Shown piece by piece: positions 1-45,745 of a stretch of 45,745 nucleotides of DNA; position 1 is the first letter of the stretch, and the number at the start of each line of letters is the position of its first letter. Source of the DNA: Sedimentibacter sp. SX930 (GTDB lineage Bacteria > Bacillota > Bacilli > Lactobacillales > Aerococcaceae). The notes beneath the pieces were generated by a model. It saw nothing but the letters and a program-made list of their open reading frames with translations, was not told the DNA's origin and made no database searches. The stretch covers positions 1 to 45,745 of the forward strand of contig MUZD01000014.1 of assembly GCA_002155105.1 (NCBI GenBank). Reading direction: 5' to 3'. The position numbers and the translations under genes were made by a program.

Positions 1-1
1 C

Positions 2-109
2 ATGATTGAATTATTTGAGGCCCCCGGGCACGGTCGCGTGTTGGGAGAGGTTACGACGAAGCAGAAGGAATTATACGAGGCGTTAGGCGTTGCCCTTCCC
101 TCGTTATAA
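2..109 (+). pseudogene. C-terminal end of a probable transposase (cut by window edge)
   Basis: An open frame runs from the window edge to a stop at 107-109 and encodes about 35 residues ending KELYEALGVALPSL. Short Leu-rich endings of the form 'LfeaLgvxLP' are common at the C-termini of DDE transposases of the IS4/IS1634 type, and mobile-element debris follows directly. The start lies outside the window, so it may be intact or not. Family assignment is a guess from the tail only. Confidence 0.35.
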
Positions 110-125
110 ATTCCGGGAATTCAGG

Positions 126-593
126 TTACAAACCTAGGCTGAAATTTAATAAGGTTTCACTGATTTCATCTTCAATGATCCCGGCATAACGTTTCATGAT
201 CTCTTCGTTACTGGAACCAAATATTTCCATGAGTGTCGCCGCGTCTTTGGTCTTCTTGCAATAGCGATAGTCGAATGACTGACGCAGCATAAGCCTGCCG
301 ATACCGCCTCTTCCTAACAACTTAGCGACCTTTTGAAATATCTGATTGACTACATTGACTTCTAAATGGCTACCTTTGTTACTCGGAAATAAATCATCCG
401 CTGGCTCTTGGTCCTTTGTGTATTCCTGGATCAATTCCTGTAAACTACTCAAATACAAAGTGCGCGTCTTTCCGGGCTTCTTTTCTACAATATGTGGGTT
501 TTTTAGGAATAAATTCTTTTTTCTTAATTTAACAATATTTGTGTTAACACGGGCAGGAAAACAACGGGTTGAAAAACGTCTGAAATCATACAT
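126..593 (-). pseudogene. Degenerate tyrosine recombinase (phage-type integrase) C-terminal fragment
   Basis: The 155-codon frame matches the C-terminal catalytic half of phage-type tyrosine recombinases: a basic 'KPGKTRTLYL' segment, 'DLFPSNKG', then a box II-like 'LMLRQSFDYRYCKKTKD' and a terminal 'IMKRYAGI' holding the expected nucleophile Tyr. The N-terminal SAM-like domain and the box I Arg are absent. The His of the usual HTLRKTF motif is Leu here, and the second box II His is Ser. Family members are about 180-390 residues. With most catalytic residues missing I read it as an inactive remnant. The next features are also mobile-element debris. Confidence 0.7.
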
Positions 594-641
594 TTTTTGA
601 ATATATTTATTTCACCTCACCTACATAAGGAGGTATTGAGT

Positions 642-766
642 ATGAGAAAAGATATTCGAGAAGAAGGAGGTTCTACATTATGAACACCATCAAACCAAAC
701 TACGCACTAAAGGCACTTCAATATGGCTGTAGTTCCTATTCCCATTCTTCCCTCAAAAGCCCATAA
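642..766 (+). pseudogene. Start region of an IS21-type istA transposase (relic)
   Basis: A strong ribosome binding site (AAGGAGG) precedes ATG 642, which opens a 13-codon frame. A second AAGGAGG precedes ATG 680, which overlaps the first stop and opens 28 codons beginning MNTIKPNYA. An 'IKPNYA-LARQYGCDYRTVK' type start is, from memory, typical of IS21-family IstA proteins in Firmicutes. Similarity ends where the frame runs into the 3' end of the opposing acetyltransferase at 736, so only the first 15-20 residues survive. Family call is tentative. Confidence 0.35.
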
Positions 767-1279
767 ACTATGTGATCTACATAATGGTCGTACAGACACT
801 CTGCTTGTCTAAATATGCCTTCCTCTGTAAAGCCAAAACGTTCCGGGAGCGCTCTACTTTTCATTTTCAGTTGCGACGCATACTTCGATTCTATTAAGTC
901 CTAGTTCTTTAAACCCATAGTCAATAACAGCCTTAAGAGCTCTGGACATAATTCCCTTACCTTGAAAATTTTCGCCGATCCAATAACCAACAACACCGCT
1001 TTTATTCCCTTTATTAAAGGCATTAAATCCTATTGTGCCCGCTATTTTTCCTTTATAAATAATGGCGAAAGATTTTAGGTAGCCACCATCTTCCGCCATT
1101 ATTTTTAATCTTGTTCTGATGTATTGAGTGATATTCTCTAAACTCTCAATTTGATCGAGCCAACCGAGCCATTTTCTTAAATGTTCTTTGGAATGAATGG
1201 TCAAATTGTAGAACTCCTCGGCGTCGCCTTCATCGAACATTCTCAAAGAAACCTCTTCATCAATCCTATATGCTAACAT
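736..1279 (-). pseudogene. RimL-type GNAT N-acetyltransferase, frameshifted
   Basis: Starts at ATG 1279 behind GGAGGG and reads as a GNAT acetyltransferase of the RimJ/RimL type. It has 'GKIAGTIGFNAF' (beta-4), 'GYWIGENFQGKGIMSRAL' (acetyl-CoA loop) and '[14 protein letters not shown]', after which a TAG stops the frame at residue 141. Shifting the frame at this point (854-860) restores the expected ending '[17 protein letters not shown]' through a stop at 736-738. Families of this type end exactly so, with 'NxxSxxxxerlGFxxEG'. The pattern fits a 2-nt deletion at about 855. Such enzymes acetylate protein N-termini or small amines; substrate unknown. Confidence 0.8.
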
Positions 1280-1347
1280 TCTTCCCTCCCCCTCTACCGA
1301 TATGGCTTGAATATAGCATCATTCCATACCAGTAATCATAAATGTCC

Positions 1348-1881
1348 TTACAAAAACCTTGTCCATACGAGGTTTGCAGGGCAATAAACCGTAAAACTGT
1401 CTTCAGGGATATGCAGTTCCTGGCTGATGACTTCCCTGAATTGTTCTACTGGCATTCCCAGCCACAATCGATAACTATTTTTTCCGTATGTGTTCCAGAT
1501 AGCCAGTTCCGCTAAATGAGGGTAATCCTCAATTTCAGGCCGCGGAATTTTTTTAAAAGTTACGATATAATCGAAGCTTGTTTTTTCTATTGGAAATACT
1601 TTGACTTTGAAATTTTCCAAAGGAACCTCAAGCTCCTTATGAATTAAATGAATGATATCTTCAGCATTCATTGCTACATTTCCTTTGAATGAATGAGCTC
1701 CAAATTTTTCCCAATGTGTAAGCTTTCGAAAGACTTCAAACCACCGTATGTCTGTATAATGTTCCGGATCAAACGTGATAATGGCATTGAAACTGGACGT
1801 TGGAGATAAATACTTCTTTGATTGTTGCCAAGAATAGCCCAATATCCCTACGATGATCACCAATATTAAAATCTTATCCAA
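1348..1881 (-). CDS. Membrane-anchored protein of unknown function
   Basis: A 177-residue protein starting at a TTG codon (1881) seven bases after GGGAGG. Residues 3-18 form a hydrophobic N-terminal segment (ILILVIIVGILGYSW), giving a single anchor or uncleaved signal, followed by a soluble domain of about 155 residues without cysteine clusters or known catalytic motifs. The domain has two similar-looking halves containing 'EDIIHLIHKELEVPLENFKV' and 'FREVISQELHIPEDSFTV', suggesting an internal duplication. I do not recognise the family. It stands alone between the broken acetyltransferase and another broken frame. Confidence 0.6.
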   Translation of the reverse strand: MDKILILVIIVGILGYSWQQSKKYLSPTSSFNAIITFDPEHYTDIRWFEVFRKLTHWEKFGAHSFKGNVAMNAEDIIHLIHKELEVPLENFKVKVFPIEKTSFDYIVTFKKIPRPEIEDYPHLAELAIWNTYGKNSYRLWLGMPVEQFREVISQELHIPEDSFTVYCPANLVWTRFL

Positions 1882-1960
1882 TTTGGTTCCTCCCTTTTGT
1901 AACCCTCAGCAATTATCTACACTTGCAATAAGTATGCTTTCAAAAATATCGCAATTTCAG

Positions 1961-2213
1961 CTAGATAGTCTTACGATTTTGGTACACTGCAGTCGCTAAA
2001 CCATTTTCTTCCGCCAACTGATTGTAATGCTTTTCCAGGTACTCCTTAGCAGCTTGAGCTCCCTTTTGGCTGAAAAGTAAGGTTCCATCGTGTTTTTCGG
2101 TATGGCTTCTTCGGATATTTGTCACCTTCAATTAAACAATTCACCAGCACAGCATTGTTCTCTATTGCCTCTTTGAAATCAGAATGGTAGTCGAGATTGT
2201 GATCTTTAGACAT
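1961..2213 (-). pseudogene. Small frameshifted gene of unknown function
   Basis: ATG 2213 (weak GAGAAGAGA site) opens a frame beginning MSKDHNLDYHSDFKEAIENN that ends early. From about 2110 another frame reads a coherent helical stretch, 'HDGTLLFSQKGAQAAKEYL' through 'NGLATAVYQNRKTI', to the stop at 1961-1963. The change of coding character near 2105-2125 suggests a frameshift in a gene of about 83 codons. The family is not recognised. Alternatively only the downstream part is a relic. Confidence 0.4.
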
Positions 2214-2395
2214 TTTATTTCTCTTCTCAGTAACAAGTCCTTATATTATCCCTTTTTGAAGTGCACAATTATTTCTTCTTTGTTATCATTGTTTTACTCA
2301 ATGGGGAAAATATACTTTGAGAATTGCCTTAATAAAACCATGTGTCACTCCTATTTTTTAACAAATCTGCATAAGAATCGTTCTCACTTATTCCT

Positions 2396-2875
2396 TCAGA
2401 TTTTCTCTTTTATACTTGCCCTCTCTTTTAATAATCTGAGTAACTGCAAACCATCTGACTGAAAGGAACCTATTTTTTTAGGAAGTTTAAAAGGAATAAG
2501 GTTAATCACAAGCATGACTAAATTCAGATCGGCAACCCCCGCTAGAAGAGTGCGCGTCCAACCCTCAAATTCTAAACGAAGCAGCAGTACGGTTACTCCC
2601 ATGAGGAATAGGTTCATCAATGGGCCACCTAAGAGACATAAAAATCGTTGCAATTTGTCCATTACGCCATCCCATTTGCAACACCCGAAGTACGCCCATT
2701 GAAGATGAAAATGGAATCTTCCGACCTGAAAATCCTCCCGGTTATCTTCCCCGCTGCTTCCTAAGTAGATATGGGGGTTCGACTTGGATGTCAGCACCAC
2801 TCCAATACCATGTCCAACTTCGTGTAGCAGCAAGGTAACTGGTATTACCAGAGTAAAGAAAACGAGTTGTATCAT
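2396..2875 (-). CDS. Site-2-protease-like membrane metalloprotease (M50 family)
   Basis: A 159-residue polytopic membrane protein. The first segment contains the zinc motif HEVGH (residues 18-22) inside 'LLLHEVGHGIGVVLTS'. Another segment has 'LLGGPLMNLFLMGVTVLLL', and the C-terminus has 'NLIPFKLPKKIGSFQSDG', the N-x-x-P...DG motif that supplies the third zinc ligand in M50 site-2 proteases. The protein is short for the family, comparable to minimal M50 proteins. It would cleave within or near membranes; no substrate is evident. Small membrane-protein relics follow on the same strand. ATG 2875 has an AGAAGGT site about 8 bases upstream. Confidence 0.7.
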   Translation of the reverse strand: MIQLVFFTLVIPVTLLLHEVGHGIGVVLTSKSNPHIYLGSSGEDNREDFQVGRFHFHLQWAYFGCCKWDGVMDKLQRFLCLLGGPLMNLFLMGVTVLLLRLEFEGWTRTLLAGVADLNLVMLVINLIPFKLPKKIGSFQSDGLQLLRLLKERASIKEKI

Positions 2876-2902
2876 ACTAAACTACCTTCTTCCATTCTAA
2901 TT

Positions 2903-3013
2903 CTATATAACATGTTTGCCTCCCTGATCAATAGGTACTTTGGAATAAATGGAACTGGCCATATTGTCATTGTTTTTATCATCGTTCTTTTTCTGATTGT
3001 CTCGAGTACTCAT
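2903..3013 (-). pseudogene. Truncated paralogue of the membrane protein at 24794-25177
   Basis: ATG 3013 opens 36 codons beginning MSTRDNQKKNDDKNNDN, clearly related to the first 30 residues of the 127-residue protein at 24794-25177 (MSTRDNQKKYDDKSNVDS). Both share 'SSIYS+V.I.QG' further on. The frame ends at a TAG just where the longer protein continues towards its two membrane segments, so the C-terminal 90 residues are missing. It is either a degraded copy or a short soluble version. Confidence 0.65.
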
Positions 3014-3084
3014 TCTCACACCTTCTTTCTTTTCGAATTAGGTGGATCTATTCGATCGCAATATTCCATTGCTCTCTTGATAAC

Positions 3085-3264
3085 TTAACTGGATTTCCCA
3101 CTATTTTTATTTTTCCCGCTTTTCCACATCAAAATAACAATCAGGGCGATATATCCGATTGAAATACAATAAAATAGTGGCTCATTCAGTCTATCTCTTA
3201 TACCAATCAGTACTAGCATGCTACCAGCCAACAAGGGAATGTATCTATAAAAGTCTCTTTTCAT
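3085..3264 (-). CDS. Small two-segment membrane protein (59 aa)
   Basis: ATG 3264 lies 8 bases downstream of GGAG and opens 59 codons. Two hydrophobic segments (about residues 9-22 and 31-46) are followed by a short basic, Asn/Ser-rich tail (KSGKNKNSGKSS). No family recognised. It sits in a tight same-strand run with the truncated paralogue at 2903-3013 and the relic at 3278-3433, the kind of array also seen at 24.8-27.6 kb. Confidence 0.55.
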   Translation of the reverse strand: MKRDFYRYIPLLAGSMLVLIGIRDRLNEPLFYCISIGYIALIVILMWKSGKNKNSGKSS

Positions 3265-3277
3265 TTTTTTCTCCTAT

Positions 3278-3433
3278 TCATAATAATCCTAAGAAGTGGT
3301 TGTTTAATGGGTAATTAGAGCCGTAAAATGATTGCTTCTCTCTGGTTATAATTGTAGGATCACTCGGATATTCGGCAGCTCCTATCAGTGAAGTACAAGC
3401 TAATACGTATACATTAAGTTTGTGCTTTTTCAC
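3278..3433 (-). pseudogene. Relic related to the membrane protein at 25515-25856
   Basis: From a GTG at 3433 the frame reads 'NVYVLACTSLIGAAEYP', matching 'AYVFACTSLIGAVQYP' near the start of the 113-residue membrane protein at 25515-25856. After this shared stretch the sequence becomes polar and unrelated and stops at 3278. Only the first membrane segment survives, so I treat it as a degraded paralogue. The next relic downstream is also homologous to a gene of the 25-kb cluster. Confidence 0.55.
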
Positions 3434-3557
3434 AATCAGGAAAAGCCTCATTTGCGCACTCGTATAAATATGTTTTTTTTAAGACATTTTTTATGTTACT
3501 ATTGTAACAAATAATTTATTCTTTCTATAGTTAGAGATTCAGAAAAGAGGAAATGTC

Positions 3558-3782
3558 ATAGAGTTTTTCAGAAAAATATGGCGATTTTTAGATTGTTGGA
3601 ATACAATAACCGGTTATTTAATAGGCGGCGTTTGGCTTTTATTTAATGGACATTTCTACAACAATGGCATGGTAGACATTAGATATGTTTACTTCTTTAA
3701 TATCAGTGGCATACTAATGCTTGTTGTTGTGGCCCTAAAAATTTTAGAAAAGGTCTTTAAAAAAAAGAAAGAAAATGCGTAA
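3558..3782 (+). CDS. Small two-segment membrane protein with ATA in the start position
   Basis: A coherent 74-codon frame encodes EFFRKIWRFLDCW, a hydrophobic segment (TGYLIGGVWLLF), a second one (ISGILMLVVVALKIL) and a Lys-rich tail (KKKKENA). No ATG, GTG or TTG is available at the start. A good AGAGG site (3546-3550) is placed 7 bases before ATA 3558. The in-frame ATG further down would remove the first membrane segment. Either ATA replaces an original ATG and the gene is silent, or it uses a rare start. The N-terminus resembles the one at 31719 (MEFSRK). Function unknown. Confidence 0.4.
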   Translation: MEFFRKIWRFLDCWNTITGYLIGGVWLLFNGHFYNNGMVDIRYVYFFNISGILMLVVVALKILEKVFKKKKENA

Positions 3783-3923
3783 TAATAGGGACCTACTAAA
3801 CTACGCCATTGGAAATTCCCATCCCAGCCAACCCAAACAATTCGACAAAAAGTACACGTCAGCAACATAGAACGGTTTAAAGTTACTTGTATAATAACTA
3901 TAGAGATAAGGGGGCGAATCGAT

Positions 3924-4181
3924 ATGGACGATACTATACCACCCTACGTTGATTTTCCTGAGTATAACGAATTCTCCCAAAGTTACTTGTGGCCTGTTAC
4001 CGTGAAGTACAAAGGACAGCCTGAGATTCATTTTTCTGTTTCAAAGTCGGACACGATCAGTGCTTTTCACTCAATCGAGAACGGTTCCGAAGAACCTATT
4101 CTGATCGGCGGCCGTTCTTTTGAAAGAAAAAATTTAGACTTTATGGCGTTTGAAGGCCGCACTTATACTTCTTCCAACTGA
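3924..4181 (+). CDS. Small soluble protein, paralogue of 28414-28695
   Basis: An 85-residue soluble, acidic protein starting at ATG 3924 behind AGGGGGCG. It shares with the protein at 28414-28695 the blocks 'DFPEYN', 'YLWPV.VKY', '.KSD.I.A..SIE' and 'FEGRTYT' at the C-terminus. No membrane segment and no catalytic motif is visible. The family is unknown to me. The two copies lie beside related small-membrane-protein arrays and in the same orientation relative to them, so they probably belong to one module. Confidence 0.65.
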   Translation: MDDTIPPYVDFPEYNEFSQSYLWPVTVKYKGQPEIHFSVSKSDTISAFHSIENGSEEPILIGGRSFERKNLDFMAFEGRTYTSSN

Positions 4182-4250
4182 TGGGCCTTTATCCAATAAC
4201 TTGTGAACTTGTGAATTTGATAACAAGAATAAAAAGAAAGAAGAGAGAAA

Positions 4251-4598
4251 ATGAATCCTAGTCAACGTTTCTCAATATTTAGTGCGCAAAGCTCATTTGC
4301 AATATTGCTTCTTCCTCTAATCAGCGGGGTCTTTTCTTATTCGTACTTGCCTGACCGAATCGCCATTCACATTAACGAACTGGGACAAGCGGACAACTAT
4401 CTCTCAAAGTTGGCATTCTTAATCGGGCTTCCTGTTGCAGGCTTGCTTTTTCAACTTTACAGAGTGGTGTGCTGCAAGAAAAAAGATCCAACAATGACTG
4501 TTTTTGGCGGGAACAGAACCAGTTCTAGTATCCTGTTATTCCCGATTTTCTTTGACATAGCCTATTTTTCTGCAGTTTTTTATAATTTGAGTGTTTGA
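4251..4598 (+). CDS. DUF1648-domain membrane protein
   Basis: A 115-residue protein with three or four hydrophobic segments. Residues 30-50 read 'YLPDRIAIHINELGQADNYL', the conserved LPdxIpxHwnxxGxxDxy motif of the DUF1648 domain found in SdpI-like and other small Firmicute membrane proteins. SdpI-type members give immunity to a toxic peptide, but the second SdpI domain is absent, so immunity is only a possibility. It follows the small protein at 3924 by 69 bases and precedes the 2H phosphoesterase by about 70 bases on the same strand. Confidence 0.65.
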   Translation: MNPSQRFSIFSAQSSFAILLLPLISGVFSYSYLPDRIAIHINELGQADNYLSKLAFLIGLPVAGLLFQLYRVVCCKKKDPTMTVFGGNRTSSSILLFPIFFDIAYFSAVFYNLSV

Positions 4599-4669
4599 TT
4601 GGATAGTTGAAATGGAGTAATGTCCTTGCGTTTACAAACGATGCTTTGTCAGTTTTAGGTGGCTATGCT

Positions 4670-5227
4670 ATGTATACATATGCATTTGTAGGTTATTTAG
4701 ACCATGAAACAGAAGTAATTTTCCGAGGATTATGGAAGGATTTAAGCGAACAGAATATTAGTCACTATGGCGTGGAAACCAAAGGAAAAAGGCCTCACAT
4801 CACTGTTGCTGATTATGATGCTTTAGATATAAATAGATTTATACAATCAGCAGACGCATTCTATGATAATAAGGAAAAGGTAGATTTGACTTTGAATATA
4901 TTAGGAACTTTTATCAGTACAGGAACTTTATTCATTGCTCCGACTTTATCAACTGAATTACTTGATTTTCATAGCAGCCATCACGATTACTTTAGAACAT
5001 TCAACAAGAATGAAACTTCCTTGTATCTTCCTAGCAAATGGAGTCCTCATTGCACCATCGCAAGTAGATTAGCTGAAGATAAAATGGATCAAGCATTTAG
5101 CTATTGTAGGAAAAATATAGACAAAATATACGGTACATTAAGTGAAATTGCTCTAATAGAACTTAAACTTAATAATGATGGTATGGTAATAGAAGATACC
5201 GTTATTTTTTCCAAGGAACTAAAATAA
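4670..5227 (+). CDS. 2'-5' RNA ligase / 2H phosphoesterase family protein
   Basis: Two HxT motifs of the 2H superfamily are visible: 'RPHITVADY' in the first half and 'SPHCTIASRL' in the second, about 100 residues apart. This is the layout of LigT-like enzymes, which open cyclic phosphodiesters or act on 2'-5' linked RNA. The frame is open from 4607, but ATG 4670 (MYTYAFVGYLDHE) starts at the expected first strand and has AGGTGG 7 bases upstream, giving 185 residues. The real substrate cannot be told from the sequence. Confidence 0.7.
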   Translation: MYTYAFVGYLDHETEVIFRGLWKDLSEQNISHYGVETKGKRPHITVADYDALDINRFIQSADAFYDNKEKVDLTLNILGTFISTGTLFIAPTLSTELLDFHSSHHDYFRTFNKNETSLYLPSKWSPHCTIASRLAEDKMDQAFSYCRKNIDKIYGTLSEIALIELKLNNDGMVIEDTVIFSKELK

Positions 5228-5315
5228 TTCAAAATAAATTTTTCCCAGATGTATTAAAAGGACCTTTCTAAGAATATCGCTTAAACAGCGGTATGTTATT
5301 AACACTTTAGGACGT

Positions 5316-5924
5316 TTAAGGCAAAAGAAGTTCCTTCTTAATTCGATATACAGTATCCCTGGTTACGTCCGTTTCTTCCGCAATCTTCTTGATGGGTTCT
5401 CCCTTTTTCAGCTTATTCACAATCACGTTGTATGTCATACGGTCACGGGGGTTTTTGGCATCAGCCGCATACTTCACCGGACGGCCCTTGTAGTGGCCCT
5501 TCTTCTTAGCGATCTCAATCCCTTGGCGTTGCTTACGCTTAATTTCTTCCCGTTCATTTTGGGCGGTCCATGAAAGCAACTGCACGATCATGTTCCATAT
5601 CAGCTTCTGCAAATTTGGGTCTCCTAAATCATGGGTAAGAATGGGTAAATTCAATACGATTAAACCAATTTCCATACTATCAAGCATCTGCCCCATCTGA
5701 ACGTTATCATCATAGTTTCGACCTAGTCGATCCAATGACTCCACAATCAAGACATCTTTCTCTCGCAGGAAGCTCAAGGCCTTCTGTAGTTCCTCCCGAT
5801 CTGTCATACTCTTTCCGGACATTTTCTCCTCAAAGATTTTCTCTGGCCCTGCTTTTTTGAGGGCCTCGATCTGTCGGTCCAAATTCTGATCTGTGGTGGA
5901 CACATGCGCATATCCAATTTTCAT
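5316..5924 (-). CDS. Serine recombinase (resolvase family) with Arg8-to-His change
   Basis: A 202-residue small serine recombinase of the Tn3/gamma-delta resolvase type. The N-terminal catalytic domain has 'GYAHVSTTDQNLDRQ' with the nucleophile Ser in the VST motif, 'ESLDRLGR' with the two later catalytic arginines, and 'NEREEIKRKQRQG' at the start of the E helix. The C-terminus is a resolvase helix-turn-helix (EPIKKIAEETDVTRDTVYRI). In almost all family members the first motif is YARVS. Here the Arg, which contributes to catalysis in gamma-delta resolvase, is His (CAT, one transition from CGT). Activity may be reduced or lost. An IS21 end lies just upstream. Confidence 0.85.
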   Translation of the reverse strand: MKIGYAHVSTTDQNLDRQIEALKKAGPEKIFEEKMSGKSMTDREELQKALSFLREKDVLIVESLDRLGRNYDDNVQMGQMLDSMEIGLIVLNLPILTHDLGDPNLQKLIWNMIVQLLSWTAQNEREEIKRKQRQGIEIAKKKGHYKGRPVKYAADAKNPRDRMTYNVIVNKLKKGEPIKKIAEETDVTRDTVYRIKKELLLP

Positions 5925-5963
5925 GTGTTTTTACCCTTCCCCGCTCTTGATTTATTCTACACT

Positions 5964-6056
5964 TGTAATCCACTGAGTATTGCGAACAGATTGAGCCACC
6001 TGTGCGGATGATTGAGCCAGCGAGTGCGATAAATAGAGCCATCCAATGCGAAAGAG
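5964..6056. repeat. IS21-family terminus with three tandem ~21-bp repeats
   Basis: ATTGAGCCA or ATAGAGCCA followed by xxxxTGCG occurs at 5990, 6011 and 6033, spaced 21 and 22 bases. IS21-family elements carry multiple such repeated transposase-binding sites at their ends, and the istB fragment at 6092-6541 points away from it correctly. The outermost TGTAATCC at 5964 may be the element tip (IS21 elements begin 5'-TG), only about 40 bp upstream of the resolvase start. Confidence 0.55.
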
Positions 6057-6059
6057 AAA

Positions 6060-6098
6060 GCCACTGATATTATTTTACCAGTGGCTGCTTTTTATTTT
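6060..6098 (+). terminator. Hairpin with T-rich tail at IS21 end
   Basis: GCCACTG (6060-6066) pairs with CAGTGGC (6079-6085) around a 12-base loop, followed on the plus strand by TGCTTTTTATTTTT. It lies just after the istB stop on the opposite strand and may serve as a bidirectional barrier at the element end. Confidence 0.5.
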
Positions 6099-6541
6099 TC
6101 TAATTGACTATCTATAATGTCAATCGCTAGTTTAACCATTTCATCTGCGGAGGGCTCATCATCATCTATTAGATAGAAAGGAAGTAATTTCCCCACAATT
6201 TCTAACCTGACATCTTCCGGCAAGTACCGATGGAAAAAGTAGCGGGCAATACGATCGAGAATAGCGTCCGCAACGAGCGCTTCACCGAGCTTTTCATACC
6301 ATCCTTCAGGTGCCGTTTGTGAGCAGAATATCGTTGAAGTGGTTTTTAAACGGGACTCAATGATCTCGAACAGAGTTAGTGTATGTTCTTCAGGGAGAGC
6401 CGCCAATAGCCACTCATCAATGATGAATAATTCCACTTTCTTGTATTTCTTAATCAGCTTGCGGAAGCTACCGTCTGCTTCGTTTTTAGCGGCAATAAAT
6501 TCATCTAAGAGCTCTGGAAGACGGACGTATTTTACGTTGTA
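6092..6541 (-). pseudogene. IS21-family IstB-like ATPase, 5'-truncated
   Basis: Reading back from 6541 the frame gives 'VKYVRLPELLDEFIAAK', 'KKVELFIIDEWLL' (Walker B), 'TTSTIFCSQTAPEGWYEKLG' and 'ALVADAILDRI', the canonical C-terminal half of IstB helpers of IS21-family transposition. The Walker A half is missing: the frame is broken at 6541, exactly where a truncated HAD phosphatase begins on the other strand. The last 50 residues after DRI differ from the usual short basic IstB ending. No complete istA is present, so the element cannot move on its own. Confidence 0.75.
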
Positions 6542-6910
6542 TGGGTGAACCTGAACAAATTTTAGAGTTGGAAGAAACGTTGCTAGCTCGCTATCCCGAT
6601 CTGTCTATTGCCATATCTTATCCCTATTATTTAGAAATTATGGCGAAAGGGATTCAAAAAGGCCGAGCTGTTGAAAAGCTGGCGCAGCACTATGGGATTG
6701 CCATGGATGATACGATTTGCTTTCGGAGACAATTTCAATGATTTAGACATGTTGAAAGCCGTTGGACAGGGCTATGTCATGGCTAACGGCACAAAAGAAG
6801 TCCAAAAAGATATTGGTATAGTCACGGCTGATCATAATCATGACGGAATTGCTGTAGTTTTAGAAAAGTTGTTTAGGAATGGGGACCATTCCTTTTTTTG
6901 TTTAAAATGA
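6541..6910 (+). pseudogene. Cof-type HAD phosphatase, truncated and frameshifted
   Basis: The frame from 6541 reads a Cof/YidA-like HAD C-terminus: 'SYPYYLEIMAKGIQKGRAVEKL' supplies the motif III Lys region. One frame over comes 'FGDNFNDLDMLKAVG' (motif IV, GDNxNDxxM) and 'ANGTKEVQKDIGIVTADHNHDGI'. An extra base near 6722 in TTTCGGAGAC separates the two halves. The N-terminal half with the nucleophile Asp is lost at the junction with the istB fragment. The gene was therefore disrupted by the IS21 event and later frameshifted. Confidence 0.8.
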
Positions 6911-6943
6911 CATAAGTCATTAGCACAGATGAGAAACCACACT

Positions 6944-6957
6944 TACAAGCGTTTACA
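6944..6957 (+). promoter_or_regulatory. cre-like site upstream of fructanase
   Basis: TACAAGCGTTTACA fits the catabolite-responsive element consensus TGWAANCGNTNWCA at 12 of 14 positions. It lies 46 bases before the fructanase start codon, a position from which CcpA would be expected to repress the gene when a preferred sugar is present. The fructanase ribosome site AGGAGG is at 6992-6997. Confidence 0.5.
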
Positions 6958-7003
6958 ACATTGATTATACTTATTTTGAAAATATATCATTAGGAGGATT
7001 ATG

Positions 7004-10000
7004 ATGAAAAAAAGTTACCATTACTTATTTATTAGTGGCTTAGTTCTAGGTGGTGTTATGTCAAACACACATGTGGTACAAGCCGAGGAATTTGCTGCGG
7101 CCACAACTAGTGAAGTTGTCACGGACACTTCAATACCGAGTAATCAACAGGTGACAGAAGCAGAGGCGGTTTCTGTACCACCAACAACTGCTATTGCTAC
7201 TGAAAGTGCTTATGAAGAAGAACCTGTGTCAACAGAGTCTACTGGTACGGTAATGACAACAAGCAGTTTAATAAGTGATGCCACTAATCGAACAATAGCA
7301 GCAAATGAAGCAGAGGAGGTTTCTATACCACCAACAACTGCTATTGCTACTGAAAGTGCTTATGAGGAAGAACCTGTGTCAACAGAGTCTACTAGTACGG
7401 TAATGACAACAAGCAGTTTAATAAGTGAGGCCACTAATCGAACAATAGCAGCAAATGCTACTAATACCTCATCTACCTCATCGGATTCGGCGAACTTTGA
7501 GACAAACTTAGAGTTTTCAGATGTCACCGAAAAAGAAGGTTGGCAAGCAGTAAATGATGGGCTTTATAGTAACTCTATAGATAAAGGCGATCATTTTTTA
7601 TATTCGCAGACAACAGGGGAAGATTTTGTTTATAGTGCAGATATCACATTCTTAAAGGATCAGGGTGCTGGTGCGCTTATTTTTAGAGGAGACCAAAATA
7701 CTGACGTAAAGAATGCCTACGCGGTTAATCTAGATGCTAGTAATCATAAAGCTAAAATGTGGCGTTGGGATGATAATCAAGATTATCAATTAATTGATGA
7801 AAAAGATATCGTACCGACAGAAGATAAAAAATATCATTTAAAAGTTGTTGCTTTAGATACTTGGCTGTCTTATTATATCAACGATCAACTGATTGCTAGT
7901 ACAGGGGATTATATTCTTCAAAGAGATGATAAGGGACAAGATACATTTATTCAAGAGGGCTACTTAGGCTTGCTTAACTGGAATGGAGAAATGATTTTCC
8001 AAAATGTTAGGTATACCCCTCTTACGGATGACTCGTCGCCCATCATTGAAGATATTGTTGTGACATCTGATGGGACTGTCGAAGCGAAAGGACAATTTTT
8101 TGAAGAAGAGCCAGCGCATATTCAGTATGTCAAACATGATGCGGACCACATCTCTATTAAAGTATCTCCAAAATCTACTGCAGCCCAAATTACTATTAAG
8201 GATGCTAATGGCACAATCTATTCAGACTTTTCAGATATTCCTTTGAACGTTGGCGCTAACTATCTGACAGTGAATAGTCAAGTAGTTCAACCAGATGGCA
8301 CGGTGGCAGAGGTTTCCTATCAGTTGAATGTACATCGTCGTCAAAGTGATGATATTTATTACAATGAATTATTTAGAGATCAATTCCATTATTCTGTCGA
8401 GGATGGGTGGGGAAATGATCCGAATGGTTTGGTCTATTATAATGGTACTTATCATTTCTTCTATCAATTTTATGATGATAACAAATGGGGACCAATGCAT
8501 TGGGAGCATGCAACTAGTAAAGACTTAATCACCTGGGAAGAGCAGCCGATTGCTTTTTATCCTGATGCCAATGGGACCATGTTTTCAGGAGCGATGGTTA
8601 TTGACGAGAAGAATACCTCAGGTCTATTCCCAGATGGACAAGGTGGTCTAGTAGCACTAATTACAGCTAACGGTAATGGTCAACGGATAAAATTAGCCTA
8701 TAGTACGGACGAAGGCAAGACGTGGACAAAATCTGATAAAATAGCCGCTGATTGGAGTGACGATCCTTTACAGTCTAAAGATTTTCGAGATCCGAAAGTT
8801 TTTCTATGGGAAAATCAATGGTTTATGGTGATTGCAGGCGGACCACTTAGAATTTATTCGTCAGACAATCTTTTAGATTGGAAAGTAGAGTCAACATATG
8901 CTGATTTACATACAGAATGCCCTGATTTATATCCTATTGAAACAGAATCTGGCGAACTGAAATGGGTATTATCTAGAGGTGGTCGTTCCTATAAGGTTGG
9001 TGATTTTAAACAAGTTGATAATAAGTGGGCATATATTCCCGATGCTGATTATCTTAAAGAAGATGGTGTGATGAATTTTGGGAAAGATTCTTATGCAGCA
9101 ATGACCTACTATCTTCAAGATTTTGGAACAGCAACTAATCCTACTATTCCACAATTGACAGAAATCAACTGGATGAACACATGGGATTATTGTAATTTAG
9201 TTGGAGATGCTTTGGGACAAGCATTTAATGGAACATATAATCTAAACCTAAATTTAGGTCTCAAAAAAGATGGCTCTAAGTATGTTCTTACGCAAACTCC
9301 AATTCAGGCATATGAAGGCTTGAGACTTTTAGATGAGTCTATTGTCAAACAAAATGTTTTAGTTGCACAAGATAATCAATTGTTCGCAGACTTTAAAGGA
9401 GATGTTTACGAGATTGTCTCTACCTTTAGACCATCGGCAGATACTAAAAAAGTAGGCTTTAATTTACGTGTTGGAGACGGGGAACAGACCAAAGTTTATT
9501 ATGATTTAGAAACAGAGAAATTGGTTCTTGATCGTAGTCAATCAGGTGTTATTTTAAATAATGCCTTTGCCGAAATAAATAGTCAAACAGTAAAACGTCA
9601 TGATGATGGCAGTATTGAATTGCACATTTTCGTTGATAGAGCTAGTGTAGAAGTATTTGCTCAAGGCAATACAGTAGCTGGAGCAAATCAAATTTTCCCA
9701 GCACCAACCAGTAATGGATTGAGTGTGTTGATAGAGGGAGCAGCAGCCGAAGCAGAGATTGCTTTGTATCCTTTAAACAGTATTTGGTCTGAAAAACAGG
9801 TAGTTACGGATCCGATAGATATTATCTCTCTATCTAAAGCAACAAATCGTTTAAATATTGGGGATGAACTTGAGTTGAAAGCTTATATCATGCCAGGAGA
9901 TGTAGCACAAGATGTGATATGGACAGTAGATGATGCAAGCTTAGTGCAATTACAAGCGCAAGGAAATAGAGTGGTTCTCAGAGGACTAAAATCTGGTCGG

Positions 10001-11077
10001 GCTACTGTAATAGTAACTTCTCAATCAGACCCAACATTATCAAAAACATTCACAGTTAACATATTAGAAGATCAGTTTAAGACTAATCTAGATGATTTGG
10101 TAGCTGTTTCTGGTGATTGGTATAGAGATGGAGAATCTTTAATTGTCTCTAATACAGGAGCCAACGATTACTACATGACTTCTCAACCGGTAGCTGAAAG
10201 TGATTATAGCTTAGACTTAGATGTTAAATATGAAAGAGGCCTTGTTAATATTTTCTTTGCATCAGAAAATAAAGATCCTCGTATGGCTTATTCACTTCAA
10301 TTTGGTGGCAATGATCAAATCAGGCTTTATCGATTTATGGGTGACACTATTGCTGAGGCACCTATGGCTTCTCCAATTAATGACAATAAATTACATCATG
10401 TGAAATTAGTCAAATCTGGAGAAAATTTAAGTGTTCTTGTTGATGAAGTTGAGTATATATCTTACACGTTTGATCAGTTAGAGCCATTTTATCAAGAGGC
10501 ACCTTATGTTGGCGTAGGACTTTGGGATGGAGAAATAGCAATTCAAAATCTGCTGATTACTTATGCAAAAGATGCAGAAAGTAATGATAACTCTCCTATA
10601 GTAGACACATCTAATGAAGCTCCTCAACTACCTACTGATAATGCGCCTCAAGTGCCTGCTGTGCCAACTGCAACTACTTCTCAGGGTACTGTTTCACCAG
10701 TATCAGAAAATAATTCTATAACACATGGTACTGAGATTCTAGCGCATTCAAATAGTTTAGATGTTGAAAATAACAGTAATAATATGACTCAATATGGCAT
10801 ACAAACATATATTTACCAACACGGTTCATTAGAATATAACCAAACTGAAATGAAGTTAAATCAGTCTTCCGAAAATACTTTACCTCAAACAGGTGATTCA
10901 AAAGCTAAATTACAGGATAGTGTAGGTGAAATGAAGTTAAATAAGTCTTCCGTAAGTACTTTACCTCAAACAGGTGATTCAAAAGCTAAATTACAGGGTA
11001 TAGTAGGACTAGTATTGCTATTCTTTGCTAGTCTTCTAGGATTACAGATTTTCCAGAAGAAGCGTAAGAAATGGTAA
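7004..11077 (+). CDS. fruA: Cell-wall-anchored GH32 fructan hydrolase (FruA/levanase type)
   Basis: A secreted exo-fructanase of about 1357 residues. Order: signal peptide (about 1-28, ending VVQAEE); two 50-residue Ser/Thr/Glu-rich repeats; a lectin-like beta domain (about 165-340); GH32 catalytic domain from about 452 with 'WGNDPNGL' (nucleophile Asp), 'FRDPKVF' (transition-state stabiliser) and 'TECPDLY' (acid/base Glu); a Big_2 domain (about 934-1022); a second lectin-like domain (1025-1188); a linker; two LPQTG motifs; a membrane segment and a KKRKKW tail. This is the layout of streptococcal FruA, which releases fructose from levan, inulin and sucrose. ATG 7004 has better spacing (6 bases) from AGGAGG than ATG 7001. 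The gene looks richer in A/T than its neighbours and ends in its own terminator, consistent with transfer. Confidence 0.93.
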   Translation: MKKSYHYLFISGLVLGGVMSNTHVVQAEEFAAATTSEVVTDTSIPSNQQVTEAEAVSVPPTTAIATESAYEEEPVSTESTGTVMTTSSLISDATNRTIAANEAEEVSIPPTTAIATESAYEEEPVSTESTSTVMTTSSLISEATNRTIAANATNTSSTSSDSANFETNLEFSDVTEKEGWQAVNDGLYSNSIDKGDHFLYSQTTGEDFVYSADITFLKDQGAGALIFRGDQNTDVKNAYAVNLDASNHKAKMWRWDDNQDYQLIDEKDIVPTEDKKYHLKVVALDTWLSYYINDQLIASTGDYILQRDDKGQDTFIQEGYLGLLNWNGEMIFQNVRYTPLTDDSSPIIEDIVVTSDGTVEAKGQFFEEEPAHIQYVKHDADHISIKVSPKSTAAQITIKDANGTIYSDFSDIPLNVGANYLTVNSQVVQPDGTVAEVSYQLNVHRRQSDDIYYNELFRDQFHYSVEDGWGNDPNGLVYYNGTYHFFYQFYDDNKWGPMHWEHATSKDLITWEEQPIAFYPDANGTMFSGAMVIDEKNTSGLFPDGQGGLVALITANGNGQRIKLAYSTDEGKTWTKSDKIAADWSDDPLQSKDFRDPKVFLWENQWFMVIAGGPLRIYSSDNLLDWKVESTYADLHTECPDLYPIETESGELKWVLSRGGRSYKVGDFKQVDNKWAYIPDADYLKEDGVMNFGKDSYAAMTYYLQDFGTATNPTIPQLTEINWMNTWDYCNLVGDALGQAFNGTYNLNLNLGLKKDGSKYVLTQTPIQAYEGLRLLDESIVKQNVLVAQDNQLFADFKGDVYEIVSTFRPSADTKKVGFNLRVGDGEQTKVYYDLETEKLVLDRSQSGVILNNAFAEINSQTVKRHDDGSIELHIFVDRASVEVFAQGNTVAGANQIFPAPTSNGLSVLIEGAAAEAEIALYPLNSIWSEKQVVTDPIDIISLSKATNRLNIGDELELKAYIMPGDVAQDVIWTVDDASLVQLQAQGNRVVLRGLKSGRATVIVTSQSDPTLSKTFTVNILEDQFKTNLDDLVAVSGDWYRDGESLIVSNTGANDYYMTSQPVAESDYSLDLDVKYERGLVNIFFASENKDPRMAYSLQFGGNDQIRLYRFMGDTIAEAPMASPINDNKLHHVKLVKSGENLSVLVDEVEYISYTFDQLEPFYQEAPYVGVGLWDGEIAIQNLLITYAKDAESNDNSPIVDTSNEAPQLPTDNAPQVPAVPTATTSQGTVSPVSENNSITHGTEILAHSNSLDVENNSNNMTQYGIQTYIYQHGSLEYNQTEMKLNQSSENTLPQTGDSKAKLQDSVGEMKLNKSSVSTLPQTGDSKAKLQGIVGLVLLFFASLLGLQIFQKKRKKW
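7157..7456 (+). repeat. Two tandem 150-bp repeats in fructanase gene
   Basis: A 150-bp unit beginning GAAGCAGAGG occurs at 7157 and again at 7307, nearly identical at DNA level (for instance 'CCAACAACTGCTATTGCTAC' in both). It encodes two 50-residue copies of a Thr/Glu-rich surface spacer. Slippage or recombination could change the copy number. Confidence 0.85.
10847..11008 (+). repeat. Tandem 81-bp duplication doubling the LPQTG sorting motif
   Basis: GAAATGAAGTTAAAT occurs at 10847 and, as GAAATGAAGTTAAAT/A, at 10928, an 81-bp (27-residue) period. Each copy ends with TLPQTGDSKAKLQ. Only the second LPQTG is directly followed by a hydrophobic segment and a basic tail, so it is probably the functional sortase site. 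Confidence 0.85.
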
Positions 11078-11097
11078 ATTTGTTACAGTATTATTTA

Positions 11098-11121
11098 GGA
11101 GAGCCTCAGGCTCTCCTTTTT
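11098..11121 (+). terminator. Rho-independent terminator of fructanase
   Basis: GGAGAGCC (11098-11105) and GGCTCTCC (11109-11116) form a perfect 8-bp stem with a 3-base loop followed by TTTTT, 21 bases after the fructanase stop. Confidence 0.9.
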
Positions 11122-11156
11122 GGTTAATTATATATTTTTATAGGGAAGGAAAAAGG

Positions 11157-11316
11157 ATGACATTTCTAAAAAAATGGTTACTATTATTAGTGTCGCTGAT
11201 GGTAATGGTGATTGATTTGTCTCGGTGCTCTATTTTAATCAGAAAATTGATAGCACAACGACAAGTCAGTTGCGTGTAGGAACAACCTACATAACCATGA
11301 ATAATCCTTTTAAGGT
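11157..11316 (+). pseudogene. Broken sugar ABC-transporter substrate-binding lipoprotein (N-terminal relic)
   Basis: ATG 11157 after AAAAAGG opens a lipoprotein-type signal (MTFLKKWLLLLVSLMVMVIDLSRC). The lipobox Gly is Arg, and the frame ends at 11279. One frame over, 'QKIDSTTTSQLRVGTTYITM' followed by NNPF continues. 'VGxTYxTMNNPF' is the typical first strand of periplasmic-binding-type sugar receptors. So a small shift near 11215-11235 broke the gene, and everything after about residue 50 is gone. It lay directly behind the fructanase, suggesting a lost fructose or oligosaccharide uptake system. Confidence 0.6.
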
Positions 11317-11405
11317 GTGTACTTTTTCTCTGTAATATTGTGTAGGAAAGTCTTGCAAAACACAATAGATACCGATTCACAAATTAATTTTTAGGAGATG
11401 ATAAA

Positions 11406-12101
11406 ATGGAATATAACTGCTACGGGCAACCTATCGGACCAAGTTTAAAAGAAAGTTGTTTTAGAGAACTGAATGCAACAATAATAGAAGGAAACACTTG
11501 CGATTTAATCCATGCATCAGAGGGCCATGCACACGTATTCTATACCGATATTTTCAAAAAAGGACTTACGCCGCCAGATTGGACGTATCTGCCCTTCTCA
11601 TCCTTTCCATCAGAAGAAGCGTTTGCCGATATCTTCAACAAGACTTTTTTGTCCGAAGACCCTTACTTTTTTGGAATTTGGGATAAAGAACATTCAAAAG
11701 TGCTGGGCACGCTTGCGCTAATGCGTAACGATCGACAAAATGGCGTAATCGAAGTAGGTTATGTAATATATAGCCAACAATTGAAGAAAAGCATTCAAGC
11801 TACCGAGGCCCAGTATTTGTTGGCAAAGTATGTTTTTGAGAATTTAGGGTATAGAAGATACGAATGGAAATGCGATAGTCTAAACGAGCCTTCTAAATTA
11901 GCTGCACAGAGGTTAGGATTTGAATACGAAGGCACATTCCGGCAGGCAGTTGTATACAAAAATAGAAACCGCGATACATCGTGGTTCTCAATGCTTGATT
12001 GTGAATGGGAACGGAACAAAAAAAGGCTTGAAAAATGGTTATCGCCGGGTAATTTTGACCAAGACGGAAAACAGCTGCTTTCTTTAAACAACCTAAAATA
12101 A
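11406..12101 (+). CDS. RimL-type GNAT N-acetyltransferase
   Basis: A 231-residue acetyltransferase of the RimJ/RimL/YdaF type. Visible elements are 'PYFFGIWDKEHSKVLGTLAL' (strand 4), 'NGVIEVGYVIYSQQLKKS' in the acetyl-CoA loop region, 'ATEAQYLLAKYVFENLGYRR' (helix) and 'NEPSKLAAQRLGFEYEGTFR' (C-terminal signature). Related proteins acetylate protein N-termini or small molecules. The length and the 'PIGPSL' N-terminus match a common bacterial subgroup of 210-235 residues. ATG 11406 follows GGAG by 8 bases. It stands alone with a strong terminator. Substrate unknown. Confidence 0.85.
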   Translation: MEYNCYGQPIGPSLKESCFRELNATIIEGNTCDLIHASEGHAHVFYTDIFKKGLTPPDWTYLPFSSFPSEEAFADIFNKTFLSEDPYFFGIWDKEHSKVLGTLALMRNDRQNGVIEVGYVIYSQQLKKSIQATEAQYLLAKYVFENLGYRRYEWKCDSLNEPSKLAAQRLGFEYEGTFRQAVVYKNRNRDTSWFSMLDCEWERNKKRLEKWLSPGNFDQDGKQLLSLNNLK

Positions 12102-12103
12102 TT

Positions 12104-12150
12104 GGTAACATCCAAACCGACCATTAAGGTTTGGATGTTACCATTTTTCA
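12104..12150 (+). terminator. Strong terminator after GNAT gene
   Basis: GGTAACATCCAAACC (12104-12118) and GGTTTGGATGTTACC (12128-12142) form a perfect 15-bp stem with a 9-base loop, followed by ATTTTTCATTTTTTT. It starts 3 bases after the stop codon. Confidence 0.92.
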
Positions 12151-12330
12151 TTTTTTTGATAAGCCCCTTTCGGGCGTGCAGGAAGGATCTCTTTGTTTGG
12201 TCAGATTAGTGCACTGAAACCCTAGCAAGGGATTTTCTTCATGTCTGCATTACGTAAAAAAGATAATATTGCGAACATTCTCTTGAGTTGTGACCATGAC
12301 TGTCTAACTTAGGTACCCAGACAAAATTAA

Positions 12331-12359
12331 AAACTGATTATGAGTCCCGTAATCAGTTT
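12331..12359 (-). terminator. Hairpin, probable terminator of lysE gene
   Basis: AAACTGATTA (12331-12340) pairs with TAATCAGTTT (12350-12359). On the minus strand it is followed by TTTTTAATTTT. It is about 90 bases beyond the stop of the exporter gene. Apart from this hairpin I see no gene between 12150 and 12446. Confidence 0.6.
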
Positions 12360-12446
12360 TATTATTTGTATTGAATGTAATGCTTCTATTTGTATTACCG
12401 CATACCACCGCTCATTTTTTAAGACTTGTGCGATAAAATTCCACAC

Positions 12447-13034
12447 TCACTTTAGCATACTATAAATACACTCCAGCAATGAAGCTGCCAGAATAATATT
12501 GATGAGCCTAAAATGTTTTTGATACAACCTTTGTATCATCATACCCATTCCAATCCAAGTGATTGTGGCAATGGTTCCGATTGTGGCAACAATCAGTTCA
12601 AACAGCAAAAGATCAAAAAAAGAAGTGTAGTAATCCGTTATATATCCGGTCAGAGCGGTGATACCAAACAAATAGATTTTCACGTTCACAAATTGGAGCA
12701 AGAATCCTTTAAAAAAAGAGGCGGATTTTTCAGCACTTTCTGACTCAGGCTTGCTTACCGCGATATGAATGGCGAGCCATAGAATATACGCAGCACCAAT
12801 ATATTTCATTATGCCAAGGATATTCGGCATAAAAGCACTCACACCATAGACAAACAGTGCACAGATAATTTGAACTACATAATACCCTGCAAAGATGCCA
12901 AAAAATAAAGAGCGGCCTTTTTTATATCCATAATTTGTGACTGTATTCAATGCTAAAATATTCCCCGGCCCCGGAGTAAACGCGTTAATTATCGCATAAA
13001 TAAAGAAATTTCCTAATACATATCCAGGCATCAT
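12447..13034 (-). CDS. LysE/RhtB-family amino acid exporter
   Basis: A 195-residue protein with six predicted membrane segments and the family motif 'NAFTPGPGNILALNTVTNYG' near the N-terminus, as in LysE, RhtB and EamB. 'QFVNVKIYLFGITAL' in the middle corresponds to the conserved 'NPKxxLF' region but with variation (NVKIYLF). Such proteins export amino acids or derivatives by secondary transport. The gene directly follows the LysR regulator on the same strand, with a 106-base gap that holds a dyad operator, so the regulator probably controls it. Two adjacent ATG codons follow GAAAGGAAG. Confidence 0.88.
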   Translation of the reverse strand: MMPGYVLGNFFIYAIINAFTPGPGNILALNTVTNYGYKKGRSLFFGIFAGYYVVQIICALFVYGVSAFMPNILGIMKYIGAAYILWLAIHIAVSKPESESAEKSASFFKGFLLQFVNVKIYLFGITALTGYITDYYTSFFDLLLFELIVATIGTIATITWIGMGMMIQRLYQKHFRLINIILAASLLECIYSMLK

Positions 13035-13100
13035 TTTCTTCCTTTCTGTTTTTTTAGACTATAACACAAACCCTTTTTGTATAGGTTATTCCGATATTTT

Positions 13101-13136
13101 ATGTTTTTCCATAGTTTAAAACTATGATAAAAACAT
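13101..13136 (-). promoter_or_regulatory. Dyad operator with LysR-type T-N11-A core
   Basis: ATAGTTTAAAACTAT at 13111-13125 has 7-bp arms and contains T-N11-A. Flanking ATGTTTTT and TAAAAACAT extend the symmetry to 36 bp. It lies 67 bases upstream of the exporter start and only 4 bases after the LysR stop, the expected place for the regulator to act on the exporter. Confidence 0.6.
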
Positions 13137-13140
13137 AAAA

Positions 13141-14040
13141 TTACATTCTGTATTGTCGCAAAGCCTCAGTATACGTTACCCCCAATTCTGATAGCGCTTG
13201 CCCTTTGTTTAAAATGTACCCAATACGCATTTGTTCATTCTCTGCAAGTGGAATTGCCACGATAGAATCGCCATGCAGATATTTCGGGAAAATTCCGCTG
13301 GAAATCGTATAACCGTCCAAACCAATCATGAGGTTCACGATTGCCGCACGATCACTGACTTTAATACTCTTTTCTGCAGGTTCCATACTGAAAAGTTCCT
13401 CTGCAAAATAAGTGGAATTGTAATTGCCTTGAAGAAAGCTTAAGCGAGGGTAAGGCTCTAAATCTTTAAGGGTGACAACACCCCTTTTTGCCAATGGATG
13501 ATCCGTTCTCAAAAATACATGAGGGCTAACGCTAAATAACTCATAAAAGTCCAAATTATTTTTCTCTAACACTTTTCGCATGATGGTTTCATTGCTGTTG
13601 CTTATGAAGAGTATGCCTACATCGCTAAAACGATTCTTCACATCATCAATGATTTGAAATGTCTGTGTTTCATTTAAGATAAATTCAAAACGTTCCTGTC
13701 CGAACTGTTGCACCATTTCCACAAACGCATTAGCCGTGAACGTGTAGTGCTGTGTTGAAACACAAAATCGCTGTTTTGCAGGAACATTAAAAACATATTT
13801 TGATTCCAGCAAATCCATCTGTTGCACTACTTGTCTTGCATAGCCTAAGAATTCCATGCCTTCTTTTGTCAAGGCAATTCCCGTCCGACTTCGCGTAAAA
13901 ATACTGAACCCGATTTCTTTCTCCACCTCTTTAATCGCATTTGAAAGGCTCGGTTGTGAAATGAATAATCCCTTTGCCGCTTCTGTAATTGACCCTTTCT
14001 CCGCAACTGTGAGTAAATATTTCAAATGTTGAAATGTCAT
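13141..14040 (-). CDS. LysR-type transcriptional regulator
   Basis: A 299-residue LTTR. The winged helix-turn-helix occupies residues 1-60 ('FQHLKYLLTVAEKGSITEAA', 'ISQPSLSNAIKEVEKEIGFS', 'FTRSRTGIALTKEG'), followed by the linker helix and a periplasmic-binding-like effector domain to the C-terminus. Length is normal for the family. It is transcribed towards the LysE-type exporter, separated by the dyad at 13101-13136. LysR/LysE pairs usually sense the exported amino acid. The inducer here is unknown. Confidence 0.9.
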   Translation of the reverse strand: MTFQHLKYLLTVAEKGSITEAAKGLFISQPSLSNAIKEVEKEIGFSIFTRSRTGIALTKEGMEFLGYARQVVQQMDLLESKYVFNVPAKQRFCVSTQHYTFTANAFVEMVQQFGQERFEFILNETQTFQIIDDVKNRFSDVGILFISNSNETIMRKVLEKNNLDFYELFSVSPHVFLRTDHPLAKRGVVTLKDLEPYPRLSFLQGNYNSTYFAEELFSMEPAEKSIKVSDRAAIVNLMIGLDGYTISSGIFPKYLHGDSIVAIPLAENEQMRIGYILNKGQALSELGVTYTEALRQYRM

Positions 14041-14206
14041 ACTGTTCCCAACTTCTTTCCTTAGCTTTTCTGGCCTTATAATATTCTATTCTAGCACATA
14101 CGACTGCGCTTACTAATTGCTCATTAGGAAATGTTAGGTTAATATTTCAACAATTATTGTTGTGTGGATTATAATGGAATTATCTGGACAACAAGGAGGA
14201 ATTTGT

Positions 14207-14602
14207 TTGAAAAAGTTAATCTTATGCTTTCTCACTACGGCTCTGCTGAGTGGCTGCGGCGCCGCCAGTTCTCAGGCGAGCGTGAATAGTGAGGTTGCGG
14301 AAAATGAAGAAGCAACTGTACTGTATACAGGAACGGTTATCGACAGCGGCGAAACGCATGAAGGTGGTTTGTTCGTGTCTGATTTAGTTCCGGTAGAATC
14401 TTCGGAGGCTGCTTCTTTCGATGAAGTCATCCTGTTGATGGAAGGTGTTCCCTTGACCGACTTATCCTCCGGTGAAAATATACCTCTGTCAGCATTAGAA
14501 AAAGGCGACAACGTAACAGTCACCTTAGTCGAGCATGCACCCACCACGATGTCCATACCCCCGCAGATTCCCGGCATGGGGATTGTAAAAGTCGAAAAAT
14601 GA
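14207..14602 (+). CDS. Small lipoprotein of unknown function
   Basis: The start is TTG 14207, seven bases after a strong AAGGAGG; upstream frame extension lacks any site. The 131-residue product has a lipoprotein signal with lipobox 'LLSGC' (Cys at about residue 17) followed by an acidic Ser/Ala linker and a small beta-rich domain ('TGTVIDSGETHEGGLFVSDL' through 'LEKGDNVTVTLVE'). This layout resembles DUF3221-like or OB-type secreted lipoproteins, but I cannot assign a family. Monocistronic, with a strong terminator directly behind. Confidence 0.75.
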   Translation: MKKLILCFLTTALLSGCGAASSQASVNSEVAENEEATVLYTGTVIDSGETHEGGLFVSDLVPVESSEAASFDEVILLMEGVPLTDLSSGENIPLSALEKGDNVTVTLVEHAPTTMSIPPQIPGMGIVKVEK

Positions 14603-14615
14603 AATGCTCAATCCA

Positions 14616-14670
14616 AACACCCGATACGACCCCAACCAGATTTTGGTCAGGGTCGTACCGGGTGTTTTTT
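14616..14670 (+). terminator. Terminator of lipoprotein gene
   Basis: ACACCCGATACGACCC (from 14617) pairs with GGGTCGTACCGGGTGT (14650-14665), one mismatch, followed by TTTTT. Confidence 0.9.
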
Positions 14671-14863
14671 CAAGAAATTTATAAAGAGTCAATAGACGAT
14701 GCGGTCCAATTTATTCAGCGATATTTTCCATATTAAGGAGAAAAATTGATTGAGCAGCAGCTGTCTCAATTTTGTATTTGAAACAGCTCTTTATGATTAA
14801 GATACATATCTTCACATTGGACAAGTACCTTTGATAGTTCATGCATTTGCAAATAAATACCCG

Positions 14864-16132
14864 TTACGCTACTGGTGGTGTTCCTTCAGCATTTGATACA
14901 ACTGCATCGATCTGGACTAAAGCATCCATAGGCAGCGCTGAAACTGCAAACGTTGTCCGTGCAGGAATACCGCTTGGGAAAAAGGTTGTATAAACTTCAT
15001 CTACAGCTGCCATGTCAGCATAATTTTTAAGAAGTACGGTTACTTTGACCACATCGTCCATCGCGTGATCGATACTCTCTACAATCGCCTTGATATTTTT
15101 CAAGCACTGTTCAGCCTGCTCTTTCACTCCACCGGCTACCATTTTACCAGTTTTTGGATCCAGCGGTAATTGAGCGGAAAGATGATTGTAATGAGAGAAA
15201 GCTACCGTTTGTGTAGACAGTGCGTCTTTGGGCGCATCTTCCGTATTTCTGGCTTCTATGATGAGTCCGTGTCTGTCTTCTACTGCTTGCGGAGGTGTAC
15301 CATCTCCGTGTGACACCACCGCTTCGATTTGTACCAAAGCATCCAGCGGTAATCCTGACGCCACAACGATTGTCCGGGCTGGGACATAGGCTACGGCTCT
15401 GGCAATAGCTGAGTCCGGGAAAAATGTTGTATAAACTTCATTTACAACTTCCATATCCGATAGGTCGTTAAGGAAGATATTTATTTTAACAATATCGTCA
15501 AAAGGAACATCCATACTTTCTAAAATTGCCTTTATGTTCTTTAAGCACTGTCCAGCCTGTTCTTTCACTCCACCGGCTACCACTTCGCCTGTTCCTGGAT
15601 CCATCGGTAATTGGGCGGAAAGATGATTGTAATGGGAAAAAGCTACCGATTGTGCAGATAGAGGACTCACTGGCGCATTCAACGTATTATTTGTAACCTT
15701 TATGAGGTCGCCTGCTTGCGGTGCGTTCGGTATTGTACCTTCGCCATGTGAGACAAGTGCCTCCATTTGCACCAAAGCATCCATAGGCAGCGCTGAAACC
15801 GCAAGCGTTGTCCGTGCGGGAACACCGTTTGGGAAAAATGTTGCGTAAACTCCATCTACAGCATCCATATCGGCACTGTTCTTAAGGAATATGGTGACTG
15901 CAACAACATCATCCATATCATGGGCAACACTCTCAACGATTGCCTTAATATTTTCCAGGCATTGTTCGGCCTGCTCTTTCGCTCCACCGGCTACCATTTT
16001 GCCAGTTTTTGGATCCAGCGGTAATTGAGCAGAAAGATGATTGTAATGAGAAAACGCTACCGATTGTGTAGATAGAGTACTTTCGGGTGCATTTTCTGTA
16101 TTTCTTGCCAATACTGCGTTGTAGCCACTCAT
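14864..16132 (-). CDS. Three-domain Rid (YjgF/YER057c/UK114) fusion protein
   Basis: One 422-residue chain contains three complete Rid domains at about 1-135, 145-282 and 288-420. Each begins with a 'LSTQSVAFSHYNHLSAQLP' type block and ends with a PART strand (Arg107, Arg252, Arg391, equal to E. coli RidA Arg105). RidA is normally a 125-residue homotrimer with active sites between subunits, so this chain could fold as a single-chain trimer. All three domains have Gln or a shifted residue where RidA has Glu120, and Thr/Ile replaces Cys107. Domain 3 has Asp in place of the next Glu, and domain 2 carries an extra 8 residues before PART (about 241-248). Domains 1 and 3 are almost identical even at DNA level, suggesting recent duplication. 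It diverges from a canonical ridA across 309 bases. Confidence 0.9.
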   Translation of the reverse strand: MSGYNAVLARNTENAPESTLSTQSVAFSHYNHLSAQLPLDPKTGKMVAGGAKEQAEQCLENIKAIVESVAHDMDDVVAVTIFLKNSADMDAVDGVYATFFPNGVPARTTLAVSALPMDALVQMEALVSHGEGTIPNAPQAGDLIKVTNNTLNAPVSPLSAQSVAFSHYNHLSAQLPMDPGTGEVVAGGVKEQAGQCLKNIKAILESMDVPFDDIVKINIFLNDLSDMEVVNEVYTTFFPDSAIARAVAYVPARTIVVASGLPLDALVQIEAVVSHGDGTPPQAVEDRHGLIIEARNTEDAPKDALSTQTVAFSHYNHLSAQLPLDPKTGKMVAGGVKEQAEQCLKNIKAIVESIDHAMDDVVKVTVLLKNYADMAAVDEVYTTFFPSGIPARTTFAVSALPMDALVQIDAVVSNAEGTPPVA

Positions 16133-16371
16133 TATATTTGTATCCCCTTTTAGATAAATTTTTTAGCTTGCATCAGCACCTCATTAAAGCGGTTACCATA
16201 GCATCCACTATAGCAAGCTGGCTTTTGTTTGAGTATGTGTACCTTGCGCGTTTTTTACACCCACTCTGTACAATGGGCACAAAATCGGGATCGGTAAAGA
16301 AATATCCTCTGGTCAAAGTTCCATATCGAAAGTGACGAAGGAAATAGTTGGTTGATGCTATAGCGCTAATA

Positions 16372-16398
16372 TTGACTCCGAAGCAAATATGCTATAAT
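16372..16398 (+). promoter_or_regulatory. Sigma-A-like promoter of ridA
   Basis: TTGACT (16372-16377) and TATAAT (16393-16398) with a 15-base spacer, 44 bases before the ridA start. AAAGGAGA lies just before the ATG. The remaining 16133-16371 stretch between the divergent Rid genes shows no further gene. Confidence 0.6.
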
Positions 16399-16441
16399 CA
16401 AACAGAAACCGTCAACAAAAAAACCAAAGGAGACTATCATC

Positions 16442-16819
16442 ATGAAGAGACAAGCTTATACCGCAAAAGACGTCATGAGTTCAGGACCTTATTCCCATGC
16501 GATAGACGCTGGAGAATATATATACGTATCCGGACAGACCGCCAAGAATTCTTTGACGCTGGAAAAACAGGATTTGAACATTCAGGAGCAGACGGAAGAA
16601 TGCTTCAAGAATATCAACAGGATTTTGAAAGAATTGAATCTTACAGAAGCCAACGTTGTAAAGGCAAATGTCTATCTTACGGGCATGAAGCATTTCGAGG
16701 GTATGAACGAAGTGTATAAAACAAAATTTACCGAGCCTTATCCTGCCAGGACTTGTGTCGCAGTTTTCGAATTACCGCTCGGTGCGGATGTGGAAATAGA
16801 AGTCGTGGCAAAAAGATAA
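16442..16819 (+). CDS. ridA: RidA-family enamine/imine deaminase
   Basis: A 125-residue stand-alone Rid protein of normal length. It has 'GPYSHAIDAGEYIYVSGQT' with the conserved Tyr and Ser, and 'PARTCVAVFELPLGADVEIE' with Arg (E. coli 105), Cys (107) and Glu (120) all kept, so it fits the active RidA subfamily that hydrolyses reactive 2-aminoacrylate and other imines made by PLP enzymes. Start follows AAAGGAGA. It diverges from the three-domain Rid gene, so the locus has both a canonical and a non-canonical version. Confidence 0.9.
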   Translation: MKRQAYTAKDVMSSGPYSHAIDAGEYIYVSGQTAKNSLTLEKQDLNIQEQTEECFKNINRILKELNLTEANVVKANVYLTGMKHFEGMNEVYKTKFTEPYPARTCVAVFELPLGADVEIEVVAKR

Positions 16820-16861
16820 CGTTCATTCGTTCTTTACGGGGTAAATATAAACAAAGCAAAA

Positions 16862-16923
16862 AACACCTCGACTATAATGAACTGAAGCCCGCTCGTGTGC
16901 TTATTCATTATAGTCGAGGTGTT
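16862..16923. repeat. Perfect 20-bp inverted repeat
   Basis: AACACCTCGACTATAATGAA (16862-16881) and its exact reverse complement (16904-16923) flank 22 bases. There is no T-run after it, so a plain terminator is not the obvious reading, though it follows ridA by 42 bases. It could be a terminator working with the A-run before it on the opposite strand, or the ends of a small mobile remnant. Confidence 0.7.
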
Positions 16924-16936
16924 GTTGATTGAATCG

Positions 16937-17029
16937 TTTATCATTTTCCGCCAGAAGACTTCCACCTCTAGGAATGAAAAGGGCACAGCCCAATGAGTAG
17001 GTGGGAGATGGATGGCGGAAAATGATAAA
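16937..17029. repeat. Nested inverted repeat / structured RNA element
   Basis: TTTATCATTTTCCGCCA (16937-16953) and its exact reverse complement (17013-17029) enclose a second pair (CCACCT / AGGTGG) and an innermost GGGC-ACA-GCCC hairpin. The result is a three-level rod of 93 bases. It lies between convergent ridA and the triosephosphate isomerase gene. It resembles a MITE or a structured IS end (IS200/IS605 type) more than a terminator. Identity unknown. Confidence 0.6.
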
Positions 17030-17093
17030 TGGTACTACTCTGTACACCCGTCGGAAATTTTTTTGCTCTTTCAAATAATAGGGTCTCATTTTC

Positions 17094-17792
17094 TTATTTA
17101 TTATTCTCATTTGATGCTTTTACAGTCGCCTCAACCATATCCCTCAGCATTTTTTTGGGGTCTTTTGCCTTCACTATACCACTGGTACAGCCAACTCCAT
17201 CTGCTTGCAGCAGAATTGTTCTGTAGACATCATCTGCCGTGCTGATTCCAGCTGCTTGCATAACTAATACATTCAGATTAAGACTCTTAACAGCTTCGAT
17301 TGTTTCTTTAATATAGCTCTCATCGCTTGTTTTACCGGTACCAATTAAGTCTGAAGGTTCGCACAAAATAATATCGGGACTTAGCATTGTGATTGCCTTT
17401 GCCTCCGCAATCGAATCTGCACAGACAATTGTTATGATTTCAAGTTCAGCTGCGCGCTTAATTGCTTTAGCCAAACCATTCAAAGTCAAGGGACGTTCAG
17501 CGTGATTTAGAAATACTGCACGTGCACCGGCTTCATAAAGTGATTCGGGTAACACGTGACCCATTCCTTTATCCGGATAAATACCATCCAGATGCTGCGC
17601 TGTCACAATAATATTTTTGGAATTTGATGAAACAGCTGCAATATCGGCGAAGGGCGCGGTTACAAAAATTGAAATCGGAAATTCTTCTGCTAGTGTATCT
17701 GCTTCTCTAACTAGTTCCAATAATTTTTCTCCAAACAAAAAGGATTTGGGGTTAAAAACAAAGAATGGTGTGCGGATATTAGTTTTTGCCAT
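17094..17792 (-). CDS. Archaeal-type triosephosphate isomerase homologue
   Basis: A 232-residue TIM barrel. Catalytic residues are visible: Asn/Lys in 'FVFNPKSFLFG', His in 'FLNHAERPLTLNGLAKAIK', Glu in 'CEPSDLIGTGKTSDESYI', and the phosphate-binding 'GCTSGIVKAKDPKKMLRDM'. The blocks 'TAQHLDGIYPDKGMGHVLPE' and 'AAGISTADDVYRTI' and the length of 225-235 residues match the short archaeal-type enzyme rather than the ~250-residue bacterial TpiA. It is therefore likely a paralogue with another phosphorylated sugar substrate (for instance a tetrulose phosphate) or a backup isomerase. ATG follows GAAAGGAG. It is convergent with ridA. Confidence 0.8.
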   Translation of the reverse strand: MAKTNIRTPFFVFNPKSFLFGEKLLELVREADTLAEEFPISIFVTAPFADIAAVSSNSKNIIVTAQHLDGIYPDKGMGHVLPESLYEAGARAVFLNHAERPLTLNGLAKAIKRAAELEIITIVCADSIAEAKAITMLSPDIILCEPSDLIGTGKTSDESYIKETIEAVKSLNLNVLVMQAAGISTADDVYRTILLQADGVGCTSGIVKAKDPKKMLRDMVEATVKASNENNK

Positions 17793-17977
17793 GACTTTCT
17801 CCTTTCATTTACCAAATGCTTGGCTTGTAGCCGGTTGCGCCCTACAGTGTTAATTATAGGGCCCTAGATTATTAAACGCCAATTCTAACTTCTATATAAT
17901 ATATGTACCTGCTATTCTGTACTTGAGAACTTTGCTCTTCCAAATGGATATAGTCTATCTCCATCAATGTCTGCAAC

Positions 17978-18027
17978 AAAAATAGGACAAGACTGAAATC
18001 ATTGTGGTTTCGTCCTGTCCTATTTTT
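17978..18027 (-). terminator. Terminator downstream of iron permease gene
   Basis: AAAAATAGGACA (17978-17989) pairs with TGTCCTATTTTT (18016-18027), with further pairing inside. The T-run is at the end on both strands. It lies 41 bases after the permease stop on the minus strand. Confidence 0.85.
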
Positions 18028-18067
18028 ACTTTGCTGCACATCTATATAGGTTGCCATCGGATTTATG

Positions 18068-18913
18068 TTATTGCGCGAGCGAATTTAATTTACTCGCTTC
18101 TTTTTTTATTTCCCTGTGCCAAATGTAGAAAAGCGAACCCGTGTAGAGGTATTGCATAATAAATTGAAGGATTTCCGGTTTGGAATACCATCCGAACAGG
18201 ACATACAGAGGCAAGCCAAGCAGTCCTTCTTTATGGTAAAAAATAGTCTCCGATAGGTCAAAGGCTTTAATAAATAGCGGGCTCTCGCTGGATAACAGGT
18301 TCATGGAGCCAAGAGCGGATAGCCCTTCATGAATACCGTAACCAAGCAAAAAACCGGCTTGGAGGATAAGATAGGCCAAGGTGATGTTGAACAGAATCCT
18401 TAAATTGACTTTCACCAGCGAATGATTGATCAGGACTGCCAACACTAAAGCTGCTGTAATCCCCGCAAACAGGGCTACGATGGCGTACTGTCCGGCAAAA
18501 GTGAAGATCGCAACCTCTACGCCCTCACGCGCGACCATTATAAAAGCAACGCTGGCAATCCCGAAGGCAGACAGATTTTGGCTGACACTGCTTTCCACAG
18601 TTGAGACCATGTTTCGGCCGTGCTTAATCATCCAGTAGATGAACGTAGTCACCAATGCCAACGCAACGAAACTTGCTCCGCTCTCCCATAATTTTGCCAC
18701 TTGATCCATTTTGTCGATCGCTTTGGACAGGATGTAAAGAATGCCCCCGATTCCAAGCGAAGCAACAATGCCGCTGACTGTCCCGTAGTAAACATATTTC
18801 CGCAAAGACTCATTCTTGCTTTTCCTCAAATACTGAAGAATGATGCTGACGATCAGGAATGCTTCCAGGCCTTCTCTAAAACCCATGACAAACGCGGGCA
18901 GAAATGTATCCAT
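18068..18913 (-). CDS. FTR1-family high-affinity iron permease
   Basis: A 281-residue protein with seven hydrophobic segments. Both signature motifs of the FTR1/EfeU family are present: 'GFREGLEAFLIVSI' (REGLE) near the N-terminus and 'MVAREGVEVAIFTFAG' (REGVE) after the third segment. The glutamates carry iron through the membrane. There is no EfeO or EfeB partner next to it, so it is a single permease gene. A Fur-like box lies about 50 bases upstream, and a terminator follows, so the gene is probably induced by iron limitation on its own. Confidence 0.9.
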   Translation of the reverse strand: MDTFLPAFVMGFREGLEAFLIVSIILQYLRKSKNESLRKYVYYGTVSGIVASLGIGGILYILSKAIDKMDQVAKLWESGASFVALALVTTFIYWMIKHGRNMVSTVESSVSQNLSAFGIASVAFIMVAREGVEVAIFTFAGQYAIVALFAGITAALVLAVLINHSLVKVNLRILFNITLAYLILQAGFLLGYGIHEGLSALGSMNLLSSESPLFIKAFDLSETIFYHKEGLLGLPLYVLFGWYSKPEILQFIMQYLYTGSLFYIWHREIKKEASKLNSLAQ

Positions 18914-18963
18914 AATGATTCTCCTTTAAATGTATTAGTCCAGACTGTACCGCTCTTAAATTT

Positions 18964-18984
18964 AATTGAGAACGATTCTCATTC
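18964..18984 (-). promoter_or_regulatory. Fur-box-like operator
   Basis: TGAGAAcgATTCTCA (18967-18981) is a palindrome within AATTGAGAACGATTCTCATT, close to the Fur consensus GATAATGATTATCATTATC. It is 51 bases upstream of the FTR1 start, fitting iron control of the gene. Confidence 0.75.
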
Positions 18985-19174
18985 ACATCATTATGGGGGC
19001 ATCGGTTTAACTTGTCAATGAGAAAATTCTAATTTTAAAAGATATCGTTCTATCCGAGGCGTTGTCAGGAATCCAGGGGTTAGGTGGAAGACTCCACTTT
19101 ACTCGGAACACGTTTCAGCACGAGATCCACTAATCCTCACTCAAGCGAGGATGTTCTGGTATCGACGGCTCTAT

Positions 19175-19215
19175 TGTAAACATATGTATATATTTGTTTA
19201 CATATGTATTATAAT
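19175..19215 (+). promoter_or_regulatory. Operator-promoter of relB-like gene
   Basis: TGTAAACA (19175-19182) and TGTTTACA (19195-19202) form an inverted repeat, and ACATATGTAT is repeated directly at 19180 and 19200, exactly 20 bp (two helical turns) apart. TATAAT follows at 19210-19215. RelB/DinJ antitoxins repress their own promoters through such repeats. Confidence 0.65.
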
Positions 19216-19243
19216 GGTTACATAATAAAGGAGGCGAATTTCC

Positions 19244-19534
19244 ATGGCTACAATCAGAATTGACGATGAACTCAAAAAAGACGCTGACAAAATGTTTGAT
19301 GAAGTTGGGATGAATACTTCAGTTGCTGTAAAAATATTTCTTACGAGATTTGTCAAAACAGGTAAATTTCCCTTTGAAATTGAAGCCTTCGATTATCAAC
19401 CAAGTGAAGAAACAAAAGAAGCATTCGAAGAAACTGCTGAAATGATAAAGAGATCAGATCTGGAGAATAAGGAAGATTTGAACAGCTACTTCTCAAGAAT
19501 GAAACGAGAAGCAGATGAGGAAATGCATGCTTAA
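19244..19534 (+). CDS. RelB/DinJ-family antitoxin without a partner toxin
   Basis: A 96-residue protein with the ribbon-helix-helix start 'MATIRIDDELKKDADKMFDE' followed by 'VGMNTSVAVKIFLTRFVKTG' and 'FPFEIE', which is the standard RelB/DinJ N-terminal half. The C-terminal half is acidic and helical (ETKEAFEETAEMIKRSD), as in toxin-binding tails. AAAGGAGG precedes the ATG. The toxin gene (RelE/YafQ, about 90 codons) normally overlaps or follows. Here a terminator begins 21 bases after the stop and no toxin frame is present, so this is an orphan antitoxin or a solo repressor. Confidence 0.85.
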   Translation: MATIRIDDELKKDADKMFDEVGMNTSVAVKIFLTRFVKTGKFPFEIEAFDYQPSEETKEAFEETAEMIKRSDLENKEDLNSYFSRMKREADEEMHA

Positions 19535-19554
19535 CTTTTACATCAGAAAAAATT

Positions 19555-19596
19555 AAAGAAGATGACCCCGATTGCTTATCGAGATCATCTTCTTTA
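19555..19596 (+). terminator. Terminator after relB-like gene
   Basis: AAAGAAGATGA (19555-19565) and TCATCTTCTTT (19585-19595) form a perfect 11-bp stem with a 19-base loop, ending in a short T-run. Confidence 0.85.
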
Positions 19597-19720
19597 TGTT
19601 GCATCTTGCATGCCTTTGTAGTGTAATTTTCTAATTCTCTGTTGAATCAAGGTAAAATGTCAGCCCTGGTTTACACCCTTGCTTTTGCCGTGATCAGCTA
19701 GCTCTGGAGATATGTTGTGT

Positions 19721-20542
19721 TTATTCCCAAACGGGTATGGACGATTTGTTGGTAACTTCATCTATGATTTTTTCGACTTCAGGAGTTTGATAATAATCGA
19801 CGATGATTTGGAAATCAGGATCTTCAGTTTCATCTTCTCGGGAAGCAATCACATTATAATATGGCTTGGATGATTCAGCCACAGGTTCAAGGAAAATAGC
19901 ATCCTCAGTAGGCACTAAGCCTGCATCGGCAGCCATGTCATTATTGACTACGGAGGCGTCAACGTCGGTCATAGCGCGAGCAGTTTGATTGGCAGCCAGG
20001 ACAGTAAATTTTAGGTTTTTCGGATTTGAAGTGATGTCATTTACAGTAGGTAATAAGCCCTTCTCTGCATCCAATTCAATCAGTCCGGCAGCCTGCAACA
20101 ACAGCAACGCTCTGGATTCGTTCGAAACATCATCCGGTATCGCGATTTCCCCACCATCCGGTATTTCATCTACAGATGTGTGTTTTTCGGAAAAAAGACC
20201 CATCGGATTCAGTGTTGTATAGGCGATTGTCGTGTTGCTGTATCCCGCATCTTCATTCACTTGTTCCATGTAAATTTCAGTCAAAGCCGCGTGCAGATCA
20301 ATTTCGCCCTCTTCCAAAGCTTGGATCGGTTTCACATATTCCGTGAATTTTACCAGCTCGATTCTTACGGGTTCGTTGTTTTCTTCAAGTTGTTCTTGAA
20401 CATGTTCCCACACCTCATTCCGTTCACCGACAACGCCAATTTTCACAGTCCGGATATCTTCTTGAGCCGCTTCCTGGCCGCACGCAGCGAGAAACAATGC
20501 CGCTGCCCCAACCGTTACTAAACTTTTAAATATTTTTTTCAT
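19721..20542 (-). CDS. metQ: Methionine ABC-transporter substrate-binding lipoprotein (MetQ/NlpA)
   Basis: A 273-residue lipoprotein with signal '[20 protein letters not shown]' (lipobox Cys at about 21). NlpA/MetQ-family blocks follow: '[20 protein letters not shown]', '[20 protein letters not shown]', '[20 protein letters not shown]' and '[19 protein letters not shown]'. It binds methionine for uptake. No MetN ATPase or MetP permease is adjacent, so it must share a transporter encoded elsewhere. Its start overlaps the end of msrA by 17 bases, with the ribosome site GGGGAGAGGCGG inside msrA, indicating translational coupling. Confidence 0.9.
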
Positions 20543-21074
20543 GTTTGTCCGCCTCTCCCCATACTTCGTTTAAGCGATTTTGCCTGTCTTCTTCCAAAGG
20601 GATCATCCGCTCATGGTTTCCCTCTTTTTTATAAAAATCCTGATGGTACTCTTCCGCAGGATAAAAGATGCTTGCAGGTGAAATTTGCGTGACGATCGTT
20701 GTAGCGATTGCCAGCTTATCTTTCAGCTCCTCTTTTGAGCGTTCCGCAATTTCTTTCTGTGTTTCCGAGTGATAAAAGATTTCCGGACGGTACGACGAGC
20801 CGCGGTCCATGAACTGTCCCATGGCATCTGTCGGATCCGTTTGTTGCCAATAAATATCCAGCAACTCCCCATAGGAAATCATACTATTATCAAAAGTGAT
20901 CTGGATCGCCTCTGTGTGCCCGGTTCCTCCTGCCTTCACTTCCTCATACGTCGGATTTTCTTTGAAACCGCCAGTATAGCCGGAAACGACGGACTCGATT
21001 CCAGATTGTTCATCAAACGGTTCAAGCATACACCAGAAACAACCTCCGGCAAGTGTTGCAATTTCTTTAGACAT
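20526..21074 (-). CDS. msrA: Peptide methionine sulfoxide reductase MsrA
   Basis: MsrA with the active-site motif '[17 protein letters not shown]' (nucleophile Cys in GCFWC) and the conserved '[14 protein letters not shown]' and '[10 protein letters not shown]' blocks. It reduces Met-S-sulfoxide in proteins. The open frame extends to 21161, but ATG 21074 follows GGGGGAG and starts at the family's usual position ([11 protein letters not shown]), giving 182 residues. The C-terminal recycling cysteine is not obvious, so it may be a one-Cys type using thioredoxin or a glutathione-like donor. Overlaps metQ by 17 bases. Confidence 0.93.
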
Positions 21075-21331
21075 ATTCTTATTCTCCCCCAAATGACGCT
21101 TCGCCAACTCATGACGTTTTTTCATTATATAACAGGAAGTTACTTTTAGATAGTGAAACAAAAACGATCAATAATGATCGCTTTATCCGAACACCCTGGA
21201 TTACCCATTTTTGAAAATCATTGACTTTTCCTGTAATTAAATTATCCTATAAACATACCAGAAATGAGTGTTATGAAAATCGATGCGCTTTCATCGGAAG
21301 CGTATTGATGATTCAGGATAGCGAGGGAAAC

Positions 21332-22198
21332 ATGCAAAAGACAAAAAATCAGACACAAATCTATGCCTTTGTTACAGTGCTGCTATGGGCATCGGCATTT
21401 GTTTTCACAAAAATCGCGCTGACTTACTACACGGCAGAAGCGATAGGCGTTCTCCGTTATGTGATCGCTTCGCTATTATTCATTGTAATCGGGGTTTTCC
21501 AAAAAATTGGATTGCCGGAGAAAAAAGATATCCCTAAATTCCTGCTGGCCGGTGCTTTAGGGTTTTCGCTCTATATGATCACCTTCAACCAGGCTTCAAA
21601 ATCGCTGACGGCCGCAACAGGCAGTGTTGTCATCGCCTCCGCGCCTATCTTGACGGCCCTGTTTGCTTGGATGATATTCAAGGAACGAATCCGCTCGCTG
21701 GGATGGGTCGCAATCATCATTGAATTCATCGGAATACTGATTTTGACATTATGGAATGGTATCCTTTCGGTGAACGCAGGTATTTTTTGGATGTTTGGCG
21801 CAGCCGTCTGCATCAGTGGCTATAATCTGCTACAACGTTCCTTGTTGAAAAAATACTCTGCCTTACAATCAACAGCTTACAGCGTTTTGGCTGGAACCCT
21901 GTTTCTGCTGTGGTACTTACCGGATGCGGCGGTCCAATTCGGCAATGCCCCACTTCAGCAGTTGCTGGTGATGATTTTTCTGGGTGTATTCCCCAGTGCA
22001 CTTGCGTATATGTTGTGGGCAAAAGCGCTGATGCTCGCACAAAAAACAAGCGAGGTAACGAATTACATGTTTGTTACGCCATTGCTGGCCGCTTTGATGG
22101 GCTTCCTCATAATGGGAGAGATCCCTGCATTGTCGACATGGTTGGGCGGCCTGATGATCTTTGCCGGCTTGTTGCTGTTCAAAAAAGCCAATACATGA
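21332..22198 (+). CDS. EamA/DMT-family transporter
   Basis: A polytopic protein with ten predicted membrane segments arranged as two EamA repeats. 'WASAFVFTKIALTYYTAEAI' starts the first and 'IAIIIEFIGILILTLWNGIL' through 'VFPSALAYMLWAKALM' falls in the second. Members export amino acids, nucleosides or other metabolites; the substrate cannot be told. The frame is open from 21221, but ATG 21332 after GAGGGAAAC begins just before the first membrane segment and gives 288 residues, the usual family length of about 290-300. Confidence 0.85.
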   Translation: MQKTKNQTQIYAFVTVLLWASAFVFTKIALTYYTAEAIGVLRYVIASLLFIVIGVFQKIGLPEKKDIPKFLLAGALGFSLYMITFNQASKSLTAATGSVVIASAPILTALFAWMIFKERIRSLGWVAIIIEFIGILILTLWNGILSVNAGIFWMFGAAVCISGYNLLQRSLLKKYSALQSTAYSVLAGTLFLLWYLPDAAVQFGNAPLQQLLVMIFLGVFPSALAYMLWAKALMLAQKTSEVTNYMFVTPLLAALMGFLIMGEIPALSTWLGGLMIFAGLLLFKKANT

Positions 22199-22307
22199 TA
22201 AGCATATCGTCAACAGCAACGTCATCTTAGAGGATATGTTCGCAAAGATCCGCTATCATTTCAGCAACTGATTCGTTGAATGGATTTTTCCTACAGCATA
22301 TGAAAAG

Positions 22308-22347
22308 CACCTCCTTAAATTGATACGATTATCGTACCAGGAGGTGC
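22308..22347 (-). terminator. Probable terminator of M24-like gene
   Basis: GCACCTCCT (22308-22316) pairs with AGGAGGTGC (22339-22347), with a second small palindrome (TACGATTATCGTA) in the loop. On the minus strand TTTTC follows. It is about 140 bases past the M24-like stop. Nothing else is evident from 22199 to 22485. Confidence 0.55.
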
Positions 22348-22485
22348 GGATCATTTATATGCGTCTTTTGAATGCGGGCTTACGGACTTTCGTATCGAGA
22401 GGCGCTTTTGCTATCTTCACTTTTGAATCCAAACTTAGCTTCTGCTGACATCCCTTGGAAAAAGAATGCTAGTGCTTGAAGTTGG

Positions 22486-23874
22486 TTATTCTATCTTAAA
22501 AGCTTTTTCCTTCGCTAAATAGAATGGGCGTAAATACGCGACTGTGTTGGATAATGGCAACACATCCGCACTTAGGTTGATATTCAATACATTTGTTAAA
22601 TAGTCCCTTCTGACAGAAATCCGTTCCCATAATTCCGGGTAGAATTTTTGGATTTCGTGCTGCAGGTTCTCATCAGCTATAGCAACGCACTCTTCGGCAC
22701 TCACTCCGGTATACCCAGGTACCGACGGGATGATATCAATTTGCAGAATCATGCCGCTTTTCAGTTTCTCCGAAGAATCTGCATAGATTGGGGAGGACAT
22801 CCATTCTTCATCCGCTGTCAGATGCCCTGGATTCAAATGCCAATGATATTTGCTTTTAGGGAATACATCCTCAATAAGCTGGTACAATTCATTTCCGGCC
22901 ATTCCAACTTTTATGTTTTCCAGCCAACTGACTACAGCTGCGAAATACGGTTTTGCGACGGCTTCCAAATAATCTCTTTGCGTATCCGGAAGTTGCTCTG
23001 CTTGCTCAACCACAAACCCGGTCCGACTGGATAAACCACCTTTGAATCCGGTGGTCAGGGACATAGGATCGCCCAACTGAATTTCTTTGTGAGTGGGATA
23101 TATATTGGCAAGTTCAAAGCGCTGCCCTGCTGCCGCAATCGTGACGACTGAATTGTACTGCCCATCGGCGTTCAACAAATTTCCAATTTCTGCCTCTTTG
23201 CAGCCCGGTTCAATAGCATTCATCGCACGTAACATACAGCGCGAAGACAGGTTAGTGCCATATTCATAATGCGCAATTTCGTTGGCATTATTCGTGGTCC
23301 GGGCACCGTTGTCCCCAATCATCACATACGCACCATTAACTAACTCACACTCTGTTGGGATGGTATTTTTGAGGGCATCTACAATAAAATACGGTACATC
23401 AAACAGTGTGGACGGATCGCTTTGCTTCGTCGTAAACATTTTCCAGCCGATAACACCGACCCGTTTCTTTTTGGCGATACCCAAATCAAGAAATATGGAT
23501 TCAAGTGTTTTTTCATTCTCCATCGGCTGGTTAGGCAATGAGAACTGTGGGGAATGGATCAAATCGGCCGAAACACGTGCATGCGCACATAGCTTTAAAT
23601 TCTCGTTGCCAAGAATCAAGGTAAATTTCTCTGGCCTTTCGACAACTAACAACCCCTCTTCAAAACGGGGAATAAAGCCGGTTAAATACTCAAAATTGCT
23701 TGCATGCTCTTTATCCGCATAAATAATCAAAGCTTCAAAGTTTTCTTCACTCATTCTCTGCAACAGTTTTTGTTTCCGTTCAGCAATCGTTTCAGCATTT
23801 AAAAAAGTAGGGGCGACACTCTCGAACACTTGCGGCTCGGGCAAACTCTCTAATATAATTTTTCTGTTCAGCAT
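22486..23874 (-). CDS. M24-family (Xaa-Pro dipeptidase/creatinase-like) protein lacking metal ligands
   Basis: A 462-residue two-domain protein: creatinase N-terminal-like domain (about 1-180) and a pita-bread M24 domain (about 190-420). In metal-dependent M24 enzymes the ligands are Asp, Asp, His, Glu, Glu. Here the positions read 'LTTGFKGG' (Asp to Thr), 'LSSRTGF' (Asp to Ser), 'LNPGHLTADEEW' (His kept), 'ILQIDIIP' (Glu to Asp) and 'VSAEECVAI' (Glu kept). Metal-dependent peptidase activity is thus unlikely. Creatinase shows that this fold can act without metal. ATG follows GAGGAG. It lies 81 bases behind the true methionine aminopeptidase on the same strand. Confidence 0.75.
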   Translation of the reverse strand: MLNRKIILESLPEPQVFESVAPTFLNAETIAERKQKLLQRMSEENFEALIIYADKEHASNFEYLTGFIPRFEEGLLVVERPEKFTLILGNENLKLCAHARVSADLIHSPQFSLPNQPMENEKTLESIFLDLGIAKKKRVGVIGWKMFTTKQSDPSTLFDVPYFIVDALKNTIPTECELVNGAYVMIGDNGARTTNNANEIAHYEYGTNLSSRCMLRAMNAIEPGCKEAEIGNLLNADGQYNSVVTIAAAGQRFELANIYPTHKEIQLGDPMSLTTGFKGGLSSRTGFVVEQAEQLPDTQRDYLEAVAKPYFAAVVSWLENIKVGMAGNELYQLIEDVFPKSKYHWHLNPGHLTADEEWMSSPIYADSSEKLKSGMILQIDIIPSVPGYTGVSAEECVAIADENLQHEIQKFYPELWERISVRRDYLTNVLNINLSADVLPLSNTVAYLRPFYLAKEKAFKIE

Positions 23875-23954
23875 ACTATTCTCCTCTTTCGTCTTTGGTA
23901 ATAGCTTTTACGTCACTTTAAAATCAACTTCCGCACTCTTATGTTTTGATTGCC

Positions 23955-24707
<753 letters not shown>

Positions 24708-24793
24708 TCACTTCTTACAGCATTTTTGATTATCATTCCAGTTAGATTCTATCACAAACGGAAGGGATATTTCTTCAGCGATACCAAATAAAG

Positions 24794-25177
24794 CTATCTC
24801 TTTTTGGATGGCAAAAATTTTTTAACAATCCATTTTGCACTGAAAAATCCGATCGCCAACGAGCCGAGTAATAGCAGCAGCGAAGGGAGTAACTTATTGA
24901 GTCCCTCGCCATAGAAGTAATCGTGAAAAATCTGCATGCCTGCGAATATTATCGCGGCGGAAATGACACTGCCAACCACGTAATAGATAACCGTAGTCAA
25001 GGAGCTGTTCCTAGGGTGCACGTGCTCATCGGGATTGTTCATGCTCCCTCCCGAATGCGTGAGGTTCGGGCCATCAAACTTATTGTTTGCACCCTGACCG
25101 ATATTGACTCTGGAATAGATGGAACTGTCCACATTACTTTTGTCGTCGTACTTTTTCTGATTGTCTCGCGTACTCAT
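24794..25177 (-). CDS. Membrane protein of a repeated small-protein module
   Basis: A 127-residue protein. Residues 1-60 are polar, Asn/Asp/Ser-rich and probably disordered (MSTRDNQKKYDDKSNVDS); two membrane segments follow (about 64-84 and 98-118), and a basic tail ends it (KKFLPSKKR). The first 30 residues match the truncated gene at 2903-3013. No family recognised. It is the last gene of a minus-strand run of small membrane proteins from 27651 down to 24794. Confidence 0.65.
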   Translation of the reverse strand: MSTRDNQKKYDDKSNVDSSIYSRVNIGQGANNKFDGPNLTHSGGSMNNPDEHVHPRNSSLTTVIYYVVGSVISAAIIFAGMQIFHDYFYGEGLNKLLPSLLLLLGSLAIGFFSAKWIVKKFLPSKKR

Positions 25178-25289
25178 TCCTGCACCCGCTTTCTTTTAAA
25201 TACAAAGCTTCCGTTTTAGAGATCCGTTTACTTCACGTTAATAAGGCTGTTGCGTATTTTTTGATTCCCTTTCGCAAGTACCCTTTGAA

Positions 25290-25493
25290 TCAATTCACTA
25301 CTATGAAAAATATCGGGATCCAGAATAGTGTCGTTATGATGATGGCTCCGATCAAAGCTACCAAAACCAGCCGTGCTTGCTGTATATTTTGTGTTGCTTT
25401 GACTTTTTTATAAAGAAAAAAGAGCAGACCGACTATGACCAGCAAAAAAATACCATAAATCAAAAAGCCTGCGGGTTGGTTAGTGGCTGACAT
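25290..25493 (-). CDS. Small two-segment membrane protein (67 aa)
   Basis: Residues 8-27 (GFLIYGIFLLVIVGLLFFLY) and 43-66 are hydrophobic, with the charged stretch KKVKATQNIQQ between them, so both ends face the same side. No recognised domain. It is followed by the 127-residue protein and preceded by the 113-residue protein, about 20 bases apart from the latter, so they are likely co-transcribed. Confidence 0.6.
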   Translation of the reverse strand: MSATNQPAGFLIYGIFLLVIVGLLFFLYKKVKATQNIQQARLVLVALIGAIIITTLFWIPIFFIVVN

Positions 25494-25514
25494 AATAGTT
25501 CATCTCCTCTTGTA

Positions 25515-25856
25515 TCATCCTTGATTTTGAGTATTCCGTGTTTCTATGCTGCTTTCAAGCTTGCTTTTGGCAAAAAGCAGCAAAACGAGGACCAGCAGAA
25601 CTATTACATTCAGGAGCAATCCTATATGAGAAGGCAAAGTATTAACGAGTATGGCCAGCACGATCAAGTTGAAAACATCTATACCCAGAGAAACTAATTT
25701 CTTCCCAGACGTTTTGCTGCTGTAGACAAACAGTAACGCACTGCCAAGCCCGATAATAAACCACCAGATTAAAGGGACGATTGGGTATTGGACTGCTCCA
25801 ATTAGCGAGGTGCAAGCGAATACGTATGCGAAAAGATTGGATTTATTAGTAGTCAT
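25515..25856 (-). CDS. Multi-pass membrane protein (113 aa)
   Basis: Four hydrophobic segments are visible, starting with 'LFAYVFACTSLIGAVQYPIV', 'WWFIIGLGSALLFVYS', 'SLGIDVFNLIVLAILVN' and 'IGLLLNVIVLLVLVLLLF', ending in a polar tail. The first segment is shared with the relic at 3278-3433. The pattern of short segments resembles DUF4870-like or Tic20-like small membrane proteins, but I do not claim that. Part of the same-strand run of small genes. Confidence 0.6.
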   Translation of the reverse strand: MTTNKSNLFAYVFACTSLIGAVQYPIVPLIWWFIIGLGSALLFVYSSKTSGKKLVSLGIDVFNLIVLAILVNTLPSHIGLLLNVIVLLVLVLLLFAKSKLESSIETRNTQNQG

Positions 25857-25985
25857 GGTGTGCCTTCTTTCTCGTGAATATTTAAATATTTTCTAATAAG
25901 TTTTATCCATCATATGATTGCAACAAATACTTTATTATTCTTACAGTCATACTTTCAGTAAAAATGCACGTTGACCTTTAGACTG

Positions 25986-26084
25986 CTATCTTTTTTTTAA
26001 GAAATAGCGGATGATCCAACCTAGAATTGCGATAATAGCTAGTGCGCTTATTAACGTCCACCCAGCATCGAAAACTTCAATCAT
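25986..26084 (-). CDS. 32-residue single-segment membrane peptide
   Basis: ATG 26084 follows AAGGAG and opens 32 codons: an acidic start (MIEVFDAGW), one membrane segment (TLISALAIIAILGWIIRYF) and the tail LKKR. It lies 5 bases downstream of the stop of the next gene upstream in the run, so it is translated with it. Such peptides are easily missed. It could be a regulator of a neighbouring membrane protein or a small toxic peptide. Confidence 0.5.
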   Translation of the reverse strand: MIEVFDAGWTLISALAIIAILGWIIRYFLKKR

Positions 26085-26089
26085 GACCC

Positions 26090-26473
26090 TTACTCCTTTC
26101 TGAAAATAATTTTATCAGTCGAATAAATCGTCCCTTCAGAAACGTATCCCATTATCCAATCATCCACTTTAAAAGAATAGTCATAACAATAATCCAAGGG
26201 ACTCTCCTTAACGGTAAAGTAAATTATATAGCCGCTTCGGGCACTCTTGTAATCTTTCCGAATTTTCTGTATCTGAATATCTTCTTCCGCAATCCCTTCT
26301 TTTCCCTCCAGCAACTCATAGAGATTTTGTTGCGCGATATAGCTTTTCAAAGGAAATTCATAAACATAGAATCCCGTTATCAATAAACTCAGGACTCCGA
26401 GTGCAACCCATCCAGTTTTTAGCTTTTTGATGTCAATCCTCTCCTTTGCATAGGTGTTGCTGCTCTGATGCAT
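26090..26473 (-). CDS. Membrane-anchored protein, DUF3139-like, with unusual start
   Basis: A single N-terminal membrane segment (about residues 20-40, 'GWVALGVLSLLITGFYVYEF') is followed by a soluble domain with 'LYELLEGKEGIAEEDIQIQK' and 'YKSARSGYIIYFTVKESPLD', similar in layout to DUF3139 proteins. ATG 26473 has no ribosome site. A strong AAAGGAGAGG lies inside the frame, six bases before an ATC (26431-26429) that would give the more usual start KKLKTGW. So the real start may be ATC, or an ATG there has mutated. Confidence 0.6.
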   Translation of the reverse strand: MHQSSNTYAKERIDIKKLKTGWVALGVLSLLITGFYVYEFPLKSYIAQQNLYELLEGKEGIAEEDIQIQKIRKDYKSARSGYIIYFTVKESPLDYCYDYSFKVDDWIMGYVSEGTIYSTDKIIFRKE

Positions 26474-26513
26474 TCAGTATTCATTCGCATCAACCAAAAA
26501 ATCATCATACATA

Positions 26514-26738
26514 TTAGATCAACAGCGTTGCGAATAGGACGACCGCTGTAAAAACATAGAGATTCCAGCGCCGGCCCTTGTTCTTTTTCGATTCCTCAAC
26601 ACCGAATACACTCATGAACAAGCCCAAAAAGAATACCGTGACGCCCTGGTAAGTAAAATCTTTTGTCCACAGGCTATACACACTCAGGATAAGCACCACT
26701 GCGCCAAAAGTGATCTTCAAAATTTTTGTGTTTTGCAT
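26514..26738 (-). CDS. Small DUF3953-like membrane protein
   Basis: The start is best placed at ATG 26738 (MQNTKILKITFG) behind AGAGGAG, giving 74 residues. Three short hydrophobic segments with 'VYSLWTKDFTYQGVTVFFLG' and 'LFMSVFGVEESKKNKGRRWN' match the pattern of DUF3953 proteins (LxxxGLxxKxF...FLGLMMxxxGxEExxK), an uncharacterised Firmicute family. The assignment is from pattern memory. It belongs to the minus-strand run of small membrane proteins. Confidence 0.6.
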   Translation of the reverse strand: MQNTKILKITFGAVVLILSVYSLWTKDFTYQGVTVFFLGLFMSVFGVEESKKNKGRRWNLYVFTAVVLFATLLI

Positions 26739-26795
26739 GCAGTTCTCCTCTGTGAGTCCTGTACTCTTCCAGCGCACAGGACTCCATAAAATATT

Positions 26796-27173
26796 TTATT
26801 GCTGCTCTGCCTTCTTCTCGATATAAACGTTCCGGACAACAACCAAAAGAAATAGAAAGGTCAAAAAAAGGATTACTTCAACTATGGAAGTCGGCCAAAT
26901 TCCAGGAATCCATCTGACTATCAACATGAGAATCATATAGAAGAGTACTGATTTATTATTTTTTGATTTATACTCCGGAATTTTACGTTTGACTGCATAC
27001 GCCACTAAGTAGGAAATTATTACTCCTGATACAATCAAAATCAAAAACAGGATAGCGTTCTCTTTCCCGTTATCAAAGTTCAAAAAAGTGTTGCATACCA
27101 AACTTATAAGAATCAGCCCGATATAGCTTATGAAATCATTAATCAACGCAATCCGATCCATTTTAGCCACCAT
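26796..27173 (-). CDS. Multi-pass membrane protein of unknown function
   Basis: A 121-125-residue protein with four hydrophobic segments ('FISYIGLILISLVCNTFLNF', 'AILFLILIVSGVIISYLVAY', 'VLFYMILMLIVRWIPGIWP', 'SIVEVILFLTFLFLLVVV'). GGAGG lies one base before the first ATG (27173), which is too close; the second in-frame ATG (27161) has GGTGG 5 bases upstream, so it is the likelier start. No family recognised. Confidence 0.55.
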   Translation of the reverse strand: MVAKMDRIALINDFISYIGLILISLVCNTFLNFDNGKENAILFLILIVSGVIISYLVAYAVKRKIPEYKSKNNKSVLFYMILMLIVRWIPGIWPTSIVEVILFLTFLFLLVVVRNVYIEKKAEQQ

Positions 27174-27201
27174 TCCTCCCCTTTGCTGAAAATTGCAGAA
27201 C

Positions 27202-27651
27202 TTAATTTTTACCGAGAACTACCTCTACTTCCTCCCTGACTTCGAGAGAATCTTTTTCGTATACAAATTCAACGTAAATTGTTTTTCCCACCTCAATCTG
27301 CTCACTTTTCAGCACAGGCCCAATTAATTCCCCCTCAAGCGGCGATGTCCTAGTGTCGAGGACGCCATACTGATTTTCTCCAACATTAAGGGAGTAAATC
27401 AGATTCTTCTTGCTATCATAGATTCTTATGCCTGCACCACTGACCACTTCCGCTTCGTTGTCCAATGTTTCAATTCCGTAAAGTTGAAAAGTGGGTTGCA
27501 CATAAGCTTCGGTCCCGTTGGAAACCAAAACAAAATTTTCCAGCGCAACATCTTTGGTACGAGCATCAAATGAAAAAACTTCCAGTTTCTCATTACTTGA
27601 GCACGCGGCCAGCAGCGCCATACTTATGAAAGTTAACAATATTTTCTTCAT
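27202..27651 (-). CDS. Lipoprotein of unknown function
   Basis: A 149-residue lipoprotein with signal 'MKKILLTFISMALLAACSSN' (lipobox LLAAC). The mature part is beta-rich and has 'VALENFVLVSNGTEAYVQPT' and 'GKTIYVEFVYEKDSLEVREE', like small secreted immunoglobulin-like or DUF5067-like domains. Ribosome site GGAGG is present. It is the first gene of the minus-strand run ending at 24794 and probably sits on the outer face of the membrane together with its products. Confidence 0.65.
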   Translation of the reverse strand: MKKILLTFISMALLAACSSNEKLEVFSFDARTKDVALENFVLVSNGTEAYVQPTFQLYGIETLDNEAEVVSGAGIRIYDSKKNLIYSLNVGENQYGVLDTRTSPLEGELIGPVLKSEQIEVGKTIYVEFVYEKDSLEVREEVEVVLGKN

Positions 27652-27745
27652 TAGTCGCCTCCTGGGATTCTGAATGCTTACATGATACTTTGCCTTTTAT
27701 AATAGAGCGTTTTTATATTTAGTCGTGGTGGATGTGGGATTCTTT

Positions 27746-28075
27746 TCAAGAACTTGTATCCCCTATTTGATAAGAAATGGCACTATTCGTCAGCGCTTCC
27801 ATTTCCTCTACACTTAAAACATCTTTTGTTTTGTATATTTTCTTGTCTATACAAACAATAGGCAAGATATCCATTCCATGCGTCTCTATTAAATTCCAAA
27901 CATCTTTATTTTCTTTAAATTCTTTTTGCGAATGTTTCAAAGAATACAGGAAATAATTATTGGGATCTTTAAATAAATCTTTGTACATGCTCAGCGAACG
28001 CATTATTTCAATAGCTACTTCCACTTTTTCAGACTGTACGTTCATTTTGTCAAACACATAATATTCAATATCCAT
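27746..28075 (-). CDS. ArsD-like protein lacking the metalloid-binding cysteines
   Basis: A 109-residue soluble protein. The second half, 'EFKENKDVWNLIETHGMDIL' then 'PIVCIDKKIYKTKDVLSVEE', matches the conserved C-terminal part of ArsD ('xFxxNxxVxxLLexxGvexLP', then 'ItLVDGeivKtGxYPsxeEL'), the thioredoxin-fold arsenic metallochaperone. The N-terminal Cys-Cys pair and the third Cys of ArsD are absent (the start is MDIEYYVFDKMNVQSEKVEV). No ars genes are nearby. It may be an ArsD-fold protein with another role. Start ATG 28075 follows TTGGAGG. Confidence 0.65.
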   Translation of the reverse strand: MDIEYYVFDKMNVQSEKVEVAIEIMRSLSMYKDLFKDPNNYFLYSLKHSQKEFKENKDVWNLIETHGMDILPIVCIDKKIYKTKDVLSVEEMEALTNSAISYQIGDTSS

Positions 28076-28413
28076 AATGAATCCTCCAATGCAACTCTGC
28101 CAACACGAATAGTATCCGTCGTTTATTTTCAGATGATGTTATCCAAGCATCGGGAAGAAAATAAATCAGTTATAACGCAATAATTGACTATAGAAGCACT
28201 ACCGATTATCTTCAACATATCTATGATACCGCTAATCCATTTTTTTTGCGAGAATTTCATAATATGTCAGCCCTCAAAATATAAGTAATTTGTTGATCTT
28301 TATTTAATCGTAGTTAGGCGTCCTGGAAATACAGAGTGCTTTTTAAGCTAGATATTAGGTATTATGCTAAGCTATTCACATACCAAATAAAAAATAGGAG
28401 CTGACATAACAAT
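28076..28413. other. Gene-free stretch between divergent genes
   Basis: No convincing gene, repeat or RNA is visible here. The right end (28395-28413) carries AGGAG for the gene at 28414. It separates the minus-strand run from the plus-strand paralogue gene and probably contains the promoters of both. Confidence 0.5.
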
Positions 28414-28695
28414 ATGGATTATAAAAAACAATTAATGCAACCGTTCTACGACTTCCCCGAGTATAACGACCTTACCGAAGATTATCTGTGGCCAGTTGAA
28501 GTAAAGTATTATGACCAATCAACAATTGAATTTCACCTTCCAAAATCGGACATAATAGAAGCTATGTATTCAATCGAACAACGATCAGAAGATGCGTCAA
28601 ATGAACCATTTAAGATAGGTGACCGTTCTATTGCAAAGGAAAATTTAAATTATATCTCTTTTGAAGGCCGAACGTATACTTTTAGTAAAGCCTAA
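28414..28695 (+). CDS. Small soluble protein, paralogue of 3924-4181
   Basis: A 93-residue soluble protein behind AGGAG. It shares 'DFPEYN', 'YLWPVEVKY', 'KSDIIEA.YSIE' and a C-terminal 'FEGRTYT' with the copy at 3924-4181, while the loop around residues 60-70 is longer by six residues. No known domain. Each copy lies next to the same kind of small-membrane-protein array, which suggests the two are parts of one mobile or duplicated module. Confidence 0.65.
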   Translation: MDYKKQLMQPFYDFPEYNDLTEDYLWPVEVKYYDQSTIEFHLPKSDIIEAMYSIEQRSEDASNEPFKIGDRSIAKENLNYISFEGRTYTFSKA

Positions 28696-28794
28696 ATAAC
28701 TGAATAATATATCAGCAATCTATAAGCAGAAAAAAATACGCTAAAGTAATTTGCTGCTTCTTTGCTTGATCGATTGCACAATTGACCGAAATAT

Positions 28795-29340
28795 TCAGTA
28801 TTCGTAGAAACTTTTTTCCCAATCAGCATAGCAATCCATCGCATGCATAAGGGTAATCGCTTGATAGAGTTCTTTTTGGTCCTGATAAGTGGACTCAGTT
28901 GTTCTGAAGAAACAATCATCGCCATTAGAAAAGCAGAAAAAAGCTTGGATGGTCTCATGCAGTTCCGATCCGGGCAGGATTTCTTGACAGAAGGGGTCGG
29001 AATGAAGCCGCTCCGCTCCGATCACGACTACCGGTATTTTTCGGGCGATTTTTTGCAAAAGCTCCCGGTACTCCGTTTGAGCCACAATGCGGAACTGAGA
29101 GGGATAGATGAATAAAGCAGCGGCATCTTTTAAGGCGCTCTGAAACAGCGAATCGTTTATCAACTCTTGTGATCTGATGGGTTCATAGTAGAAGAACGCA
29201 CTTTGAATGTTATTCGTTTTTCCGAGCGTTGCTACTTTGAGTCGCCCTGCTATTTTAGTCATCTTGGATTTTCTTTGAAAAAATAAAGTAAGCAGGAAGA
29301 ACACAAGAACAAAAACAGCACACAGAATATAGATCATCAT
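28795..29340 (-). CDS. Membrane-anchored protein of unknown function
   Basis: ATG 29340 (MMIYILCAVFVLVFFLLTLF) has GGAGGCGA directly upstream, while the upstream extension of the frame contains that ribosome site, so the product is about 181 residues. One N-terminal membrane segment is followed by a cytoplasmic or external domain with 'FIYPSQFRIVAQTEYRELLQ' and 'IPVVVIGAERLHSDPFCQEI'. No known family or catalytic motif was seen. It is convergent with the small protein at 28414 and divergent from the Xre regulator. Confidence 0.6.
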   Translation of the reverse strand: MMIYILCAVFVLVFFLLTLFFQRKSKMTKIAGRLKVATLGKTNNIQSAFFYYEPIRSQELINDSLFQSALKDAAALFIYPSQFRIVAQTEYRELLQKIARKIPVVVIGAERLHSDPFCQEILPGSELHETIQAFFCFSNGDDCFFRTTESTYQDQKELYQAITLMHAMDCYADWEKSFYEY

Positions 29341-29556
29341 TTCGCCTCCTCGCCTCCTTTCAATTTTTGATGCGAATACATTCAACTTACGCCAAAACTA
29401 ATGAATAGACTAGCAACCAGTGGTTTACATGGCCGCACTTTATAAGGTTCTACACCATCCGCAACCAATAAGTGCGGATATGCACGCATTCGTTTCTAGA
29501 AAAAAAAGGCTGTCTACGCTATCATGGAGGAAAGTATTCTAAAGGGGTGCAAAATA

Positions 29557-30078
29557 ATGTTATTAGGAGAACGATTGAAAGAAACCCGCCAAAAGAAAGG
29601 CGTATCGCAAAGCACAGTCGCTGAATATCTGAATATCAGCCGTCAGTCCATTTCCAAATGGGAAAACAACAGCAGTTATCCGGACCTGGACAATCTCGTG
29701 CGATTGAGTGAATATTACGAAGTCACTGTTGATGACCTTTTGAAAGAAAATAAAGGACTAAAAAAAAAAATAGAGGAAAACAACGAAAAGATTAAAGACT
29801 CCCAAAAGAAATTGGCCTATATCCAAATGAATGGTGAGCGGGATGAGGGATTGGTCCTGCTGATGCTTAATCTTCTCAGTTGTTTGATTGCTCCCTTAGG
29901 TTTACTAATCACCCCGGTTCTCCTGAAAAGAAACAAAGCAACAAACACCTTTTATAAACTGGTGTTTGTTGCGGGAGTGATCAGTCTCTTGGTCAACTTA
30001 TTCGGTTTGTATGCGCACTTAAGCAATCTATTCCACTGGGGCGGGCCCTCCAGCGTGGAGTATATAGGAAATCAATAG
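29557..30078 (+). CDS. Xre-family regulator with C-terminal membrane segments
   Basis: A 173-residue protein. Residues 1-58 form an HTH_3 domain ('GERLKETRQKKGVSQSTVAE', 'SRQSISKWENNSSYPDLDNL'), followed by a short Lys/Glu coiled coil (KENKGLKKKIEENNEKIKDS), then two membrane segments ('LLMLNLLSCLIAPLGLLITP' and 'FVFVAGVISLLVNLFGLYA'). This anchored Xre layout is common next to peptide or membrane-stress loci in Firmicutes. Start ATG 29557 with GGGGTG upstream is preferred over the upstream in-frame ATG at 29524. It precedes the bacteriocin-like locus on the same strand. Confidence 0.8.
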   Translation: MLLGERLKETRQKKGVSQSTVAEYLNISRQSISKWENNSSYPDLDNLVRLSEYYEVTVDDLLKENKGLKKKIEENNEKIKDSQKKLAYIQMNGERDEGLVLLMLNLLSCLIAPLGLLITPVLLKRNKATNTFYKLVFVAGVISLLVNLFGLYAHLSNLFHWGGPSSVEYIGNQ

Positions 30079-30196
30079 GGAATGGCTATAGCATTACTTT
30101 TGATAGGCATTCATTGGTTTCATCACCAGCACCTGCTGGTTGCGGATTGAATTAAATAGGCCTTTACCCCGGAACAGCATGGAAGGAGATGATTTC

Positions 30197-30283
30197 ATGG
30201 TTGCACTTTGGAGCTTCTTAAATCTAGCAGCGCTACTATATTCGATCTATTTACTTGTTACGATCGTTAAAAAAATAAAGTAA
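30197..30283 (+). CDS. 28-residue membrane peptide
   Basis: A strong GGAAGGAG site 6-8 bases before ATG 30197 opens 28 codons: MVALWSFLNL followed by a hydrophobic stretch (AALLYSIYLLVTIV) and the tail KKIK. It looks like a single-span or leaderless-type amphipathic peptide. It is the first of several micro-ORFs between the Xre regulator and the transporter genes. Confidence 0.45.
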   Translation: MVALWSFLNLAALLYSIYLLVTIVKKIK

Positions 30284-30316
30284 AAGTTGTCTAGTTGACC
30301 TGTCTCCTTCAAGAGC

Positions 30317-30471
30317 TACTAAAGTATTAATTGAAATACTGGGTGTAATAAGCGCCGGAACAGCTGCTGCTAGTTTCAAGATACATCATCCTGTTTCTAG
30401 GTATTGTAAGTGGTATAACGAGTATCGCTGGCTATGCAAGGGATAAACTATATAAATTGTGGGAGAAATAA
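30317..30471 (+). pseudogene. Hydrophobic Gly/Ala-rich peptide frame, frameshifted
   Basis: One frame reads 'TKVLIEILGVISAGTAAAS' and stops after 30440; from about 30380 another frame reads 'RYIILFLGIVSGITSIAGYA' and 'RDKLYKLWEK' to a stop at 30469-30471. Together they look like a cationic, Gly/Ala/Ile-rich helical peptide of the kind found among bacteriocins, split by a frameshift and without a clear start. The stop overlaps the ATG of the next micro-ORF. This is inference only. Confidence 0.3.
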
Positions 30472-30614
30472 TGAAAAATAGATCCGTTGGTGCTAGTACA
30501 TCTGTGTTCGTAGCGGGAGACCTTGTAGGATATGTCGCAGCTGAAGTTGTGATATATCCTAAAGGACATTCTGCTGTAGGAAGGATCGGTGGAGCATGGC
30601 AAAAAAATACCTAG
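30471..30614 (+). CDS. 47-residue peptide, possible secreted/bacteriocin-like product
   Basis: ATG 30471 overlaps the stop of the preceding frame (TAATG). The peptide begins MKNRSVGASTSVFVAGDLVG and ends GHSAVGRIGGAWQKNT, with many Gly/Ala/Ser residues and one Trp near the end. No database family is recognised from memory. Its position in front of a bacteriocin-type ABC export cluster makes it a candidate product, or a fragment of one. Confidence 0.35.
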   Translation: MKNRSVGASTSVFVAGDLVGYVAAEVVIYPKGHSAVGRIGGAWQKNT

Positions 30615-30682
30615 TATTATTGTTATTAGGCATATTGTGTTATTTTGTAGTGAGCTTTCTCTACTTCTTAATTATTAAGTAA
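30596..30682 (+). CDS. 28-residue membrane peptide (second copy type)
   Basis: ATG 30596 opens 28 codons: MAKK, one hydrophobic segment (YLVLLLLGILCYFVVSFLYF) and the ending LIIK. GGTGGAG lies immediately upstream but very close. It overlaps the end of the 47-codon frame. It has the same length and layout as the 28-residue peptide at 30197, and both are followed by AAGTAAAAGTT, suggesting they arose by duplication. Confidence 0.4.
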   Translation: MAKKYLVLLLLGILCYFVVSFLYFLIIK

Positions 30683-30767
30683 AAGTTACCCAGGCTACTT
30701 TGAATTTTACTTTTCGATGACTATCCAGAGGACCTATGGTGTCATTTAAGAACAGGAGTGTCAGGAT

Positions 30768-31241
30768 ATGAAAAAAATTACACTTTTTATACTTGGGCTT
30801 TTGCTGCTGTATGGGTGTGCAGGAGCGAGCGAACCAGTTGCGAACCCTGCTGAAGAAGCGATGAACGCCCTCGTTATTTCGGCGTCAGACTATAATCTAA
30901 GCAGCTCTTCCCAACCATTTTTCGCAATTACGATTGAAAATTCTTCGGACCAGGATTTCGTAAATGCAAATTTTTATCTCTCCATTCACAATGAAGGGGA
31001 TGAAGTTTCTCCAAACCCTTTTTATCTGCTTCCTACAGAACATAGAATAACTGTTCCTTCAGGAGAAACAGTGACGGTAAATTTTGAGATCCCTTATGGT
31101 TTTCTTGATGAAAATGCTATAAAGGAATTTGAGGAAATGGACAGACTAATTGCTTTTGTTCAAGCGGATGGCTACATAGAAAATGCAGAAAAAGATAACT
31201 ACTATTCTTTCGGTGAAAGTGTGGAATATAAGACTTACTAG
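30768..31241 (+). CDS. Lipoprotein with immunoglobulin-like domain, unknown function
   Basis: A 157-residue lipoprotein behind AGGAG. The signal 'MKKITLFILGLLLLYGCAGA' has lipobox LYGC. The mature part has a single beta-sandwich-like domain ('SSQPFFAITIENSSDQDFVN' through 'VPSGETVTVNFEIPYGFLD'), typical of small secreted accessory domains. In bacteriocin loci, lipoproteins often give self-immunity, which would fit the neighbours, but this is inference. Confidence 0.6.
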   Translation: MKKITLFILGLLLLYGCAGASEPVANPAEEAMNALVISASDYNLSSSSQPFFAITIENSSDQDFVNANFYLSIHNEGDEVSPNPFYLLPTEHRITVPSGETVTVNFEIPYGFLDENAIKEFEEMDRLIAFVQADGYIENAEKDNYYSFGESVEYKTY

Positions 31242-31410
31242 CATAATGTGCTTTTGTTTTTTTATAGCGTTATAATGGTGTTGTCAATAAATGATAAAAT
31301 CGAAATGAATGGGTAGGCTTTTATAAGAGTACTGGATACGATACTACTGGAAGAGCTATAGCAATAAGATATAAAACTTTATAAAAAGACAGATTCGAGG
31401 TTTAAACATC

Positions 31411-31653
31411 ATGAATTCTTATAAGAAATTTTATCAGAACCATCCGTATCTTAATGTCCTAATAAGTTTGTTTATAGCAAGTCTAATAGGAATTGCTATA
31501 GAATATATCATTAATAGAGATTTCATTGGTTCTGGATTCTATACTGCATCGTTTTTAACGTTGCTTGCATTGTTAAGAGTTAGACGTGAACGGAAGAATC
31601 TTAAATCAAAAGAAAACTCTGAATATGAGGCAGAAGATGAAATAGGTAAATAA
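31411..31653 (+). CDS. Small two-segment membrane protein
   Basis: An 80-residue protein with two hydrophobic segments (YLNVLISLFIASLIGIAIEY and 'GSGFYTASFLTLLALLRV') and a charged tail (RRERKNLKSKENSEYEAEDE). The 'EYIINRDFIGSGFYTASFL' block resembles 'EYGESKFYTAFFLGGFL' of the next gene, so the two are distant paralogues. GAGG lies upstream at 31398. Unknown function; possibly immunity-type proteins of the same locus. Confidence 0.6.
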   Translation: MNSYKKFYQNHPYLNVLISLFIASLIGIAIEYIINRDFIGSGFYTASFLTLLALLRVRRERKNLKSKENSEYEAEDEIGK

Positions 31654-31718
31654 GGAAAGCAAGAACAATGTAAAATTGTATTAGTTCCTTAATTGACAAT
31701 AGGAGAGGATGTTAAATT

Positions 31719-31949
31719 ATGGAATTTTCCCGAAAAAAACGGAGTCGTGGTGTCGTAATGTATCTTAAAAAGAATAAGCACCTTCTCGTCATATTCATTT
31801 ATGGCATTATAGCTGCTTTATTTTCTTCCCGACTCATTATTGAGTATGGCGAAAGTAAGTTTTATACAGCCTTCTTCTTGGGTGGCTTCCTGCTAATAGT
31901 TTTCCTTAAAATCGCTTCTTTGGTAACCTCTTCTGAAAAAGAAAAGTAA
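31719..31949 (+). CDS. Small two-segment membrane protein, paralogue of 31411
   Basis: A 76-residue protein with two hydrophobic segments (HLLVIFIYGIIAALFSSRLI and FYTAFFLGGFLLIVFLKIAS) and the tail EKEK. ATG 31719 follows AGGAGAGG by 10 bases; ATG 31758 is a later alternative with no site. Shares the E-Y/E-S-KFYTA-FF core with the preceding gene. Thirteen bases separate its stop from the start of the next permease gene, so they are co-transcribed. Confidence 0.6.
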   Translation: MEFSRKKRSRGVVMYLKKNKHLLVIFIYGIIAALFSSRLIIEYGESKFYTAFFLGGFLLIVFLKIASLVTSSEKEK

Positions 31950-31962
31950 AGTGAGGATAACT

Positions 31963-32361
31963 ATGCCCAAAAAAACAAACATATCCATTGCGGTATTGAA
32001 CCTATACACGATCATTCTGATAGGCATGTTTTTACTTTTTCAAGATCAAAGCAGAGCAGTCTTGTTTATTTTGTTTTTGATGTTTATCAATCTTGCTGTA
32101 TTTACAGTTATTGTACTGTCTAATAAAAAGGAAATTAGAATTAATTTTATAGTAGGCAAATCCCGGAAAAAGGAAATGGTAGACAGCTTTATTTTAAATG
32201 GATCGACTCAATTTCTTGCTGTGATTCTATTTGAAATTTTTTCCTGGATTGTGTTAAAAAATCGTGATATTGCTCAAACAATACATTTATGTATGATTGC
32301 TGTTGTCTTACTTGTTCTAAAAATAACCACTTTATCCGTATTGTTGAGGAAAATAATATGA
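31963..32361 (+). CDS. FtsX-like half permease lacking the extracellular domain
   Basis: Start ATG 31963 follows GTGAGG. The 132-residue product has four hydrophobic segments. The cytoplasmic stretch 'NKKEIRINFIVGKSRKKEMV' sits where FtsX/MacB-type permeases have their 'KEIGILKALGxSxxxI' coupling helix. No extracellular domain is present between segments one and two. It overlaps the following permease gene by 4 bases (ATGA), so the two are translated together and may form one heteromeric transporter. In related bacteriocin-associated permeases (about 650 residues) both halves are in one chain. Confidence 0.55.
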   Translation: MPKKTNISIAVLNLYTIILIGMFLLFQDQSRAVLFILFLMFINLAVFTVIVLSNKKEIRINFIVGKSRKKEMVDSFILNGSTQFLAVILFEIFSWIVLKNRDIAQTIHLCMIAVVLLVLKITTLSVLLRKII

Positions 32362-33248
32362 AAAAAATAAACAGCTTGATTATGAGGAAAAGGTTTTTTC
32401 TGTTTGTATTACTGTTTTTAACAACCTTTCTAATGAATCTCTTTCTTTGGAACGAAACTACTCAGCTGATACGGCAAATGCCTTTATTGGTTTCTTTGAA
32501 GGAAAAAAGCGCCGACGATGTTTATGAGCTTCATTTTCAGCCTTCAGCAGATGAGCATAATGTGATTCAACCGTATTCACAAAGTGAACAGGATCGTATT
32601 TTACAGTTTCTGGAAAATAGTTTTTTTGATTCTGATGGAAAACCCAATCTTTATAGTGGTAAACAAAGTTATCTATCTGATTCAAGTGCGAAAATGGACA
32701 AAGAGAACTTAACACCTGTCACGAAAGAAATGTTAAATAGCGAAATACGAAAAGATTTTATTGATGCAACGTTCATGAATGACATACTCATTCTCAATAT
32801 AGAAAAATCCGTCACGAATGACATTGAAAAATCTGCCGAAACGTTAGATTTTCGAATCGGATTAAATTCCTTAAATGAAAAATTCCGTGAAGAATTCAAT
32901 TATTATTTTGGCAACTTCATTTTTGGCCTTGCCTTATCGTTGGTCTTTATGTCTTTTGGACTTTTGATTGTATATTGGATCATCTCTTCCAGCCTTAAAA
33001 TATTCCAACAGGATATTAGATTACATCGCGTGATGGGGCTGACAAATCGAAAGATAACGAATAATTTCAAGCTTTTACTGATGCTTCCGGTTAATGTCTC
33101 TTTTATGGTATTCCTAGTGTTCGCTTATTCCACAGGTTTCCACATTTTGCCTGTTGATTATCTTTATCTTCTTTTGTTAAACAGTAGCTTACTCATTATT
33201 TCAAATCTGATCATCAAAAAGAAGATGGGGAGGATATTAGATGCTTAG
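32358..33248 (+). CDS. Bacteriocin-associated FtsX/MacB-like permease
   Basis: Start ATG 32358 follows GAGGAAA and gives 296 residues; the frame is open upstream but without a site. Topology: one N-terminal membrane segment (FFLFVLLFLTTFLMNLFLW), an extracellular domain of about 150 residues, then three membrane segments ('IFGLALSLVFMSFGLLIVYW', 'LPVNVSFMVFLVFAYSTGF', 'LYLLLLNSSLLIISNLIIKK'). The sequence 'FQQDIRLHRVMGLTNRKITN' is the FtsX-family coupling helix. This matches half of the bacteriocin-associated integral membrane family (DUF1430). Overlaps the ATPase start by 8 bases. Confidence 0.7.
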   Translation: MKKINSLIMRKRFFLFVLLFLTTFLMNLFLWNETTQLIRQMPLLVSLKEKSADDVYELHFQPSADEHNVIQPYSQSEQDRILQFLENSFFDSDGKPNLYSGKQSYLSDSSAKMDKENLTPVTKEMLNSEIRKDFIDATFMNDILILNIEKSVTNDIEKSAETLDFRIGLNSLNEKFREEFNYYFGNFIFGLALSLVFMSFGLLIVYWIISSSLKIFQQDIRLHRVMGLTNRKITNNFKLLLMLPVNVSFMVFLVFAYSTGFHILPVDYLYLLLLNSSLLIISNLIIKKKMGRILDA

Positions 33249-33894
33249 CCTAAAGGACATTACAAAAAAATACAAAGATAAAGTAATCTTTCAAAATGCT
33301 GATTTTGAAGCTGCAACAGGCGAAATAGTATTGCTTATGGGCCAATCGGGAATTGGCAAGTCCACTTTTCTTGATATTATCGCTGGCATAAAAAGCTTTG
33401 ATTCTGGAAAATATTATTATCAAAACCAAGAAATTTTTCCTAAAAATGATGAACAAATGAGTGCATTCAGAAATCAAACGATAGGCTATATATTGCAGGA
33501 CTTTGCTTTAATAGATGACTACAGTGTTCTGGAAAACATCATTTTGCCTTCATTTTATAATGCAGCTATGGATACGGAAGCGGCAAAAGAAAGAGCCAGA
33601 TATTTGTCGGATAAATTTGATTTAACAGAAATTCTCCATAGCAAAGTAAAGAATATTTCCGGCGGTCAAAAACAACGGGTTGCGATAGTCCGAAGTCTGA
33701 TTTTAGATCCACCCATTATCTTAGCTGACGAACCCACTACGAACTTGGATGCGAAAAATTTTGATTTTGTCATGGAAACTTTCAAAGAAGCGGCACATAA
33801 AGGAAAAATAATCATCATTGCAACTCATGATGAACGTATTCTGAATATAGCGGATAAGGTTTACCAAGTTGAAAACTATAAATTGATTGTCTGA
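33241..33894 (+). CDS. ABC-transporter ATPase, bacteriocin-export (lactococcin 972 group) type
   Basis: A 217-residue ABC ATPase. All motifs are present: Walker A 'GQSGIGKSTFLD', Q-loop 'GYILQDFALIDDYSVLENI', signature 'NISGGQKQRVAIVRSLI', Walker B 'IILADEPTTNLD', H-loop 'IIATHD'. It is a MacB/LolD-like short ATPase. Its start overlaps the end of the permease gene by 8 bases, so it energises the permease pair. Length and neighbourhood match ATPases annotated as bacteriocin export, lactococcin 972 group. The pair could instead resist or export membrane-active peptides. Confidence 0.85.
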   Translation: MLSLKDITKKYKDKVIFQNADFEAATGEIVLLMGQSGIGKSTFLDIIAGIKSFDSGKYYYQNQEIFPKNDEQMSAFRNQTIGYILQDFALIDDYSVLENIILPSFYNAAMDTEAAKERARYLSDKFDLTEILHSKVKNISGGQKQRVAIVRSLILDPPIILADEPTTNLDAKNFDFVMETFKEAAHKGKIIIIATHDERILNIADKVYQVENYKLIV

Positions 33895-33962
33895 CCGTTT
33901 AACGTGTCCTGTATCTGCTCATCCCTACTCTAGTTTTAAATGGTAATCTTGATGATCACAGG

Positions 33963-34082
33963 GTGGACTCCAGTAATACACTTTTAACAAAAATAATTGA
34001 TACTGTTTTTATGTCGCTGTTCAGTCTTGTTTATGTTTCGTATGTGTTGAGTTTGTTTATGCTTTACATTCACACGCTCTGA
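33963..34082 (+). pseudogene. Possible relic of a membrane protein
   Basis: An open stretch that can start at GTG 33963 (frame open from about 33925) encodes 'TKIIDTVFMSLFSLVYVSYV' followed by 'LSLFMLYIHTL' and a stop at 34080-34082. It contains one clear membrane segment, but there is no ribosome site. It may be the end of a lost gene. Between 33895 and 34104 I see nothing else. Confidence 0.25.
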
Positions 34083-34104
34083 TCCCATGTATAAAGGAGA
34101 GGCC

Positions 34105-34350
34105 ATGAAAAAAATCTACTTGTTTATGTATACGGCAGCATTCCTTCTCTTCCTTCTATATTTCGTGGTAATACCTCGCCAACCATTGCCTTTCTCAAAT
34201 AAAGTCCATCTACTTCTGATATTAAGTAGCGCGGCTATGGCATTGGGGGCAATCAAACAAAATAACCGGATCAGTATGTTTTGTGGCATAAGCGTTTTTG
34301 TACTTATATGCATGAGTTGGATTGTGCAGATCATGGTTCAGCATTTCTAA
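34105..34350 (+). CDS. Small membrane protein
   Basis: ATG 34105 (MKKIYLFMYTAAFLLFLLYF) follows AAAGGAGAGG, which lies inside the upstream frame extension, so it is the start. The 81-residue product has three hydrophobic segments with 'IPRQPLPFSNKVHLLLILSS' between the first and second. Unknown family. Monocistronic with its own terminator. Confidence 0.6.
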   Translation: MKKIYLFMYTAAFLLFLLYFVVIPRQPLPFSNKVHLLLILSSAAMALGAIKQNNRISMFCGISVFVLICMSWIVQIMVQHF

Positions 34351-34359
34351 CATATATAC

Positions 34360-34399
34360 CAGGGAAACTTCCTTTTTGGGGAGCTTCCCTGTTTTTTTT
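34360..34399 (+). terminator. Terminator of small membrane protein gene
   Basis: CAGGGAA (34360-34366) pairs with TTCCCTG (34385-34391), followed by eight T. Confidence 0.85.
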
Positions 34400-34442
34400 A
34401 TATTTATTTTGTCGTTTCCCAAAAATATTTTTCCTTGTTCGC

Positions 34443-34472
34443 TTTACAAAAACAAACATACGTTCGTATAAT
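34443..34472 (+). promoter_or_regulatory. SOS-controlled promoter of uvrX
   Basis: CAAACATACGTTCG (34453-34466) differs at one position from the Gram-positive LexA/DinR box CGAACRNRYGTTCG. It sits between TTTACA (34443-34448) and TATAAT (34467-34472), an 18-base spacer, so LexA binding would block the promoter. The gene encodes a Y-family polymerase, as expected for SOS control. Confidence 0.8.
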
Positions 34473-34500
34473 AGAGACATAGAGATTGGAGACGGTTTTT

Positions 34501-35886
34501 ATGTACGAAACGGAATTGATTTTTGATTATGCGAAGGAACCCAGCCGCGATATTCTCTGCATCGACTGCAAATCCTTCTATGCGAGCGTGGAATGCGTGC
34601 GGCGTGGGCTCCATCCGCTCGAAACAAAGTTGGTGGTCATGAGCTATCCCTCAGCCGATCCGAAAGAGCGCGGCAGTGGACTGATCTTGGCCTCCTCTCC
34701 TGCTGCCAAAAAGGCTTACGGGATATCGAACATCAGTCGGGCCCGGGACTTGCCCTTCCCCTATCCGCCAGGACTAGTGATTGCGGCGCCTCAGATGCGG
34801 TTGTACATGCAGAAAAATACCGAAATCAACAATATCTACAAGAAGTACGCGGACGAAGCCAACCATCACGTCTATTCGGTCGACGAGAGTTTTGTCGATA
34901 TCACCGGTGCCCAGAAACTTTTCGGGAAAAACTCGGCTTACGAAATGGCCAAACTCATCCAGGCTGACGTATTGCAGACGACCGGCATCTACACAACAAT
35001 CGGCATCGGCGATAACCCGCTGCTGGCTAAGTTGGCGCTCGATAACGCGGCCAAGCATCAGCCGGATATGATCGCTGAATGGCGTTATCCGGATATCCCC
35101 GATACTGTCTGGAAGATCCCGGACATGACCGATTTTTGGGGCATCGGCAAACGGACCCAGCTGCGGCTCAACCAGTTGGGCATCTCCTCGATCCATGACT
35201 TGGCGCACACCAATTACTATTATTTGAAGAGCAAGCTCGGCGTCATCGGCGCGCAGCTGTATGCTCACAGTTGGGGGATCGACCGCAGCTTTCTGGGGGA
35301 AAAAGTCAAAGTCAGCTCAAAATCCATCGGCAATTCACAGGTGCTCAACAAGGATTATGTGGTGCGCTCCGAAATCGAGATCGTCCTGATTGAAATGGCC
35401 GACCAGGTGGCGACGCGCCTGCGAAAATCCGGAGCCAAGACCCAGCTTGTGAGTCTGAGCATCGGCTACAGCATCAACTACATCGATCAGCTGGGCAGGA
35501 CCGGATTCCATCAGCAGCTGAAAATCCCGCCCACCAACGCCTCGAGTGAACTAGTGGCCCATATCCTGATGATTTTTGACCAGCATTACAAAGACCAGTC
35601 GATCCGGAACGTCGGCGTAGGTGCCGGAAATCTGATCTACACGGATTTTCTGCAGCTGGACCTGTTTCAGGAGCCTGATGAACAAGTAAACGAGCAAAAG
35701 AAGGATCTGATCGTCGATTCGATCCGCAAAAAATACGGATTCCGCTCACTCGTGCGGGCAGTCAGCCTATTGGAAGGTGGCCGTGCGATAGCGCGCAGCT
35801 CGTTGGTGGGTGGACACGCGGGCGGTATGGCCGGATTGGAGGAAGGGGAAGAAAATGCTAAAAGAACCAAGAAAACGGACGGATAA
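34501..35886 (+). CDS. uvrX: Y-family DNA polymerase (UvrX/ImpB-MucB-SamB type)
   Basis: A translesion polymerase of 461 residues. It has the metal-binding motif 'DILCIDCKSFYASVECVRRG' (Asp, then Phe/Tyr), 'VYSVDESFVDITG' with the catalytic Asp-Glu pair, 'TIGIGDNPLLAKLALDNAAK' and the fingers/thumb 'FWGIGKRTQLRLNQLGISSI'. The C-terminal ~100 residues form the little finger and a Gly-rich, low-complexity tail (GGHAGGMAGLEEGEENAK). UvrX-type genes are usually SOS-inducible and paired with yolD, as here. Start ATG 34501 follows TTGGAG; a TTG at 34486 is a weaker alternative. Confidence 0.93.
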   Translation: MYETELIFDYAKEPSRDILCIDCKSFYASVECVRRGLHPLETKLVVMSYPSADPKERGSGLILASSPAAKKAYGISNISRARDLPFPYPPGLVIAAPQMRLYMQKNTEINNIYKKYADEANHHVYSVDESFVDITGAQKLFGKNSAYEMAKLIQADVLQTTGIYTTIGIGDNPLLAKLALDNAAKHQPDMIAEWRYPDIPDTVWKIPDMTDFWGIGKRTQLRLNQLGISSIHDLAHTNYYYLKSKLGVIGAQLYAHSWGIDRSFLGEKVKVSSKSIGNSQVLNKDYVVRSEIEIVLIEMADQVATRLRKSGAKTQLVSLSIGYSINYIDQLGRTGFHQQLKIPPTNASSELVAHILMIFDQHYKDQSIRNVGVGAGNLIYTDFLQLDLFQEPDEQVNEQKKDLIVDSIRKKYGFRSLVRAVSLLEGGRAIARSSLVGGHAGGMAGLEEGEENAKRTKKTDG

Positions 35887-36277
35887 GGTATTTGAGGACT
35901 ACAACGACTACCATGACCGCGGCATGATCAAATGGGTAACGGCCTACGCGATGGAGGAACTTGTGAAGTCCATCTCTGCAGGAAAAGCGGAAGCCATGAA
36001 GGACATCCCGATCCTCCCTCAGCTGAGTCCTGCCGAAATCGATGAAACCTTGGCGGTAGCCTTGAAAAAAAATCGCCGGGTATCGATCCAACTGAACCAA
36101 AAGGATCGCTTCGGGCGCCAAACAGAGTCCATTGAAGGCTTTTTTAAAGGCTATTGCGGAGAGGATGAAATCCTGATCGGCGAAGCATGGGTTCCGCTCG
36201 AGCGCATCCGCAATGTGCATATTCTATACCAGGATAAATGGTCAAAAGTGGCGGTGTTCAAACAAAATCAATACTGA
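35855..36277 (+). CDS. yolD: YolD-like family protein
   Basis: A 140-residue protein that starts within the last 32 bases of uvrX (ATG 35855 behind GGAAGGGGAAG), so it is coupled. 'DRGMIKWVTAYAMEELV' is the conserved N-terminal block of YolD-like proteins, and 'GFFKGYCGEDEILIGEAWVP' then 'LERIRNVHIL' is the C-terminal block that resembles a small Sm/SH3-like fold. YolD proteins accompany UvrX-type polymerases and are thought to regulate or assist them. The C-terminal domain is complete. Confidence 0.8.
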   Translation: MLKEPRKRTDKVFEDYNDYHDRGMIKWVTAYAMEELVKSISAGKAEAMKDIPILPQLSPAEIDETLAVALKKNRRVSIQLNQKDRFGRQTESIEGFFKGYCGEDEILIGEAWVPLERIRNVHILYQDKWSKVAVFKQNQY

Positions 36278-36399
36278 TCCAAAAGGGAAGCGGCACGCGA
36301 ACAGCATTGACAGTGCGATTGTTGTCTTTTTTGATGCAAAGGCTTATACTCAAATCAAAAGAGAACGCTTTCTTTTCTCTTGAGAAGGAGGACATTATC

Positions 36400-36744
36400 A
36401 TGACTTATACCATCCAGACCAGCGTCCATTCCATTGAAGAGTGTAAAAGGGCTGTAGAGGAACTGCATAAAAAAGGCTATACGAAAGAGCAGATCACCTT
36501 GGTGACGAACAATGCAAGCCAAGAAGCCATCTTGGAGAATTGGGACCTTCGCGGTGCGGACGGTGCGATTTTCTCCAGCCATTCGTTGCTGGAAAAGGTC
36601 AACAATCTGTTCAACCTAAAGCAATACGAATATTTCCAAAAAAAGACCGGGACTTTCCCCAAAGGCATGGATTTTATTGCGGACCGCATCGCTGCCATTG
36701 AAAGCGGCAGCATCGTCATCATTACGAAGGAAGCAGACGAATAA
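36400..36744 (+). CDS. YflT-domain general stress protein
   Basis: Start ATG 36400 follows AGGAGGAC; the longer open frame has none. The 114-residue product has 'TSVHSIEECKRAVEELHKKG' and 'YTKEQITLVTNNASQEAIL', the first beta-alpha-beta unit of the heat-induced stress protein YflT (GsiB-like 17M) domain. The rest ('NLFNLKQYEYFQKKTGTFPK' to 'AIESGSIVIITKEADE') completes the fold. Members accumulate under stress. A paralogue follows 64 bases downstream. Confidence 0.8.
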   Translation: MTYTIQTSVHSIEECKRAVEELHKKGYTKEQITLVTNNASQEAILENWDLRGADGAIFSSHSLLEKVNNLFNLKQYEYFQKKTGTFPKGMDFIADRIAAIESGSIVIITKEADE

Positions 36745-36808
36745 CAGTTTTCTTCTCGACTCATCAAGCAGCTCTGTAAACCATGAAAAATGAAAGGACT
36801 GATGTGAT

Positions 36809-37180
36809 ATGTCAAAATTTGTGGCAGGTTCGTACGCAACCGTCGAAGCTGTGGAAACAGCCGTCAAAGGCTTGCTCGAGAAAGGACACAATGAAACCGA
36901 TCTCCTGTTGGTGACCAACTCACCGGATAAAAAAGAGCGGTTGGCTAAAAAAACAGGTATTGAAGTCATCAGCGAAACAGGACACGATGAGAATTCCGGC
37001 TGGAAGGATCTCGCCCCGCTCTACCCGTCCTTCGATGAGGAGGCCCTTTACGAGCCCTCCCCTCAGCATCCTTATCCGCAGTTGTCACCGGAACAGGAAG
37101 AAGAGCAGGAGCGCAAAATGCAGGGCTACTTCTCCGAATTGGAGGAAGGTAATATTTTGATCATCGTAAGCGAGAATTAA
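36809..37180 (+). CDS. YflT-domain general stress protein (second copy)
   Basis: A 123-residue relative of the preceding gene: 'GSYATVEAVETAVKGLLEKG' and 'HNETDLLLVTNSPDKKERLA' align with its start, and 'EEGNILIIVSEN' with its C-terminus. A Pro/Glu-rich insert (PLYPSFDEEALYEPSPQHPY) replaces the middle helices. Co-transcribed with the first copy and closed by a strong terminator. Confidence 0.75.
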   Translation: MSKFVAGSYATVEAVETAVKGLLEKGHNETDLLLVTNSPDKKERLAKKTGIEVISETGHDENSGWKDLAPLYPSFDEEALYEPSPQHPYPQLSPEQEEEQERKMQGYFSELEEGNILIIVSEN

Positions 37181-37196
37181 AAACTACGGGATAACG

Positions 37197-37239
37197 AAAA
37201 GGCCCAGGATACGTGTTTTAAGTATCCTGGACCTTTTTG
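37197..37239 (+). terminator. Terminator after stress-protein pair
   Basis: AAAGGCCCAGGATAC (from 37198) pairs with GTATCCTGGACCTTT (37222-37236) with one mismatch, then TT. The loop is 9 bases. Confidence 0.88.
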
Positions 37240-37311
37240 CATGCTATGATAAAATTGAACTAAACAATAAAAACTATTTCCTATTCAAAATCCGGATATA
37301 GGAGGAAACAA

Positions 37312-37473
37312 ATGGATGCAGAAAAAGTGAATGTCTATACCCTTTTCGCAGCTTCTTTAATCATGCTGGGCGTTACTTTGTTGACGCATGATATCGCGAT
37401 TTCCATAGTCATTGCCGCTATTGCCTTTCCAGCAATACGAAGCCTGATCAAAAATTACCGCAACAGGAACTGA
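37312..37473 (+). CDS. Small two-segment membrane protein (53 aa)
   Basis: AGGAGG (37300-37305) is ideally placed before ATG 37312. The product has an acidic start (MDAEKVN), two hydrophobic segments ('VYTLFAASLIMLGVTLLT' and 'IAISIVIAAIAFPAI') and a basic tail (KNYRNRN). It is a small orphan protein of unknown family. Confidence 0.65.
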   Translation: MDAEKVNVYTLFAASLIMLGVTLLTHDIAISIVIAAIAFPAIRSLIKNYRNRN

Positions 37474-37480
37474 TAGCCTA

Positions 37481-37777
37481 CTACATATGCTCCTCAGCAT
37501 CCAACAGCCACATTGTCACCACTACCGCATCCCCGCCACTCTTGCCGATTGATTTACGGATTTTGGCATTGACGGACATGATCGCATTTTTATCCCGCAG
37601 CGGCATCAGGTTCATCACCCCAAAGTCATAGCCGTCGATGGTTCCCCTGACTTTGATGCTTCCCCATGGTCCACTGATTTGTTTTGTGTCCGGGACTTCA
37701 ATATGATAGGTCCAAGCACCTTTGCCGGATACATATTTGAGTTCAACTTCTTTGTTATCCACTATTTTCTCTTCCAA
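37481..37777 (-). CDS. DUF1905-domain protein
   Basis: A 98-residue protein starting at TTG 37777, about 9 bases after AAGGGG. 'GKGAWTYHIEVP' and 'WGSIKVRGTIDGYDF' followed by 'LMPLRDKNAIMSVNAKIRKS' then 'IGKSGGDAVVVTMW' match the DUF1905 beta-barrel family in order and length. Function of the family is unknown. It is convergent with the small membrane protein at 37312. Confidence 0.85.
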   Translation of the reverse strand: MEEKIVDNKEVELKYVSGKGAWTYHIEVPDTKQISGPWGSIKVRGTIDGYDFGVMNLMPLRDKNAIMSVNAKIRKSIGKSGGDAVVVTMWLLDAEEHM

Positions 37778-37840
37778 AGTCTTTTTCCCCTTCCATTATC
37801 AGCGGTGAATATTGAATGAAATTTCGAAATGATTCGATTC

Positions 37841-37884
37841 AAAAAAGAAGCAGGAGAACCGTTGGACGGTTTTTCCTGCTTCTT
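37841..37884 (-). terminator. Terminator of SRP RNA gene
   Basis: On the minus strand AGAAGCAGG pairs with CCTGCTTCT, with inner AACCGT/ACGGTT pairing, followed by TTTTT. It is about 20 bases beyond the SRP RNA 3' end. Confidence 0.85.
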
Positions 37885-37904
37885 TGTATAAGTTATATTA
37901 ACTT

Positions 37905-37991
37905 ACAGCACATGGCGATACCTACTTATAGCTGCTTCCTTCCGGATCTGACTCAATTCATAAGATCGCCATTGCCATAAGGCCTTTCGGC
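37905..37991 (-). ncRNA. ffs: Small signal recognition particle RNA (4.5S/6S-type)
   Basis: The minus strand contains GTCAGATCCGGAAGGAAGCAGC-like sequence around 37932-37953, the domain IV signature that binds Ffh, with complementary flanks (GGCAATGGCGATC / GGTATCGCCATG) forming the rod. It lies directly after tadA, a typical place in Firmicutes. Ends are estimated from the helix, not known exactly. Confidence 0.9.
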
Positions 37992-38024
37992 ATTTCTTAT
38001 CATACCATAGCCAAAAAGAAAAAG

Positions 38025-38540
38025 CTAGCCTTTATTTTCTTCCTGCATATGTTCGCGGAGATGCTTGCGGCTGTTTTCCTTGCGTTCTTTGCGCAGCGCC
38101 CGGAAAAAATCCTGCAGCAGCGTCCGGCATTCTTCCTCCAGTACACCGCGTTCCACCTCGCTCTGATGGTTGAAGCGTTCATCCTGAAGCAGGTTCATCA
38201 AAGTGCCCGCCGTCCCGCCTTTCAGGTCGGATGCGCCGTAATAGACTTTCTTGATTCGTGACAACAGGATGGCACCACAGCACATCGGGCATGGCTCCAG
38301 CGTCACATAGAGCTCCGCTTCCTCAAGCCGCCAATTTTGTTTGAACGCATTGGCCTGCCTGATCGCAGTCATTTCCGCATGCGTCGTCGCATCATTCGTC
38401 ACTTCGCGTTCATTGTGCCCGCGCCCGATGATTTCATCCTTCCAGACGATCACCGCTCCAATCGGCACTTCCCCTATGGCCGCAGCTTTTTCCGCCTCCT
38501 TGATGGCTTCCCGCATATACTCTTCCTTCAACTCATCCAT
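38025..38540 (-). CDS. tadA: tRNA-specific adenosine deaminase
   Basis: A 171-residue deaminase starting at ATG 38540. 'HAEMTAIRQA' (zinc His and catalytic Glu) and 'LEPCPMCCGAILLSRI' (two zinc Cys) give the cytidine-deaminase fold, and 'FNHQSEVERGVLEEECRTLL' the C-terminal part. TadA converts A34 to inosine in tRNA-Arg(ACG). That tRNA is encoded at 44867 in this window. It follows the MFS gene by 21 bases and precedes SRP RNA. Confidence 0.95.
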   Translation of the reverse strand: MDELKEEYMREAIKEAEKAAAIGEVPIGAVIVWKDEIIGRGHNEREVTNDATTHAEMTAIRQANAFKQNWRLEEAELYVTLEPCPMCCGAILLSRIKKVYYGASDLKGGTAGTLMNLLQDERFNHQSEVERGVLEEECRTLLQDFFRALRKERKENSRKHLREHMQEENKG

Positions 38541-38561
38541 CTTCCACAACCTCGTCCCTTA

Positions 38562-39770
38562 TTATGGTTCTTCAATCACGTTAAGCAAAACTTCGCTTGC
38601 TTGTTTTTTCTTAAGTAAGGCCTCGTGCATCATGATCATAACAAATAAGATAACGCCGAGATAAATGGGGAATAGCGAAACAGTGATATGGTCAGCAATC
38701 AAACCGAATACGGGCGGCATCACCAAAATCCCCACATAAGCCGCTGCCATCTGCACACCAATGATCGCTTGAGATCGATCCGCACCGAATAAATCAGGTG
38801 TGGAATGGATGATGCACGGATAAATAGGCGCACAACCCAGACCAACCAACATAAGCCCCAGAAGCGCAGTCATTTCGCCGAATGGCAGCATCAAGGCCAA
38901 TACACCTGCCACTATCAAAACTTGCCCCAAACGGATCATGGAGGCATCATTGAACCGCATGGTCAGAAAACCACTGATGGCCCGCCCGACAGTAATCCCG
39001 ATAAAGAACAGACTCGCAAAACCAGCAGCCGTTTCTGCGGACAAGCCTCTGTGCAGGACAAGGTAGCTACTTGCCCAAAGTGCTGCCGTCTGCTCTAACG
39101 CACAGTAGCAGAAGAATGTGATCATGATCTCCTTCGCTCCAGGAATTCTGATGATCTGCTGCAAAGAAAGAGCCTTCCCATTCAATCCCTGTTCCCTGTT
39201 TTCTCCTTGCGAAAGAGGAGCACGCTTCTTTTCCCAGTGCGGCAAGCTGAATAAGAGCATGGCTGTCAAAGCGACTTGAATAAACGCGATATAATTGTAG
39301 CCCATATTCCAACGATTTCCACCGTTCAAAGCGTATGTCAACACGTACGGCCCCAGCGAGGCTCCGACTCCCCACATGCAGTGCAGCCAGCTCATATGCC
39401 TGCTGGAATAATGCAAAGCGACGTAATTGTTCAATGACGCGTCCACTCCACCTGCACCGAGTCCGTACGGGATGGCCCACAAACAAAGCATCCAAAAGGA
39501 ATGACTCATTGAAAAACCGAATAAAGCAGTTGCCGTCAAGGCCACACTGATTGCGGTCACTTTCCCTGTCCCGAACCTGCGGGTAAGGCGATCACTTTGT
39601 AAACTTGAAACTATGGTTCCTGCCGCGATAATCATCGCAATGCCTCCTGCATAAGAAACCGGCACGCTGAATTCACGGTACATCGTCGGCCAAGCAGAAC
39701 CCAACAACGCATCCGGCAGACCCAAACTGATAAACGCAAAATAAATGATTGCCAAAAGCAAACTGAACAT
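38562..39770 (-). CDS. MFS transporter
   Basis: A 402-residue major facilitator with about 12 membrane segments. 'SLQSDRLTRRFGTGKVTAIS' is the conserved motif A loop after segment 2, and 'FLTMRFNDASMIRLGQVLIV' the equivalent in the second half. The N-terminal 'FISLGLPDALLGSAWPTMYR' is common in the fucose permease-like/Bypass-type MFS group found next to regulators. It may export or import sugars, but I cannot name one. Start ATG 39770 follows GGGAGG. It is divergent from the PucR-type regulator at 39976, with about 205 bases between. Confidence 0.88.
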   Translation of the reverse strand: MFSLLLAIIYFAFISLGLPDALLGSAWPTMYREFSVPVSYAGGIAMIIAAGTIVSSLQSDRLTRRFGTGKVTAISVALTATALFGFSMSHSFWMLCLWAIPYGLGAGGVDASLNNYVALHYSSRHMSWLHCMWGVGASLGPYVLTYALNGGNRWNMGYNYIAFIQVALTAMLLFSLPHWEKKRAPLSQGENREQGLNGKALSLQQIIRIPGAKEIMITFFCYCALEQTAALWASSYLVLHRGLSAETAAGFASLFFIGITVGRAISGFLTMRFNDASMIRLGQVLIVAGVLALMLPFGEMTALLGLMLVGLGCAPIYPCIIHSTPDLFGADRSQAIIGVQMAAAYVGILVMPPVFGLIADHITVSLFPIYLGVILFVMIMMHEALLKKKQASEVLLNVIEEP

Positions 39771-39975
39771 CCTTTATATTTCCTCCCTGTCTATATGAAG
39801 CCATTACTATTTTAGCGTAAAAAAGATAATCAGGCATTATGTCTATGTTGAAAATCAATCCTTGCTTAATCATAGCATATTTTCATATTTTTTTAGCAAA
39901 TTAATGATAATAATGATAAAATGAATGAAAAGCCTTTCAAAGCCAAAACAACCAGCCCATAAATGAGGTGACAGT

Positions 39976-40875
39976 TTGAATCAGAACGAACTCCAACAAT
40001 TATTCCCTGAAGCCAAGATAACGACCGCGGCCAGTCTCGGGCCCGCTTACTTCACGCTGCCTTTCCAGAACAAATGGCTGCATATACCTGAACACACGCT
40101 GAGCGGACGCGAAAAAGCTCTTTTGAAGCAGTTGCTGCTCAATGAGGCCCCGACGACATCCGACATCCCGAAGAATCCTTGGGCCCAGTTTCTGTTAGGC
40201 CAGACGACCGAAATTCCGATCGGACTGGCGCAGACCCAACTGCTCCAATTCAGACTCTCGTACCGGGAAGAGGACGCCGGGTCTTTCGATCAGACACTGT
40301 GGATCGATGCCTTCAGCCAGACATTGCCGCTTGTCCGCGAATGCTTCTTTTTGAACGGCAAAAGCGGTGTCTTCATTCTCGACAGCCCGGAACCCTACTG
40401 CATCGATGAGGAATTGGCGGCGGTGCTTGATATTCTGGATGACGACTTCAGCTTGCGGACCGAGTTGTATCTGGGCCAACGCTGGCCTGTCGACGCCCGC
40501 CTGCCGCTCCTTTTCGAGGAGGAAAGGAAAATATTCGCGGCCAGCCGAACGCTCGCCAAAGGCAGCAAGATCATAACGCTTGCCGCCATCGCGCTTCCTT
40601 ATTTCATTTCGGAAGCAGGAACCCAAAATCCGGTGCTGCAAGCCTTGCAGGCCACGATCGGTTCCATCGACGGCACACACGAACTGATCACAGCCATGTG
40701 GCAGAACCAAGGAAACCTGTCGAAAGCGGCAGCCGACCTTTATCTGCACCGCAACACCCTTCAGTACCGGATCGATCGCTTTTTTGATGCGACCGGCTTG
40801 GCCTTGAAGAGCATGGACGACCTGGCCTTGGCTTACCTCGCCATCGCTGCAGTAACAGCTCCTCATACCAACTAA
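39976..40875 (+). CDS. PucR/CdaR-type transcriptional regulator
   Basis: A 299-residue protein starting at TTG 39976, with GAGGTG seven bases upstream. The C-terminal ~60 residues are the PucR helix-turn-helix: 'LITAMWQNQGNLSKAAADLY', 'LHRNTLQYRIDRFFDATGLA'. The middle is a GGDEF-like sensor fold as in CdaR/PucR proteins, and the N-terminal part is a variable domain. The family usually senses purines, sugar diacids or carbon sources. It is divergent from the MFS transporter, which may be its target. Confidence 0.8.
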   Translation: MNQNELQQLFPEAKITTAASLGPAYFTLPFQNKWLHIPEHTLSGREKALLKQLLLNEAPTTSDIPKNPWAQFLLGQTTEIPIGLAQTQLLQFRLSYREEDAGSFDQTLWIDAFSQTLPLVRECFFLNGKSGVFILDSPEPYCIDEELAAVLDILDDDFSLRTELYLGQRWPVDARLPLLFEEERKIFAASRTLAKGSKIITLAAIALPYFISEAGTQNPVLQALQATIGSIDGTHELITAMWQNQGNLSKAAADLYLHRNTLQYRIDRFFDATGLALKSMDDLALAYLAIAAVTAPHTN

Positions 40876-40876
40876 A

Positions 40877-40920
40877 AAGACTGCAGAAATGGGGCTATAC
40901 CCTATTCCTGCAGTCTTATT
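40877..40920. terminator. Bidirectional terminator
   Basis: AAGACTGCAG (40877-40886) pairs with CTGCAGTCTT (40908-40917). T-runs are at both ends, between the convergent regulator and the membrane protein gene. Confidence 0.8.
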
Positions 40921-40926
40921 CAATTC

Positions 40927-41262
40927 TTATCTATGAAACTTGTCGCCTACGTTGTCTTTTACATCGCCAGCTTTGTCCTTTAAATCAGAGAATAGGTCCA
41001 TTGCTGATTCTTTCCAATCGCCTGCTCTGTCCACCACACGCAAGAAGCCGTCGATCTCATCATCCGTCAAATCCTCGATTGCCCGCAAAAATTTTTGGCT
41101 GCCTTTCAGATGGTCCTTCACGAAGTTCTTCATGCGTTGACGGTTCAAATAGGAGCCGATCTTGTCCACTGCTTCTTCCTCGTATGCCAAGGCCGCCGCA
41201 ATTGCCGCAATCGCTGCTGTAGCACCCAAACCGATCAACAATGCCTTTTTAGAATTCTTCAT
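40927..41262 (-). CDS. Small membrane-associated protein
   Basis: A 111-residue protein with one N-terminal hydrophobic segment ('ALLIGLGATAAIAAIAAALA') and a helical, charged remainder ending 'DKAGDVKDNVGDKFHR', similar to YtxH-type stress-related proteins. 'IEDLTDDEIDGFLRVVDRAG' is the most distinctive stretch. Start follows AGGGA. It is in the same direction as clpC and just after it, possibly read through. Confidence 0.6.
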   Translation of the reverse strand: MKNSKKALLIGLGATAAIAAIAAALAYEEEAVDKIGSYLNRQRMKNFVKDHLKGSQKFLRAIEDLTDDEIDGFLRVVDRAGDWKESAMDLFSDLKDKAGDVKDNVGDKFHR

Positions 41263-41362
41263 TTTATTAGTTCCCTCCTCTAACTTCCGTAACTATATTT
41301 TAGCACAAACGGAAGCGATAACCGAACAATAACACTGTCTCCCAACTGAAGACCTGCTGCTC

Positions 41363-43849
41363 TTAAGAATTTACCGGCACTTTTTTGTCTTTATTTTCTG
41401 CCTTGGCGGGCTTCACTGAGATCCGGATGCTGCCTTTTTGGGCACCAATCGTGACGGTATCGCCGAATTTGATCAAGCCGCTCAGCATTTCTTCACTCAA
41501 CTTGTCTTCGATCTCTTTTTGAATCGCGCGTCTGATCGGACGTGCACCGTACTCCGGATCGAAACCGGCTTTTGCGATGACATCGATGGCTGCAGGCGTG
41601 ATGCGCACATGGATATCGAGATCTTTCAAGCGTTTCACGATGCCGTTCGCCATCAATTTGACGATTTCATGCAACTCGTCTTTCTCCAAGGAGTGGAAGA
41701 CGATTGTTTCGTCGATACGGTTCAGGAACTCCGGACGGAAGCTGTTCTTCAGCTCTTCGCGGATGCGTTTCTCCATCGCTTTATAATCATGCTTGAGATC
41801 TTTCGCCGCGAATCCGACCGATTTTTCATCACGCAAAGCCGTTGCACCCAAGTTGGAAGTCATGATCAAGATCGTGTTGCGGAAATCAACCTTCCGTCCT
41901 TTGGAATCTGTCAAATGACCGTCATCGAGCACTTGCAGGAGGATATTAAAGACATCCGGATGGGCTTTTTCAATCTCGTCGAGAAGAATGACCGAGTAGG
42001 GTTTCTGTCTGATTTTTTCCGTCAACTGGCCGCCTTCATCATAACCGACATAGCCGGGAGGGGAGCCGATCAGACGACTTGTGCTGTATTTTTCCATGTA
42101 TTCGGACATGTCCAAACGAACCAAGGCATCCTCTGTCCCGAACATCGCTTCAGCCAGTGTTTTCACCAGCTCAGTCTTGCCGACACCGGTAGGACCCAAG
42201 AATAGGAACGAGCCGATTGGGCGATTGGGGTCTTTCAATCCGGAACGTGCACGTCTGATTGCGCGGGCCACTGCACTTACCGCCTCGGATTGGCCGATGA
42301 CGCGTTCGTGCAGCACTTTTTCCAGCCTCATCAAACGGTCGCTTTCCTTCTGCTCCATCTGGTTGACCGGAATCCCGGTCCACAAAGCCACCACTTCGGC
42401 TACGTCGTTTTCGGTCACTTTCAGATCGTAGTGCGTGATTGTTTGGGCTTGTTGTTCCACCATTTTTTGGAATTTCTGCTTCTTCGTCATTTCGCGTTTG
42501 CGGATGCGGGCAGCTTTGTCGAAGTCTTGATTCAGGATAGCTTCCTCTTTGTCTTTCGACAACTTCGCGATTTCCAACTCGATTTTCCCGATTGGCGTAT
42601 CCCCGTGTGTGACATCCAAACGGACTTTCGCAGCGGATTCATCGATCAGATCGATCGCTTTATCCGGCAATCTTCTGGAAGTGATGTAGCGCACGGATAA
42701 CTGGACAGCTGCTTTCAGCGCCTCATCAGTGATTTCCACGCCATGGTGCTCCTCGTAACGGGAACGCAAGCCACGCATGATCTCAACCGATTCTTCAGGT
42801 GTGGGCTCATCGATATGGATAGGTGCGAAACGTCTTTCCAACGCCGCATCTTTTTCGATATATTTTTGGTACTCATCAAGGGTGGTGGCACCGATTGTCT
42901 GCAGTTCGCCCCTTGCCAATGCCGGTTTCAGGATATTGGAGGCATCGATTGCCCCTTCCGCTCCGCCTGCACCAATCAAGGTGTGCAACTCATCGATGAA
43001 CAGGATGACATTGCCGTCATTGTAGATTTCGTCGATGATCTTCTTCATTCTTTCCTCGAATTCACCGCGGTATTTCGTACCTGCAACCAGTGAACCCATA
43101 TCCAACATCATGATACGTTTGTTCGCCAATGTATCCGGAACATCTCCGGCCACGATTTTCTGTGCCAAACCTTCCACGATGGCGGTCTTGCCGACACCCG
43201 GTTCCCCTACCAATACTGGATTGTTCTTCGTTCTGCGGGAAACGATCTGCATGATGCGGCGGACTTCCTTGTCGCGTCCTACAATCGGATCCATCCGGTT
43301 TTCCCGTGCCAATTCTGTCAGATTGCGGGCCAAGGAATCCAAAGTCGGCGTTCCTTCTTCCACTTTATCCGTCTTTTTGGCTGAACGCATATCCGGTTTG
43401 GTCGGTTGTTTGATGCCCAGTTTCTCATAGAGAGACTTACGCAGCAAATTCGGATCGATCTGCAGGTTTTTGATGATTTTGACTGCCAGAATTTCTTCTT
43501 TCAACAAGCCCAATAAAAGGTGTTCAGTTCCTACCAAAGGAACCCCCAATTTGTGCGCTTCATTTGTCGCATACATAATGACTTTTTTAGCCCGAGGAGA
43601 AAATGGCAACGGCGCGTTGAAGTCCTCCGTATTCATTTGACCGAAACCGGTCAGATGAACAATCTCTTCGCGGACTCCTTCCTCATCAATGTCGTAGCCA
43701 CGCAACACTTTTCCGGCAATGCCTTCTTGCTCCCGGACTAGTCCGAGAAGCATATGCTCCGTTCCGATGGATTGATGCTTAAATTTGTGCGCTTCTTCTG
43801 TTGCCAACAACAATACTTGGCTGGCTTTATCTGTAAATAATTCATCCAT
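41363..43849 (-). CDS. clpC: ATP-dependent Clp protease ATP-binding subunit ClpC
   Basis: An 828-residue AAA+ unfoldase. Two Clp N repeats (residues 1-150: '[19 protein letters not shown]' and '[16 protein letters not shown]'), first AAA module with '[17 protein letters not shown]', a UVR motif with the '[16 protein letters not shown]' coiled coil, second AAA module with '[20 protein letters not shown]', and the ClpP-contact/C-terminal region. It unfolds substrates for ClpP with adaptor help. Length is normal. Twenty-six bases after ctsR, as in the class III heat-shock operon of Firmicutes (mcsA and mcsB are missing here). Confidence 0.97.
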
Positions 43850-43875
43850 TTTTAACGCCTCCTCTACGGGCTCAT

Positions 43876-44337
43876 CTATTCAAAGCGCAAGCTGTTCAAA
43901 AAATTCCTCAACAGCAAGGCTCGTAATCTTTCTTCGTGTTCGCCTGTGTATGGGGCAAGTGACTTATCCAATACCGACAACATCAGGTTTCCTTCGCGTT
44001 TCGTGATGATACCGCGACTGTATAGATTTTGGGTTACCGCAAACGCATCTTTCTGGTTGATGCTTTCGCCTACTATAGCGATCAGCTTATCCAACAATTC
44101 CGCTTGATCCAGGATTTTCACCTTCATGATGCGTATATAGCCGCCTCCGCCGCGTTTACTTTCGACCGAGTAGCCTTGCTGTTCCGTAAAACGGGTATTG
44201 ATGACATAGTTGATCTGTGAAGGTACACAATGAAAACGATCTGCCATTTCGTTCCGTCTGATTTCAATCTGCTCTTCTGCATTCAGAATCTTTTTGATAT
44301 ACGCTTCGATGATATCTGACATGTTCTGACCATGCAT
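43876..44337 (-). CDS. ctsR: CtsR, class III heat-shock repressor
   Basis: A 153-residue protein. 'SDIIEAYIKKILNAEEQIEI' and 'RRNEMADRFHCVPSQINYVI' form the DNA-binding domain, and 'RGGGGYIRIMKV' with its Gly-rich wing contacts DNA. CtsR represses its own operon and clp genes, and is inactivated by heat. Its box overlaps the promoter at 44358-44414. Start at 44337 lies 10 bases from GGGAGG. In Bacillus-type operons mcsA/mcsB lie between ctsR and clpC; in lactic acid bacteria they are absent, as here. Confidence 0.95.
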   Translation of the reverse strand: MHGQNMSDIIEAYIKKILNAEEQIEIRRNEMADRFHCVPSQINYVINTRFTEQQGYSVESKRGGGGYIRIMKVKILDQAELLDKLIAIVGESINQKDAFAVTQNLYSRGIITKREGNLMLSVLDKSLAPYTGEHEERLRALLLRNFLNSLRFE

Positions 44338-44357
44338 GGAATGGACGCCTCCCTTCC

Positions 44358-44414
44358 CCTGACTAATTTTGACTATTATATGTTTATATTATGCTATTCC
44401 TACATAACTGTCAA
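44358..44414 (-). promoter_or_regulatory. ctsR-clpC promoter with CtsR box
   Basis: On the minus strand TTGACA (44409-44414) and TAATAT (44386-44391) are 17 bases apart. Downstream AGTCAAA-ATT-AGTCAGG (44358-44374) fits the CtsR operator, two tandem heptads separated by 3 bases (consensus A/GGTCAAANANA/GGTCAAA). Confidence 0.85.
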
Positions 44415-44597
44415 ACAGAAAGGGCTATCCGAGGACGTTTGTGGCAAACTAGTCAAGAAAGCTGAAACCCATCCAGACTGCTTGCTACTCCCTCTACAAC
44501 AGCGTATTCCCCAAACATTTCCAACAGGATTATTTGGAATGTTCCTCATTATATACTTAAAGGCAAAAAACGGCAATATATCCAGGAGAAAAGCTGA

Positions 44598-44699
44598 ACG
44601 GGTTGGTTCAGCCCTGAAAGAAATTTAGGAAATCGTGCCGACTGAGCATCGTAGAGCGCAATAGGTACGATTTATCTAATTTCCGAAGGGCTAACCCGT
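44598..44699. repeat. Long rod-like hairpin element
   Basis: ACGGGTT (44598-44604) pairs with AACCCGT (44693-44699), and further in AGCCCT/AGGGCT, GAAATT/AATTTC and AAATCGT/ACGATTT pair, giving an imperfect rod of about 102 bases around a 25-base middle. It lies between the tRNA-array terminator and the ctsR promoter, where no gene is evident. It may be a structured RNA, a repeat family member or a MITE-like remnant. Confidence 0.55.
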
Positions 44700-44721
44700 G
44701 AAGCTGGCCAACGTTAACACA

Positions 44722-44769
44722 AAAAAATAGACGCAGAAACCATCGGAATGATTTCTGCGTCTATTTTTA
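44722..44769 (-). terminator. Terminator of the rRNA-tRNA operon
   Basis: GACGCAGAAA pairs with TTTCTGCGTC around a 12-base loop, with AAAAATA/TATTTTT on the outside. On the minus strand it follows the last tRNA directly. Confidence 0.92.
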
Positions 44770-44773
44770 TTTA

Positions 44774-44847
44774 TCGGGAAGACAGGATTCGAACCTGCGA
44801 CCCCTTGGTCCCAAACCAAGTGCTCTACCAAGCTGAGCTACTTCCCG
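44774..44847 (-). tRNA. tRNA-Pro (TGG)
   Basis: Complete cloverleaf: acceptor CGGGAAG/CTTCCCG, D-arm, anticodon loop with TGG, GTTCGAATC T-arm. CCA is not encoded. Confidence 0.95.
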
Positions 44848-44866
44848 GTCATAATTATGTGAAAAA

Positions 44867-44940
44867 TGCACCCAACAGGAGTCGAACCTGTAACCGCTTG
44901 ATTCGTAGTCAAGTACTCTATCCAATTGAGCTATGGGTGC
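44867..44940 (-). tRNA. tRNA-Arg (ACG)
   Basis: Acceptor GCACCCA/TGGGTGC, anticodon loop CTACGAA with ACG, T-arm GTTCGACTC. A34 is the substrate of TadA, encoded at 38025-38540. Confidence 0.95.
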
Positions 44941-44945
44941 GTAAG

Positions 44946-45031
44946 TGCCGAGAATCGGAATCGAACCGATACGGTGATCACTCACCGCAGGATTTTAAGT
45001 CCTGTGCGTCTGCCAGTTCCGCCACCCCGGC
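44946..45031 (-). tRNA. tRNA-Leu (TAA)
   Basis: An 86-base class II tRNA with a long variable arm (CGGTGAGTGATCACCG), acceptor GCCGGGG/TCTCGGC region and anticodon TAA. Confidence 0.95.
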
Positions 45032-45058
45032 TAAAAGATAGCCATTAAAATAAAAAAA

Positions 45059-45130
45059 AGCGGAAGACGGGGTTCGAACCCGCGACCCCCACCTTGGCAA
45101 GGTGATGTTCTACCACTGAACTACTTCCGC
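45059..45130 (-). tRNA. tRNA-Gly (GCC)
   Basis: Acceptor GCGGAAG/CTTCCGC, anticodon loop TTGCCAA with GCC, T-arm GGTTCGAACC. Confidence 0.95.
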
Positions 45131-45139
45131 ATTTTTGGA

Positions 45140-45212
45140 TGCCGGCTAAAGGATTTGAACCCTCGACCCTCTGATTACAAATCAGATGCTCTACCAACTG
45201 AGCTAAGCCGGC
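45140..45212 (-). tRNA. tRNA-Thr (TGT)
   Basis: Acceptor GCCGGCT/AGCCGGC, anticodon loop TTTGTAA with TGT, discriminator A. Confidence 0.95.
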
Positions 45213-45258
45213 GTCTCGGTATATTCAATTGTTCCATCATTATCGCAAAAATGATGAA

Positions 45259-45331
45259 TGAGTTATGCAGGGCTCGAACCTGCGACCCTCTGATTAAAAG
45301 TCAGATGCTCTACCAACTGAGCTAATAACTC
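45259..45331 (-). tRNA. tRNA-Lys (TTT)
   Basis: Acceptor GAGTTAT/ATAACTC, anticodon loop CTTTTAA with TTT, T-arm GTTCGAGCC. Confidence 0.95.
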
Positions 45332-45336
45332 ATGGA

Positions 45337-45409
45337 TGGAGGTTGACGGGATCGAACCGCCGACATTCTGCTTGTAAGGCAGACGCTCTCCCAGCTGAGC
45401 TAAACCTCC
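45337..45409 (-). tRNA. tRNA-Val (TAC)
   Basis: Acceptor GGAGGTT/AACCTCC, anticodon loop CTTACAA with TAC. First tRNA after 5S rRNA. Confidence 0.95.
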
Positions 45410-45421
45410 ATGATATAAATG

Positions 45422-45537
45422 CGCGGCAACGTCCTACTCTCACAAAGGGAAACCCTTCACTACAATCGGCGCTAAGAAGCTTAACTTCTGTGTTCGAGAT
45501 GGGAACAGGTGTGACCTTCTTGCCATCGTCACCGCAC
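45422..45537 (-). rRNA. rrf: 5S ribosomal RNA
   Basis: The minus strand carries the conserved 5S features, including 'ACACCTGTTCCCATCTCGAA' and 'GAGAGTAGGACGTTGCC', with ends pairing GTGCGGT/GCCGCGC. Ends are estimated to within a few bases. Confidence 0.95.
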
Positions 45538-45628
45538 ATTTTTCAAGAGAACGTTGTTCTCTCAAAACTGAATCTACAAAATTAAAGGGAACCCGAAAAC
45601 ACCGCTTGAGTTTTCATCTTTTAAAAAT

Positions 45629-45745
45629 TGGTTAAGTCCTCGACCGATTAGTATTGGTCCGCTCCATACATCGCTGTACTTCCACTCCCAACCTATCTAC
45701 CTGATCATCTCTCAGGGGTCTTACTCACTTAAAGTGATGGGAAAT
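45629..45745 (-). rRNA. rrl: 23S ribosomal RNA, 3' end (cut by window edge)
   Basis: 'CTAATCGGTCGAGGACTTAA' on the minus strand is the standard 3' end of 23S rRNA, with 'GATGATCAGGTAGATAGGTT' upstream. About 90 bases of spacer separate it from 5S. The rest lies outside the window. Confidence 0.93.

Follow-up and report, generated by a model that had tools for sequence, protein, structure and literature searches.

An intact 3x-RidA gene with strictly conserved family-specific residues and a probable single-chain pseudo-trimer product

The stretch of DNA analysed here (the window; 45,745 nucleotides of Sedimentibacter sp. SX930) carries a real, intact member of the 3x-RidA class with strict family-specific residues, and its product is probably a pseudo-trimer whose site is asymmetric and non-canonical. 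The class itself is known. Niehaus et al. (2015) gave the name 3x-RidA to tandem fusions of three RidA domains, exemplified by EF_0115, and regarded the domains as presumably covalently linked trimer units (PMC4433059); the central inference of the first-pass annotation of this gene, a covalent pseudo-trimer, is therefore already in print. The window protein has the same three tandem domains in one 422-residue chain. The parts of that paper available to us give the name, the example and the trimer idea, and do not mention the SHYN/Gln signature, the insertion, linker 2, the recombination or the spread described below; as far as our searches reach, the signature, the asymmetry, the spread and the repeat recombination are new. 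A full-text search of open-licence papers found no later study, function or activity of 3x-RidA. EF0115 is listed in a table of the E. faecalis pathogenicity island (PMC3084688), and a mutation between EF_0115 and EF_0116 is reported in one evolved line (PMC6834293). A link to selenium was set aside because the protein concerned, EF2574 (Endoribonuclease L-PSP; PMC2432076, PMC7701990), differs from EF_0115 in locus number and gene cluster in the available text. The E. faecalis record V2I04_RS13160 (NZ_CP143580.1) is a full-length homologue (residues 1-422, 65% identical) that shares the insertion and the linker, and we infer that it corresponds to EF_0115 of Enterococcus faecalis V583.

The features of the gene are collected in Table 1. 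A Pfam search placed three Ribonuc_L-PSP stretches in the window protein (247 bits, E 3.5e-74) and an NCBIfam search three TIGR00004 stretches (287 bits), all within one minus-strand open reading frame, which bears out the earlier reading of three Rid domains in one chain. Most of the residue-level claims made with that reading also hold. Each domain has its PART arginine, with PART starting at residues 105, 251 and 390, so that the arginines are R107, R253 and R392 and not, as had been given, 107, 252 and 391. The equivalent of Glu120 is indeed absent from all three domains, being replaced by Gln, and the acid that follows is Glu124 in domain 1, Glu270 in domain 2 and, as had been noticed, Asp409 in domain 3. 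Twelve residues separate FF from PAR in domain 2 compared with four in domains 1 and 3, in agreement with the reported 8-residue insertion, and a canonical single-domain ridA does lie beside the gene. The remark that domains 1 and 3 are nearly identical at the DNA level was overstated, since their cores agree at 83.0% of 330 bases and 81.8% of 110 residues; DNA identity is 74.3% between domains 1 and 2 and 76.1% between domains 2 and 3.

Table 1. Positions in the window of the 3x-RidA gene, its domains, linkers and key residues, and the neighbouring ridA. Triples are three-domain proteins and singles are single-domain Rids.
Feature	Position	Strand	Remarks
3x-RidA gene	14864..16132	-	422 aa, single open frame with stop; homologous over nearly all of 1-422 in 80 kept loci
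Domain 1 core, residues 8-129	15746..16111	-	profile matches and alignment
Linker 1, residues 130-145, GEGTIPNAPQxGDLIK type	15698..15745	-	4/16 columns identical in 91/91 triples; pLDDT <50 at 131-140
Domain 2 core, residues 146-273	15314..15697	-	profile matches and alignment
Domain 2 insertion region, residues 239-249, PDSAIARAVAY	15386..15418	-	P239, D240, I243, A244, R245 and Y249 identical in 91/91; short helix 242-247 in model
Linker 2, residues 274-292, SHGDGTPPQAVEDRHGLII	15257..15313	-	11/19 columns identical in 91/91; pLDDT <50 at 277-279, 281-293
Domain 3 core, residues 293-414	14891..15256	-	profile matches and alignment
SHYN motif, domain 1, residues 28-31	16040..16051	-	91/91 triples, 0/30 singles
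SHYN motif, domain 2, residues 166-169	15626..15637	-	91/91 triples
SHYN motif, domain 3, residues 313-316	15185..15196	-	91/91 triples
R107, PART arginine of domain 1	15812..15814	-	R in 81/91 triples
R253, PART arginine of domain 2	15374..15376	-	R in 83/91 triples
R392, PART arginine of domain 3	14957..14959	-	R in 89/91 triples
Q122, Glu120 position, domain 1	15767..15769	-	Gln in 91/91 triples
Q268, Glu120 position, domain 2	15329..15331	-	Gln in 91/91 triples
Q407, Glu120 position, domain 3	14912..14914	-	Gln in 91/91 triples
Single-domain ridA, 125 aa, neighbour; no conserved pair	16442..16819	+	Pfam and TIGR00004; adjacency in 2/85 loci

Residues were counted in 91 non-identical triples and in 30 single-domain Rids, the latter being the best-matching single-domain proteins obtained rather than an even sampling of Rid diversity. 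A set of 86 triples, from which L002-L005 (duplicates of the window gene) and L008 and L009 (taken, from equal scores, as the same genes as L026 and L027) were omitted, was extended by L106-L115, less the identical rows L010, L106, L107, L108 and L109, to give the 91; L014 (a one-domain derivative), L116-L124 (the same genes again) and L141-L143 (obtained later) stand outside these counts. The SHYN motif is present in every domain of every triple and in none of the singles, of which two have its Tyr. The position of Glu120 (Glu122 in the human protein), a trait of the RidA subfamily, holds Gln at 273 of 273 sites in the triples and Glu in 30 of 30 singles. The Gly31 position is Ala in 90, 90 and 87 of the 91 triples (domains 1, 2 and 3, respectively), including all three window domains, and Gly in all 30 singles. 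The Tyr17 position (Tyr21 in human) and the Asn88 position depend on the domain. Tyr is found at the former in 71, 0 and 7 of the triples and in 30 of 30 singles, the window protein having Ser in all three domains; Asn is found at the latter in 10, 87 and 7 of the triples, again in all singles, and in domain 2 alone of the window protein. The essential PART arginine (R105 in E. coli, R107 in human) is retained at 253 of 273 sites and in 30 of 30 singles, and is thus less conserved across the triples than SHYN and the Gln. In the 86-member set all three arginines are present in 69 proteins, one is replaced in 16 (by Lys in two) and two are replaced in one. Over the whole chain, 96 of 422 columns are identical in the 91 triples.

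Judged by sequence, the clefts depart from the canonical form: they have Gln for Glu120 in every domain, Ala nearly always for Gly31, no Tyr17 in domain 2 and mostly none in domain 3, and a new SHYN hairpin in each domain. In salmon RidA, acetate is held by Tyr21, Arg107 and Glu122 (human numbering; PMC7311433); every site of the triples therefore differs in one or more members of this trio. The three sites had been called non-equivalent, and the alignment of 91 triples supports this, since Tyr17, Asn88, the insertion and the linker each follow a fixed pattern that depends on the domain.

The insertion in domain 2 and linker 2, the latter rich in His and acidic residues, are more strictly conserved than the domain cores. 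The consensus over 91 triples is PDSxIARxxxY for the insertion and SHGDGTPPQxxEDRHG for linker 2, in which S274 to Q282, R287 and H288 are identical in all 91, and this invariance holds in triples at only 62-68% identity. Of the 30 columns of insertion plus linker 2, 17 are invariant, compared with 72 of the 361 core columns (p 2.8e-5, one-sided Fisher test); in a five-member set made up of the four most divergent triples and the window protein, the counts are 21 of 30 and 130 of 361 (p 3.0e-4). Because these columns were chosen after inspection of the alignment, both p-values overstate the case. The invariant residues are stricter than the catalytic arginine over the 91 triples, and we infer that insertion and linker 2 build an asymmetric site.

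We predicted the structure with AlphaFold2 from a 59-row alignment. The best of five models had a mean pLDDT of 81.0 (range over the five, 72.4-81.0) and a pTM of 0.88, the latter implying that the model places the domains with confidence relative to one another. The pLDDT falls below 50 at residues 1-3, 131-140, 277-279, 281-293 and 417-422, and since most of linker 2 lies here, its position over a cleft is a guess. When the model was compared by Foldseek with RidA crystal chains, the alignments covered one domain's length, with the matching domain unspecified, and the TM-scores by target were 0.81-0.93 among the 50 matches listed, which identifies the Rid (chorismate-mutase-like) fold of the RidA subfamily. 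The trimer salt bridge of Arabidopsis RidA, K136-E182 (PMC4960622), has its counterparts at the K78 position, which is Lys or Arg in 87, 91 and 91 of the 91 triples (domains 1, 2 and 3), and at the E124 position, which is Glu or Asp in all 91 in each domain. The window protein keeps the pair in domains 2 and 3, with Ala for Lys in domain 1, and this Ala occurs in four rows that make up the window's clade. Each salmon RidA-1 subunit pairs its N-terminal strand with the C-terminal segment of its neighbour (PMC7311433), which makes direct domain fusion plausible. The pTM and the mostly kept Lys/acid pair support, short of proof, the proposed covalent pseudo-trimer and its putative closed ring; the Ala in domain 1 of the window's clade speaks against it. 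We suggest that a 3x-RidA chain would fold as a single-chain RidA trimer with three interdomain clefts. A pairing of R78 with D409 was rejected as proof of the order of the ring, being common (80 of 91) but with exceptions that show no covariation.

Compared with known systems, the triples resemble the RidA subfamily (YjgF/YER057c/UK114; TIGR00004, PF01042) in domain sequence, fold, PART arginine and the trimer Lys/acid pair, and differ from it in the replaced Tyr17, Gly31 and Glu120, in an Asn88 mostly confined to domain 2 and in the three-domain chain. Rid1-3 keep both Arg and Glu and Rid4-7 keep Glu and not Arg, the reverse of the triples, as these groups are described in the available text of PMC4433059. 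RutC belongs, like Rid1-Rid7, to the same superfamily, and its model matches at 147 bits, below the curated cut-off of 169.1. A Pandoravirus YjgF-like protein (BFVD A0A2U7UCQ5) aligned by Foldseek over 436 columns, with a TM-score of 0.28-0.30 and 12% identity, and shares the local fold only.

The phylogeny of the individual domains, which had been proposed as a check, was built from the 72 domains of 24 triples and from 14 single-domain Rids over 123 columns. The triples split from the singles (SH-aLRT 99) and their domains group by position, with domain 2 forming a single group (98) and with two label changes for domain 1 and three for domain 3, in a tree in which 47 of 83 inner branches are open and for which the program warned of long branches meeting. 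This pattern looks like one triplication at the root of the 3x-RidA family. The exceptions are the window protein and that of T. collinsii, whose domains 1 and 3 fall outside their groups. The closeness of domains 1 and 3 is peculiar to the window's clade, their median protein identity over the 86 triples being 67%. Among 14 columns diagnostic for these two domains, domain 1 of the window protein is of the domain 3 type at nine and its domain 3 of the domain 1 type at four; in T. palustris (L041) both counts are zero. Gene conversion between domains 1 and 3 in the window's clade is the simplest account of these columns, and explains why the two domains had been described as nearly identical.

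Recombination between the repeats may also have shortened the gene. In one congener (G010) the gene encodes one domain only, in an intact frame of 137 residues. From its interior to about 1.5 kb upstream it is 97.6% identical to the locus L007, and the gene and its downstream side are 89.5% identical to window positions 14138-15253, so it occupies the same genomic place as the triple. It is mostly of the domain 1 type to about base 355 and mostly of the domain 3 type beyond, which fits a recombination between domains 1 and 3 that removed 855 bases; a collapse in the draft assembly could also have produced this form. A single-domain ancestor bearing the signature was sought with domain 3 as query in 398 Bacillota genomes. 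At E 1e-22, 39 genomes had a match and no single-domain INTERMEDIATE was seen; matches of at least 60% identity were the three domains of the nine triple carriers, and single-domain matches were all at or below 50%.

One scan of genome contigs gave 197 confirmed relatives, and the best 80 of these, which were kept, are near-full-length (from residue 1-5 to 420-422), 74-91% identical and in open frames. These 80 come mainly from Bacillota and also from Pseudomonadota and Bacteroidota, the carriers including Trichococcus, Desulfosporosinus, Bacillaceae, Sporosarcina, Clostridia, Pseudomonas, Nitrosomonas, Neisseriaceae and Flavobacterium. A full-length match was present in 8 of 60 genomes (the window's own included), with a partial match in one more, and a triple in 9 of 398 Bacillota genomes (an even draw, own genome included). 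Thirteen genomes of the genus Trichococcus comprised five with the full gene, the one with the one-domain form and seven with none, two of these seven being less than 65% complete; for Pseudomonas, 3 of 119 genomes of the centre's genus carried a triple, the centre included. In a plasmid collection, twelve records, ten of them from Vibrio, contained homologues that cover 98-100% of the query (63-68% identity). A phage collection gave 22 records; among the 15 matches listed, OR846589.1 matched at full length and PQ520166.1 over residues 126-422, and a third record in the 60-80% identity band lay beyond the matches listed. A phage origin was not adopted, the other 13 listed records being apparently single-domain Rids that the search had strung together (33-46% identity, three pieces). 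Whole-gene dN/dS was 0.05-0.35 in eight pairs, which supports purifying selection on the triple gene; a value of 1.2 for domain 3 of the pair L030/L029 rests on a dS of 0.024.

Base composition and phylogeny both bear on a possible horizontal spread of the gene. In two Pseudomonas genomes the G+C content of the gene is 43.0 and 46.0%, against 56-59% in the flanks; in Nitrosomonas it is 40.5%, against 50.3 and 43.8%. Two Neisseriaceae are mixed (51.5 against 59.4 and 50.3%; 49.6 against 55.3 and 57.1%), and in Flavobacterium the contrast is weak. In a quick protein tree, the topology of which may be disturbed by repeat conversion, Nitrosomonas groups with Peptococcaceae and a Bacillota bin (86), the remaining four Pseudomonadota fall with L099, L114 and the window's Trichococcus clade (96), and T. 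palustris stands apart from that clade. No triple was found in G580, a single-contig genome of the same species. A DNA search of G580 with window pieces 1-14800 and 16133-18900 matched 17978-18900 (94%), 1-133, 5338-6541 (resolvase/IS21-like) and some short segments; several of these, at 73-84% (for example within 2913-3530), may be paralogues. The absence of the triple and these flank matches place the window gene in a strain-variable region. The triple appears to be a lone gene spreading horizontally between phyla, and the evidence as a whole supports one triplication, horizontal spread and recombining repeats.

We also examined the neighbourhood, because the first-pass annotation had proposed that the triple is kept next to an active RidA. 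Neighbours were clustered for 85 loci from mechanical ORFs, with flanks of at most 6-9 kb, many of them cut at contig or sequence ends, and with the triple of L087 hidden by an overlapping ORF. A single-domain Rid is adjacent to the triple in 2 of these 85 loci, the window and L050, and in two congeners (G002, G004) the Rid on the same contig lies 11-13 kb away. The pairing seen in the window is thus apparently incidental, and the proposal is not supported. Apart from the triple itself, no cluster recurs in more than 10 of the 85 loci, and among 111 neighbour proteins of 35 representative loci (112 references less the very long ORF L081:7965-13277) at most four share a Pfam family; a conserved neighbourhood was accordingly rejected. 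No operon is indicated either, as 77 of the 78 loci with both neighbours present have no same-strand ORF within 100 nt. Another Rid was found in 15 of 16 carrier genomes, at only 39-49 bits in seven of these; in G105 (90% complete) no Rid besides the triple was found.

A few observations are leads to a possible regulation of the gene. Six clostridial loci share a divergent neighbour of one cluster, a regulator, with MerR and GyrI-like domains in the three of three tested; this MerR-type neighbour was seen in Clostridia only and not beside the window gene. A wide 19-base spacer is typical of MerR-controlled promoters, and TTGAC/TANNNT with a 19-base spacer occurs in 10 of 81 upstream regions (a raw count, without shuffled control). 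Terminator-like hairpins were found in the leader in some Bacillaceae and Sporosarcina, 6 of 81 upstream regions in all, compared with a mean of 0.2 and a maximum of 2 in 20 mononucleotide shuffles. Known RNAs upstream of the gene were looked for in the window and, at Rfam gathering scores, in 11 related loci, and there were none. Two Bacillaceae-1 RNAs downstream of the gene in L032 were the sole Rfam matches among those 11 loci.

The explanation we favour, to which we give as a whole a little less than an even chance, is that the triple is a single-chain ring in which linkage lets one face differ from the other two. The insertion and linker 2 would together form one asymmetric site over a cleft, the cleft would still bind small carboxylates through the PART arginines, and the protein, acting alone, would most likely hydrolyse or capture some small reactive metabolite, not the usual 2-aminoacrylate. 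The data support a lone, apparently phylum-crossing gene under purifying selection, as expected of a self-sufficient protective trait. Several observations count against this explanation: the PART arginines at 253 of 273 sites also fit plain imine hydrolysis, Ala occupies the K78 position of domain 1 in the window's clade, linker 2 is poorly predicted in the model, the G+C contrast is weak in Flavobacterium and mixed in Neisseriaceae, and the MerR-type neighbour is known from the clostridial loci only. Possible, and held with more reserve, is that the triple is no RidA enzyme in covalent form but a distinct, horizontally spread one-gene system directed at a reactive compound, in which triplication would have freed one face of the ring and insertion and linker would form a single asymmetric catalytic or metal/anion-binding site and the SHYN/Gln clefts would be scaffold or accessory.

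Somewhat unlikely, in our view, is that the triple is an ordinary imine deaminase, a covalent RidA trimer with the same 2-aminoacrylate/2-imino acid hydrolysis and neutral residue changes. The arginine that is so often retained, and that is present in all three window domains, is the residue that matters most for activity (2.2% is left in Arabidopsis RidA R165A, PMC4960622; similarly in S. enterica, PMC4433059). Replacing the Glu120 equivalent by Ala is reported to matter little in S. enterica RidA (PMC4433059) and leaves at least a quarter of the activity in Arabidopsis RidA (E180A; PMC4960622), so Gln alone is no proof of lost hydrolysis. Where the other Rid is weak or missing, as in seven of the 16 carriers and in G105, the triple could be the only RidA. 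Neutral changes, however, sit poorly with a family-specific SHYN, Gln, insertion and linker 2 that are stricter than the Arg, 17 of 86 triples have another residue at one or more of the arginines, and 15 of 16 carriers own another Rid. The view of the first-pass annotation, a binding protein or sensor whose three clefts hold a carboxylate while the asymmetric linker signals to a partner, we consider improbable. It would accommodate the change of two of the three salmon acetate ligands (Tyr21 and Glu122) with the Arg mostly kept (PMC7311433), and a linker 2 that is of low confidence in the model yet invariant, but neither the 85 loci nor the 111 neighbour proteins offer a conserved partner, and a gene that appears to move alone between phyla is hard to reconcile with dependence on one. 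A stress chaperone (holdase), with a covalent ring for stability only, is suggested by the reported chaperone activity of HOCl-modified (N-chlorinated) E. coli RidA (PMC4284807); we think this very improbable, as a holdase hardly needs 96 of 422 invariant columns or an invariant linker. Finally, three repeats at 74-83% DNA identity and the one-domain derivative of the congener could recall an assembly artefact or decaying tandem copies, to which we give practically no credence. The fusion was found when sought in related genomes, in open frames in the best 80 of the 197 relatives and also in G001 and G051, genomes of a single contig each; these many separate full-length copies exclude an artefact of tandem single-domain copies, and the gene is under purifying selection.

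Few metabolite-damage enzymes are as widespread as the Rid proteins. With 96 columns fixed in 91 sequences, seemingly across phyla, the triple must have a specific job, and the strict conservation together with the altered active sites suggests that this job is separate from that of other Rid proteins. Unlike a homotrimer, a single-chain ring with natural asymmetry would permit one site to be altered at a time, which would make the role of each Rid cleft testable, and the one-domain derivative in Trichococcus provides a natural comparison for the triple.

Within the triple gene, which encodes three fused Rid domains (D1 to D3), sequence exchange between D1 and D3 in both directions, most simply explained as gene conversion, is seen in the window's clade (the window copy at 14864-16132, L007, L026 and L027), and such D1/D3 conversion was absent from the Trichococcus palustris triples (L041 and L010). 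At the same place in a Trichococcus congener, we observed a derivative of the triple gene that has only one domain (L014, G010:C84:13605-14018). This form was probably made when D1 recombined with D3, or else reflects a collapsed assembly.

Comparison with G580, a single-contig genome of the same species that lacks the triple gene, showed that window positions 134-17977 are mostly without a match there, the exceptions being a resolvase/IS21-like stretch and short pieces. This segment is a strain-variable region. The inverted repeat in it (see table) is perhaps a small dispersed element, because positions 16937-17018 match another place in G580 (755659-755740) with 95% identity. The adjacent triosephosphate-isomerase-like protein scored 182 bits with PRK04302, above that model's cut-off of 132, and failed the TIGR00419 tim model (87.5 versus a cut-off of 130.6). 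The 1358-residue protein combines GH32 N- and C-terminal, 3-keto-disaccharide hydrolase-like, cadherin-like and Gram_pos_anchor domains, and its gene contains tandem repeats of 150 nt (7157-7456) and 81 nt (10846-11007).

Features in the window and in the leaders of triple genes at other loci
Feature	Position	Strand	Location or basis
1358-aa protein	7001-11077	+	
31-nt inverted repeat	16937-17029		between ridA and the triosephosphate-isomerase-like gene
Triosephosphate-isomerase-like protein	17094-17792	-	model scores
Terminator-like leader hairpin	~70-80 bases 5′ of start codon		L035, L039, L051, L059, L086
Terminator-like leader hairpin	129 bases 5′ of start codon		L067

In the plasmid collection (PLSDB), homologues of the triple Rid were identified on large replicons of Vibrio and Photobacterium, as well as on seven Vibrio parahaemolyticus plasmids of 84-104 kb. 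A full-length triple (65%) was also found in OR846589.1, a 139-kb record of the phage collection labelled as an Enterococcus phage, which may represent bacterial sequence or host DNA that was carried along.

In Clostridia, divergent neighbours belonging to one cluster lie beside the triple gene at L053, L062, L081, L084, L091 and L094, and all three members tested were MerR/GyrI-like. At 10 clostridial loci, the region 5′ of the triple gene holds a site that resembles a promoter and has a spacer of 19 bases. Some triples of Bacillaceae and Sporosarcina have a leader hairpin that resembles a terminator and is accompanied by a T-run; this hairpin is possibly an attenuator.
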